Shown here: positions 1 to 64,000 of the stretch, one piece after another
How positions within the stretch are numbered: position 1 is the stretch's first letter
Layout of the letters: each line of letters starts with the position of its first letter
NCBI GenBank assembly: GCA_963971285.1
Contig: OZ020253.1
Span: 15,822,528 to 15,886,527, forward strand
Reading direction: 5' to 3'
DNA: 64,000 nt
Origin: Astropecten irregularis
Taxonomy: Eukaryota > Echinodermata > Asteroidea > Paxillosida > Astropectinidae
Position numbers and translations under genes: made by a program
The notes under the pieces: generated by a model
The model's database searches: none
The model's input: only the letters and a program-made list of their open reading frames with translations
What the model was told of the DNA's origin: nothing

Positions 1-28
1 TGCTCCGGTATAATGTTTATCCCTATAG

Positions 29-3000
29 CGCCAACCAAACCACTACATTTCGCCATTCTGAGCGTGGACGACACCTCTATTACTGTTGTGTGGTCAGCGC
101 CTGAGCCTCCCAATGGAAACATCACCAATTATGACATCGCATACTGGAAAACTGCAGACATGGGATCCCCAACCATACGTGACATAGGCGTGATGACCCC
201 ACTCATGTATCATCTAATGGGGTTGGAGTCATTTGTTACATATCACATTCAGGTATACAGTGTTACCTATCACATTTAGGGGTACAGTGTTACCTATGGC
301 ATTCAGGTATACAGTGTTACCTATCACATCCAGGTATACAGTGTTACCTATGACATTTAGGTATACAGTATTACCTATCACATTTAGGTGTACAGTGTTA
401 CCTATGGCATTCAGGTATACAGTGTTACCTATGACATTCAGGTGTACAGTGTTACCTATCACATCCAGGTATACAGTGTTACCTATAACATTTAGGTATA
501 CAGTATTACCTATCACATTTAGGTGTACAGTGTTACCTATGGCATTCAGGTATACAGTGTTACCTATGACATTCAGGTGTACAGTGTTACCTATGACATT
601 CAGGTGTACAGTGTTATTTATCACATTCAGGTATACAGTGTACCTATGGAATTATGGTATACAACGTTATCTATCACATTCAGGTACACAGTGTTCCATG
701 TCACACTCAGGTATACAGTGTACCTATGGAATTATGGTATACAGCGTTATCTATCACATTCAGGTATACAGTGTACCTATCACATTCAGGTATACAGTGT
801 ACCTATGGAATTATGGTATACAGCGTTATCTATCACATTCAGGTACACAGTGTTCCATGTCACACTCAGGTATACAGTGTACCTATGGAATTATGGTATA
901 CAGCGTTATCTATCACATTCAGGTACACAGTGTTCCATGTCACACTCAGGTTTACAGTGTACCTATGGAATTATGGTATACAGCGTTATCTATCACATTC
1001 AGGTACACAGTGTTCCATGTCACATTCAGGTATACAGTGTACCTATGGAATTATGGTATACAGCGTTATCTATCACATTCAGGTACACAGTGTTCCATGT
1101 CACATTCAGGTATACAGTGTACCTATAACATATATAGGTATACAGTGTTATCTATCACATTCAGGTATACAGTGTTACCTATCACATTCAGATATACAGT
1201 GTTACCTATCACATTCAGGTATACAGTGTTGCCTATACAGTATATATCACATTCAGGTATACATTATTATCTATACAGTATATCACATTCAGGTTTACAG
1301 ACGTTTACCTATCACATTCAGGTTTACAGACGTTTACCTATCACATTCAGGTTTACAGTGGCAAAATGGAGCATCATTATATGTTACTAAGTTTTGGCCT
1401 TTGGAACACTTCACTTATATTCAGTCAACCATAACATTACGCCCAATTTTAGAAACACTAATTCATCTATAAAACAGTGTCATAAACAAGTAAATCAGAA
1501 GATATAATATCGTTTCTTACATGGTATTACCACAAACCTACCTTATCTAGTACTTTCACTATGTATAACTCTATTAAGTCTTATTTAACCAAAGCAGATA
1601 ACATTACTTTTCTGCTGATATGACAGGTTCGGGCTAAAACATCTGCAGGTGTTGGTCCATGGAGTACCTTGGAAACGACATTCACTCAAATCGGGGGTAG
1701 GTTTAACTTTGACTTTGACCAAGGGTATTACTATCGTCTCTTCAGACTAAGGCAGACTTCTTTATCTCAGTCGCCGAGGTTAATTGAAAGATTTGAGGAG
1801 ATTTATAATTTGAATGCTATTTTGTTGAGACATTAACAAAAACCTTTACCTCAAATGTCAGCACGTTATAAAGTGCCGCAATGCCCTGTACGCATCTACA
1901 AACAATATTCATACATTGAAAAGTGAACAAAGAAAAACTGACTGCAGCGGGATTCGAACCGGCGATCTCCTGAATACCGTACAGGCGCTCTACCAACTGA
2001 GCCATCCAGCCCTACGTTGGTGGTGACCCCAATAGTCAACTATCCTTGTTCGTTTGGCGCCTGTACGGTATTCAGGAGATCGCCGGTTCGAATCCCGCTC
2101 CAGTCAATTTTTCTTTGTTCACTTTTCAATGACTTCAAAATACTCAGTCAGTTTCCTTTGTGGTTATTTCATGAATATTCATACATGTTATTTTTTTTTC
2201 ATTTTCACACCGACTGCCATTTTTCTAATACTCTTAAAAAAATTTTCAGACATTCTCTTCTTTTCTTTTTTCCCCATCTATTTAGTTCCCGGACTTGTTT
2301 CAGATCTTCGAGTGACAGACAGGACTGACGATTCAATATCTTTGGAGTGGGAGGAGCCACGAAGTCCCAATGGGCGGATCACTGGTTATAATGTACGTTA
2401 CACTAATCATTAAATTTATGATATCACCTTGTTGAAAATCACTCCTTCAACATATTATTGCAACACACCACCCTCTCAGTCCAACCCTCAAAATGACTTA
2501 AAGAAAGAATAGGATCTTTAAAGGTAACTTGAGTTTTCGTCAAAGAAATACAGATTCATGGGTTTCAATGTCAAGAAAGATACAGTAGATTCCTAGCACA
2601 CTTTTTGAGAAAACAGTGAAAACTCCAGAACCTCGGTTTTTGGTATGCTTGGTTTCGGTATGCTACCAAAGTATGATAGTACTTCAAGGATAGAACATGG
2701 CATCAATGTAAGGTTTTTCACTAGAATCATTTTTAGTGAAATATTTCCCTCGGAATTGAAAGACGAATAACCTGATTTCAATCGCAACAATCAAAATTTG
2801 ACTTCATATAGGGACATGCATAAAGTTGCGTATGCAAAACCTCAAGACACAAACGTTAACACTGACATCGTAGAACACATTAATTTTGTCTTTTTCTTTC
2901 AAATGCACATTTAAATAGTGCTGATACATTTCGGTGAGGGGTGACCCTAATTTAAGATGAACTATGAAGGTAGTTATGATTTGGGAGACAATTAGTTTAT

Positions 3001-6000
3001 TTTACTACAACAATGTAATATGGCTTTCAGAACCAAAATAGCATCGCTTTCCACTTTTCAAGGTCAAGTACAGAGCGGTAGATAAGCCCTACGATGATAC
3101 CTTCGAAATACTCAACGAATACAGGACTTCTGACGTTACCACTGCAATGTTCCAGAAGACTGACTTGGAGTCTGGTACAAAATATGAGTTCAGGGTTTCT
3201 GCGCGAAATCAAGAGAATACCGGGAAGTACACTGCACTAGAGGTGTATACAAAACCTTTGAAGGGTAAGGGCATTTCTTTTAGTCAGTTGGTCGTTTGGT
3301 CGGTCTATCGGTTGGTAAGGCCCTATGATATGAACACTTTTGCCACATTCCTCTCAACACATATAAGAGGTGAGATCGTCTGTCGCCAGTTCTCAAAAAG
3401 ACAAATTACAATTAAAAGCACATGGAAGAAAGTCTATTGAATAAGGGTTTTAATTGAAGAAAATCAGACTATAGACACTGTAGTCTTTATAGCAGTCTTC
3501 AACTAAAATGAAATACACTATTGATTTGTTGTCTGTTTGTCGTTGCTTTGCTTTGTTCTGATTTCAGATCAGGATATACCGCAACCGGTGGAGGCCAAAC
3601 TAAGTGAAACTACAGATACGACCGTCACCATTGGTCTGACAGGAGTTGACTCCAAGTACATCGTGTAAGATAGTTTTCCTTCTTCTTAATATCACTCCGA
3701 TATGGATGAGGCTTTATGCTTCATTGGACACTTCCATTTCCCCGTTAAGTCAGCATGTTTCAAGAGAAAAGTAGAAAGTGATGAAATAACGCCAACTGTA
3801 TAGACATTCGCGGTATGATGACAAGTTATTATATGCTAATAATCGTCTTTGCCCTTGTTTAGAAACAGAACACCTAAATTTTGATAGTACGTGTACACAA
3901 TAAAATGGAACAAAGTCTAGGAAAAATAGCAGCTTTCTAGCACAGTTTTGGCCATTTCATATGAGAAAAAACCAAAGCATTTGGAAATTTGATTACAATC
4001 TTTCTTGTTCTACCTATTCTGCTGCAAGTGGGCAATTCAATTTTGCACATGTTTTGAAAGAATCATATTATATGAATTTTGACGTTAATGTAAAGATGAG
4101 TGTTCCACCAGGTATGATGCATTCAATACTTTCTAAGATGTCTGATCAATTTGGATTGATTTCGGTTTCAGATCCTACATGATCAAAGTAGAACGAGAAT
4201 CGCAAACAAAGAGGGAGGTGTTTGTTGCCAAACATCATCGGGACTCGCCCAATGACTACATAGCAGCTGAGATATCAAAAACAGACGTTGCCATGAAATT
4301 TGTAGTTGGAGATTCCTTGATGCACGGCGGCTACTACAACGCGCCTCTACAAACTGGGAACACCTATAGAATAAGTATTGGAGCAGTCACCAAAGTTAAC
4401 GATACGGTATACGAACCCATTCGTATGCAGAAAATCAAATTACAATCTACAGAAGTAGGCCTACTACAATTTGTCGTATGCAAACGCTGACATTCATCGG
4501 AATATCAAAATTATTGAGCATGTTATGCGTATTGCAATACGACTGACCTCTGCTGATAGATAGGGCTTTGATGGGTTGTGATCTACATCTTACTGTGAGG
4601 TGTTTTAGTACAATACATTATAATGCGCGACGGACACTTACTCCTGTCTGCAGTTGTACCAAGACACTTGTGTTTGTTCTTGTGCTGAACCTATAACCAA
4701 TATATCATAATTTTTTAATAATGTTACCATAAAGCTTGAATAACTGTAACGCTTGAGATTATTCTTTGCAACTCAACAGATTTAGCCCTGTGGTATCAAC
4801 TCATTAATTATAATAATGCATTGTTTTCCTTAACTATTTTGCAGGAGGCCAATGTTAGATATTCTGATCCGTTGACAATTACAGGTAGATGGTTCAGTTT
4901 TCTTCCTTTTTATCTCCACTATTATGTACATTATTGAATTATTTACATTAAAACTCAGTAGGCCTATCTCCCAACATACATCGACGGATTCAAAGTTGAA
5001 AACAGATTCGTGATTTTTGTTTTTGTACCTTCTCATACTTTGGAAGTGTTCTGATTTTCTTTTTTACCGTTTCAAGCACGTCGTGCTCTAGAAACCGGAT
5101 ACATCATTGCTGCTGTTATTGGTGCAGTGTTATTCTTGGTCATAATCCTCATCATCGGTTATGTGATCTGGAGGAAACGAATCAGCCAGCCAAGGCCAAC
5201 TGTCACCCATGGAGCAGGCACTGAAGAACTGGTAAGTAAAAAATATTGGCGTCAAGAAAGGTATGATCAGGCTCATTATTTTGTACTATTCCTATCACAC
5301 TCGATATTGTCTCAACATGACATGAAATTTCACCTTGGAGACCACTTAATGGCGGCTTCCTATCTCAGGGGTGCTTAAAATTCTCATTTGAAACGTTCTT
5401 CAAGACAACCCATACCTTTTCTGTTGTTGGCATATTCGTAATTGTGACGGGTTTTTTAATCACTGGACATAACTGGACTAGTTATGTAGGAACCAATAAT
5501 TAAACTTGTACCGACTATTCCGAGGAGCACATGAAATCTTATAGTGAAGAGGGAATACGGAGCAATACGTATGGTGACCCATAGTGGTTCAGTGTCGTTT
5601 GGTACTTATCAGATTCACTTTACAGTTATATTTTGACCACAAAGGTTCTCTCCGACAATCCCAAAACTGCATCTCGAGAACAGCATCCACCACACGCTGA
5701 CGTCACTCTTGCCCCTGACAACGGTGTTTACGAGGATGTTGGCCTCCCACCCTGGGCGAACAATTTGGAGATAAAGAGAGGAAATCTGACGATTGAGGAC
5801 AAGATTCTGGGCTCAGGCAACTTCGGTGTTGTACGTGCTGGTGGTCTGAATATTCAGGGCCAAGTCACTGAAGTTGCTATCAAATCCCTTAAAGGTAAAA
5901 TACTATACAGGCACCCGCAGAGGAGAGCTTAAAATTACCCACACCAATTCTTCCAATTGAAGAAAAAGATACCTTGACCACTTAAACGAGCTTAAGAACT

Positions 6001-9000
6001 GCTTTCTGACAGAGTAGAGCTTTCACATAATACAAAAAAATGTGTAGAAAACTGGGAAAAGTTAAGAGAGTTAACACAACAATAGCTGGAAACTCTGTCT
6101 GATCCAGCATGTACACGATGATGATAAATGTGCGGAAATTTGAACTTAATCGGACATCTGAATCACGAGAAAAAAATTAAAAAACCGACTGGATTTTTCT
6201 TATAAATCATAAAGAATGGTTTCGATCTTACCCCGTGTTCAAAACCGTTTAGACGGAAATATTTTAATGGTATATTTCTACCAGCACAATCTTCGCAAAT
6301 CTGTGAACATTTCTGCAAGTTATGTTTCTGTACTGTCCCTTAAAATCACTGCAGACATGGGTTCCAGAAATACAACTAGACATAAAGTGAAAGACATGCC
6401 AGTTGTTACATTTCAGTATTATCAAAAACAAATATTTCAGAACATGAAAAAGACCTCAAGTTTGGAAACTGCAAGCTTTTGAAAAAACAACAAACAAACA
6501 AAAACTCAACAATTTACAACATAGGCCTACATGTTGTTTCTTAAAAAGGAGACACACCCTTTTAAGAACAGTTGATTCATCAAGCCTATTGTTAAGGATG
6601 TTAGTAAATAATGAACCTTTGTTATTGTTTATTTGTCCTGGCAGTTGGTGCTTCCTCTGCTGACTCGGAAAGTTTCATGGCAGAGTTCCAGATGATGGCT
6701 AAAATTCAGAGACATCCAAACGTTGTTGGTGTATTGGGAGCATGTCTTGATGAAGGTGAGTCACTCAGGCTTGTTGTTACCAAGCACGATGCAAACATAA
6801 CCTTGGTGTAAATGTGAATAAATGGAGATGTTATTTCCATTTCCATTTCCAATTTTTGTTACCAACTCACACTTTTGGTATAGGAAAATCCTACAAAATA
6901 CAAAATACAATAATCCTACAAAACAGCGAAACCGCATTATTGATACTTTCACTTTTTGAAAGCAAAAGTAGACGTTATTCAGCTTCTCCAAAACCCTCAA
7001 TAATAGAAAATACAATTAACATGGAAGTTGGTAAAGGTAATTAGCAGCTTTCTCTGTTTACGATTTGTAGTGTGGAGCAACGTTCGGTCACTGTCTGCAT
7101 AATATTTTATCTCCATAGGAATCCTGTATGTGGCACTGGAGTATCTTCCCAATGGTAACCTGAGGGACTACCTGAGAAGCACTCGCCCTGCCCAGACTGA
7201 TGTAGAATGTCCCTCCAGTGACGTGGTATCTTCGTCAAGTTTGCTGACATTTGGTGCCGATGTTGCCAGAGGGATGGATCATCTCTCCAACACTGGGGTG
7301 CGTGTTGTGTCGCGTCCTATATGGCGCCATAATATTGGCATGTGCGCCTTGTAGGAAGGATATACTTTAACACCTTGTAAAAAATGGATGTCATTCACAA
7401 GGCTTTAAAAAACGCATAAACTTGGTATTTCTCGACGAGTAATGATAATTGTTCATGTTGTCATGATCATTTCATTTAGATAATCCACCGGGACTTGGCG
7501 GCCAGGAACATACTTCTGGCCGAAGACTTCACCGCCAAAGTGTCTGATTTCGGCCTTTCAAGGGGAGAGGACATCTATGTTCAGAAATCCATGGTAAGCT
7601 CGAAAAGAATATCGAACTATAATTTTTCCTTGAGCTCTTTCTCTTATGTCACACAATATATCGTAAAATGTAATACATATGCCTATGTGAATTTCAAACA
7701 TTTGAAATAAATTCCGTAAATCTGGACAGCAGGTGAAATATGGCTTGTCGAGGACAGACAACCTGCAATAAAACCCATGATGGATATTTCACACAGCTGT
7801 TACCAAAACAAACGATTCTGCTTGAATGCTGAGGTATCCATCTGACAATGAATGGGTTGGTCAAATAATATATGATTTTTTTTATAATTTCCAATTTAGA
7901 CGAGAATTCCTGCACGCTGGCTGGCGATTGAATCCTTGACACGCAAAATCTACCAGTCGAAGAGCGATGTGTAAGTGAAGCCAGCTAGGACCCATCGTTG
8001 GGAAGTTTTACCGGTTATTTAACACTATAATACAACAAACAGTAGTAATGCTAGTTGCCCTCAGTTAATGAATAACATATTCAAGTAATTCATATGTAAT
8101 CAACTGATCTATGTAGCATTTGGGAGAATCGTGCTGCATCTAAACGAATCGTATTGTATTCGAATGGTTCGTGTTGACTCATTATGATTCATGTTGCATT
8201 AAATGAATATTTTGCATCATCAACCGATTTAAATATGGAACTGTAATGAGTTATATTTCATTTAAATTATTTATACTGCTCTTCACTGATTTGTGTCGCC
8301 TTCAAACGAGTGATAATCAATTGAAATAATCCATATTACATGTTGCGCTGTAATGAGTATGATGCAGTAAAAATGTTCTCATTAAGATTTATGCTGCCTG
8401 TCAACAAATGAGTTCAACACTTAGTGATTGTCCTGGCAAGTCATGTTATTAAAGGAAGGTTAACATACATGATTTCATTTTTTTATGATTACAGGTGGTC
8501 ATTTGGGATTCTGCTGTGGGAGATAGCCACATTCGGTATGGCTTATACACTCGCTTGCTTAAAAAGATACATTTCTAAATCCCACTAAGAACCTTATCTG
8601 AAATCTGGTACAACCTTAGTGGATATTTGTCGACATATTAAGAATTGACCTATAGCATTTCACAAAATCCTGAACTATTTATAAAGTTTTATCAAATGGG
8701 CAATGTACTTATTTAAAAGCTTATTTCCTGTAACATGTGATCTGCTCTAATTGACCCATGCACAATATCGCCAATTGGACAAAATGAGTTTTCTGGCTAG
8801 AGGGTTAGAAAGAATGCATTTCGAGCTTTGATGTAGTGTATATTTCAAGTCTCCAGCATATTGCATTGTAAGAGTACACACATTGCACAAGACTAAGCTT
8901 AATATTTCTTACACATTTTTTTGCATGTTTAATTGCATAGATAATGCAAACACGTGGATTATGTGACTCATTTCTAAAGAGCAGGTGACATAATAGTCGT

Positions 9001-9835
9001 GCATTTCTCAAATTTGTTTTCGATGCTTGAGGTCATATCAGATACTGTAAGGGAAAACACGCCAATAGAATGTTTTCAAAACTTGTATTTGAATATGTTC
9101 GTTTACAGGCGCAACACCTTACCAGGGTATTCCTAGCGCATCATTGGTCCAAAGGTTGGAGGATGGATACCGCATGCCTCAGCCTGATAACTGTGGCGAT
9201 GAACTGTAGGTAGAAAGTCGTAAATGGAATGCATACAACTGTTAATGCATTGTTTCCCCTATTTGAATAATAATTTGGGGGTCTATCTGTTCCAGTTCAA
9301 GCCAGTCTAATGTAATGATGCGTAATATTCTATCAGTAAATGATAGTCTTCATTTGTTTACACTTCATATTACACTTCGTAACATTTAAAAATTGATATG
9401 ATTTAATGTTTCCATGTCAAGATTCGTAGTTTGGCAGTGTTTGACTGATTGTTCTTTTTTTCTCCACAGCTATGAATTGATGCAGAAGTGTTGGCAGGTG
9501 ACACCAAGCGCACGCCCAAGCTTCAGGGAACTAACTATTGCCCTGGAGCAAATGAAGGACCATGCAGATGAAAATGTAATTACAAATATCTCTTCGGTCT
9601 TAGGAAACCTCTACTTTCATTTATACATGTAACCAAATTTATTCAGTGTTTCCGTCAGTATTTTGCCTCTTTGAGATGAGAGATTTTTGTTGAAATCTAT
9701 TTTATAGAGTAAAAATGTACATTAACTGAGCGTTATGGTGCTAGCTCTAAATTGTTGTCTCTTTATTTCTAGATATACATGTCACCTGATGTCTACGCGA
9801 ATTTCATCATCCAACCAGAACTCGATGATAAGTAG
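29..9835 (+). CDS. TEK: Tie-like receptor tyrosine kinase (3' part, 5' end outside window)
   Basis: Type I membrane receptor that would bind an extracellular ligand and phosphorylate tyrosines in the cytoplasm. Seventeen exons join in frame: 29-252, 1627-1696, 2286-2392, 3063-3264, 3568-3664, 4172-4406, 4845-4884, 5077-5231, 5645-5894, 6645-6755, 7119-7297, 7480-7593, 7900-7970, 8495-8535, 9109-9205, 9470-9575, 9773-9835, giving 719 residues and a TAG stop. Order: three FN3 domains, one TM helix, kinase, short tail. Tie assignment rests on the kinase: GACLDEG after the alpha-C region, DVARGMD before [20 protein letters not shown] with a single activation-loop tyrosine, and a tail with two tyrosines, all as in vertebrate Tie1/Tek. 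The signal peptide and the rest of the ectodomain must lie upstream. The donor at 4406 and acceptor at 5644 are the least certain borders; both were chosen by phase. It could be a lineage-specific Tie-related kinase rather than a strict orthologue. Confidence 0.92.
244..1360. repeat. 27-bp minisatellite seeded at a splice donor
   Basis: About 40 tandem units of a 27-bp sequence with core CACATTCAGGTATACAGTG. Starts at 244, 271 and so on show exact 27-bp spacing in the first third. The first unit overlaps the last bases of the FN3 exon and its donor (CAG|GTATAC at 250-258), so the array fills the intron from its first base. Units drift to CAGGTTTACAG near 1286-1350. The period is nine codons, so the array stays open in several frames on both strands and yields spurious ORFs. 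Confidence 0.95.
642..1120. repeat. 80-bp higher-order repeat within the minisatellite
   Basis: The phrase ACCTATGGAATTATGG recurs at 642, 722, 801, 881, 961 and 1041: six units of 80, 79, 80, 80, 80 and 80 bp. Each 80-mer is three diverged 27/26-bp monomers, so the block arose by amplification of a trimer. Confidence 0.9.
1930..2012 (-). repeat. tRNA-derived SINE, antisense copy
   Basis: On the minus strand: GGCTGGATGGCTCAGTTGG (A box-like), GTAGAGCGCCTG, then GGTTCGAATCCCGCT (B box), followed by the family tail TTTCTTTGTTCACTTTTCAA. The same body and tail occur at 2056, 14806, 17043, 60150 and 62867, so it is a dispersed element rather than a functional tRNA gene. Confidence 0.8.
2056..2160 (+). 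repeat. tRNA-derived SINE, 5'-truncated sense copy
   Basis: Starts at GCGCCTGTACGGTATTCAGG and includes the B box GGTTCGAATCCCGCTCCAG and the tail TTTCTTTGTTCACTTTTCAA then CAGTCAGTTTCC. It faces the copy at 1930-2012 head to head, making an inverted pair with a spacer of about 45 bp in the intron before the second FN3 domain of the kinase gene. Confidence 0.75.
2286..3264 (+). other. Kinase gene: second FN3 domain (2 exons)
   Basis: Exons 2286-2392 (107 nt) and 3063-3264 (202 nt) encode one FN3 repeat: [12 protein letters not shown], then [20 protein letters not shown] before a phase-0 intron, then [10 protein letters not shown] and the FN3 signature [15 protein letters not shown], ending in phase 1. 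Both exon lengths equal those of the paralogous domain in the phosphatase gene (22133-22239, 22337-22538). The intron carries a degenerate MITE copy near 2517-2690. Confidence 0.93.
2517..2690. mobile_element. Degenerate MITE copy (ACCAAAGTATGAT family)
   Basis: Begins TTTAAAGGTAACTTGAG, carries the family core AAATACAGATTCATGGG and TTTTTGAGAAAACAGTGAAA, and has the diverged right end ACCAAAGTATGATAGTACTT. Much more diverged than the copies at 11028 and 50484. Confidence 0.55.
3568..4884 (+). other. Kinase gene: membrane-proximal FN3-like domain (3 exons)
   Basis: Exons 3568-3664, 4172-4406 and 4845-4884. The translation starts [15 protein letters not shown] and continues through [16 protein letters not shown] and [16 protein letters not shown] to [13 protein letters not shown]. 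It resembles the divergent membrane-proximal FN3 seen in some receptor phosphatases and kinases. The donor at 4406 (ACG then GTATAC) is preferred because it keeps phase 0 into the next exon; open sequence continues beyond it to about 4489, so a longer exon form is possible. The phosphatase gene has no counterpart of this domain. Confidence 0.75.
5077..5231 (+). other. Kinase gene: transmembrane exon
   Basis: A 155-nt exon entered in phase 1 and left in phase 0. It encodes a hydrophobic run, [19 protein letters not shown] then GYVIW, followed by the basic stop-transfer RKR and a short polar juxtamembrane stretch ending EEL. The TM exon of the phosphatase gene (23164-23266) also enters in phase 1. 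Confidence 0.93.
5645..7297 (+). other. Kinase gene: juxtamembrane and kinase N-lobe exons
   Basis: Exons 5645-5894, 6645-6755 and 7119-7297. After a juxtamembrane segment with [10 protein letters not shown] come the glycine loop GSGNFGVV, the ATP-lysine motif EVAIKSL, the alpha-C glutamate in [12 protein letters not shown], the [15 protein letters not shown] stretch and the hinge region [17 protein letters not shown], then an insert (about 20 residues, rich in Ser) and [18 protein letters not shown]. Everything needed for nucleotide binding is present. Intron 5895-6644 holds a MITE-like copy (about 5980-6345). Confidence 0.93.
5980..6345. mobile_element. Diverged MITE-like repeat in kinase intron
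   Basis: Shares AATCGGACATCTGAATCA, TCTTATAAATCATAAAGAA and a stretch near AAATATTTTAATGGTATAT with the repeat at 42187-42515. No coding potential; boundaries are approximate. Confidence 0.5.
7480..9835 (+). other. Kinase gene: catalytic C-lobe and tyrosine tail
   Basis: Exons 7480-7593 (HRDLAARN catalytic loop, DFG magnesium motif), 7900-7970 ([11 protein letters not shown], the P+1/APE region), 8495-8535 ([16 protein letters not shown]), 9109-9205, 9470-9575 ([14 protein letters not shown], the conserved kinase arginine) and 9773-9835 (tail [11 protein letters not shown] then stop). All catalytic residues are intact, so an active enzyme is expected. The tail has the YANF motif, which fits the pYxN consensus for Grb2-type SH2 domains; vertebrate Tie receptors also end in a short tail with two tyrosines. 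Confidence 0.93.
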
Positions 9836-10103
9836 GGAGGATGGTCATTACGTGGATATATACCATCATACCGTTGAGAATGCTTTTGATGGTTTTATCG
9901 CAAAACGCATTTGTACATCAATAGGAAGGAAAGATTTAACCAAGAACTCGCCGGACAGCCTAAGATGTAATAGCATAGCAAAAACATGTAATGATATAGG
10001 GACAACATCCTCCTAGCGTCATTGCCACGTTGATTCCAAAAGAAGTTCAAATTTTCTGCCATGTCCTCGTTGAGTCATGTCTTCATTTTACTTTTCATAT
10101 TTC

Positions 10104-10109
10104 AATAAA
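10104..10109 (+). terminator. Poly(A) signal of the kinase gene
   Basis: Canonical AATAAA 269 nt after the TAG stop at 9833-9835, the first such hexamer after the stop that I noted. Later hexamers, for example near 10480, could give longer 3' ends. Confidence 0.6.
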
Positions 10110-13100
10110 ACAAACGAATAATGTCTGCTCTGAGCATTGATGTTTTTGGATACACCGGAGTAAGCTTGAGAAGTGTCGTCATACTCAAACCGAATGCAGT
10201 CGGGCTTGAGCACAAGCGAAGTAATCCAACCAACTAATAGGATTAAACGTTTCGGCAAGTGTTTACGACATTGTACATTTTGGTTTACTAGTAGAACATT
10301 TGAATGATATCCATTGTATTCAATATGAATTGTGTGAACTATTTGACTGATTCGTTATGTATGATTTGCTACACTGAAAATTAGTTTGTAATTATAAACA
10401 TTTTTGTGGTGATTCTAATTTACACAAGTGATTTATGAATTAATTCTACATACAGCAGAATAGTTTTTGCGTACACAGAAATAAAAAACATGTTTCTAAT
10501 ATTGTTTGAGCTCCATTTAGGAATCACTAATACAAAAGTTATGGTCTAATATACTCAGATGTAATGCCTTTTTGTCATGTTTTCCTATTAATCAGAAAAA
10601 CCCGAATACTTTCGGTTTTAATTTGAATTTGTAAATCAATTGCATAAATAATCGTTTGAATTTGCTGAAGAACATAATTGCTTGCTTTAATTATAGGCCT
10701 GTAACTGTATGCATTTTCCGCTTTCTATTCATCAACACCCGCGCTCATTTGATAGTACATTATTTTGTATATTCGGGTGTAGGCATTTACGAACCTTAGG
10801 CCCGGTTCAGACGTCGTGCTTATGCCGTGTCGAATACAATTGAATTCGGCGCGACTTAAGCACGGTGTAAGCACGGCTGTAGTTTCAGACGTCGAACTTA
10901 ATACAAACGTGTTGCCGAACTTAATGCATCCAAAATGGTGGGCCAGGAAAACAAACTGCGCTTCATTGTATTTTCAATAACTTAAAAGCCGCACGAACAA
11001 GAAGAATGCTGCTTCAACAGGCACTTTAAAGGTAGTATCATACTTTGGTAAGACACCAAAACAGAAATGTTCAAAGATTTACGTATAACTTACAGGGTAT
11101 GAAGATGGTGATGGTAGAAACTTACCGTTAACATTTTTCCGTCTGAAATGGTGTATTTATCCAGAAATTAGTAAAACAACGACCGAAAATATTTTTGATC
11201 TTTTAAAAGAACAAAAATAAAAGAGAAAAGACTTAAGAAACACTTTGGCTGTTTTTCACTGTTTTCTCAAAAAGTGGGCACCGTATGGGACTGAAATTTT
11301 CACAGATGTCTGTTACTGTATTTTTATTGGTAATTTTGCCCATGAATCTGTATTTCTTTGATAAAAACCAAAGTATGATATTTCCTTTAATGAATCATTC
11401 ATATCTAGTTTCAGTTTCGCAACCTTCCAACACATAACAACACATCGAACATTTATATCAGTGCGAATGTACAAAATAAAGGTAAAGAGAACGGCATCGA
11501 CATAATGACATTATCGGCTGCTATTTAGTGAGTGTCAGTACACTTGTAGAATTACACCGCGTCGTTATATGAAGCATTATATATATGGCTTCTTCACACA
11601 TTTCAAATAGCTCGCAAGGCATGCGAACTTTTCTCATGCTTGAGAAATCTTACAAAAATATCATCGTGTGAAATATATATATGCAAATGAAAACGTGTTT
11701 TACAAATTTATTCACTAACTACATTTAATGTTCTTTGATTTTCGGTACTTGTTTTATATATATTCCTCGTTTGAAGATATATATTTAGGCCTATTATAGA
11801 ATACATTATGTTTATATTATTCCTTTGTTTTATGTTCAATAAGTATAATCGGCTAAGAATTTAAGGAATTAATAAAGGCATGAAGAAGGCTGATGTTAAT
11901 AAAATATCCTATTACTTATGTATATGTCTTCTTTTTCGCAAAAGTGCATTTTGACGGTGTTGGCTGAATATAAGCTGTCTAGAGTTCCCTACATCCAAAC
12001 ATGAGCTTCCTAGATACTTCAATTAGCCCCAACATTTCACATTTCCCCCACAATATTTACTTGCATGTTCTTTTCATCTTGTCATTCATCCTTACAGAAG
12101 GATTATGGTAAGGGTCGAAACGCGTCAGGCCCTCCTATAATTCCAAGCATATTATAAATTCTAGGTCAATATTTTGGCTGATGAGCAGTTTGCATCAGTT
12201 TATTACTTGTATTATTAATCATTTCGATACTCTATGTTAAGGTCTAAGTTTCTATTTTTTAGCATGCTATATAAATGATATATTCTAATTTTGATGATTG
12301 ATATAAACTTTGTAACATTCATTTTATAATGATCTTTTTATGACTTTGAATCCTATCCATCATTTGGTTAGATACTGGAAAGCGTCCTGGACAATGTTGA
12401 TGGATTTTGCGCTATATAAGTTTATTAATATAAAGATTATCTTTATTACATTTCCCGCAAGTCCACAGAGTTGCACAGCCTGGTAACTGCGCATTTAGTT
12501 AGCTGATTCGAGCCACTTAAACTTGTACTACTTTGTTACAGAAATGATTCCCTCTGTGGTTTTCATATGGCAGTAAAGCACAATAACCTTGAAATTTGAC
12601 TGTTTAGGAAATTATTTAGCCAGTCACTCCGAGTTCCCTGTTTGTGACATCCTGCATGCTGAACTCATTTGAAATTGCAACAATGGTGTTACTTTTACGG
12701 CACTGTTCATTGTACATGGACTACGTGTGGGGTCATTCGTCACATAAACAGACAGGTGAATTAATGGTTATTGGTCTTATGTAGGCCGAATAGTTGGGAA
12801 ACTGCAGAAATGTTATCACGAAGAACCGAATACGCTGAATATTTCTTCACCATTTTTCCTAACTATGATAGTCTTGGTTTCACCATCTGAAGCATTAATA
12901 CCTGACAATTCCTATGATCTATAGTGTGGGTGGGTGGTAGTACGTTTATGCAGAAATACATATACACATATAGGGCCTATATACAAAATGAAAACCTGGG
13001 GCGGGGTTGTACCCCCCCCCCTACCCCCATGAATAATACCATTACATTGTTTTGTGAATACAAAATGAGAAGAGAATGAAATGAAAGAGATCAGTATCGA

Positions 13101-13661
13101 TACCGTTATTTCCAACTACATGTAGGCCTACATATAAGCGCGCCAGTTCATAATTTGCCAGTGTGAATTCTTTATCAACTGAGATATGTGTCTTTTCAAT
13201 GTATTTTGTCTGAATACTGGTGTACAGTGGTTATTCATTCAATTCATTCGAATAATATTTCTGTCTATGTCATTCCGGGTTTCCTTCAATATCCATATTC
13301 ATCGTCTGCTAGGCATGACGTCAACGAACTTCAACGCACGATCAGTCCCTCTGCGAAGAGAAAGTTCAAATACATGTACATGTACATGTAAACAGTGACG
13401 CGCGAGTAACCATCAAAGGGCAATGATTTCATACACTAAAAATAATGTGTTTGTTATCTGACTGATCTCCACAAAAGGATATTTGTATTGCGCTACGAAA
13501 TATTAGAACTCGGTGCTGGCTTTAGGTGAGGGCGCAGTTTGCACGGGTGCCCAATGATAAAAGAAGTTCCGTGGATTTGATGGAAAATAATGTAGGCCCA
13601 TGGTAGGCCTAACCCTGTTACTACATCCCGGCCCGTCAGAGTTAACTTATCTCCAGCAATC
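10110..13661. other. Intergenic region between kinase and phosphatase genes
   Basis: No gene recognised. It holds a palindromic repeat with GGTTCAGACGTCGTGCTT and GTTTCAGACGTCGAACTT (about 10800-10910), a full MITE (11028-11395), a fragment with CGAAACGCGTCAGGCCCTCC shared with other palindromic repeats (about 12112-12150), a retroelement-like tail GCGCTATATAAGTTTA near 12410, a poly-C tract near 13011 and an ACATGT microsatellite at 13373-13390. The phosphatase promoter should lie at its right end, but I see no clear TATA box. Confidence 0.6.
11028..11395. mobile_element. MITE with ACCAAAGTATGAT terminal inverted repeats
   Basis: Left end TTTAAAGGTAGTATCATACT; right end ACCAAAGTATGATATTTCCT. 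About 370 bp, non-coding, with internal GATCTTTTAAAAGA palindrome. Sister copies lie at 16125, 26925, 41829, 50484 and 57085, with short fragments at 46480 and 58498. Confidence 0.8.
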
Positions 13662-13740
13662 ATGGCTCCAAGGGTATCTTGCCATGCCGGCCAAGCAGTA
13701 CAGTCATCAGTCTTACTTATCCTGTTGTTAGTAAACCAAG
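13662..13740 (+). other. Phosphatase gene: first coding exon, signal peptide
   Basis: Encodes Met-Ala-Pro-Arg, a short polar stretch and the hydrophobic core SSVLLILLLVNQG, ending in phase 1 at GTAAGT. The start context CAATCATGG has G at +4. A separate leader here argues that the phosphatase is its own gene, not an alternative 3' end of the kinase gene. Confidence 0.88.
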
Positions 13741-16700
13741 GTAAGTTAATTGATTATTTCAAAATGGATGCTTACCCGGAAGTACATCCCAGTACATGTA
13801 GGCCATTCGCTTGCTTCTCCATTCTCTCGAGTTGGCACGGTATCATTGATTTAGCCCATTTATATGATTTGATTTTTAGAAACACGTTCAGCAGCAAGGC
13901 ATACCAAAATGCACAATGCACAATGTTTGCCGTCATATACACCAATGACATAATAACGCAGATGCAATTAAAAAAAAAAAAAAAGTCTATGTTTATCTGG
14001 AACAGAACATAGGGCTTTTCCCGCAACTTTTTTTTTGAATTGAATTATGTATCTGCAACATTTAATCCAAATATGTAGGCCTATGTGTCGCAAAGAAAGA
14101 CCATCCTCGATATATGGTCCTAGTTCTTACCTTTGAATAGGGAGGTACTTCCTGTTTGACCGGACGTAGAGGTCACAGAGGTCAAGCAATGTGTCAAAAA
14201 GATAGACCCTGCCTAACATTGACTTTTGGTGAAAGAATCGTGATCCTAGCTCTTACCACATTCATGCCTAATTTAATGGCCCCATGATTTTACATCGATT
14301 CTGCATTTCACTACACTACAGGTGTGTCCTTAGATGTACGAAACAAACCAGCCATTACCAGTTCATCACCTCCTGATGTTCGATACGTTCCAAGCAAGTC
14401 AGTCGATGGAAACTTTGGGACCTTTTCACACAATGGTAAGCCGTTTGATTTCCCAAGTGAACACATGGTATGATAAACCCTATTTCAAACTTGAGTCAGC
14501 TTTATAATATATCTGAAAAATCAAGGTGAGTCAAACGGAATGCATTACCAGTGAGGAAGGGAAGCCCTTAAAAATCCGACCAAACCAAAATAACATCCTT
14601 ATGTATGATGTGCATTTGTACTAGAATTGTGTATGTGACTAAAATGTGACCAAAATGGCGAGTGCTCATATCAGGTTTGTTTTGTATACAATTATAAAAA
14701 TTGTAGTGATGAATGAAACAGATACAATTAGGCCTATGTAATAATTTCTTTTGAAGATACATTAGCATAACAACGAATGAAACACCTCGATCCGAGATTT
14801 GATTAGATAAATACCAATTCAATAGATCATCAAATAACCACAAGGGAAACTGACTGAATTTTAAAGTCATTGAAAAGTGAACAAAGAAAAAATGACTGGA
14901 GCGGGATTCGAACAGGCGACCTCCTGAATACCGTACAGGCGCTCTACCAACTGAGCCATCCAGCCAATTTCTTTGTTCACTTTTCAATTAAATATATCAT
15001 TACAATTAACATCCCTACAATCGAATTTCATTTCATTTTATTTTCATTTCATTTATTGCAACTTGATCTAATTTAATCTAAGCTGCAATTCATTATCTGA
15101 TCAGAGTGGAACCAAGAGGAGAACGCACGGAACCCATGGTGGAGAGTGGACCTTGAGGCCATCTACTGCTTGAGACGAATTACTATCATTAACAGACTGC
15201 AACATGAGAATATCGGTAAGATCACCTACGAGGTTTCAGTTATTACCATGTTTAATTAAAAAAAAAAGCAAAATAGGTCTACATACCTTAGAGTAGCAAT
15301 TAATATTAATGACTAAATATCCACTGATAAAACGTTTTCCCAGTGGATTGTAACCCAGAAAAATCACCCGCCCCTCCCCTCCCCTTATGCAGAGCTAAAC
15401 TACCTCGTGCAATTACCTAATATCCATACCCGTGGCAATAACACATTGGGAGGAACCCACACGCCCCACAAAATCATATTTTGGTGTATTATGTTGTCTC
15501 CGCAGCTAACCGGTTAGCAGGTGGCATAGTACGCGCTGGATTGAACTCAGATCACTCACTCAATCCAATGGTAGGATCTCCAATCACAATGGATCAAGTC
15601 AGCAGTTTTAATAATGTTATTGATTTCATACTTGACTCGATCGTCACCGCTCGTTATGTGAGTGTGGAATTACCTGGTGATGGTAGATATCTTACCCCGG
15701 CTGAGGTCATTGTGGAGGAAGCCATAGACGAAGAAGCTACGGCATCAACAGGTGAGTGTTCATGTCGTCTAATGTTTCATTTACTTATCGAAACGCACAA
15801 CCCTCAGTGAATATCTTACTTTAGGGTTTTTACGCCGAACTACAACCTCTAAATGTAAGTCAACTACAGTCGTCATGATGATGCAAGCACCATCTTTTAA
15901 TGGTAAATGCCTCAAACAAACGTCTTTTTCCTATTGGCTTTTGTGGATAAATGCATTAATAAACACAAGTTCCCCCAAACAACCTAGATCCACCATAAAT
16001 CCATCACAAAAGACACCAAGATTTAGTTCATTTCTATATAAATTTCTAATGCTTTGATAACCTAACGATCATAAAAGTTTGACATTTTACAAATTGCATA
16101 ATGCCAAAAGGCAGAGACATACTTTTGTAGCGTACCGAAACAGAAATCTTCACAGATATACCTATTACTAACAGGGTATAAAGACGGTAGAAACATACCA
16201 TTAAAAATTTTCTGCCTCAAAAATTGGGCACCGTATGGGACTGGAATTTTCACAATCATGAATGTTACTGTATCTTCCTTGATATGTTTGGCCATGAATC
16301 TGTATTTCTTCGACAAAACCCAAAAGTATGATATTAGCTTTAAACATCAACAAACATCTTGTTTAACAAGCGATCATCGATCAGCGATTATAGTTGAAAA
16401 GCTTAATTTGGAATAGTGTGAGCATCACTGCTCTAGTACCCATCAACAAAAATGTATGAATTACGTGTCGATGCAAGTTTGGTAAATAGAAATGGTAAAT
16501 ACAAAGCGATGGTATTCTTTCTAAAAAAAAAAACCGACATATCATTCTTATTTAAAAAAAAAAATAATGGCTTCAAACTTACAGATGTGATGGACGAAAC
16601 TATATTACCTGTGATGTTCTACGATAAATTGGTTCAGTTTATCGTGGAAGAACAGTCTCTTCATTTATGGAGATAGGGCCTCGGGTTTTTCCATATTCAG

Positions 16701-19700
16701 ATACACTTGGCCCATTTTCCAAATTTCAACATTAATTTTTACGCTCAAACAATTCGTGTAAAAAATATTTGTCATTGTTATTGAAATAATACTTCATTTG
16801 TACAACTGTACAGCAATTATAATGCAATACTTTGCATTCCCACTCAGGCTTACCTCTGACCGGAAGCGCCGCTATGCAAAGTTCAACGTTGGGTTCACAG
16901 TGGGCTGCATCGAACGCCGTGGACAGAGCTTTCCAGTATGACGATCCACACTGCAGCCAAACAAGTAAACAAAACATTAATGTAATCATCAAATAACCAC
17001 TAGGAAAACTAACTGAAATTTTAACAAAGAAAAATTGACTGGAGGGATGGATGGCTCAGTTGATAGAGCATTTGTACGGTATTCAGGAGTTCGCCGGTTC
17101 GAATCCCGCTCCAGTCAATATTTCTTTGTTCAATTTTCAATGAAAATAATTACTGTGCAGAAACAGATCTAGGCCTTTAGATCTTTACATATTTAAGTTA
17201 CTTAGATCACTGGGGTTGACTTACATATTTTTTTCTAAAATAAATTAAATGATTCATTTAAAACTATTTACAATTCTAAGATCTAGGGCATTAAACATAA
17301 GCTGTAATTTTATGGCTATATACTCATATTACTCGTGGCACGACAAACGATGCAGGTGCGGAGTATCATAAACAAAACAAATGAGAACAATTCTACTGAA
17401 ACAAACTGTAAAATATCCATGGGAAAAGAGCTTAATTCCAGCGGCGTTTGACGATTGGTTGACGATTTGAAAATTGTAAAACTGTATTCCTATAATTATG
17501 TCAAATAAGAGGCTAATGTGGTGTACTACGACGCTGTGCATATTTCAAATGGATTTGCATTTTTAATGAATCGAAATTTTTTCTTTCATGGTTGATTTCC
17601 CCAAAACAGAATCTTGTAATATAAATCATAATATCTTTTTTCTGTTAGGGGCGGAAAACTACCCGTGGTGGAGGCTCGACCTCATGTCTAATCAGTGTGT
17701 GAGAAAAATCACAATCAAGACCAGAGATGCATTAAATAGTAAGTATATGATATAATCTGGAGAAATTTACAAGAACCCACTACACTTCGAACTGTATTTA
17801 AATACTTCTTAAGGATAGCGGGCTTGCATATTGAAAGCCCACACCGGTAAGACTGTTACAGATATCAACAGTTTTATAGAGACGTTTCCACTGGTGGTTA
17901 TAATTATGGTTTGACTGGATTATAGTTTTTACGAGCATCGGTTGAAAAAACACGTTTGCATAAACTCAAAAACGAGAATTAAAATCCTCCAATACTTCGT
18001 ATGATTTCTCAGTAAACGATAGGTACCGATTCAGGGGAGCTGTTGTACGAGCCGGTAACAGCACTACGGTTACCAATAACATGATGTGTGGGAGTCCAGT
18101 TACCAAGTATCAAGCTGTAGCCAATAACTGGATGGAGTTTGCCTGTAACTCGCCTGATGGGGTGATTGCTCGCTATGTCAGCGTTGATATCCCAGGAAGA
18201 GACAAACAGCTTGCACTGTGTGAGGTACTCGTCACATCTTGTGATCAACCCGAAGGTAAAATACAAGCTTAGTTGATACAACTTGCAATTCTTAATAATT
18301 TATACTAATACAAATGAGTTCTGTGAAATCAATTTCAATGTGAATGTTTCTACGTATTAATTGTCACCAGTGGATTATACGGTTGTCACCAATCCCGCCC
18401 TCATCGGTCAGACTGGAGACAATGATGCAGTCATTGCTGTATACAGAGGCCCTACTGAAATATCAGCTGATGTCTCATTCGGTCGTCAATTGATGACTGG
18501 AGGGACAAATCCTGGACTTCCTCAGGGATCATCAGAGACACTCGACCAAATGTGTGAATCCAGACAACTTCAAATGCCAGCCGCAGGTGGAATAGACAGA
18601 ATAGGTGTCTTCTACTTTCAAGCAATAACATATGAGAAGACCATCAGGATTCAGACTGTCATTTTGCCTAGGGAAGGTGAGATTCTGGTAGTATATGTTT
18701 AAGGGTCAGTTATGTCATTGAATGTTTTCTGATGAAGATCTCCCAAAAAAGAATAACGATGCAACGAATAAGGAGTGGCTGCCATACATACACCCTTACC
18801 GGCGGTGTTTATTCCTCCACAAAATATCTCAACCCTTCTGGCAATGACAGTTCATCTTGATGAATTTAGCATCGTCTCTCATAGATAAGTTATATGAAAA
18901 GATATGAACCGGGATGACGGATGGTTTTAGCAAAGTAGCAGAGAAATCTAGAATGACTTTTCCAGTAGGCGTACCCTTGTGGACCACATTGCTATTTCAA
19001 TGCTTGTTGTGTAGTATCAAATGTATTGCTAATTTTTCTACAATGCTGCTTACTTTCTTACGCGTTCATGCTCAGAATAATAATCCGATAGCAATAATTA
19101 ATCATCATCTTGTAAGATGGTATTGTACTTTACTGCATTTAACTTTCTAATTGTCATAGCAGGCAGCAATGTCATACGACCGTCCCAGCGGACCCAAGTA
19201 GCTAATATCGGAGACTCTTTGACTTTGGTAATGCAAGATCCGAACTATTTATCGTCAAACAACTACATATGGAGGCATAAAGGAGGGAATATCATTACAA
19301 CTGGGAACAACCCGCTCAGCTTGACCATCGATAGCGTTACTTCATCAGATGAAGGAATATACACCTGCTTCGTTTCCAACAATGAGAACCAACAACACAT
19401 TGGCATCACACGGCTCATTGTGAGAGGTGAGGTTCAATGTACGCATCACTAAATCATACTGTACATTGCTGTATGACTCTCTTTCGACTTCTTGTGTGTT
19501 TCACGTTTTTCCTCATTATATACTTTTGGTTGTGTTTTCCCCTGGAAATAAACCCTGTTTACTCTGACTAGAATGTTCTGAAAACATGTGGGGACCCCCA
19601 TCGTGTATGAAAACCTGTCGTCGATGCTACAATGGAGGAATCTGTGATGACAAGACTGGGAAGTGTATCTGCGCTCCAGGATTCAGTGAAAATCACTGTG

Positions 19701-22700
19701 ATCGAGGTAAATAGGACAATGTAATCTTATATTATTTTGTTTTGACAGGACCACTCAATTCTCAGTTACTTTGTTTCTTAAATATGCGAAACAATCATGT
19801 GCAAAATCGTGCAAACAGATTCTGCTATTGCTTAAACACAATTTATATTAAAGCGTACAATTAACGCTATATCGTACACTTTGCGTTTAGATTTGAACAT
19901 TTTTCAAATTGTTTACAGTACACGGCCGAAACATTTTTGGTCAAAATGGTGGTCAGCATTGCTCAGCTGACTCTGGTGATCCACACTCCAACGCTTGCCA
20001 GGGTCGATTATTCTGCCTTCCTGATCCGTATGGCTGCTCCTGTGCTGCTGGCTATATGGGACTAGACTGCATGCAAGGTGATGCCTTATAAAGGGACTCA
20101 ATTGTTCCATCAGTTACTCAAAATGAATTATCGGAGTTGGTAGAAATTCTAGAAGTTCAAACTGTCCATCAGGCAAAATATGTATAATTAACACTTAAGC
20201 AACGTTTTCAGGGGGAAAGGTGCTGTCAATATAATTGAAGAAAAAATACTAAGCTCGATCGGTCAGTTTCATTTAAGTAATTTCGTTTGTTAGTTATATC
20301 GCATTTTCAGACAGGTGTCAAATATGATTAATCAATACAACAGAATGTACTGAAGGGACGTATGGAGCTGACTGTAAGCAGACATGTCATTGTGCAGCAG
20401 GTAGCACCTGTAGTAAAGATACTGGTGAATGTAGCGATGGCACATGTGAATCGCCATACATCGGGAACAATTGCCAGTGTTCAAGTAAGTGTGTCTCCAA
20501 TTATTAGAGGGAAAATTGGAATTGAAATTGTGTTATCCTACTTTAACCAAATGTGGATTTAATTCTACCCAAAGTAATTCTTTCGAATAACAAACAACTG
20601 TGGCCACTGTTTATGTCTTTTATCATCAGAGACAACCTTACTATACATCCGATTGTTGATTTAGATTCGGTTTATTGTTCTTATTCCCCAAAAATGCAGT
20701 TGAAGGCGTAAGTGTCACCCCAATGCAGCGCAGCCTTAATTTTGTTTGGAGTAGACCACCATGTGAAGCACAAGTATACATTGTATCGTACACGTACAAG
20801 CTGACGGATGTAGCTGCTGATATGGTGCTATCGCCACAAAATTTTACAGAAAATTATGTTACCGTCCAAAGCCTGATACCATACACTCAGTACAGCTTTC
20901 AAGTTGCTGCTATCACCAGTAAGGGGACGTTGCTGTATAGTGAAGCCGTGACTACTTTGACGGTAGAATCAGGTTTGTTGATTCTGTTTGGAATAGTCAA
21001 ACACGCCATAAAGATCAGATATAGGTAAAACAAATTCCCTGAATTGTAATTATCTTTTGTTGTTGGCTTGGTTCGTTGTCAATACATGTATATTGCAAAA
21101 TTTTACGAAGAACAAGCCTGGCATCTACAGTCCTATTGTAAACGGATGTTAATTAATTGTTAATCGAATTGTTTTACAGAGCCCACGGTCCCCCTTAATG
21201 TGATCATCCTGGACACTGATGAAGAGTCTATTACGGTGCAGTGGGCGAAGCCCAATCCTCCACATGGGAACATTACCAACTACGACATCGCTTACTGGGA
21301 AACTGGAAGTGAATCGACACGACTTGAAATGACTGATATTGGCATCGGGAGATTATTTCATCAGATCAGTCCACTCACACTAAATGTCACCTATTCTTTC
21401 CAGGTAACCCTGTCACTTACGACTGTTTACAATATGAATTCCTTTGATCTTAACCAAAGTATAATCTTAGTTTCTAGATTTAATAAATACAGACTGTATG
21501 ACAGGTAACATTACAACGGAATAAAATGTTTTTATATTTCAACATTGGACAGGTGCGAGCCAAGACAGTTGTAGGTGTGGGTCCATGGAGTGAAAATGTC
21601 ACAGCAACCGTTGTTGGAGGTAATTAAAAGGGGAGACCCCCTTCATAAATTACCTGCAATATTTTATCTGATAATTGATATCTAGTAATGCTAAGTGATT
21701 TGAAGTACCTCAACCACAAAGGTAATTGTTATTATGTGCATTTATAAAAAGGACATCTCACCAGCACGTACGTACGGACCTACTCTAAAATGTATTTTGG
21801 AAAAGAAATGGGCACCTTTCATAATGGCACAGGGAAGAAATCAGTCAGACAAATGTTAATAAGAAAAAAAAGTTGAGCACGATAGTGACTACGCAAAAGA
21901 GATGCTTCACTGGTTGGTTACAAAATACGTACAAGAAAGTCAACGAAGGAAATGTTTGTCATTAAGAGGCTGCCCCTCTTTAAAAAGCTTGAAAGACAGA
22001 GGCCATTCGAATCCATCCAAACCTATATTTTCCCAAAGACCCCCATCTTGTCATGATAAAATCCACAATACATTGACCTTTAGTAAATACATGGGAAATC
22101 ATTTTTCATTTAGTCGTTGTTTTTTGGTTCAGTTCCTGGAGTTATCCTGAATCTTCGCTGGACAGAGAGAACTGAAGACTCACTAACTTTAGACTGGGAC
22201 CCACCACTGATTCTAAATGGACCAATACCCAGTTACGTGGTAAGTTGAGCAAATAGAAGAAAGGGAGAATAATTATAGAAGAGCTCCTAGCAGGAGACGA
22301 TAATATTTATTCCACTCATTATTTTCCTTTTACAAGGTGGAGTACAAAGCCCTGATAAAACCGCATCAACCGGATTTCATGCCTAAGGACAACTACAAGG
22401 AGGAAGAAGTTGACAATGCACCATTTACGAAAAAAGATCTCGAGCCAGGCACCAAGTATGGGTTCAGAGTTTCTGCAAAGAATACTCGTCATACCGGAGA
22501 TTTCGCAGCTCTGGAGGTGTATACAAGACCACTTATGGGTGAGGCGCCTAATTATATATCGCTTGCTTAAATTGAGCAAATTCCACTATAGATCGTGTTT
22601 AATCAGTAAATTTGCATCATTCTGGGCCGGGTTCAAACCAAATCCAAGCCGTGATTGTTTAAAAACTTGAAATGCATGTGGCTACAAATTTATAGAGTAA

Positions 22701-25700
22701 CTCGAATGGCTTAGACAGATCGCAACATGCGTATCAATCAATCTTAATTGACATAAGCTAGTTTGATGTCACAATACATACTAGCTGCTACAGAAACATG
22801 AACAAGGGTATACTCAATTAATCATATAAAAGATGACTCGCAAATCTTAGTAAAATCAACCACTGGTCAGCAAATCCCCGGACATGCAGCAGCAACTTCA
22901 CTAGAAAAGGATTGGGTGCAGCAGTTTTTCTTCTTTAAATGATAGCCTTACGAATTTTTGCATGTATGGATGGAGAGTGAAAGAAAATGCTCATCTTGTG
23001 AGTCTGATATCAAACGCCACATTATGATAGACGTCGGATCGGATTGTATGTCAAAGTCACTGTATAATGTGCTGTTTTACATCATTATTGTTCCTTTGTT
23101 CTTTTATGTTCTCCTTGTCCTTCCTTTTTTTTTTTTCATTTTGTTTATGCTTTTGCTTTTCAGAATCACCGAAGGTTGGCAGCCCGATAGGGATGGTGGT
23201 GGGGATCGTTTGTGCTGCCCTCATTCTTATCATCGTTGTGATTGTAGTCGTTGTATTCCGCAAAAGGTATATAACCAATAACCTCTGTTTACAAACGATT
23301 GAAACAACGTTCCCATGGCAAATTGCTCAAAGTGTGTAAAGTACATGAGTTGTAGACGAGAAATTGATTAATCTGAGGCTATGATGAAGGTAGTAAGTAC
23401 GATTCCAGGTTCGCGGCTTTATCAGCTTCCCGGCCAGAGTCAACAAACTCATCAGAGAGATACATGTAATTGTGTTGCATGGTCCTACTGCATCTAATTA
23501 TCATATCATCTAATAATTAATGAAACACTGAAACTAACGATACATTTTCTATGTACATGTAGGAGGTCAAAGAATAGGCGGCACAACGGTGAAGCGGCAC
23601 CGCCCAAGGACATTGCCCTCGGACCGCATAGCGGAAACGCTAAATCAGGTAGGCCTATTCGTTTCCCACAAAAGCTATTCTGATGTCAGCTAAGACCTTA
23701 ATGGAGACGAAAGAAACTGAAACGTGTATGTTTTAGAGCGGGAAATGTCATGGGAACAAATATTTTTCGATAACAGTAACAAACACTCTCCAACCTTTGT
23801 AATCACGAAAACGGGCCTGAGCAAGTCTGCAGTTACAAGATAATTCGCAAATTGTTTGTATTTTGTGCTGAATTTGGAATCATTGTGATTCTAATTGAGT
23901 TAAGTGATGATGACCCTGATACATCGTTCCCCATTAGGTGACGAGAAGGGAGATGGAACATCTTCAGACGCGTTTGACGACCTCGAAGTGAGCGTCACGA
24001 CTGTACCGACCCCGTCCCCATCGCTGGCTAAGCCCAAGCCTAGCCCGCGCAAAACTGTACCATCTAAACGGCCCGAACATGTTCCAGTTCGCGCCGATGA
24101 GCTTGCCAGTTTCATAGCAAAGAAAGAATCATCTAAAGAGTGCGAATTTCTGGCGGACTTTCAGGTAATTCTCAAGAATTCTTAATTTTGATTCTGTGGG
24201 TGATTTTACTGAAAGAAACGCCATAAATCATAAGGATGGGGAGGGGGGTCCATCTACTGGTTAGGTGCATGGATATTAAAGGCGAATGGAGCGAGAAAGC
24301 AACACGCAAACTGCAAAACACGGCGGAACTCTTTAGGCTGATGTAGGCCTCTATTCCGATATGTTTAATTGGTTTCAACAGAAACCATGCCAATGCAATG
24401 CAAACAAAATAAGTAATAAGAATCTTGAAGTCCTAATGTTTGATGAAATAAAGTAGCTCACACCAAGATATTTCCAGAATATAGTTATAGTTGCAAATGG
24501 GTGAGACCATCATTATCTAACCTTTCTTAATATCTCAAAGAAAAAATATGCATAAAATAAATAGATATTAAACATGCTCCAGCTAACCATAGTACATATT
24601 GGGGGTCGTGATTCTGCTAGTGGTAGTAGCCTAGTTTATAGCAAGAGTGCTTAGCACGTTAGGCTTAGCCTAAGCGGTAGTGGCAGTCTATGATATTAAC
24701 AAAAAGAACAGCATGGCTTGTGAATAATCAATGGTTGATAACACTTTATCAACACAGTAATATTTAATTTCCTATGTTATGTTAAGCCAGTCATCAGTCC
24801 GATGTTTACATGTGACACTGATGTGGTTCATCTTCATGTAGGCCTACATTTAACACGGCCTAGTGTTCAACTACCCGATGCCCACGCCCTACACATAGCG
24901 CGTTCAGTTCATTGTGTACACAACGGCAACGGGCGATATGCAAGACAACGGCATGACCGCCATTAAACATTACACTGCACTGTGTGGCCATAGGACAGAA
25001 GTTTCGAGAACCGAACATGTACTTGTAGTTAATGTTTCGACCCTGAAATTACACATGTTCGGGAACACCAACCCAACCAAAATGGTCTAAAGGGATTACT
25101 GCAGCAGCTTTTCATGGGGACTTAATAGGACATCAACCAAAAACGGCATAAACTGGGCACATTTGGGGAGAGAAAATCTTACCTTGTGACGGCTACGAGT
25201 TCGCACGGCAAAGAAGCCGCGTCGCAGCGCAGCATGCACACCGTACGCGTACCGTACACACTGTACACGTACACAAGCATGGGTGAATCGGCTATGCATA
25301 ATCATTCCGCCATTGAACAATACAGTACACCCAACGATCGTTGCTTTTAAGTTTCTAAGGATCAGTTTGAAAACATAAGCCTGTTTTCAAACTATTTGCC
25401 ATCTTTCTCGACAATGTCAAAGTCAAAAGGTTAAAATGAAAGTCTTAATTCACTATTCATTCCGCACTAATTTTTAACTCGTAAGTATACAACCCCAGCA
25501 CACACAAGTAGGTGTTTCAAATGATTATGTAAAATCACATTAATTTCCGGACGGTGGGTGTGCGTAACATTACGGACAATACATTATAAATGTGCACTGT
25601 AAATGTCGTGCCACTACATTAATTTTGTACTACAAAATCGATTACTTACGTGTGCATGTTACTGGCTTACAAAATGATCGGAACCAACAGAATAAGTTAG

Positions 25701-28700
25701 TCCTTTCTTTATTAATGGAACTATAATATTTCCCTCAGACTCTGACAGATGAGCAGCTGCATCCATGGACGGTGGCCAAGAAAGCAGAAAACAAGCCGAA
25801 GAACCGATTTGCAAACGTCATTGCCTGTGCGTATAACATACCCACATTATTGTACTCAATAATTGAGAAAAGACACAATATTATTATTGAACCCTATTGT
25901 GTCTGTTTCTTGAAGCATTTACGTTTGTTTAATGTTTGAGGTTAAGAGACAAAAGTTATAAAGCAATAAAGCATACTTTTCGGTTTCTTTACCCATGTGA
26001 TTACAGATGACCATTCCAGAGTTGTGCTGACGCCCATTGGAGACGATCCTCATTCAGATTACATTAATGCTTGCTTCATTGATGTAAGTCAACAAATCTT
26101 AATGACACTGTTCAAAATGTTGCTCTTTCATTTTGCTTCGAAAATAATCCTGCTCTAAAATAATGTTTCAAGAAATAGGACATAGAACTCTGTAAGAGTC
26201 GCAGAAAGATGTGAATATTGAAGGACAATATTTGTGTAATGAAGTTATTTGGGAATGACACCAATATCATTGACATCACCATTTGAACAGAACCCATGTC
26301 AAACGTGCATGGTGACTTCATCGACAGTAAAATGCATGCGATTCATTTTCCGGACACGAACTTGTGTTTCTTAGATTAATATTTTAACATGTAAATATTT
26401 ATTTTCTCTGCTTCATTCCCAGGGGCTTAAGGAGAAGGACAAGTATATTGCAAGCCAAGGTATCTTTATCATTGGTTTTTAAAGTATAGAGGAATTTTAA
26501 AGACAGAAAAGCACGTAAGTTTTGAGACAAGTGTGAAACATCAGTAGGCCTACAAGGATTACAAAAGAACAAAAGGAGGCCAGACAATAGAAAACCCATT
26601 AAAATTAAAGGATGCAAAAAATTGTACAGACCGGCAAACTGACCGGACAGGAAAATGTTAATCGAACAAACCAAGTTGGGTGGGTGGGGTTTAGTTTTGC
26701 TCAATATGGTTCTTTAACGCAACCTTTCATAATTTGGCTTAATCTTATAATTTTTTGTATATTGTATTTATATTCTTATATCATCAGGGACTAACAAGGC
26801 TTCTCTGAATGACATATGGCGAATGGTTTGGCAGTACAACGTGGATAAGATTGTTATGCTAACGAATCCAGTGGAAAATGGAAAGGTGAAGACAAATACT
26901 TTTTTTGCTAACATTGTGAAAGGTAATATCATACTTTGGATTTTATAAAAGAAATACAGATTCATGAGCAAAAATATCAAGACAAATACGTACAGTCACC
27001 TGTGAAAATGTCAGTCCCATGGTGCCCACTTTTTGAGAAAACAGTGAAACACAGCCACAGTATTTCTTATAAGTCTTTTCTCTTACATTGTTTACTTTTT
27101 GAAAGATCAAAAAGATTTTCGGTCGCTGTTTTACTAATTTCTGGATAAATACACCATTTCAGGCGGAAAAATTGTAACGGTACGTTTCTACCACCACAAT
27201 CTTCACACCGTGTGAGTTATAAGTAAATCTGTGAAAATTCGGTTTTGGTTTCTAACCAAAGTATGATACTACCTTTAAAATGAAATATTTTACTTATACT
27301 ATAACGACTGAACACATTCATGTTTGTAAATTTTTGATGCATTTATCTTTTTTCATAAAGGTGAAATGTCTGCAGTACTGGCCGAATAGTGGAGCAGCCA
27401 CTTTATACTCCGACATCTCTGTAACAATTGTAAATGAAGAGGTGTTTCTGGACTACTCGGTTCGCTTGTTTAAAGTGACCCAGGTACTTGTTCCATTATA
27501 CATTCTTATCCGTGTCTATATACATGTAGTACATGTAATTAGATTTTTTTCACTAAAATGATTGAAATATAACAGTTGGTTTTCTTTTGAGAAAATACAG
27601 CAATTATGTCTGCCTTTACACAGATTAACAGTGAGGAAGACTGCAGTCGACTAGTGAAGCAATTTCACTTCACCACTTGGCCGGACATGAAGCCGCCGGA
27701 ATATCCAGGTCCACTGCTGAACTTCATGAGGGTCGTAAACGCTCATCATAACGAGGGACGCACTGTGATACATTGCAGGTCAGTGGAACAGCTCTTGTAC
27801 GCCTTAAGCCCACCGCACACTATACGATCCGACATTCCGACTAGGGGACTAGGACCCGACTGGTTTTTGGAAGGATCGCAAAGCATTCTGGGAGTCTTAA
27901 CCGTGATTGTTCCCAGTCGCAGACCCACTCTGATGGCCAGTCGGCAAGATTCGACTGTCGAATCACGGTTAAGACTCCCAGAATGCTTTGCGATCCTTCC
28001 AAAAACCAGTCGGGTCGTAGTCGGATCGTATAGTGTGCGGTGGCCTTTATACACCTGAACCAAATGAAAATAATTATACCTCAAGATGTCTTTTTTAAGC
28101 ATGCTTGTTTAAATGAGGGAAATATTAGGCCCAGTGCCGGTTACTTGCAAAACATATCAGGTCAAATTTCAAACGTGTCGACAAAACTATCATAATCATG
28201 CCAAAGCAGAGGCAAATATTGCAAAGAAATATATTACAAACTTTGAAGAGAATGTACTTTGAACTTCAGTTTATTGTTCTCCCTTGTGCAATATTCCTAA
28301 ACTATATAGCAAGTTGAATTTTGACATGAAAATTCAGAAAAGGAACTGTAACACACGAAGACCACATTCGTGTGACGATTCTTTAATTCAACATTTAATA
28401 TTCAACATATTCTTTTTCGATACCTTGTGAAAAACTATGATACCTGGCGTATCCATACTAGCGGGATCTTTTCAAGGGCTATAAAATCGAATGTAGAATA
28501 CACTGTTTGTTGCATTTATAGTGCTGGAGTCGGGCGCACAGGGACATACATCGCATTGGATTCGATGCTTGAACAGATGAATGATGAAGGACAAGTTGAT
28601 GTTCTTGGTTTCATCCACCGTATGAGACAAAACCGCATCAATATGGTGCAAACTGCAGTAAGTAGGCCTACCGTATATATATCTAAATATGATGGGCTGT

Positions 28701-31700
28701 TTCACGACGAGCTAGCAGGAACAGAGAGTCCTCGTAGACGACTAACACAATATACATGGGAAAAGCTTGCCTGAATTGCTCACGTCATTCGCAAAACCAT
28801 CAACCCAAAGGCAGAACACAATTGAAACGGTGCATGATACAATGGACCTTATCGGAGATAGCCTGTTTTCCGCGCTGCGCGTGCGCGCGCAAAGGACAGT
28901 GGGTAACATTGGTTTTAAAAGTTTTACCACACGCGTCGACACGCGTATATTCGTATAGCTGCCGGCTCGCGAAGTTTAAAGTTGTCTTTTCTCCTAGAAG
29001 AAAGCCTTGCTTTGAGTTGTTATACATAACGATGCTGCACAACGGTCCATGGAATGTTACTGTCGAGTCACTTGTTCCAGCGGTGTAAAGTTAAGTACTT
29101 ATTTATAGTTGATTTTTCATGTCCATACGTTTTATGCACTCAGCGCCAGCCCTAACAACCCTGCGCACAACCAATTTTTTGGCTACTCTCCGATAAGGTC
29201 CATGGGAGACTTTTGAAAACCAGTCTTCAAGTCAACAGCGCACGCGCACGCACAACAGCGCAGGCGGAAAACAACGCGCGCATGCTCACAATTGCGTGCG
29301 TGTGCCCCGTTGACTTGAAGACCGATTCTTAAAAGTCTCCCATTGAAACTGAAGCCGAATGTACTTTCCGTCCAATATCGCGTACGCCTATCAGTTCAGC
29401 CTGCTTGTAAGTTTGGTGTCACCGATTCTGTCATCTCACTGAACTTTTGAGTAGAAAATTGGATGAAATCTAAAAACTTGGCGTCTCCGCCTGCCGACTC
29501 CATCTAGATCTCGCTCTTACACAAAAAAATTAGGCCTACAATAGTTTCTCCCATTTATAGCGACAGTAATGTTGAGGTATTTTTATGTTTTGAGTGAACT
29601 TTCTGAACTCAATACCAGTGGTAGACCTGACAGAAATGAGTCGGTAATGTGCTTTGCATTCGAAGCCACAGATAAGCAGACAACTACTGATAAGTGACTG
29701 ATGAAAGAACATTCGAATTGTTTTATATGCAACTATAATTCAAGTGAATTTCTTTGTTCTCCTTCTCTAGGACCAATACAAGTTTATCTATGACGCTTTG
29801 CTGGCTGCTCATCTGATAGGTCAAACGACCTACGATGTTACACACCTTCGACAGCAGCTGGCTGCCTTGCAAAAGATGTCAAAAGACTCCAAGGAAAGTG
29901 GCATGGACAAACAGTTCAAGGTAAAAAAATAAAAGACTGAATGTTGGCTTTCCGCTTGATATAAGAATTAAAAGCAAAAATCCAACGTGTAATAACGAAC
30001 ATGAGAACTGCACTGTATACGTCATTGTTACCCTGGTTGGTACTGCATGGTAAATATAATGTCTTATATTATTTTTTTGGGTTTTTTTTTTTTTTTTTTT
30101 CAAATGAAAAGACAAACATTTCCACCCATTCAAAGCCAAAAACAGCATTTTCCTACCGTTATTCTAAAGGTCATTAACAATAGATTTGCCCCCAAAATGC
30201 AAATTTGAATTCAAAGATTCTTCCAGCAAGCAAATTGACGGTTTTAACATTTTGTATTTTACAGACTTTGAATAAAATACCAGGGAGCTACAACAGAAAG
30301 ACCAGTAACGCTGGCAAGCTTCCTGAGAATGTGGCCAAGAACCGGTATCCGGATTTTATTCCAAGTGAGTATAAATAACTGAATATTAAAAAACAATTGT
30401 TATTGAACCAAACTTGAATCAACCAAAGCTATAGATTCATCCTAAATTTGAGTTTATTTTTATTCAGTAGTGTCATCCCAACAGTTGAATTGTCAGAGAA
30501 AGTTTTAAAAGTATATTTTCGTACCATTCAGGCTTCAGCCAAAACGTGCGTCAAAAGAACCAATATAGGCATCAGCGATCTATCTCTGTTCCCGAACCCT
30601 GATGGGCTATTTATAAGCTGTTTTTGTGGCTGTTATGAGTTTAGGTAAAAAGAACAATACTTAAACAAAATGACAATGATCGACATAAAGCATGAAGAGG
30701 GAAATTTATATAAGGTTTCCACCACTTCATCTTCCGAAGGAAATGTCATGAGAATATGCCAATGGACCATTTCAACACGTTGTTACGTAATTCTGATTAC
30801 AATATTATATTTAGCTGATCGGTCAAGACCGTTTCTGATGACTCAAGTACACGACGCTGATACCGACTACATAAATGCGTCCTTCATACCGGTATGTTGA
30901 TTTATTTTACTCATAAGCAGCAACCGATCAATTATTTTTGTAGGAATTGATGAAGAAGGTAGACACCAGCTACACCTTACATCAACCATTCTCCATTAGC
31001 AACTAAACATTTTTTTTTCACATGGAAAATATCACATGCGCACCTCCGTTTTTATAACGACGATTGTGAAAACTGTTGGAATATTGATAATATATACACC
31101 AGAGGTGGATTTCACCAAACCCATCGTAACTTACTGCAAATCGTTTTAGACTTATGATGCATTGCATGCAGTCTTATGTAGGATACGTTTAGTTATCCTT
31201 CGTAAGTCGAGTTACAATCGATCAACTTACTGCAAACATTAGTCTTTCCTCTATCTGGGAAGAAGCCATGGTTTTTACGCAAGATTTCATACAATTCAGA
31301 ATGTTAACTAAGGCGAAGTTGGTCTCTCTAGGGCTACCGCTCGAAAAACAGGTACATCGGTACGCAGATGCCCATGCCCAACACAGCTGCTGACCTGTGG
31401 CGACTGGTCTACGATCAGAAATCCACCTGTATCGTCATGCTGAACACATTTGATACAAACGATGAGGTAAGTCCAGTCCACCTACTGTCACATATCGTAA
31501 GGTCTTGTATACATGTACATAAACGAAGTTCAAATATTCATACACAAAACTGCAATGGATTAGAAATGCCACTAAATCCATTCCATGACTTTTGAGATTT
31601 TATCTAAAAATGATAAAATATGTTTCCAAACAGACCATGGCTCGCTACTGGCCAGAGGAAGAACCCATTGAATTTGGACCACTGGTTGTTGAGCCCATAA

Positions 31701-33696
31701 AGACTACAAAATACAAGGGAGTCATCTGCCGCACATTATCCCTGAGAAACAAGCTGGAAGAGGTAAAATTCTGCAATTTTTGGTTTTTAATTTACAACAA
31801 ACCGCACTCAATGGTTCACGTTTCGTTTAAAAATAATCGTCATGTGTGGTACACGTAACGATCGAGTACACACGGCTAATGATACGGATTTGATTTGATA
31901 CCACTGGTATGACTGAAGGGATACGAAGGGATACGGAGATGAAATTCGCAAAGCACGCAATAATATTTCCTCTGGTAAGAAGACATCATAATGGCTATTA
32001 ACGAACGTTTCAAAGACATACCCGAAGCACGAAGATAATAACCGAAGTCGAAGAATAAAATAGCCAGAATTGAATGCAATTACCACAGTGCGAAGATATT
32101 ATACCTATGTACCTGCTAAGAATAGCAAGATATCACAAAGGTATATGGGGTCTACGAAGAAACTATACACCGATCCGACTGCGCGAAATACCATCCGCCA
32201 TTACTGCGGTGTCCCTGCCCGCCTTTTGTGTGTAATACCTGAATCCGACTTGCGATGCGTTTAATTGGCCCCGTGGAGTATCAGGGGATAAACACCCCTG
32301 CAGTATAGAGGGCGGCAGATAGCAGAAATTCTTGTGTTGCCACTCAGTGGGCACAAAAGGCAGACGGGGATACCACAGTAATGGCGGACGGAAAGTTGTG
32401 CCGTCGGATCGGTCTATTCCAAAATGTAAGAACAAAACTTTTGAGAGAATGCTTATAACCTTCGACAATGCAAAACACAAACATTTCACTTTTGGTCCTA
32501 TTAAACTTTTGAAAGCATGCATAATTTCCATTCCAATATCTATCGTTTTGTCAGTCTGAAGCAACGACCGCGAGCTTGTTCCAATACCAAGACTGGCCGT
32601 CTGATCAAGACCTGCCCAGCTCCTGGCAAGGTATGCTGACTCTCATGGAACTCACACTGAAGTTGCACGAGGAAAAGAGCCCTATCGTGGTTCACTGCAT
32701 GTAAGTATAACAGACCTAGCTACTCTCAAAATGATGTGTAATATCCATATCGACATCCCAGAATTGTGGTGGAGCAAAGCATGTGAACTAAAACATGGAC
32801 TTGATTTTCAAAGCAACTCGGAAATATTCCTGCAAAAGGTCCAAATAAAAAGCCAAAGCGTTTTGAATTAGACAGGCTAATAAGAATAATGCATTTTGTA
32901 TAGCATTTTACATAAAAATCTTAAAACGCTTTACAATTAAAACCATCTTAACCATTACAAATTCATAAACAGTCTATAGTATTACTATTATTACTATTAC
33001 AAACAATATACCATTGATTATAACATAAGAAAAACCATTGCAGAAAATGAAGTAAATTTACAGAAAATGAAGTAAAATTTTCAGAAACATTTCTTTTAAA
33101 AAGAAACGTTTGGAGTGTAGATTACAAATTTTCATATACATTATATTGATATTTCTTCCCAGGCAACATATTTCCACGTATATAATGGGTGCGTATTAAT
33201 ATAAAATGCACGGTCACCATAGGTGGTGAGCGCTGAGGATGCCGAACCCTCGGATGATACAGTTTTACCCCTTGATATGCATCTGAAGGACGCAAAGAAA
33301 TTTCCGTTGAATTTCAGACGTTGATCGTTGCGCTGTTATCAATAAATTAATTAATTTTTCATTATTCAGAGACGGATTGGGACGCACTGTCGTCTACTGC
33401 ACTGTGATGTCCCTGCTTGAGCAGTTTCGAGAGGAAAAGGTCGTAGACGTGTTTCAAGCAGTTCTCCGCCTCCGAACAGTCAATCGCAATATGATGTATT
33501 CTTTGGTAAGATTATGTGTAATGCAATCCACATTGTAAAAGCGCTGTATAATTTATCATGTAGTTTTACCCTTTTCAATCTTGATTACGTTATAACAGTA
33601 CAACTCGCTTGTGTTATATTTTAGGATCACTATCAGATGTGTTACGAAGTCATCCAGGCGTACGTGGAAGATTCCACCATATACGAAAATGCATAG
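13662..33696 (+). CDS. Receptor tyrosine phosphatase with F5/8C and Tie-like ectodomain
   Basis: Predicted type I membrane protein that would remove phosphate from tyrosines under the control of a large ectodomain. Thirty-five exons from ATG 13662 to TAG 33694-33696 join in frame (4953 nt, about 1650 residues); exon lists are in the block entries. Order by residue: signal peptide 1-26; F5/8C domains about 27-183 and 184-333; Ig-like 334-435 and 436-523; three EGF-like modules 524-668; FN3 domains 669-759, 760-856 and 857-959; TM in 960-994; phosphatase D1 about 1099-1386; D2 about 1387-1650. Ig-EGF-FN3 is the Tie plan, and EGF module 2 contains [12 protein letters not shown], a hallmark of Tie receptors. 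The start is the first Met before a hydrophobic leader. Sea urchins are known to have lineage-specific FN3- and lectin-bearing receptor phosphatases; whether this exact architecture is described I cannot say. Confidence 0.93.
14090..14290 (-). repeat. Isolated inverted copy of the 129-bp satellite unit
   Basis: The minus strand reads GTAAGAGCTAGGATCACGAT, CTTTCACCAAAAGTCAATG and GACCTCTGTGACCTCTAC then GGTCAAACAGGAAGTA, matching the unit of the tandem array at 48280-48970. Confidence 0.75.
14322..15751 (+). other. Phosphatase gene: first F5/8C (F-type lectin-like) domain
   Basis: Exons 14322-14435, 15105-15215 and 15506-15751, all phase 1. Hallmarks of the fold: NKPAITSSS, SVDGN with an acidic metal-site neighbour, NPWWRVDLEA, CLRRITIINR and ARYVSVELPG near the end. 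These domains commonly bind fucose, other glycans or lipids. Intron 14436-15104 contains a SINE. Confidence 0.87.
14806..14988 (-). repeat. tRNA-derived SINE, full-length antisense copy
   Basis: Minus strand: GGCTGGATGGCTCAGTTGGT, B box-like GTTCGAATCCCGCTCCAG, then TTTCTTTGTTCACTTTTCAA and CAGTCAGTTTCCCTTGTGG, ending TGATCTATTGAATTGG. A second copy of TTTCTTTGTTCACTTTTCAA lies on the other side (14968-14987), so the body is flanked by inverted repeats. Confidence 0.8.
16125..16340. mobile_element. Truncated MITE (ACCAAAGTATGAT family)
   Basis: Contains AACAGAAATCTTCACAGATA, TTGGGCACCGTATGGGACTG and the right-end core CAAAAGTATGATATTAGCTT. The left terminal repeat is missing or diverged. Confidence 0.65.
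16848..18255 (+). other. Phosphatase gene: second F5/8C domain
   Basis: Exons 16848-16964 (GLPLTGSAAMQSSTLGSQW, then ASNAVDRAFQ and DDPHCSQT), 17649-17738 (YPWWRLDLMSNQCVRKITIK) and 18013-18255 (VVRAGNSTTV then CGSPVT, ARYVSVDIPG, LALCEVLVTSC), all phase 1. The exon plan matches the first F5/8C domain, so the two are probably tandem duplicates. The first exon is easy to miss because it is short and followed by a SINE. Confidence 0.87.
17043..17141 (+). repeat. tRNA-derived SINE, sense copy
   Basis: GATGGCTCAGTTGATAGAGC, GGTATTCAGGAG, GTTCGAATCCCGCTCCAG and the tail TTTCTTTGTTCAATTTTCAA. Flanked upstream by AACAAAGAAAAATTGACTGG, the inverted form of its own 3' end. Confidence 0.78.
18371..19426 (+). 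other. Phosphatase gene: two Ig-like domains, Tie-type
   Basis: Exon 18371-18676 (306 nt) encodes a domain beginning VDYTVVTNPALIGQTG and ending TIRIQTVILPREG, placed like the first Ig domain of Tie receptors; sequence alone is weak evidence for an Ig fold. Exon 19163-19426 (264 nt) encodes a clearer Ig domain: DSLTLVMQDP, YIWRHKG and the signature SSDEGIYTCFVSN, ending TRLIV just before the EGF block as in Tie2. Both exons are phase 1-1. Confidence 0.78.
19572..20484 (+). other. Phosphatase gene: three Tie-type EGF-like modules
   Basis: Three phase 1-1 exons. 19572-19706: WGPPSCMKTCRRCYNGGICD then GKCICAPGF. 19919-20077: a diverged module with [20 protein letters not shown]. 20344-20484: GTYGADCKQTCHCAAGSTCS then CQCS. 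A triple EGF block following an Ig domain, with the [12 protein letters not shown] motif in the second module, is characteristic of Tie1/Tek. The cysteine spacing looks intact. Confidence 0.88.
20700..22538 (+). other. Phosphatase gene: three FN3 domains
   Basis: FN3-1 is one exon, 20700-20972 (RSLNFVWSRPPCEAQ, YTQYSFQVAAITSKG). FN3-2 is split, 21180-21403 and 21553-21619 (ITVQWAKPNPPHGNITNYD, QVRAKTVVGVGPWS). FN3-3 is split, 22133-22239 and 22337-22538 (LTLDWDPPLILNGPIPSYV, LEPGTKYGFRVSAKN). FN3-2 and FN3-3 are exon-for-exon paralogues of the kinase gene's FN3 domains at 29-1696 and 2286-3264: 224, 67 versus 70, 107 and 202 nt. Confidence 0.92.
23164..24164 (+). other. Phosphatase gene: TM helix and cytoplasmic linker
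   Basis: Exon 23164-23266 encodes IGMVVGIVCAALILIIVVIV then VVVFRKR, a single TM helix with a basic stop. Exons 23563-23648 and 23938-24164 encode a Pro/Ser/Lys-rich linker (PTPSPSLAKPKPSPRKT) and SFIAKKESSKECEFLADFQ, the approach to D1. The linker may hold SH3-type PxxP sites. Confidence 0.9.
26925..27275. mobile_element. MITE copy in D1 intron
   Basis: Left end GGTAATATCATACTTTGG, core AAATACAGATTCATGAGC and TTTTTGAGAAAACAGTGAAA, right end ACCAAAGTATGATACTACCT. Same family as 11028 in the opposite orientation. Confidence 0.8.
27806..28048. mobile_element. Near-perfect hairpin MITE inside the P-loop intron
   Basis: The left arm begins CCACCGCACACTATACGATC and runs through GGAAGGATCGCAAAGCATTC; the right arm is its reverse complement, ending GATCGTATAGTGTGCGGTGG. 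Arms of roughly 90-115 bp surround a loop of about 30 bp, so transcripts would fold into a long hairpin. It starts about 30 bp after the donor of the exon encoding the catalytic Cys. Confidence 0.88.
28841..29203. mobile_element. Palindromic element in D1 intron
   Basis: Left end AATGGACCTTATCGGAGATA and right end CTCCGATAAGGTCCAT are inverted repeats. The interior is CpG-rich (GCGCTGCGCGTGCGCGCGC near 28872) with no gene. It abuts the next palindromic element. Confidence 0.65.
29203..29345. mobile_element. CpG-rich palindromic MITE (AATGGGAGACTTTT family)
   Basis: Terminal repeats TGGGAGACTTTTGAAAACC and TTCTTAAAAGTCTCCCATTG. Internal inverted GTCTTCAAGTCAACAG and TTGACTTGAAGACC flank alternating purine-pyrimidine sequence such as GCGCACGCGCACGCAC. 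Relatives at 34836-35001 and 62053-62605. Confidence 0.78.
30265..33696 (+). other. Phosphatase gene: degenerate domain D2 and tail
   Basis: Exons 30265-30364, 30815-30891, 31332-31466, 31634-31762, 32555-32700, 33370-33505 and 33625-33696. KNRYPDFIPTDRSR, DYINASFIPGYRSKNRYIGT and MARYWPEEEP place it as a second PTP domain. The general-acid loop reads DWPSDQDLP, lacking the catalytic Asp after Pro; the P-loop reads HCIDGLGRT, keeping the Cys-x5-Arg frame but not SAG; the Q-loop has YSLDHY in place of QTxxQY. Expect little or no catalysis, as is usual for D2. The protein ends STIYENA, a pYxN-type tail. Confidence 0.92.
32168..32413. mobile_element. Hairpin MITE in D2 intron
   Basis: Left arm ACCGATCCGACTGCGCG then ATACCATCCGCCATTACTG; right arm CAGTAATGGCGGACGGAAAG then GCCGTCGGATCGGT. 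Imperfect arms of about 60 bp with a loop containing GGGGATAAACACCCC. Confidence 0.78.
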
Positions 33697-34835
33697 AGAT
33701 TGGAAAATCTCTATTGGAGAACAAAAAGACTACCAGCTAAATGAGGTAACCAAGGTTTTTGAAAATTATATTGTGAAAATTCGTACTCTTCTGGATTACA
33801 GATACACGTGGATTGTCAAATTTTTTATCAATGTTTATATCGCAACTCTCTGTTTAGTATGAGTTGTTAAGATCGGTTGCATTGTTTTGAATACAATTAT
33901 GCATATTTTCTTAAGATTGCACTTGTTTTTGTGTCTTTTATCATAAAGGTTTATCAACACTTAAGTATGACTTAAAAGTATATTTCTACTCAGTTTAGAA
34001 GCACATGTTTATTGACCAAAGGTCAGATGATAATATAAATATCTTCGAAAGCTATTATCAAGATGTTTTTCTTGTTGAAATGGTCAAGCAGATTGTTTTC
34101 TGGCTGCAGCGAGAAAGTCACCATTAACGACGATGTCCCTGTACATATACATGTATTTATCTCACAATTTGTATTTTACGTTATGGTTATGAAATAAGTA
34201 ATAACTTGTAGTCGATAATATACCGCTTTGATATAAACACACACTACATTAATCCAGCGCCATTATAATATGGAAAGAAAAAAGTTATTGTTTTTGAAAT
34301 ATGCATTTTTGTATAATTACAGGGTTTCCCAGAAATACAAACAAAACCGAGATTTGTCAATATTTAATCCTATTTTTGTATTTTACTTTTGAATAATGAA
34401 TGACACATATCTGAAAGGCTTAGTTCCTCAGCTTTCATTTGATACCATTCTAATTATGATACATGTATTTCATGCATGAGTGAGTACAGACAATATAAAG
34501 CAAGGCTTTCAAAAAGTTATTGGCACAACGATAATTTTTATTTTAAAGAATCGATCACATTTCTACAAACTACATTTTCTGCCCTTTCAAATGATGCCTC
34601 AGTCAGGAAAAATGAGTTAGGGAAAAGAGATATACTGCCTTGAAATATGGATTGAATTTTCATGTTTTTGTAATCCTTGAAGGGAAAGTTTGTATAAAAT
34701 CGTGTACTAGCTAGTAACAGCAAAATTATTGTAAATAATATTGGATGCTGATTTTATTTCCGTTTTAAAATTAATGTTCCATCAGTACTACGCTTGGATA
34801 TTCTGTTAATACATGTATGTGTACGTGCGAAACCT

Positions 34836-35001
34836 AATGGGAGACTTTTGGAGAGTCGGTCTTGAGTCAACAGCGCACGCACAAAGCATGCTTGCACATT
34901 ATTGTGAACATGCGCGCGTTGTATTGCGCGTGCCTGCGCGTGCCTGCGCGTGCGCTGTTGACTTAATGCTCAAGACCGACTCTCTAAAAGTCTCCCATTG
35001 A
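34836..35001. mobile_element. CpG-rich palindromic MITE, second copy
   Basis: Ends AATGGGAGACTTTTGGAGAG and CTCTAAAAGTCTCCCATTG. The interior contains TGCGCGTGCCTGCGCGTGCC and the inverted pair GAGTCAACAGCGCACGC / GCGTGCGCTGTTGACTT. Confidence 0.82.
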
Positions 35002-36750
35002 TTTTTTTTAATGAAATGTTTGTATTATGCAGAGCTTGTTTTTACGAAATTCTACGCAAAAGTATTATGTTACATTTTGTTTGCCACTTTTTTATATTCC
35101 TGTGGTTTTATGGAAATTTTTATTACACAGAATATACATGTAGTAGGTTTATTATTTCAATCTTAAACTTAAGAAGGCAGGCCTTAATTAAAATCACAAG
35201 GTCTCTTTGGACCTGCTCAGTTCACTGGGTTTTCTTTAAAGGGTCATTTTGGGTTATAGGTGTTGTACAAACGTGAGCGTTTGCTGAGTTTGGATTTGCT
35301 TTAGCTCTAGGCAAAGGGCACATTTTGAGCTTTCCACCTGCCAGATTTGGTCGATATAGTCGACGTATTGTATTATCACAAGTTCGGTATACTGTATATA
35401 CTGTTCAGAATTTGTGTACAAATTCTATAGATCGTATTTGTGTTTTAATTTGTTAAATCTTGGTTGATTTCTTTCTTTGAATATATACAAGTAATGAACT
35501 GCTGCACGACCTGAAATAGATAGAATGATTGAAGTTAGAAGGGCCTGACGCGTTTCGATCCTAGCAGGATCGTTATCGAATTAAAGTTTGACTATATCAA
35601 TTTATATTTGTACATGTATGTAAGTGCTTAATTTTGAACAAAATGTTTCAAAATCGGTGTTTGTATGCCCCGCCCCCTAAAACAAAGTCCTCCTTGGAAC
35701 CGATCCACGCAACGTCACCTACAGAACTAGTGTAGGCTCCCACCACAGCATATTGCGTGGTGTTCTGCAGGTGACGTAAGCAAGGTTTTTTGGTCGCGAA
35801 AAGTGAGGTGCGAAATTATTTGTCTAAAATACCTCCTTTTTAGGCTATATAGGCCTACAATATTTTTTAGCACAAACAATGATAGACAGGTTGAGTTTTA
35901 TAACAATACAGATGTATTTAACTTCGTATGAGTTTTGATTGCAGTAAACCTTTAAGGCTAAATGGCAAGATGACAAGAATCTGCAAGTTAGTAAAGATTA
36001 AATGGATGAGCGGATTAGAAAAAGGGTGGGCAAGCGTGGTCAAGGGAAGAGGGATAAAGAAGTCAAGGTTAGGCAAGATTAAAGGTAGACTATAACAAAG
36101 GGGTGAAGAGTGATGGGACAGGATGAAAAGTGTAATTGAGGGGTTTAGAAAGAACTTAAGAAAACAGTACCAATAATGCAAGGTTTGAGTGAAGGAGAAT
36201 AAAGATTAATGAAAAGGAGACAACAAAACAATTATGTTAGTCATTTTCTTCCTGGATGTTGAGGTCATTGGGTGATACTTGGGTGTCAAGGTTTTGAGTT
36301 GTGACTGTGGACCTGTGACCATAGGTTCGTTTCTTAAGTGTGCTCTTGGTCTCCCCCATATACTGGAAAATGAAAGCGTTTTTTTCAAAACGGACTAACC
36401 CGCGTCAGTGTTCAAGAAGCATCTCTCCGCTTCCAAGGCCAGATACCTTATAGGGCCAATTTTACAGCCGAAACGTACCGAAATCCCCCATAAAAACTCC
36501 CAAGATACCCTGTCCTAAATACACAGCACATAAATTGCACAACACCAACAAAAAATGTTATTTAAAAAAATCAAGAACAATCATTAATTATGTGCCTTGG
36601 AACAGGTTGCACAACTTTTCGTTCTTCGTATGACTGCAGCATCCATAATGTTGTGAATAATATTTTCCATCATTCATTTATTAATGAGTATTTTCACAAA
36701 TTTTCATTTTCATTTTCTATGCCATTACAAATGCCTTTCGAGACCCGGCT

Positions 36751-36915
36751 GGCCTATACCCTTGGGATTTATTTTGCTACCGCCATTTGGGCCCATAAAA
36801 CGAAACGAAGGGATTGGGCTATACATAACGAAGCCCTTTGCCATGTATCTCAAGCCCTTCATTTCGTTTAAGACACAAAATGGAGGTAGAAAAATAAATC
36901 CCAAGTGTATAGCCT
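36751..36915. mobile_element. Palindromic MITE
   Basis: Left arm CCTATACCCTTGGGATTTAT then TTTGCTACCGCCATTT; right arm AAATGGAGGTAGAAAAATAA then ATCCCAAGTGTATAGCC. About 165 bp, no coding capacity. Confidence 0.7.
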
Positions 36916-37152
36916 CAAGCCTCTTTTCTGCCTGGCCCTAAGCCTGTTGACGTTCAAGGGACTTTACGTAAAGTATGTACGCACGAAATGCAAATTTTTA
37001 TACCCCCTGTAATTATGGCAAATGCACAATGCCCTCCTTCGTGTGTATGTAACCCCCCCCCCAAATCAAGTTGCGTAAACGCGACGTCACAGGCTGTAAT
37101 CTTATCAATTTCACTCACCAAAAAAACAAATCAGATTGTTTATTTCGGATGG

Positions 37153-37540
37153 GAAGAAATTGCATTGTGGCTCTCCATGATTATATACGATTATACTCAG
37201 TGTGCGCAAATTCCCCTGTTAATTTAACCCCTTCTGTTTCCCTTTTCCAAGCCCTTCCCCGACTAGTGACAAATATTTTCCTTACAGAATGACATTTTCG
37301 ACAAAAACATTATGATTATTCTTTCTTGAAATAACAATGTAAAGACTCTGAAAATATATGTCGCTAACTAACTGTTTCTCTTAATTATTAGCAATCTGTA
37401 AAGTTCACAACGATCAGGTTGGCCGTTGTGCATTTTAATCATCTGCGGCTGATGAAAGTAAACACAAATTTCCCTCGAGGCCTTAAGTTGTTTTGCCAGC
37501 AAAGTAATTTCCTTGCGTAAATTCCCTGTAAAAGTGCACT
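37153..37540. repeat. Duplicated block B, left copy
   Basis: Shares GAAATTGCATTGTGGCTCTC, CCCTTCTGTTTCCCTTTTCC, ACATTTTCGACAAAAACATT and CAACGATCAGGTTGGCCGTT in the same order with 39197-39640, about 2.04 kb away in direct orientation, at high identity. Confidence 0.85.
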
Positions 37541-38764
37541 CGGACATGCAACAACTTGTTCAGATAGCTATATTCTTTGGGATGGTCCTTATAAGCAATG
37601 CAGCACATGGAAAATGTACGATGTTCCTTCGTGTACGTTCGCTCTATCTTTCATTTCTACTCATATTGCAAAATGTATGGTTTCTGGATGATTATGCTGA
37701 TGATATTTTCCCCACATTATGTCTCCGTACGTGCAGTCTCATTTCCGTGATAAGTAACTATAGTAAGCTCTAACTCGAAGCCAAACTCACCAAATTGAAA
37801 GAGTTCAGAAACGAGTACTAGGGCCTACGTTTACTTTTATGCAGTCTGTATCAAACATACGGAACTTTCTTGGCATTTGTTTAACTTGAAAAACTCTGAA
37901 GGATTAGACTCTGCCTAACTACACAGTCACTTATGATCCACTCAGTTTCATCACTGGTATCCAGTACATAATCACACATCTAGGAACCTTAGAAGATCAT
38001 GTCAGTAAACGGAGCGGTTCAAAAATAGCCCAATTCCCTTTTTTATTGTTAGTTCTTGTGTGAAATATTGTGCAATTCAGCCTGTTTGGCTGCAACGATG
38101 ATTCAATAAAACTCTATTGGATGTACGCTTCCCCTGATTATCTTTAATCAGCCGTAGATAATAATGCACGATGGTCCACCCCAACTAAAATGCTAATATT
38201 AATGAAAATACATTTGTACTCGGACGTCCTTTATCCTGAAGTCCACAGTGTACGCGTGTACACAGATAATAGCATACCCGATGACCAAGTCAATCATTTC
38301 TCTAAAAAAATCTACAGATTCATGACTTATTTCTAATTGTATAACCATTAAGTTAGCGAAATGGTGGTAACATAGGCTAAGCAAGCTGCACTAATTCAAA
38401 TCAATAATTTTCTTTCTTTTCTTTTTTTAGACAAATTTAAATATGTAATTGTTACGACTTTCGGTTGGATCATCAGAAACAATTCAAATCCCCATCCATG
38501 ACTTGCACGTATACCATCGTAAATGCAGCAGTTTTCAAAAATTTGTCGAAACTGAATTGAAAATGTTTGGATAATGACGTCATATCATCTTTAAAGGGCC
38601 ATCACTTCCGGTTTGATGACGTCATGATTTTGAAACTTTACAATTATGTTTGGACATGTTAGTTATTGATAGGTGTTTGGAAGAGCCCGGAACAAAACGA
38701 ACAAACAAACAAACAATTAAATACTAACGATTACACGTTCACCCGTCCCTTAACCGAATGCAGT

Positions 38765-39196
38765 GTGACTTTCATTTGTTTACTGCATTATGATCCTTGC
38801 TCGGTCACGGTCTGATCGAAATAATAATGCTGATTAGTATGGCTGCCATACGGTGCCCTCGAAGTGCCATCTGACTTATCACTATCCTGAGATAATTATA
38901 TACAGTGTAACTGAATGTCATCATCCAGTACAAATAGGCCTGTATACATTAATGCCGGATGTCATTTTCTTATTATCAGCGTGTCGCGTCTGTGTTTAAT
39001 AGTCATCGTGAGATGAAAATTATTCCGGAATCTATTGGTCAAATGGCACTTTCAGACCACCTTAATATGCAATAAACGCCCGCGCACGTTCAATCAAATT
39101 ATCCTTGCGCGAGGTTTGCTATACCAGCACTGCACCCACACGTGTCCAATCGAAATATCCTTACGCGAGCTGTCGAGAAAGTATGCATTAAACTCT
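38765..39196. repeat. Duplicated block A, left copy
   Basis: Shares ATGGCTGCCATACGGTGCC, TATCAGCGTGTCGCGTCTGT and CTATTGGTCAAATGGCACTT in order with 39705-40130, in direct orientation about 0.94 kb away. It joins the right copy of block B directly. Confidence 0.85.
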
Positions 39197-39640
39197 CACG
39201 AAATTGCATTGTGGCTCTCCATGATTATACTCAGTGTGCGCAATTTCCCCCGTGTTAATTTAACCCCTTCTGTTTCCGTTTTCCAAGCCCTTCCCCGACT
39301 AGTGGCAATTATTTTCTGGACTGACAAAGCTTCGGCAATACCCCCCCCCCCCCCAACCCCCACAGAATGACATTTTCGACAAAAACATTATGATTATTCT
39401 TTCTTGAAATAACAATGTGAAGACTCTGAACATATCTGTCGCTAACTAACTGTCCCTTATTAGCAATCTGTAAAGTTCACAACGATCAGGTTGGCCGTTG
39501 TGCATTTTAATCATCTGCGGCTGATGAAAGTAAACAAAAATTTCCCTCGAGGCCTTAAGTTGTTTTTGCCAGCAAAGTAATTACCTAGGTAAATTTCCTT
39601 GCGTAAATTGCCTGTAAAAGTGCACTCGGACGTCGTTGTG
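39197..39640. repeat. Duplicated block B, right copy
   Basis: Direct repeat of 37153-37540 with small indels. It differs by a poly-C tract (about 39341-39355) that is absent from the left copy. Confidence 0.85.
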
Positions 39641-39704
39641 GTCGACGTGAACGAGGTCCACGTTCACACCAATCTAAAGCTCCCTAATGTAAGTATAATA
39701 CATT

Positions 39705-40130
39705 TTACTTGTTCACTGCATCATGATCCTAGCTCGGTCCACGTCTGATCGAAATAATAATGCTGACTAGAATGGCTGCCATACGGTGCCGTCGAAGTGC
39801 CATCTGACTTATCACTATCCTGAGATAATTATATAACTGAATGTCATCATCCAGTACCAATAGGCCTGTAAACATTAATGTCGGATGTCATGTTCTTATT
39901 ATCAGCGTGTCGCGTCTGTGTTAGTCATCGTGAGATGAAAATTATTCCGGTATCTATTGGTCAGATGGCACTTTCAGATCACCTTAATTAATATGCAATA
40001 AACGCCCGCGCACGTTCAATCAAACTATCCTTGCGCGAGGTTTGCTACCAGCACTGCACCCACACGTGTCCAATTGAAATATCCTTACGCGAGCTGTCGA
40101 GATAGTATGCATTAAACTCCCACGCACGTC
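39705..40130. repeat. Duplicated block A, right copy
   Basis: Direct repeat of 38765-39196. Its right part runs into the 60-bp array upstream of the 7TM receptor gene. Confidence 0.85.
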
Positions 40131-40215
40131 CAATCGAAATATCCTTACGCCAGCTTTCGAGATAATTATGTAGTAAACTCCCACACACGTCCAATCAAAA
40201 TAATGTAAAATCCTC
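40011..40215 (+). promoter_or_regulatory. 60-bp CCAAT-containing array upstream of the 7TM gene
   Basis: Three to four units of about 60 bp with the core CACGTCCAATCGAAATATCC followed by TTACGCGAG. CCAAT starts at 40070, 40130 and 40191; a diverged TTCAAT ends at 40020. The last CCAAT is about 115 bp before the receptor start codon, a usual distance for a proximal promoter element. A promoter role is inference. Confidence 0.5.
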
Positions 40216-40309
40216 GCGCAAGGTTTGCTCGAGATCAGATGCACTGTTTGGGGGCGAGCCGAGCAGCCGTTCCCTACCGGCCGAAGACGTAACTTGCACG
40301 GCAGCCACA

Positions 40310-42558
40310 ATGGCCAAACTCCGTAGTCCAAGAGTGTCCTTGTCGTTGTACTTGCTTTGTTTGTCTGCGTTCTTCAGTCTAACAGGTAAGTTCATAGGCT
40401 AGTCTTCCCTTGTAAGGTGTCCTTTCCTTTGGATGTTTCCTTTAAATCGAGACCGTTTGTTTAACATATACTGGATTAAGTCTGAAACGCAATCATGTAC
40501 TAAGCCTACTTCGGCAGGTATAATTTCACGGACTGATCACTGCGGGTAAAGAACGCCCCATGTACACAATAAGTGGCAACAATAATAGCTCCTGTGTTTA
40601 TTTCACTAAATATGACGTTAAGGCGACTGTTTGTACGGCAAAAAGCTATAGTATAGTTGGTGTCGCCATTATATTTTTTGTCTCAAAACCTACACAGACT
40701 TTCACTGTCAGAAATGTGATTTTCTTTTTTTCATCCTCGTAGTCCAAACCACTTTATGTAATATTTTGGATCAGCTGGTTTTCCTAACGAGGGGAAAAAG
40801 AAGGGGTTATTTCTTTTTTGTGGATTATTTTATGTTTGCACAAGACTACCTATTGACCAATGTCTCCCAAAATGTTCGCGTTCAGACCTGTCTAACATGT
40901 CTGATCCCTATTTGTGAAGATAATAATCAAAACTTTTGAAACTTAAATGCGCGTTTTTCGAAAACATGGTCCAAGTCCCATTACACTGACAACTGAAGTA
41001 TTAAAGTTGAATATAAATTATGGAATTTAGAATAATTAGGTTAAAATCTTTGGGGAGTGCTGTGGCCTAGTGGTATGGCGTGTCGAACTATTGTGGTCAA
41101 TTTACAGATCGTGGGTTCAAAACCAGCCATGGGCTAGTGGTGCTTGCGTCCTTGGGCAAGACGCTTTGTCACATAATATTGCTCCTCTTCACCCAGATGT
41201 AAATGGGTACCTGCGAGGGTTTAGGTGGCTTTGTGGTTTGATCAGCCTCTGTGCCCTTTAAAGTATTGAAATGGTTTCAGGGATGTAAATTATGGCCCAA
41301 TGACCAGGGATAATAATATGTGTGCCACGAGTGTCTTGGACAGATGTGTGCGCGGAATAAATTCCGAATTATTATTATCATAATTTTGTCAAAATCTTGT
41401 CATCCGACCTTCTGTTGCCCAAACCGCAGTATTGGAATATGTCTGTCCCACCAGCATGGAGCACAATAAGCCTTGTCATGATGTCATCAATGACGTCTCG
41501 CTTTCTTGATCTGTATAATATAAAAACTCGACATTTGTTTAGAAATAGAAATGGCAAATTTTCCAAACAGCGCTGTGGCTGCTGTAGGAACAAAGAAATC
41601 GAAACGAAACTGTTTGTGAAGGCACATATAATCACACTGGACAGCTTTCATCCATTATTGGAATGAAGAGATGCACAGTACATTGTATTTAAGAGGTCAC
41701 ATAAACAAATTACTTGTTTTTAACGTCCGCGCCCGACCCGCGATGAGGCCAACGCTGGATTAAAAAGAATATTTCTCTATTCACAAAAAAATGAAAAAAA
41801 GGTGCGGAAAACAATAAATTTATGTTTTAAAGATAATATCATAGTTTGGTTTTTGTCTAAGAAATACAGATTCATGGGCAAAAATATCAAGACAGATAAC
41901 AGTCATCTATGAAAATTTCAGTCCCTTTCGATGCCCATTTTTTGAGAAAACAGGGGGAAACGGCCACAGAATTTCTTAAGTCTTTTCTCTTTTTTTTTTG
42001 ATCTTTTAAAAGATCAAAACTATTTTTGGTCATTGTTTTACAAATTTCTGGATAAATACACCATTTCAGGCGGAAACATTTTAACGGTATAGGTTTCTAC
42101 CAGCATCATCTTCATACCCTGAACGTTATACGTAAATCTGTGAACATTTCTGTTTTGGTCTTTTACCAAAGTATGAAACTACCTTTAAAGGTATAATACA
42201 TGATTGGTAATGGTCACAGAACAGCACTTCCAGTTTTTCTGATACAATAATGTGCATGAAGAAATAGTAAACATGTGAACATTTCAGCTTAATCGGACAA
42301 CTGAGCCATGAGAAAACAGTGAAAACCCGACTCACTTGTTTCTTATAAAACATAAAGAATGGTTTTGATCTTACCCCGAATTCAAAACTGTTTTCGGTCT
42401 TTGTTTTATTAATTTCTAAATAAATACACAATTTCAGGCGGAAATATTTTAACAGTATTTTTCTATACCAGCACCATCTCCATACCCTGAAAGTTGTACG
42501 TAGGCCTAAATCTGTGAACGTATGGGCGTTTACGAAACGGAGGCTTAGGCTTAGGCTT

Positions 42559-42595
<37 letters not shown>

Positions 42596-45500
42596 TGCTC
42601 AGGCTCAGGCTCAGGCTCAGGCTCCAGCTGTGACATCATTCCGGTTAGTCTTTTCCGGTGCCTCCAGCAAAACACATTGCAACCCACTAAAAAACCAATG
42701 GTGACGCAATTTCCTTTCATAACGAAATCACGTACATTTAAATATAAAAAAAAAATCTGCCATTTTCATTTTCTTTTCATTTCCATTCAAGCTTACTCGG
42801 GATATTCATCGGAACCTTGCGATCCAATATTCACAAGCTGCGAGCTGCTTAACTGTTCATATCTCCTGCCAGCTGGCGTGGGGATGTCACGGTTTGGTCC
42901 GGGTCAGCCAATACCGCGATATCACTGTCGGTGCGACAAGATGTGCGGCCTATACGGCGACTGCTGTGCCGATTACTGGGACCACTGCATAGACGAAGCC
43001 GACCCTCCCGTTTTAAGTTCAGCCTTCTCCCCGTTCTTCGAGTGCGTTCCTCACATTCTACCCCTCGGTCCTGACCCTTTCACCAGCAGCGTATTCGTAG
43101 TTGGACGCTGTCCGTCTAACTGGCCTCATGATGACATCAGACGAAACTGTCAGGACGAGACGCTGGCAAAGTCCCAGAAGCTGTTGACGCTCTTCGTTAA
43201 CGGCCCAGGAGAAATCATCTTCAAGAACGTCTACTGTGCACTATGTCACCGCGTACCAGAGAAGCATCTGGAGTCTTGGTCTTTGAAACTGTGGGATTGC
43301 GGTGAGACTCAAAACGACTACGACTGGGATCTCCTCGAAGTAGACGACTGCGTTCAGTTTGAATCAATTCCACCACTTTCCGTAAGCAGTTCCATGCACC
43401 AGTGTTATCCAGGCTATATTGATAGTTGTCAACCGAATGCTACAGAATCCCAGATAATGTTGTGCGATAATCATACCTCCGTGCTATTTGGTCGAACAAA
43501 CGCCATTGCATACAAAAATGAGTTCTGCGCAGACTGCCAAACCTACCCCAAGCCTTTACTGAAATGTCTGCTCTTTAGTAGGCCTCGAGTAAGTAGAGTT
43601 TATTCCTACACGCTCTTGTTTGATTTCACTGGACACACAGTTTCCTTGAGAACAGATGATGAATCTCAGGAGACTATCTGGAACTGCAATCAGTGGCAAG
43701 TCTATGATCCTTTCAGAGGAGAGTGTCGCAACCTGAGCTGCCCAGTCGGCATGACTCTGCTGTCAGGAACGTGTGTCGAACGCCAGGAAGCAAGTCTGCT
43801 TTTGCACAATAGGTGGAGTAGGCCGTCATCTGGCAACGCTACTACCGAGTGTTTCCAGCAACTGGTTTCATACCAGGGCATTGCCACCTACCTTGAGGGT
43901 ACATTTTCAGAGCTAGTGACTATAACCATCGAGAAGGCTCCAGTCCATCAGACGCAAGACAACCTAACCTATATTGATGATCAGATCTACGTGCATGCCG
44001 ATTTCTCGATAGCGAGGCAAATTCAAGCCGCCCTTGAAGATTTTGTCAACGCCCGGCACGCTGACGGCACCGTTGCTTCGCGGGAGCCATGCTTGGAGAC
44101 AGGATTGATGCTAGTGTCTTTCTCCAGAGACCAGATGAATAAATCTCAGTTACCGATCTGCGAGGGTTTCACCCTTCCCGGAGTTCAACTGACTATGATT
44201 AACGTCACTGTTGGTGTATCCTTTGTTGCTGAAGGTGGGTACGTGTATGGAGGATCAGAGTTCATGCACAGTACAAGGTTTAAGTCAGTGGTAGCGAATG
44301 TCAGTGGTGACTACTCTAAGGAGGTTTACCTGGTGTTGTGTAGCCCCTTCATCGAAGAAGAGTGTCCAGTTATTTCATATGATCGAAGCGACTTCCTCAG
44401 TGTTCCTGGTACTGATGGGATAAACTATGTCCATAAAGATTCCGGGGTAGCCATCTCATCTGATGCAATTTGGCAGCTACCTGATGGCACACTTCGAATG
44501 TGTAACTTTTTGTCTGAAGCAGGACCTGTTGTTCATCTTGCGCCGTGGCTTTCCAGACTATCTGATGTCAGTGTTGCCGGCAGTGTCATTTCAAGTGTCT
44601 GTCTGGTGATGGCTTTGATCACATATTCCATCTTTCCGGATCTCCGGAATCAGCCTGGTAAGATTGTCATGAATTTCACGGTGGCTGTACTGCTGGGGCA
44701 AGTTTTCCTCCTATTCGGCAAATCCTCTACCCAGTGGGTCTGTGTCCTCAGGGCTACATGTCTGCACTTCTCGTGGCTAGCTACCTTCTCCTGGATGACT
44801 TTGTTGTCGCGTGAAGTGGCGTTAAGCATTAAGTCCAAGACGATTCGAAACCAGCGAGGTCCGACCAAGGGCTTGAATGTCTTCAAGCTCGGCGTGGTGG
44901 CCTGGGGATTCCCGGCGGTCTTCGTCGCCGTCTGTTTTCTGGTGTCGAGGGTGAAGGGACCAGACTACTCGGAGGTGTGGCTCGAGTATGGTGGCAGCAA
45001 CTGCTGGATTGTCGATCCCATCCATTCGCTGTTGGTCTTCGGCGTGCCGGTTTCAATATTTCTTGCCATCAACTGCGTTCTGCTTGTCTTCATGATCTGG
45101 AAGGTGGTTGCTAATCGGAGGAGGCTGGCCAGACTTCAGATGACCACAAAAGCAAGGAAGGAAGTCCTGCTGTGTTTGAAGGTAAGAATCCTTTATTGGC
45201 TTGTTGAAACAAAAGCAAAACTGTCATTAATGTGTGTGATGTTGACGCACGTGAGTCCTGCTTTGTATATTGTAGGTGTCACCTACCAGTTGGACCACCG
45301 ATATTTACCAAACACAAACATGCTGATCAATATTTTCCACATCATTTCTGGGCATATTAATGCTCGACTACGGTTGTATTCCGAAATCTTTATGCAGCAA
45401 ATTGGTAGTAGAGATTGTCTAAATTAACACCTTAAGAGGGTAACACTAGATACTGTTTTTACGATGATTCTCATACAATCAGCTGATCGTGGTGACTGGA

Positions 45501-45866
45501 ATGTCCTGGTATCTCCTCTTCGCCGCCAACAAGGTCCAAAGTGTCGGCTTCTGGTACTTGGCCGTCCTGGTGAATTCCTTGCAAGGTGCTGCCATCAGCC
45601 TGACCTTCCTGCTGAAAGGCAAAGTGTTGACCCTCTGGAATAGGAAACTGCGGGGCATGGGGTGCAGCAGACACCGGCTGTGCCTTCGCTTCTGCCGCTG
45701 CTGCGGTGCCGAGACGGTGCGTGTGGCACCAGCCTGGGAGGCAATCGCCACGGTCACATCTGGAGAGGGACCGACTGGGCCGTCAAGAACCGCTCTCACC
45801 TCGGCCTTCCAGGACGGCAAGGGTACAAGTAACACCCAGGATCTACCAGGGCCCTCCGTTTCCTGA
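40310..45866 (+). CDS. Family-B-like 7TM receptor with somatomedin-B-like ectodomain
   Basis: Predicted G-protein-coupled receptor of the plasma membrane. Exons 40310-40385, 42792-45181 and 45483-45866 join in frame (2850 nt, 949 residues). ATG 40310 has a strong context (A at -3, G at +4) and starts a leader with core LSLYLLCLSAFFSL. The cysteine-rich start contains CRCDKMCGLYGDCCADYWDH, the somatomedin-B pattern. A large, divergent, cysteine-containing ectodomain with N-glycosylation sequons follows, then seven helices from about residue 612, including LPDLR-like loop DLRNQPGKIVMNF and WMTLLSREVALS, with helices 6-7 in exon 3 (LIVVTGMSWYLLFAANK). I see no GPS cleavage motif before helix 1 (CNFL only). 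Closest in feel to Methuselah-like/secretin-superfamily receptors; the ligand is unknown. Open sequence continues past the donor at 45181 to 45427 and could give an isoform lacking helices 6-7. Confidence 0.88.
41055..41390 (+). repeat. tRNA-derived SINE with conserved central domain
   Basis: tRNA-like head GTGCTGTGGCCTAGTGGTAT and GATCGTGGGTTCAAAACC, then the widespread SINE core CCTTGGGCAAGACGCTTTGT, CTCCTCTTCACCCAGATGTA and ATGGGTACCTGCGAGGG, ending in an ATT-rich tail near 41380. It lies in intron 1 of the 7TM gene and is unrelated to the SINE family at 14806. Confidence 0.85.
41829..42187. mobile_element. MITE in 7TM receptor intron 1
   Basis: Left end AAAGATAATATCATAGTTTG, core AAATACAGATTCATGGGC, TTTTAAAAGATC palindrome, right end ACCAAAGTATGAAACTACCT. 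Same family as 11028 and 50484. Confidence 0.8.
42187..42515. mobile_element. Second MITE-like repeat abutting the first
   Basis: Begins AAAGGTATAATACATGATTG and shares GAGCCATGAGAAAACAGTG and ATAAAACATAAAGAATGGTT with the repeat at 5980-6345. The right window edge (63948-64000) starts a further copy with AAAGGTACATTACAGGATTG. Confidence 0.6.
42538..42625. repeat. Hexanucleotide microsatellite GGCTCA/GGCTTA
   Basis: Three GGCTTA units followed by about twelve GGCTCA units with one GCTCAT interruption, 170 bp before exon 2 of the 7TM gene. It creates low-complexity Glu-Pro and Ser-Leu open frames on the minus strand that are not genes. Confidence 0.9.
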
Positions 45867-46231
45867 AAACCACCTGCATGGTAGTTTGGTTGATAATTGA
45901 AATTGAAATGTGACCTAGTGTGGCCGCCTACACTAGTGACATATTATTTGGAGCTGGGAGTGGGAGCGGGGTAACTTACAACATTCCACCAACATTTCTG
46001 TTTAGGTATAATCCAATCCTGTATTGTACATTTAAGTCGTAGAGTATATGTATTCTTTGGCGTGTGGATGATTTCATTAAGCTGCTAAATTGGAGCGCGG
46101 TTTGAAGCGGTGTTCCTTTCTATACACAATCTCGGTATCGTTAGTCAAATAAACAGAATGTGTTGCTTTTCGTTAGCAAATTTTTACATCATTTGAATTA
46201 TGTACATAGTAATTAATGCCATTCACCAGTC

Positions 46232-46237
46232 AATAAA
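46232..46237 (+). terminator. Poly(A) signal of the 7TM receptor gene
   Basis: AATAAA 366 nt after the TGA stop at 45864-45866, followed by a GT-rich stretch (TTGTATTGTGTATTG), as expected of a cleavage site. An earlier AAATAAA lies near 46147. Confidence 0.6.
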
Positions 46238-46479
46238 AAATTGTATTGTGTATTGTTTCGTTCTTGTTGTCTATATTCATGTATATTCAACTTTATGAAC
46301 CTATTTTGACATTGCGTTTACCAGTGTAAAGCGAGGTAATTGCTTGAGAGCGGTTGACCCAGGTTGAAAAGTGTCGGTTGGAGGAGTGGTAGTTTGAATG
46401 TTTAAGGGAGCATCTAAGATTTGCAAAGATGTGCGTTTTGGGCTGAATTTTGTACATGAACAGAAGTGAAGGTCTTAAA

Positions 46480-46577
46480 CTTCCACACCACCATCTTCAT
46501 ACCCTGTAAGTTATACGTAAATCTGTGAACATTTCTGTTTTGGTTTCTTACCAAAGTATGATACTACGGTACCTTTA
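46480..46577. mobile_element. MITE fragment (ACCAAAGTATGAT family)
   Basis: Only the right half is present: CCACACCACCATCTTCATAC, TTATACGTAAATCTGTGAAC and ACCAAAGTATGATACTACGG. Confidence 0.7.
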
Positions 46578-47611
46578 AGCACTCAATATATTATAAATTA
46601 GAGAATTCGGAGAGTCATGAAATTGAGGGATTGAAGAATTAGGGCACTGGACCTCCTGCCCGGAATGCGGGCTTCCATTTGTGACCATTTTTTGAAGCAA
46701 TTGGGTGAGAAAGTGGGTCTATTTCAGTCGCTTTGCAGAGGGATGTTTTTTTTTAAATGGCTTCTTTGACTGGAGTGATCCATACCTTGTTTGAGGGGTG
46801 GTCAGTTGAGAATGAGTATATATCTAAAAGTCAACTCACCATAAAATAAAAAGAAATTGAAAGGTGGTATGTTCATCATCATTTTTCTGTGCAAACACTT
46901 GTGAGAGTTCTGAGTATTTTTAAATGATTTTTGAAGTATTAGGAGTTATCACTGTTGTCTATGAGAGTTTATTTACTTGGGTGCAACCTCAAGACGACAG
47001 CAGCTTTTAATTGGTTGAAGAAATTGGCCCATTAGAGAACAGTTATTCGTGACGACAGAGACGTCAATGTACTTATTACGTATTGAAGTCCCTTAGGCGC
47101 TATGGTACTAATCGGATGGAACCAAAAATCCTCCAATCAGATGACAAGGATATACTAAGGTGTTACCAGTTTATAAGTATACGATACTTACATGGTACTC
47201 TGGAGATTATAAACAGGGCAATTATATAAGTTGATCTGAGAAATTAGTCTGGACCGAACAGACATTATTGGCTGTTTAAAAATTGCTTGAAACAATCATG
47301 GACATCGTAATTGTAATGATTTTTTCCACAGGTTATTATTAGTAGTTTGTGCCAAAAAAAACGATACCCAAAAAATTATGAACCGAAATTGTATGTTTTC
47401 AACTACAACTAATGCATTCTCACTGGGTAAATTCTGACGAAATTTCAATGCAACCATTCATGCATAACGTACCGGGCAATTACTCATTGTCTTGAAAAGT
47501 TAATGTTGCTACCGTTACAAAAATTAGTGACAGTTGTGGTCATCTTAGTAGTATACATTAATGCACATTATCTTCTTAAAAGTTCAATCTTAAAGTAAAA
47601 GTAACATTTAT

Positions 47612-47884
47612 TTAACTATTATCTATAAATGTTTGAATGAAAGTGCTCCATCTTACCTCACTGATCTCATCGTTCCATATAAGCCTAATCGACCACTTCG
47701 TTCTAGTTCAGATACCAGGATCTTAACAAAACCACAAATCCGATCATCCTCATCTGCCAAAGGTTTTTATGCAGCTGCTCCAAACCTCTGGAATGATCTT
47801 CCATTATGGAATTCGTCACCCAATTCAAAACCTCACTCAAAACTCACTTATTCCAGACTTTTGTTGAGTAGCTTTGTATTGTAA
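47612..47884 (+). pseudogene. Non-LTR retrotransposon ORF2 remnant (C-terminal end)
   Basis: Reading from 47612, the frame gives IYKCLNESAPSYLTDLI, RPLRSSSDTRI and KGFYAAAPNLWNDLPLW, then a stop at 47884. This is the conserved C-terminal tail after the reverse transcriptase of CR1/L2/Jockey-type elements (aPsYL, LRSs, aP.lWN.LP). The reverse transcriptase and endonuclease are missing, so this is a dead 5'-truncated copy. The exact clade cannot be told from this much. Confidence 0.8.
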
Positions 47885-48279
47885 CTGTAATTAGCTGTTT
47901 CGCATGCAGCGGAACAGCTTTTGTTTTTGTTATTTTTTTTTTCTTTTTTCCTTTTTTAGCTTTTCCGCATAGTTGCGGAAAAGCTATACTGTTTGTTAAG
48001 ATTTTTTTTTTTCTTCTTCTTCTTCTTCTTCTTCTTCTTCCTTTTTTTCCCACGGCCCATAGACTTTGCACACGTTTTATTCTACGGGACTTTTTTGCCA
48101 TTAAACTTTATTTGACATAGTTCAAAGTTGGTACAGGCATAGAACATACAGCATAGATGTGTCCGCGTGAAAAACGTCACGATGACGTCATCAGGTGTCA
48201 TGTGACAGGCTATTTGAATTTAATAATACAAATCTTTTAAAATCACCAATAAATCAACCGATTGAGATATTAAGTTCAT

Positions 48280-48970
48280 TCTTTCAACAAATATCAATGT
48301 TAGGCTAGGTCTTTCTTTGTGACACATTGCTTGACCTCTGTGACCTCTACTTCCGGTCAAACAGGAAGTAGCTCCTCATTTAAAAGTGGTAAGAGCTAGG
48401 ATCATGATTCTTTCACCAAATAACAATGTAAGGCAAGGTCTTTCTTTGTGACATATTGTTTGACCTCTGTGACCTCTACTTCCGGTCAAACAGGAAGTAG
48501 CTCCTCATTTAAAAGTGGTAAGAGCTAGGATCATGATTCTTTCACCAAATATCAATGTAAGGCAAGGTCTTTCTTTGTGACACATTGCTTGACCTCTAAT
48601 GACCTCTACTTCCGGTCAAACAGGAAGTAGCTCCTCATTCAAAAGTGGTAAGAGCTAGGATCATGATTCTTTCACCAAATATCAATGTTAGGCAAGGTCT
48701 TTATTTGTGACATATTGTTTGACCTCTGTGACCTCTACTTCCGGTCAAACAGGAAGTAGCTCCTCATTTAAAAGTGGTAAGAGCTAGGATCATGATTCTT
48801 TCACCAAATAACAATGTTAGGCAAGGTAGATTTTTTTGACATATTATTTGACCTCTGTGACCTCTACTTCCGGTCAAACAGGAAGTAGCTCCTCATTTAA
48901 AAGTGGTAGAGCTAGGATCATAATGCTTTCAATGTTAAGCAAGATCTTTCTTTGTGACACATACATATTT
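48280..48970 (+). repeat. 129-bp tandem satellite, about five units
   Basis: CTTTCACCAAATAACAATG or its variant starts at 48410, 48539, 48669 and 48798, a period of 129-130 bp. Each unit has TTTGACCTCTGTGACCTCTA, TTCCGGTCAAACAGGAAGTA and AAGTGGTAAGAGCTAGGATC. CTTCCGG(N)nGGAAGT gives each unit an internal dyad. A single inverted unit lies at 14090-14290. Confidence 0.92.
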
Positions 48971-49199
48971 AGATCTAATGTTGCATGGATTCATAAATTA
49001 ATTTAAAAACATGGAGCGGAAAAGCTCTATGCTCTGTTGCAGACAGACATAGAATCTCTAGTTTTTTTTTCTTTTTCCACTTTTTTCCCATAGACATAAC
49101 ACAGGGATTTTCTACAAGTCACTTCTACCATTATACAAATTCCGATCAACTTCATACTTGGAACATAGTTAGACCAGCACCCCGAATAGTGTCCCGCGT

Positions 49200-49860
49200 A
49201 TGTACGTCATCGTGACGTCATCACGTGCACAGTTACGTAATCATAAAAGTGCAAATTTTAGGGCTCTTTATCTCCGGAACGGCAAGTCCGATGCAACTCA
49301 AACTTGGTATGTAAGTATATGGGGACGTGTTATAGACAAAAATTGCAGTCACGTGTTGATGACGTCATCGTGCGATTTTATACGAATTATTCAATTTTTG
49401 GACCCTTTCTTTATATCTCATGAACGACAAATCGTATTTTCGAAATTCTTTCGGTAAAATGTTTGTTAGGCTATAGGCACGTGCCATAAAATACCAAAAA
49501 GTGGTGACGTCATGATGACGTCATCAAAAAGCCGATTTTCTGATTCACATATAAGGGAATATCCGATGGTGATGAAACTTGGCGGATATGTAGGGAATGG
49601 TACTAGTATCCTAAATCTGAAGTGACGTCACGATGACGTCATCAGCTGATTTTTTATTGATTTTTTAATATTAAATTTTGCCATTTTTTCCCAGAAACAC
49701 ATATAAGCGAATATCCGATCGTGATGAAACTTAGTGGGTAGGTAGGAAATGCTATTTCTATTCCAAATGTGAAGTAACGTCACGATGACGTCATCGACTG
49801 ATTTTTTATTGATTTTTTTAATAATTAATTTTGCCATTTAGAGTCAAACATAACACAAAA
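49200..49860. repeat. Repeat field with paired TGACGTCA palindromes
   Basis: Two clear direct units of 152 bp start at CACATATAAG 49546 and 49698 (then GAATATCCGAT and GTGATGAAACTT). TGACGTCA occurs at 49213, 49360, 49505, 49516, 49623, 49634 and 49786, with one more at 48183. TGACGTCA is the full CRE consensus, but there is no sign here that it acts as one. Confidence 0.75.
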
Positions 49861-50483
49861 CACGGTCTTTGGAACTTTTTGGACCGCTGATATGGCTATC
49901 TATAGTAGTGCGCCAATTGTGTACACGTGAACGGAGCACGACATAGCTAGAAAATCAATCATTTTGTTTTTTCCACCGCCCATAATTATGCACAACCATA
50001 CATACTACGCGCGCTGGTCTATAATAGCCTCGGCTATTCTGTGTTTCTCATGGGCATGTGTATGTACACCAATTTGTATACAGTGTACGAGTATTGATGG
50101 ACGAGTGACGACGCTCCTGATACATGTAGTTGTTTACGACAATTTAAACACCGCTATTTCTCTGTATTGGGCCAATTGCGTTCATGTTTGTTTTTCAGAT
50201 TATTTTTAAAACATACGCGAAACAGCTCAGTGTTTGTCAACAAACACAGGTCTAGTTTGTATTGTGTTCCAGTTATTGTAAAGCGTTGTGATACAATTGT
50301 GTAAGAACGCTATATAAATGCCTTAATTATTATTATTATTATTATCCGCACAGTGTTTATTAACAGTTGTATAATGTTGAGTGTATCATTGTGTGAAAAG
50401 AAGAAAGATGAAACTTCAGATGTTTTCCATCTTTGTGTCTTGTTTTGTTCTTCCATCATTTAAAAAAATCTGAATGAGATTAA

Positions 50484-50836
50484 AGGTAGTATCATACATT
50501 AATTTTTTTGAAAGAAATGCAGATTCATGGGCAAAAATACCAAGACAGATACAGTAACAGTCATCTGTGAAAATTTCAGTCCTATACGTCGCCCACTTTT
50601 TGAGAAAACAGTGGAAAACAGCCACAGTATTTTTTAAGTCTTTTCTCTTTTATTTTTGATCTTTTAAAAGATCAAAAAGATTTTCGGTCGTTGTTTGACT
50701 AATTTCTGGATAAATACACCATTTCATGCGGAAAAATGTTAACGGCATGCTTCTACCAGCACAATCTTCATAACCTGAAAGTTATACGTAAATCTGTGAA
50801 CATTTCTGTTTTTGTTTCTTGATACTACCTTTAAGA
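50484..50836. mobile_element. MITE (ACCAAAGTATGAT family)
   Basis: Left end TTAAAGGTAGTATCATACAT and right end TTGATACTACCTTTAA, core GATCTTTTAAAAGATC. About 350 bp with inverted ends. Confidence 0.8.
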
Positions 50837-51885
50837 ACTATTTTCTATTAATCGCACGAAGAGACTGTTCAGGTAATTCGGTGACCTCGGGGGAGTGTTT
50901 GGCGGACGTGACGACCAGTGTTGGCAAATAATTAAGCTAAAGTGTTTCCGACTCGTAATGAACAGAATGTATGTTTATCATCGATGAACCCGTTTTTCGC
51001 CGATAAACAAAGTATATAATAATCATGGACGTACGACCCAGCTACACCTCCCCGATCCCCCACCGGTCTGAGGACTTGCTCGCAATACTTTTTTATTCCC
51101 CCGAAACACTATTTCGTTCCCTCAAAATGATTTCGTTACCTCGAAATATTATTGCATTCCCTCCAAATCATTCAGTTCACTTGAAATATTAATTTCAGGT
51201 ATCAAAACGAAGTGTGACCTCACAAAATAGCTCAAAAATCAATGCGAGCTGATTATCATTTTTTTGGGGGGGGGGGGGGGGGTCATGCAATAATATGTTG
51301 TGAAATTATGATGGGTTATAACAACCTGAGGGTTCAGTGCTTCAACCTGTTGTGGAGACTTGAGACATTTTGGTTTAAAATCTGGCCCAATTAATATTGT
51401 TTTGAACGTGGATAGGGTTGCTTCACTACATGAAAACTGAAAACTGGTAGCAAGTCGATTATGGAAAAAGAACAAGTTTCTTTTCTTTTTCTTTTTTCTT
51501 GGGGCAATTACCCAAAAATTAAATCGGTTAATAAACCAAACATTTAAAAGAATTGGGTAGATGAGGGTTCAAACTTCCATTTACAGTACTGCGTCAAAAA
51601 CTGAGAGACTCCTGAGTGAGGTTTTTTGAACTGTGAAGTTGATTATTAGGGTTTATAAAGTTAAGTGTGTGTAGTGCACAGTGCTAGGTGCACCTCGGAG
51701 ATTAATGGTTGACGCCCTCAATAGTTCAAAATAAGAAAAGTAGTCAGATAGCAAAGTCAATGAACTTTATTAACGTGGGCAATTCAATGCATTAACTAGG
51801 GTACAAGACCTGATGCACATGTGCGTTTTTGATCACCAAAACGAATGTAAGAGCTCTGTAATTTCACAGAAATGCACGAGAAAAA

Positions 51886-54800
51886 ATGCCGTTAGGAAGT
51901 CAGATATTTGTCGGTTTTCGAGCTTTGGGATTCCATTGCAACCATGTTCCACTTGCACTGCGGTTTCACCACCGGCGTAAGGATCATTACGTAGTAACAG
52001 CCGTGGGAAAGGCCTTTCATACGTATAACGTGAGTCTTGCATTATTTCATTTGCCATTGCCTTTGGCTTTGCTACTTCTCTAACGTTAGATTTAGAACAA
52101 AATTAATAGGGGGATTGTAGCTTTACGGGTCCTAAAACTATAAAGGAAAGGAAACTTCTTTTTGAAAAGTAACTTACCTACATATACTTTGTTGGTCTTC
52201 TCCTCTATATTACCAAGGTTAATTTTTTGGAAAGAGGGCAGGGCTTTGATTTTTGAGGGAAATTATGGGGTAAAAACGGTAACCAAGATTGTAATATTTC
52301 ACCGCTGCACGGACGGCCGCACACGAGAATAGTCTGGTTTCCACTCTGACATTTTGAGGACTCTTGATATGTTGGGTCTGGGCACTAGACTAACCAGACC
52401 AGACAAAATGGCCTCACGCGATCAGACGGCCTGTTTTAAAGTTTACAAGAAGCGCGTAAGAAAATTGAATTTTAACCCTGAAATGTTTAACAAATTTCTT
52501 CAATCTAGGCTTTTAAGGACCCAGGAACATTTGCTGGAAGTCAAAAGTATCATTTTTGAGGAGTAGAAGTTAGTTCAGAGCCAAAAAAATCAATGTGTTT
52601 TGGGATCCCGTCAACCCACAATCGCCATTAATAGAACTTTAGAAGGCTACTCCGGGTAACGGTGTACAAGCAGGTCCGATACCTATAGATCAGCGCGGAG
52701 TGACGTCATTCCAACTTGCCGTCCTTGGAGCCGATGAAAACAATGCATTAAGTTGTACAGGTTTTAAGACAAAAATCTGCCAAAATTCCTTTAATCTTAT
52801 AACACTAACAGTGTAGGCTACTTCAAAGAAAGATATTGTCTGAGGAAAAACTATGACTCAACAATGAAAGTCATATAGAATACAATTTCTGCTTCTTGCC
52901 AAACAATTTGAAAAACAATTCTCTGCGACGGGCGGTTTGTGCGTGATTTGTCTGTAGTTTGCGCCATCTACACGTTACTTTTCATCGGTTGTCAAGTTAT
53001 TAGAATGAAAGTACATGGATGTCCGCGCTGATCTATAGAGGGAATAAAAGCAACTTAAATTAGTTTCTACTGTTCCAAAATGATATTTTTTACTTTCAGC
53101 AAATCCAAATGTTCCCGAGTCCTTAAAACCCCAGATAGAAGAATTTTGTGCAATATTTCACTTCAGAGTAAAAATACAATTTTCTTACCTGTTTGTTGCA
53201 AACTTCAAAACAGACCGTCAGCCATTTAGTCTGGTCTGACTACTAGTCTAGTTTAGTCTGTTACCCACAAGCAATGCACCAAGCACAGAGTGAGAGCAGA
53301 ATTTGGACAATATTCTCATCTGCGACTCTGCTGCTATTCCGTGCGAACATGATAAGTCAAATCTTCGTTACTGTTTTTACCCCATAATTTCCCTCAAAAA
53401 TCAAATCCCTGCCCTCTTTCCACAAACCACAAATTTAACCTTGATAATAATATTGAATAGGACACCATAATCGTATATTAAGTAAGTCTCTTTGCAAAAA
53501 GTTGTTTTTATTCCCAGTTATTGTACCTGTTACTGGTTAGTACATTGGTACACCATTACCGATGATTATTTGAGAATGTAAGCAAATCAGAAAATAAATG
53601 AGCTAGGCTTATTTTAAAGTGGGCATGCATGCTAAACAACTTTTTGTTTTTTAATAAGAATTTGTTTTTAATATGAACGAAATTCAAAGAATCACTGCTT
53701 CCACCACCCTTTTTTCACTCTCACTTCTTTCTTTTTTCTACAGTGTTCCAAGCTTGGTATTGTCAGTGTTAGTAAGTAATAAGTATGCTCTTTGGTTTGT
53801 TGGCCTGTTAATTAGTCCATTTTTAACAGAACTCAGTCGTTTTACTCATCCTTACTGTACCTTAATTCATTTCTTCTTGTCATTCTGTTGATGCACCCAA
53901 AGGGGTCCCTGAAAAAAAAATGGCCAAAAAAATGGGGGAGAGGGAAAGGGAGAGGAGGATGAGGAGGAGGGGGTGTCACAAAATTGGGCGTTTTTATTTC
54001 TTTGAGCCCCCCCCCCCCCAAGACAAAATCCTGGGTGTGCCGGTGTGTCAGTCAGAATTTATTATATGCTTTGAGTTATGAGGGCCTGATGTTTCAATTC
54101 TAGCGGGATTTTTATCAAAGGTTATCTTAATTTAATTTTTAAATAAATTGTTTAATTGTTTAATTAGTTGTTTAATTGTTTTAATTTAATGGTTTAATTG
54201 TTTAATTTCTGACAAGGTAATGCCCATCCTGGGGACATCAGATGCATAGCGGCTGATCCTTCCTTGGTCTTCACAGCATGCCAGAATGTTATAAGGGCAT
54301 TCACACAGGGACGACAGGTAAATATATCTACCTCAGTATTGGGCAATGCTGTAGTCAAGACTTCAAAGCTCAAGACCGAGTCATTTTCAAATTTTTGGGG
54401 CATTGGCCAGTTGCATCTCTCATGGATTTAAGAGTTCCGGAAATGTCCAGATTTGTGGAAATGGCGTAAATAAACATCATTTTCCGGGAAATGACAAAAT
54501 GTTGTTTTCCACGGCGCTGCAGTAATTCGCTGTGCCCGCTTGTTCATTTTGAGAGTAAAAAACAATGATAAAGCATATTGTCTGGCTCCGTGTATTGTGT
54601 ACACATGTTTAAATGGGACTAAATAGGGCAGAAAACAGACCTTACCGATAGCGCCCTCTGTTGTCTATCAAACTGAATAGTCAGGTTCCATATAATTTTT
54701 GTCGCATTAATGAATACATTGGGATGTGGGTACTGGGTACTATTAAGCCACTCTCCGACTGGCATGGACATGCGTCATACAGATTGGCCTACATCGATCG

Positions 54801-57800
54801 AAATAGCAACTGCACATGTCAAAATGACTTCAAACGTTAGAAATAAAAAAGAAGGAAGGATCATTGATCGAGACATTCACAAGGGACGAGATACCAAAAC
54901 CATTGATACAAATAAGTGGATAGAAGTGGGAATCCTAAACTGAAGGACGTCTGTACCCTGCCGTGAGTCGCTCACCTTGGTCGCGCAATTTATTGCCCTT
55001 CAGTGATTTTCCGGAAATGACTTTGTCGGTCACGTACATCCCTGATCTCTGTGTATTGGATTCATAATATGACAAAAAACATGCCCAGACATCTCTGTGA
55101 TTAACACCCTTGCATTGGAGTCTGAATCCTGTTGGTCTCTTACTGTGTTCACTAAATGCTTAGGTCCTTTATACCTACGAGGGACATGACAGTGAAGTTC
55201 ATCTCCTGCTTCCATTCGGGGAGCATCTGATCTCCGTAGATGAGGACAGCCTGTTGAAAATATGGGACATCAAATCAGCAGGTGAGAGAGTGTTAATCAA
55301 AACTTCCCTGACTCCTGTTAGTCTAAGTATCACCCGTTCTACTCTGTGCCACTACATACAAACGTCTGATGCATACGTGCATTCAAATTTTATGCAACGT
55401 GGCACATCAGCCAATCGGATCTGTTTTGAGAACATTTCCGTCAGGATCGTGACGGAGTATGTTGATTGGTCAATTTCATGCATCCGCGCGGCAGCAGCTA
55501 TCTACGTGATAGACGCGCTTGCCAAACAGTACGATAGTAGATGCCCTCTGATTGGTCAAAACTTGGAGATGGCTTTGTGTGCTCATAGCAGTCAGGGCTG
55601 TATATTCCCCAGGGGAGTTGAGATGGTTTCAGAAATGTTAATGTAGCTCAATGGCCTCAGATACCGGTAATGATAATGCGCCATGAGCGTCGCTTATGGA
55701 GGATACCAGCGCTGTACAAATATCCATTATGTAGCCCCTTTTTTGACACCAGGTTGGGATTTCAATTTCTTCTTGATTTGCTTCCGTTTGTTTTCTAGAG
55801 GTGTACCTGGAGATAAACTTTGACAACAGCATCTTCCAAGTGTCTGCCCTCATGCACCCTGCCACCTACCTCAATAAGATTCTTGTGGGGAGCAGTCAGG
55901 GTACCATGCAGATCTGGAACATCAAAACCAAGTAAGATTTGGGAAGAACAAATCATGGGGCTTTCATAAAAGATTGAGAAAAAAATCAATTAAATTTCTT
56001 CGTCACTCATCTACTAATTTTTGCCTTGCCATGAATCAAACAAATCAGTGGAAACTGGCCCCCTGACTATAGGCATAGCCTATTAATAGGAGGTTTGTTA
56101 AACTCAGGCTCAGGCTCAGCAGCTCAGATTCCATTTTGTGAATCCATTCTAAAATAACGGGTATCAAAATGCAGGCTTTTGGCTGTGGTTCGGAGGTAGA
56201 TACTCTGGTTTGAACAAGAAAACAGAGCTTCAACTTCAATGATAAACCACAACCTATATTTTTGGCATATGGATGATGGAGCCTGAGTCTGAGCCTGTGT
56301 TTCTTAAACCCCACATAGTTTCCTTTGGGCCAAGTTCCTAAAAGAACCTCATTGGAAGACTCATTTGGAACTGAATATGCCCACATGTCATGCATTTCCA
56401 TAAGACGAATTATGATAGCTGAAATACTTCTTTTTCTTCCTTCTTGTTATCCAGTAAGCTCGTGTACAGTTTCGCAGGATGGGGAAGCCCAATTACAGTC
56501 ATTGAACAGGTATTGTACATGTATGTTGCATAGGTTGATTACAGAGATTGGCGACTAGTGTAAATTATGATCATGTGCAGCCCTCCTCCTTTTTGAAATA
56601 TTTTTGAATTGAGCCCTGCAGAAGATGAGGATGACGTGGATGAGCACTGTATACTCATTGCTTGTGAGTGCACATGAAAAAAACACGTGCTGGCTCAGGT
56701 GGGATTCGAACCCACGACCTCCTGCTTACTAGTGCAGATGCCATACCGCTAGGCCACCGAGCTAGCTGGGGTCAGTTGAATCAAATCCAATATTAATATT
56801 AGATTGGTAGTTTTGGATTGGTGAGGGATTTATCTCCAAATCACCAAACAAGAACCTAGATTAAAGGGTTAAATGTTTAGCTGTTAACACCTTTTTTTTT
56901 CTCTTAAGGCTCCTGCTGTTGATGTGGTTGCAGTGGGCCTTGTAGACGGCAGAATCATCCTCCACAACTTGAAGTTTGATGAGTCCATCATCACCTTCAC
57001 TCAAGAATGGGGACCAGTCACAGCTTTATCCTTCAGAACAGGTGAGGAATACTTCAAAGTACTGTACAGGATTGTTAATATATCTAAACAGAAATGTCCA
57101 CAGATCCGTTTAACTTACAGGGTAAGAAGATGGTGATGGTGGAAACATACCATTAAAATATTTCCTGCTGAAATGCTGTATTTTATCCAGAAAAGAGTAA
57201 AACCAACGATTAAAAACAATTTTGATATTCGGAAGATAAAAACATAACGTTGAATAGATTTTAAAATACCATGGCCGTTTTTCATTGTTTTCTCAAAAAG
57301 TGGGCATCGTATGGGACTCAGAATTTCACAGATGACTGTAACAGTATATTTCTTGATATTTCTGCCCATGAATCTGCATTTCTTTGACATAAACCAAAGT
57401 ATGATGTATTACCTTTAACACAAAAGCATGGAACCACCGTGTCAAAACAAACAGAGAAATCAAACATGTCTTGATGTATGTTTTTCTTGTAGATGGTCAT
57501 CCTATTATGGCTACTGGTAGTACGTCAGGACACATTGCCTTGTGGAATCTTGAGGAGAAGCGTCTTCAAGCTCAGATGAGAGACGTACACAGGTCCGGTG
57601 TAGCCGGCATGAAATTCCTTTCATCTGAACCGGTCATGATTACAAACTCGGCAGATAATGCCCTCAAGGTACTTGCAAGTCTAGCCCTCAAGAATTGTGA
57701 CAGTGGACCTTTGGACCAGCCACATACATGACATGTTGCAGGATTTCAACATTTTTGTCAAGCCTTTAGCGTTACCGTTTTACGATGATAATATCCATTT

Positions 57801-60800
57801 TACCATAAAGTTCTTGTTGGGTCCATCATTGGCTAGTCTGCATTATTCAGTTAGGACCTTCATTTAAAAGTGAAAATTCTTCCCTTTTTTTTAGCCTTAA
57901 AGTATGATGGAACACCATCAAGTAATTTGGCAATTTCCTCATCATTCAGCAGTACGAAATTGCTTGAACCCATCGCCATTTTACTAGTGATCACGGGCAT
58001 AACACTCTGTTGACCATTCACGTATTGAAGTCTTTAGTTTGCAAATTTGCAATAGATCAAACTGAATCAATCAAAAAACATGTGGTGTATAAAACAAATT
58101 TCAACATGACATACAACCTTCCGATCAAATGACAAGGGTATCTACTAAGGTGTTATATAAGAATGAATACCGGTACGTGTCTTTTCATTGCTCAGATGTG
58201 GATATTTGACCAGCCTGATGGCAGTGGTCGTCAGCTACGTATAAGAGCCGGTCACAGCGCACCACCGGCTAGGATACGATTCTATGGACTACAGGGACAG
58301 AGCATCCTCAGTGCAGGTATCGGTTCACTCTCCTGCTGTCATCTCTAACAGACATGTTCCCACCTTTTGGATCTCACAATTGCATCCTACTATCTCCTCA
58401 TGAAAATTCCAACAACCTCTTAAATTTTGATTTTGTGAATTTACACATCACAATTTTCTCAAAATTAAAAAACCTGAAAAGAGACTTGTGATCAGTGTTA
58501 AAGGTACTACATGTTTCATACTTTGGTAGCATATGAGTTTTACTGCATCTTCCTTGATATTTTTGCCTGTGAATCTGCATTTTTTTTTATAAAAACCAAA
58601 GTATGATATTACCCACAATTATAAAGTTGACAAATTATGTTTCATGTGCCGCCTGTCTTTGAAGGGAAATTTTTGTGACGTCTCCATTTTGCAAAGTTTA
58701 TTGTCTTATTTTATCTAAACCCCTTGGCCACTTTTATGAAGAATCTTCCAGAATCCTCAGGAATACCACACAGTGCAGTAATCTTAAAATTTACAGTTTT
58801 ACATAATATTTGTTGAGTTCCTTGTGCTAATGTGTGTATTAAGCTTGAAAATGCCTTTTAATTGTGTTTTTGAAAACTTTTCTTGGGTTTGGAATCTGTG
58901 CATGTAGGTCAGGACAGTACGTTGAAATCATTCTCAACTGTCCATGAGAAACACAATAAGGACCTAGGCCAGGCAAACCTGAAGAAGAAGCTGGGCAACA
59001 GGAAGGGTGTCTTGAAGCAGAGGTTCAAGATGTCACCCATCACGCAGTTTGCAGCAGGTTAGTGAACACAACACAATGACAAATTCTTTATACAGAGTAT
59101 AATGTGTCTACGATATTCACTATTTATTGTGAATATTATTATATATTATATATATTATTCACCGGTACTTACATTTGTCTTACCTAATCAAACCTGGGGC
59201 CGATTTGACTAATGCTTTGCGATCCTTGCTGAAGCTCAAATTTATCGCTTAATGAAACATCGCTACACAAACTAGCGATCATTTTTCCATTTAGCGATGG
59301 ATTTGGGCTTTAGCGCTGATCGCAAAGCGTTGGTAAAATCCCCTCCTGATTTGTATTGCTGTTGTTGAAAGTATTGAATGATCAGGCACGGTTCTACGGG
59401 GGGCTTGGGGGAAGGCTTTAGCCCCCTAACAAATATTGTCTAGCCCAGCCCCCCCCCCAAAAAAAATGTAAATGAAAAAAAGAATGTGCTGGAAAAATAC
59501 TGGATCTTGTCAGTTATAATTCGCCAATTACTTGAAAAATGTGCTGTGTAGGCTATAGGTTGCTTTTCTACTCCTTATAAGACATAGCAGAAGCGAATGT
59601 TAGAAGATGATGTCACGTGCGAAGGGTCTAGCCCCCGAAAAGTATTGGCTCGTCCAGGGATTTGTTTAAAGCTCCTCTTTGCTACGGCGTCTCTTCAGCA
59701 GCCTTTTCTTTCACAACCCCGCCCCCCTCCCCCCACAAGCTATTTTCATGACTTTCTTATTTTCATGTGAAGAATCGGCAGATGTCTTGAGGCCCTTAAG
59801 CAGCTCCATTGCAATTATTTTTGTGTCTCGACAGAAAAAACTCGGGAGAGTGAGTGGGACTCCATCGCTGCCTGTCACCAAGGCAGCGCCATGGTTACCA
59901 CATGGAACTACCAGCGAAGCACTATGGGTAAACACAAGATACCATTCACACATGCTAATGATGTCGGCAACATTGAGGCTACGGTAAGAGTTTTTGAGTT
60001 CTTAAATAGCGCCCTCGCGTGTTGGCATGTTAATATGTTTTTTGTGTTGTGCGGACAATTTATGCCATTGATTATCCAATTGGAGGTCAGTCTTTGATTT
60101 TGTAAAGTTTGCATTTTATTGGAGATCTAAGTGACAATTTGGAGCACCACTGCATAACTCAGTTGGTAGAGCACGGATATTGTATTCAGGAGGTTGCTGG
60201 TTCGAATCCCGCCCCAGCAAAATTTCTTTGTTCACATTTCATTAATATCTTTCTTTTGTAGGCAGTGGACATCACCTTGTGCGGGAACTTTATCGTGATT
60301 GGCTGGAGCACTGGTCATGTGGACTCTTACAACATCCAATCAGGAATTCACAGAGGTTCCTTTGGCAACCCAAAAGGTATCTTGTTCGTTCCTGATGGCA
60401 CACCAAATGCTTCTTTGTTTCATGCATTTCAGCTAATTCCGATATAATTCTGAATTGCCTGTGGGTGTTTCTCTTTCAGCACACGAGGGCGCTATCCGCG
60501 GCCTTGCTGTTGATGCTCTCAATCAGGTCGTCATGACGGGATCCTCCGACTCCAAGCTGAAATTTTGGAAGTTCAAGCTGAAAAAGCAGCTGGGTGTCCT
60601 AGATCTGGGCTTACCTATTAACCAAACAGTACTCCATAGAGATAGGTATGGATTAATTTTATTGATTGATTCAGACAAGATTTTTTTTTTCCAATTTTTG
60701 TCACTACTGAAAAATGTTCTGGCACTTAGCCTTAATAATTGACATGACTGATTTCTACTTGCCCAGTTTTAAAGCACAATTACCGGTAGATGATTGAAAG

Positions 60801-63800
60801 TAAATATTTTGAGAAATATTTGAGGCTTTGCATGGTGACAATTGGTATGTGGATCGGTTTGCGGAACAATATACCATGTAAGAATTGTTCGTACTTTCGC
60901 ACTTCTTATTTCGCCACACTTCTCGTTAGTTCTCAACGTTTTGACTAGCCTGCTCTAGTCATCATCAGGAGACAATGAATAATACATGGGGCCTGTTTGT
61001 GTCACGCATGAGATCCGTGATCCTGCTGTTCCGGATCCCATTTAAGCATATCCTACATTGGATGTAGATCTGCAGATTACGGATCTGATGCACGAAGCAA
61101 ACAGGCCCATGATGTTACCGCAAACCGATCCACACAACAAAAATCTAGTCACAAATTGAGTACAAATTACTACAACCTCCAGTTAGTCATTGAAGTAGGA
61201 ATCAAGACATGAATTCATGCTTAGACTATGAGCACTTTTGTTCTTGTGTCCTCCCAGTTCAATGCTTGCTATCAGCATGGATGACTTTACCATCGTCATC
61301 GTTGATATTGATCTCCGGAGAGTGGTCCGAAAGTTCAAGGGTCATTCAAATAGAATTACAGATATGGTGAGTCTCATAATAAGCATGATACATGGCTTTG
61401 TATCTTATGATGTTTAAAACATATAATTATGCATTCATTATGGAAATGTGTACTAATTTATGTTAATTTATCTAAATATTGACATCAATCTCTAAATTTG
61501 TATTGATTTATGTAAATTCATATTCATTTAGGTAAATCTGTGTTCGGATATGTAAATTTGTTTTAAAATATGAGTTAATATATGTATTTTTTTAAATATA
61601 ATTTTAGACCTTCAGTCAGGATGCAAGATGGCTAGCAAGTGCATCCATGGACTCAACTATCCGAACATGGGATCTCCCGTCAAGCAGGTACTGTTTAACG
61701 TTTAACTATAAACTTCAATATTTTGGAAATATACAAGTAATAACCTGGTGCAAACTGCTCATCAGCCAAAATGACCTGAAATATATCAAATGCTTAGAGT
61801 TAGGAGGGCCTGATGCGTTTCGATCCTAGCAGGATCATTCTGAAAGGCTAAAATTTTAGCCTTTGAGAAAGATCCTGCAGGATCAAAACGCGTCAGGGAC
61901 CGATTTCACTAACACTTTGCGATATCGCTAAAGCTATACAAAGCAGCGATCGATTCTCCATTTAGCGATGGATTTGGGCTTTACGATGATCGCAACACGT
62001 TAGTGAAATCGGCCCCTGGCCCTCCTAACTTTAAGCATTATGAAAATATAGTCAATGGGAGACTTTTGAGAACCGGTCTTCGTGTCAACGGATGCAAAAC
62101 AACGCGCGCATGCTCACAATACACCGATCCAGTAGGCCACGCCCCTTAACAATTTGGCCAATCACAACGCATTATTTAAGGTCCGACAAATTGCCGCCAT
62201 TTTGTCCGACATAACGGCATGAATTTTGTATTCTTTAGTGCACACTTTTCGTTGAGTTTACTTTTGTTTTGTATGTACAAGGCGATTCTTTTACAAAACA
62301 GAGTTTTATTCTTCACCTTGGTCAGCGGTGTTAAATATTTCCATTATATTCCTGGCTTTCGATGCCCTGGCTGAAAGTAAAGGTACATTTTTGGCCTTTT
62401 GCAAAGCCAAAGTCCAACTCAGAGAGAAGTGTTTATGTGGTTGAGTGTATGTGATTTGTCGCGTGTGGACGATCGTGACACTTGATGTGCGTGCGCGTGT
62501 GCGTTGTTGCTAGGACGTTGCTATGGTGGGCGTGGCCTACTGGATCGGTGTATTGCGTGCGCGTGCGCTGTTGACTTGAAGACCGGTTCTCAAAAGTCTC
62601 CCATTCAGTAACTTACTGCTAATTGTATGATAGTTGCAATGATTAATGTCCAGATTTTTATTGTCATCATGTTCATTTTTCAGGCTTGTGGATTGTTTTC
62701 TCGTTGAAGACGCGGCGACCAGTCTGACGCTTTCTCCGACCGGGGACTTCCTAGCAACGACCCATGTGGATGACCTTGGTGTTTATTTATGGTAAAGATA
62801 CATCTGTCAAATGTTCATTCTGTAAAATTTGGTGGTGACCCCAATAGTCGTAGATAATTGACTATTGGGGGCTGGATAGCTCAGTTGGTAGAGCGGCCTG
62901 TATGGTATTCAGGAGGTCGCCGGTTCAAATCCCGCTCCTGTCATTTTTTTCTTTGTTCACTTTTCAATGACTTTAAATTCAGTCAGTGTCCCTTGTGGTT
63001 ATTTGATGGTTATAAAAATAATTTCTGAATGGTTGAAACCAAACTGAGTTGTATCTATAAGTGGGAAAGCAAGGCATTATGGACTAAAACCGCTACTTAT
63101 ATTACCAGTATTTCAACTCTTGGATGAAAGTGTCTTTGATGCTGCTCTATTGTGTAGGCTTGCGGAGCTGTGATATTGAGGGTACATAATTGTAGATGGA
63201 TGCTGTTGATATCTTGCTCTTGTTTTATGCTTTAACAGGTCTAACAGGACGTTGTATGCGCATGTACCGATACGACCCCTCCCTGAGGACTATGAACCAA
63301 GTACAGTCACTCTACCTGGTACCAACATTGAGCCTGAAGGTAAGACTAGTCCTTAAACTGTATTCTGTTACTAACCAATTTTGCTCTGAGGTCAATTTCA
63401 TGGAGCTGCTAAGCACAAAAATTTGCTAAGCACAAAAATGTCTTGCATTGGGCAAGACAAACCACCTTTTTAACTTTATTGATTGTTCATTTCATGGTCA
63501 GTGAACAACAGCATAAGAACAATCACAAGCGATACAAAAAACATGGAAATTCGGTTGTTAACCCTGTTTTTTATTAAGACAGAAATGTCATGCTTAGCAA
63601 ATTTTTTGTGCTAAGCAGCGCCGAGAATTTAGCCCCAATTGGCAGATAGCAGCCCTATAACTGCTCAAGAATCATAAATCAGATCCTGGCTCAGTTTTTG
63701 CTTCCCCTTTTTTCCGTTCACACAGAAATTCATGAAGTTGACCCTGAAGATGACCCGGACAGCTATGGTGATCTAGTGTCAGAGTTCAAGTCCCCACTGC

Positions 63801-63880
63801 AGATCTCAGCTGAGCTGGTGACCTTGTCCCTTATGCCCAACTCCAGATGGCGAAGCTTGACCAACTTAGACCTTATCAAG
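51886..63880 (+). CDS. WDR36: WDR36/UTP21 WD40 protein (3' end outside window)
   Basis: Component of the U3 snoRNP small-subunit processome, acting in nucleolar 18S rRNA processing. Eighteen exons join in frame for 714 codons: 51886-52029, 53744-53771, 54217-54317, 55164-55281, 55799-55931, 56455-56509, 56909-57041, 57493-57668, 58196-58316, 58908-59057, 59835-59983, 60262-60376, 60480-60645, 61258-61366, 61608-61687, 62684-62791, 63239-63339, 63726-63880. The protein is two WD40 propellers. Matches to the WDR36 family run end to end: FVGFRALGFHCNHVP, VGKAFHTYN, LMHPATYLNKILVGSSQG, QAPAVDVVAVGL, GHIALWNLEEKRL, RAGHSAPPARIRFYG, SWDSIAACH-like SEWDSIAACHQG, SGIHRGSFG, DSTIRTWDLPS, TGDFLATTHVDDLGVYLW. 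The last exon (SAELVTLSLMPNSRWRSLTN, LDLIK) enters the Utp21 C-terminal domain; the rest is off the edge. ATG 51886 is the first in frame. Exon 2 is only 28 nt. Confidence 0.95.
52130..53490. mobile_element. 1.35-kb foldback element in WDR36 intron 1
   Basis: Long imperfect inverted arms: AGAGGGCAGGGCTTTGATTT and GGGAAATTATGGGGTAAAAA (left, about 52237-52275) face TTTTTACCCCATAATTTCCC and AAATCCCTGCCCTCTTTCC (right, about 53375-53422). Inner pairs also match: CAGACCAGACAAAATGG with CCATTTAGTCTGGTCTG, and CCTATAGATCAGCGCGGA with TCCGCGCTGATCTATAG. Arms reach about 400-600 bp. No transposase is visible; the ORF at 52354-52566 lies in one arm and looks fortuitous. Confidence 0.8.
56693..56775 (-). 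repeat. tRNA-like sequence, minus strand
   Basis: Minus strand: GCTCGGTGGCCTAGCGGTAT (A box-like), TCTGCACTAGTAAGCAGG (anticodon arm with an 8-nt loop) and GTGGGTTCGAATCCCACC (a perfect T arm), pairing at the ends with CTGAGCC. The head resembles that of the SINE at 41055. The non-standard loop and lack of a clear identity make a SINE remnant or pseudo-tRNA more likely than a working tRNA gene. Confidence 0.55.
57085..57418. mobile_element. MITE in WDR36 intron 7, left end diverged
   Basis: AAACAGAAATGTCCACAGAT, GTTTTCTCAAAAAGTGGGCA, GCCCATGAATCTGCATTTCT and the right end ACCAAAGTATGATGTATTAC. Same family as 11028. Confidence 0.75.
58498..58613. mobile_element. Short internally deleted MITE in WDR36 intron 9
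   Basis: Ends AAAGGTACTACATGTTTCAT / CATACTTTGGTAGC and ACCAAAGTATGATATTACCC. Only about 115 bp remain between them. Confidence 0.7.
59188..59345. mobile_element. Palindromic MITE (GGCCGATTT family)
   Basis: GGGGCCGATTTGACTAATGC then TTTGCGATCC faces GATCGCAAAGCGTTGGTAAA then ATCCCCTCC. A related copy is nested at 61897-62017. Confidence 0.72.
60150..60245 (+). repeat. tRNA-derived SINE, diverged sense copy
   Basis: TGCATAACTCAGTTGGTAGA, GTATTCAGGAGG, GGTTCGAATCCCGCCCCAG and the family tail TTTCTTTGTTCACATTTCAT, ending about 16 bp before the acceptor of WDR36 exon 12. Confidence 0.75.
60843..61140. mobile_element. Palindromic MITE with nested inner palindrome
   Basis: Outer ends TATGTGGATCGGTTTGCGGA and ACCGCAAACCGATCCACACA. 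Inner pair GGGGCCTGTTTGTGTCACGC and CACGAAGCAAACAGGCCCAT (about 60989-61090) with GATCCGTGATCC opposite GGATC inside. Confidence 0.72.
61791..62038. mobile_element. Palindromic MITE carrying a second MITE
   Basis: Outer ends AGAGTTAGGAGGGCCTGATG and GGCCCTCCTAACTTTAAGCA. The outer core GATCCTAGCAGGATC and GCGTTTCGATCC opposite GGATCAAAACGCG is interrupted at 61897-62017 by the CCGATTTCACTAAC family. Outer fragments also occur near 12112, 35540 and 54078. Confidence 0.78.
62053..62605. mobile_element. CpG-rich MITE carrying a nested palindrome
   Basis: Outer ends CAATGGGAGACTTTTGAGAA and TTCTCAAAAGTCTCCCATT, the family of 29203 and 34836. A second inverted repeat sits inside at 62121-62551: ACACCGATCCAGTAGGCCAC and GTGGGCGTGGCCTACTGGAT. 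Non-coding. Confidence 0.82.
62867..63020 (+). repeat. tRNA-derived SINE, full-length sense copy
   Basis: GGCTGGATAGCTCAGTTGGT, GGTATTCAGGAGGTCGCC, GGTTCAAATCCCGCTCC, then TTTCTTTGTTCACTTTTCAA, CAGTCAGTGTCCCTTGTGG and ATTTGATGG. Upstream CCCCAATAGTC and GACTATTGGGG form a small inverted repeat also seen near 2030. Confidence 0.8.
63404..63621. mobile_element. Palindromic MITE in last WDR36 intron of the window
   Basis: GCTGCTAAGCACAAAAATTT then GCTAAGCA faces TGCTTAGCAAATTTTTTGTG then CTAAGCAGC. About 215 bp. Confidence 0.72.
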
Positions 63881-64000
63881 GTAGAAATGCTCCTTTGAGA
63901 TACAAGATTTTGAATATTCATTCTTTAACCTATGATGCAAGAAATACTTTTAAAGGTACATTACAGGATTGGTAACATACCCAAACTGAAATGTTCACAG

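What the first reader, a model, noticed from the sequence alone, without database searches (positions are those of the whole stretch)
13662..33696. Tie-type ectodomain fused to a receptor tyrosine phosphatase, next to a Tie-like kinase
The phosphatase has the Ig, triple-EGF, FN3 plan of Tie receptors, including [12 protein letters not shown] in EGF module 2, yet its cytoplasmic part is a D1-D2 phosphatase. The gene directly upstream, same strand, is a Tie-like kinase whose visible FN3 domains are its paralogues. A kinase and its opposing enzyme with homologous ligand-binding parts, side by side, suggests competition for one ligand or co-assembly. In vertebrates an unrelated FN3 phosphatase, VE-PTP, restrains Tie2, so this would be a convergent solution. 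The homology is visible; the shared ligand is inference.
Basis: partly seen in the sequence, partly recalled or inferred. Interest (0 to 1): 0.88.

Follow-up and report, generated by a model that had tools for sequence, protein, structure and literature searches.

The report
Kinase and phosphatase receptors sharing one head
In what looks like a sea star genome, a kinase receptor and the phosphatase receptor next to it carry almost the same recognition part, and the same pairing recurs in dozens of genes on one chromosome, which suggests a system in which one signal is read by receptors with opposite enzymes.

Summary
The phosphatase gene (35 exons, 13662-33696, 1634 codons) has a Tie-type Ig-Ig-EGF-EGF-EGF-FN3x3 ectodomain (best PDB match Tie2, E 1e-33; best non-Tie match 6e-5) and ends in D1-D2 phosphatase domains. 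It also has two N-terminal F5/8C-type domains; no third Ig was found. The same-strand neighbour, continued into fetched upstream DNA, is a complete Tie-type kinase whose recognition half is 68-95% identical exon by exon. Synonymous divergence jumps from 0.12 (F5/8C to EGF3) to 1.6-2.1 in the FN3 exons, so two old genes recently came to share the recognition half. On that chromosome 50 units carry these modules: 26 assigned to kinases, 20 to phosphatases, 4 to neither. A kinase-kinase-phosphatase cassette occurs five times. In Ig1 and Ig2 trees kinase and phosphatase heads interleave; one phosphatase clade is rejected (p 1e-6, 4e-4). Best reading: catalytic paired receptors, opposite enzymes behind one recognition head kept matched by gene conversion or exchange. 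Shared ligand, opposed function and an immune role are inference. Mitochondrial code and gene order point to a sea star.

The parts
13662..13740 (+). Phosphatase gene, exon 1: signal peptide
   Evidence: ATG, GT donor, phase 1; hydrophobic stretch by eye; 42% identical to the kinase's exon
14334..15751 (+). Phosphatase, first F5/8 type C-like domain, exons 14334-14435, 15105-15215, 15506-15751
   Evidence: PF00754 2.5e-8, over its cut-off; 79, 68 and 94% identical to the kinase's exons
16848..18255 (+). Phosphatase, second F5/8 type C-like domain, exons 16848-16964, 17649-17738, 18013-18255
   Evidence: PF22633 1.8e-7, over its cut-off; PF00754 6.5e-6, below its cut-off; 85, 93 and 95% identical to kinase
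18371..18676 (+). Phosphatase, Ig1 exon (Tie position)
   Evidence: 92% identical to kinase; 46 matches in the genome at E up to 10; low-confidence model gives Ig-like folds, Tie2 at rank 5
19163..19426 (+). Phosphatase, Ig2 exon
   Evidence: Ig_3 3.5e-8, over its cut-off; aligned to Tie2
19572..20484 (+). Phosphatase, EGF1-3: 19572-19706, 19919-20077 ([12 protein letters not shown]), 20344-20484
   Evidence: Tie2 E 1e-33 over the Ig-EGF region; Pfam EGF models only below their cut-offs; 87, 92, 89% identical to kinase
20700..22538 (+). Phosphatase, three FN3 domains, exons 20700-20972, 21180-21403, 21553-21619, 22133-22239, 22337-22538
   Evidence: fn3 6e-37, three stretches; 35-61% identical to kinase
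23164..24164 (+). Phosphatase, transmembrane and juxtamembrane exons 23164-23266, 23563-23648, 23938-24164
   Evidence: phase-consistent hand-made splice model
25739..29920 (+). Phosphatase D1, eight exons; WPD, HCSAGVGRTG, KNRF present
   Evidence: Y_phosphatase 1.2e-76; motifs
30301..33696 (+). Phosphatase D2, seven exons; HCIDGLGR kept, WPD position reads WPS; stop 33694-33696
   Evidence: Y_phosphatase 1.4e-63; motifs
29..3264 (+). Kinase gene, FN3-2 and FN3-3 exons 29-252, 1627-1696, 2286-2392, 3063-3264. The 5' part lies outside the window at -8251 to -766 (L012:1749-9234)
   Evidence: gene model, fn3 2e-43, three stretches including FN1, L012
3568..4454 (+). Kinase, RPTP-type membrane-proximal domain, exons 3568-3664 and 4172-4454 ([14 protein letters not shown])
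   Evidence: PF23144 Fn3_PTPRU 2.2e-5, 25.1 bits, cut-off 24.7; RPTPmu 1.4e-4
4845..5231 (+). Kinase, small exon 4845-4884 and transmembrane exon 5077-5231
   Evidence: gene model
5645..9835 (+). Kinase, tyrosine kinase domain and tail, nine exons; [21 protein letters not shown] present; tail motif YANF
   Evidence: PF07714 2.4e-85; Tie2 298 bits; motifs

Best explanation
The two genes are catalytic paired receptors: a Tie-type receptor tyrosine kinase and a receptor tyrosine phosphatase with one recognition head (two F5/8C-type domains, two Ig, three EGF) on opposite enzymes. Shown here: both genes have complete open frames with the enzymes' motifs, the heads are nearly identical while stalks and enzymes are old and different, and the same kind of head sits on both enzymes in other clusters of the same chromosome. 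Best explained by gene conversion or unequal exchange that keeps kinase and phosphatase heads matched. Inferred: both bind the same ligand, probably multivalent. Kinase-kinase clustering gives a phosphotyrosine signal; drawing the phosphatase into the cluster, or losing ligand to it, damps it; the local kinase:phosphatase ratio sets the threshold.
For: Identity 68-95% in 11 of 11 recognition exons, 35-61% in 5 of 5 FN3 exons. dS 0.117 over 638 head codons against 2.09 (FN1) and 1.61 (FN2-FN3). 5 of the 11 introns of the head have local matches of 101-346 aligned bases at 78-87%. In trees of Ig1 (30 loci fetched of 46 hits) and Ig2 (28 of those 30) the window pair are sisters (100/99 in both) and one phosphatase clade is rejected (p 1.3e-6, 4e-4). 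The window kinase's catalytic exon differs from that at 8.637 Mb by dS 0.23, its Ig1 from the neighbouring phosphatase's by only 0.10. Exon-scale mosaic: window kinase against the 8.62 Mb kinase has dS 0.038 in F2e3 (only 2 synonymous differences) but 0.461 in Ig1. One pair of another cluster stays alike past EGF3, so the border differs. 50 module-bearing units on the chromosome, 26 K, 20 P, 4 neither. Enzyme motifs intact. Printed precedent for gene conversion keeping binding parts of opposed receptors alike: Siglec-11/16 (PMC5701461, abstract). A. rubens coelomocytes hold a Tie-2-like kinase and a receptor phosphatase, called counterbalancing there (PMC13409769, passages).
Against: No ligand, transcript or co-expression evidence. 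Identical heads can arise from recent partial duplication without matched function. 6 of the 11 head introns align locally over only 15-53 bases. K and P labels are not wholly mixed in Ig1: 7 changes, shuffled mean 9.5, 28-30 of 500 shuffles as low; in Ig2 8 changes, mean 9.1, 148-150 of 500. The FN3 stalks differ and the kinase has an extra domain, so the two may not pack together. K:P numbers vary: window 1:1, 8.6-8.9 Mb 2:6 with one unassigned, 2:1 in the five cassettes.
Confidence: 0.68

Rival explanations
1. Recent partial tandem duplication only: the head was copied from one gene onto the other and simply has not yet diverged; no selection for matched recognition, and functions may be separate.
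For: Sharp border at EGF3/FN1; recent copies elsewhere (K 4.751 and K 5.083 Mb loci 99.9% identical over 3321 bases).
Against: K/P sharing exists separately in the 8.6 Mb/window group and the 2.3/4.3-5.5 Mb group, whose Ig1 exons are only 50-56% alike, with a different border in the one pair examined there; exon-scale mosaic.
Confidence: 0.2
2. Decoy phosphatase: the phosphatase works mainly as a ligand sink or adhesion receptor and its enzyme does not act on the neighbouring kinase.
For: D2 lacks the WPD aspartate; stalks differ.
Against: D1 keeps WPD and HCSAGVGRTG, and the exon with the HC motif is found at 78-100% identity without stops in 16 of 16 copies at that level, which a pure decoy would not need. 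The other D1 exons of the copies were not read.
Confidence: 0.2
3. Assembly or modelling artefact: duplicated haplotypes, or exons joined wrongly by hand, create an apparent chimera.
For: Some array copies are 99.9% identical; splice sites were chosen by hand and no cDNA is available.
Against: Both genes lie on one 20.6 Mb contig 3.8 kb apart with continuous frames, and a head followed by a phosphatase exon recurs in 20 of 50 units.
Confidence: 0.03

Closest known systems
Tie receptors (Tie1/Tek; SpTie1/2 of sea urchin)
   Same: Ig-Ig-EGF3 then FN3x3, [12 protein letters not shown], Tie-like kinase domain
   Different: Two F5/8C-type domains added, no third Ig found (Tie's plan is recalled), kinase has an RPTP-type membrane-proximal domain, and a sister gene has phosphatase domains in place of the kinase
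Receptor tyrosine phosphatases of the RPTPalpha/epsilon and LAR kind
   Same: D1-D2 layout, D1 motifs
   Different: Tie-type ectodomain
VE-PTP (PTPRB) acting on Tie2 (recalled)
   Same: A receptor phosphatase set against a Tie kinase is the proposed role
   Different: VE-PTP has an unrelated FN3 ectodomain and one catalytic domain (recalled); window D1 is nearer RPTPalpha
Paired activating/inhibitory receptors (Siglec-11/16; CEA family)
   Same: Opposed receptors whose binding parts are kept alike by gene conversion in a region that includes the binding-domain exon (PMC5701461, abstract); activating and inhibitory receptors coevolving in the CEA family (PMC2832619, listing only)
   Different: Those signal through short tyrosine-motif tails or adaptors (recalled); here the opposed outputs would be a kinase and a phosphatase in the receptors themselves
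Botryllus FF/FcoR allorecognition receptors
   Same: Opposed outputs exchanged behind one recognition family (PMC12065747, passages)
   Different: Exchange by alternative splicing of ITIM/hemITAM motifs, no enzyme domains mentioned in the passages seen
PTPRLec, a sea urchin receptor phosphatase (name recalled from Byrum 2006; no hit)
   Same: Name implies a lectin-like ectodomain on an RPTP
   Different: Architecture could not be checked

Membership tests
Tie receptor family (for the kinase) | Kinase domain nearest Tie | tested here: met
   PDB: Tie2 298 bits, FGFR1 241, RET 240; an EGFR entry with two matched stretches scores 352 in sum. No tree was built
Tie receptor family (for the kinase) | Ig-Ig-EGF3-Ig-FN3x3 ectodomain (plan recalled) | tested here: not met
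   No Ig3 found; two F5/8C domains and a membrane-proximal domain added. Tie-type rather than the standard Tie plan
Tie-type ectodomain (for the phosphatase) | Ig2-EGF1-3 more like Tie than other solved receptors | tested here: met
   Tie2 E 1e-33, next 6e-5
Tie-type ectodomain (for the phosphatase) | Ig1 homologous to Tie Ig1 | tested here: inconclusive
   Alignment to Tie2 starts at residue 79 of the query, late in Ig1; Ig1 profile of 22 loci finds no Tie2; model pLDDT 57, Tie2 at rank 5 among Ig-like folds, no match at E 0.001 or better
Receptor tyrosine phosphatase | D1 with WPD and HCX5R, then D2 | tested here: met
   D2 lacks the WPD aspartate
VE-PTP class | Catalytic domain nearest PTPRB | tested here: not met
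   RPTPalpha D1 273 bits, PTPRB 220
Paired receptors | Near-identical recognition parts on linked genes with opposite outputs | tested here: met
   opposite by domain type only
Paired receptors | Recognition part evolves in concert while the rest does not | tested here: met
   Window pair. In the one pair read in another cluster the likeness reaches into the FN3 part
Paired receptors | Same ligand and same cells | not testable with these tools
   no expression or binding data
F-type (fucose-binding) lectins | H-x(20-30)-R-x-D-x4-[RK] triad (pattern recalled) | tested here: not met
   pattern absent in both proteins

The most novel reading that the evidence does not exclude
A sea star chromosome carries a large system of catalytic paired receptors: about 50 Tie-headed units in which interchangeable, gene-converted recognition heads are put on kinases or on opposing phosphatases, several times as kinase-kinase-phosphatase cassettes. 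It would be an enzyme-level counterpart of vertebrate activating/inhibitory receptor clusters, possibly for immune or self/non-self recognition in coelomocytes.
Probability: 0.5. Interest if true: 0.93.

Novelty: new variant of a known kind. Interest (0 to 1): 0.87.

Why it matters
Paired receptors are known with short tyrosine-motif tails (recalled). Here kinase and phosphatase themselves would be the opposed outputs of one recognition head, copied dozens of times. It would show that a kinase/phosphatase balance can evolve as a unit by exchanging heads, give an independent answer to the problem that VE-PTP solves for Tie2, and offer a testable candidate for a large echinoderm recognition system. 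In the listings of nine text searches of the open library (some listings showed only part of the hits) I saw no paper on an RTK and an RPTP with one shared ectodomain; most subscription papers are not in that library.

Tried and rejected
Rejected: a single kinase-phosphatase fusion gene (the kinase has its own stop at 9835 and the phosphatase its own start and signal-peptide-like exon; seven poly-A hexamers lie between them, a number that AT-rich DNA gives by chance too). Rejected: chance EGF/Ig likeness. Rejected: VE-PTP kinship. Rejected: F-type fucose lectin by the triad pattern.

Led nowhere: structure of Ig1 (pLDDT 57) and its fold search (no match at E 0.001 or better); Ig1 profile against the PDB; Ig1-Ig2 alone against the PDB (generic Ig matches, no Tie2 among the 60 rows shown of 136); NCBIfam (0 families); unspliced frames in Pfam (0 families for 4 of 10, among them the last exon of each F5/8C domain and Ig1). 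Rows for an F2e3 tree were prepared (20 of 30 loci) but no tree was built. Papers: searches found 0; PMC8662651 (passages) does not treat this; one search gave two unrelated papers.

Limits: genome searches score only the best candidates, so counts are lower bounds; K/P assignment is by nearest downstream same-strand catalytic exon within 32 kb, C17 only, from lists that I copied out, not by gene models; trees use 30 of 46 Ig1 hits; one pair of the other group was read past EGF2; splice sites were chosen by hand.
Full report
What is there. The window is C17:15822528-15886527 of a 475.7 Mb genome in 168 contigs. The phosphatase gene runs from the ATG at 13662 to the stop at 33696: 35 exons chosen by hand, internal borders GT-AG, consistent phases, 1634 codons and one stop. 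Order: signal peptide, two F5/8 type C-like domains, Ig1, Ig2, EGF1-3, FN3 x3, transmembrane, juxtamembrane, D1, D2. Pfam's EGF models stay below their cut-offs; the EGF modules rest on the Tie2 alignment. D1 keeps WPD, HCSAGVGRTG and KNRF; D2 keeps HCX5R but its WPD position reads WPS, so D2 is probably regulatory (inference).

The neighbour. The kinase gene in the window lacks its start. In 40 kb fetched upstream its 5' exons lie at -8251 to -766 (L012:1749-9234). The model has 30 exons and 1493 codons with one stop. It ends at 9835, 3.8 kb before the phosphatase ATG. Two transcripts are likely but not shown. The kinase domain matches Tie2 best among single-domain hits (298 bits; FGFR1 241, RET 240); an EGFR entry with two matched stretches scores 352 in sum. 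Between FN3-3 and the membrane the kinase has a domain of the receptor-phosphatase kind (PF23144, 2.2e-5, just over its cut-off; RPTPmu 1.4e-4); the phosphatase's FN3-to-juxtamembrane segment did not match that family.

Tie homology. The Ig1-EGF3 stretch of the phosphatase finds three distinct Tie2 sequences at E 1e-33; the next match is 6e-5. The aligned part runs from late Ig1 to EGF3. Ig1 as a whole could not be shown to be Tie-type. I saw no exon for a third Ig in either gene.

The mosaic. Protein identity kinase/phosphatase by exon: signal peptide 42; F5/8C-1 79, 68, 94; F5/8C-2 85, 93, 95; Ig1 92; Ig2 86; EGF1-3 87, 92, 89; then FN1 35, FN2 49 and 61, FN3 47 and 51, TM 11. Synonymous divergence (Nei-Gojobori) is 0.117 over the 638 codons of the head, 2.09 in FN1 and 1.61 in FN2-FN3. 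Of the 11 introns of the head 5 have local matches of 101-346 aligned bases at 78-87%, 6 only 15-53 bases; the 5 introns after EGF3 that I compared have 8-32 (DNA matches also). So two old genes recently came to share the recognition half. The first F5/8C domain has 30.5 nonsynonymous and 3.5 synonymous differences (ratio 2.7), not tested for significance.

The family. The Ig1 exon has 46 matches at E up to 10: 44 on C17 (43 at 50% identity or more, one of 33% at 9.715 Mb) and 2 on C18. The kinase exon has 62 matches at E up to 0.01, the phosphatase HC exon 36, the EGF2 exon 108 at E up to 0.1, of which 52 below 1e-9: 49 on C17, 2 on C18, 1 on C29. Joining them by strand and distance on C17 gives 50 units with an Ig1 or EGF2 module: 26 followed by a kinase exon, 20 by a phosphatase exon, 4 by neither; 21 kinase and 9 phosphatase exons of C17 have no detected module. 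Two kinase units on the plus strand followed by one phosphatase unit on the minus strand occur five times between 4.75 and 5.43 Mb (4.751/4.770/4.812, 4.993/5.011/5.051, 5.083/5.102/5.143, 5.265/5.286/5.334, 5.361/5.388/5.433). The cluster at 8.62-8.91 Mb has 2 kinases, 6 phosphatases and one unassigned.

Heads do not follow enzymes. In the Ig1 tree of 30 fetched loci (17 K, 12 P, 1 unassigned) and the Ig2 tree of 28 (15 K, 12 P, 1 unassigned), kinase and phosphatase heads mix within each of the two main groups. Holding the phosphatases as one clade is rejected (p 1.3e-6 and 4e-4). The window pair are sisters at 100/99 in both. K/P label changes are 7 (shuffled mean 9.5; 28-30 of 500 shuffles as low) and 8 (9.1; 148-150 of 500), so Ig1 keeps a little clustering and Ig2 none detectable. 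The phosphatase HC exon is 98-100% alike within the 8.6 Mb/window group (7 copies) and 78% to 9 copies of the other group. The kinase exon is identical in protein to that at 8.637 Mb (dS 0.23), but 59-66% to the 2.3/4.3-5.5 Mb copies and 59% to that at 8.870 Mb. Window kinase and 8.62 Mb kinase have dS 0.038 in F2e3 (2 synonymous differences), 0.461 in Ig1 and 0.406 in Ig2, whereas the window pair have 0.146, 0.101 and 0.090: tracts of different origin within one head, on small counts. In the one pair read in the other group (K 4.770, P 4.812) EGF2 is 95% alike in DNA, and likeness goes on past EGF3 through what look like the next two FN3 exons (73-86% DNA; FN1 by a weak match, FN2 by eye). 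Repeated conversion or exchange fits best.

Organism. Mitochondrial contig C168 reads well with AAA as Asn, COX1 is followed by ND4L and COX2, and Ala(+), Leu(-), Asn(-), Gln(+) tRNAs precede COX1. From memory this is the echinoderm code and the sea star inversion; I take the animal for an asteroid, not proved.

How it may work. Inference: kinase and phosphatase bind one ligand through the shared head; clustering of kinases signals, inclusion of phosphatase damps. SpTie1/2 of sea urchin is reported in coelomocytes and axial organ (PMC6494969, passages), and A. rubens coelomocytes contain a Tie-2-like kinase and a receptor phosphatase, called counterbalancing by those authors (PMC13409769, passages); whether these belong to this family was not tested. 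The nearest principle that I saw in print is Siglec-11/16, paired receptors whose binding preferences are kept similar by gene conversion (PMC5701461, abstract).

Against. No cDNA, expression, ligand or second species. Some array copies are near-identical (99.9%) and could include assembly duplicates. The FN3 stalks differ in the window pair, and K:P numbers differ between clusters. Assignment of enzymes to heads is mechanical except in the window pair.

Noticed in passing
window 234-1360: A 27-bp minisatellite (about 42 copies) whose unit contains the FN2 exon's own end and splice donor (TATCACATTCAG|GTATAC), so the donor of kinase exon 29-252 is repeated many times in the following intron.
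   Followed up: partly
window 3568-4454: The Tie-like kinase carries a receptor-phosphatase-type membrane-proximal domain, as if parts had been exchanged in both directions.
   Followed up: partly
window 14334-15751 and -7645 to -5445: First F5/8C domain differs between the pair mostly by amino-acid changes (30.5 nonsynonymous, 3.5 synonymous).
   Followed up: partly
window 42518-45427: Long open frame (969 aa stop to stop) that looks like a multi-pass receptor with a cysteine-rich extracellular part, perhaps an adhesion-type GPCR (by eye).
   Followed up: no
window 55164-55646: Open frame with a WD40-like stretch (by eye).
   Followed up: no
G000 C17 6.1-6.6 Mb and C16 19.41 Mb: Arrays of short EGF2-like repeats, with further kinase-exon matches at C17 6.2-6.4 Mb and C16 19.43 Mb.
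   Followed up: no
G000 C29:6966623-6966769: A lone Tie-type EGF2 module (63%) off C17; no kinase-exon match on C29. Its gene was not read.
   Followed up: no
G000 C131 (L075): COX1 frame of 552 aa without stops, while the mitochondrial copy on C168 has 10 TGA; the contig is perhaps a bacterial contaminant.
   Followed up: no
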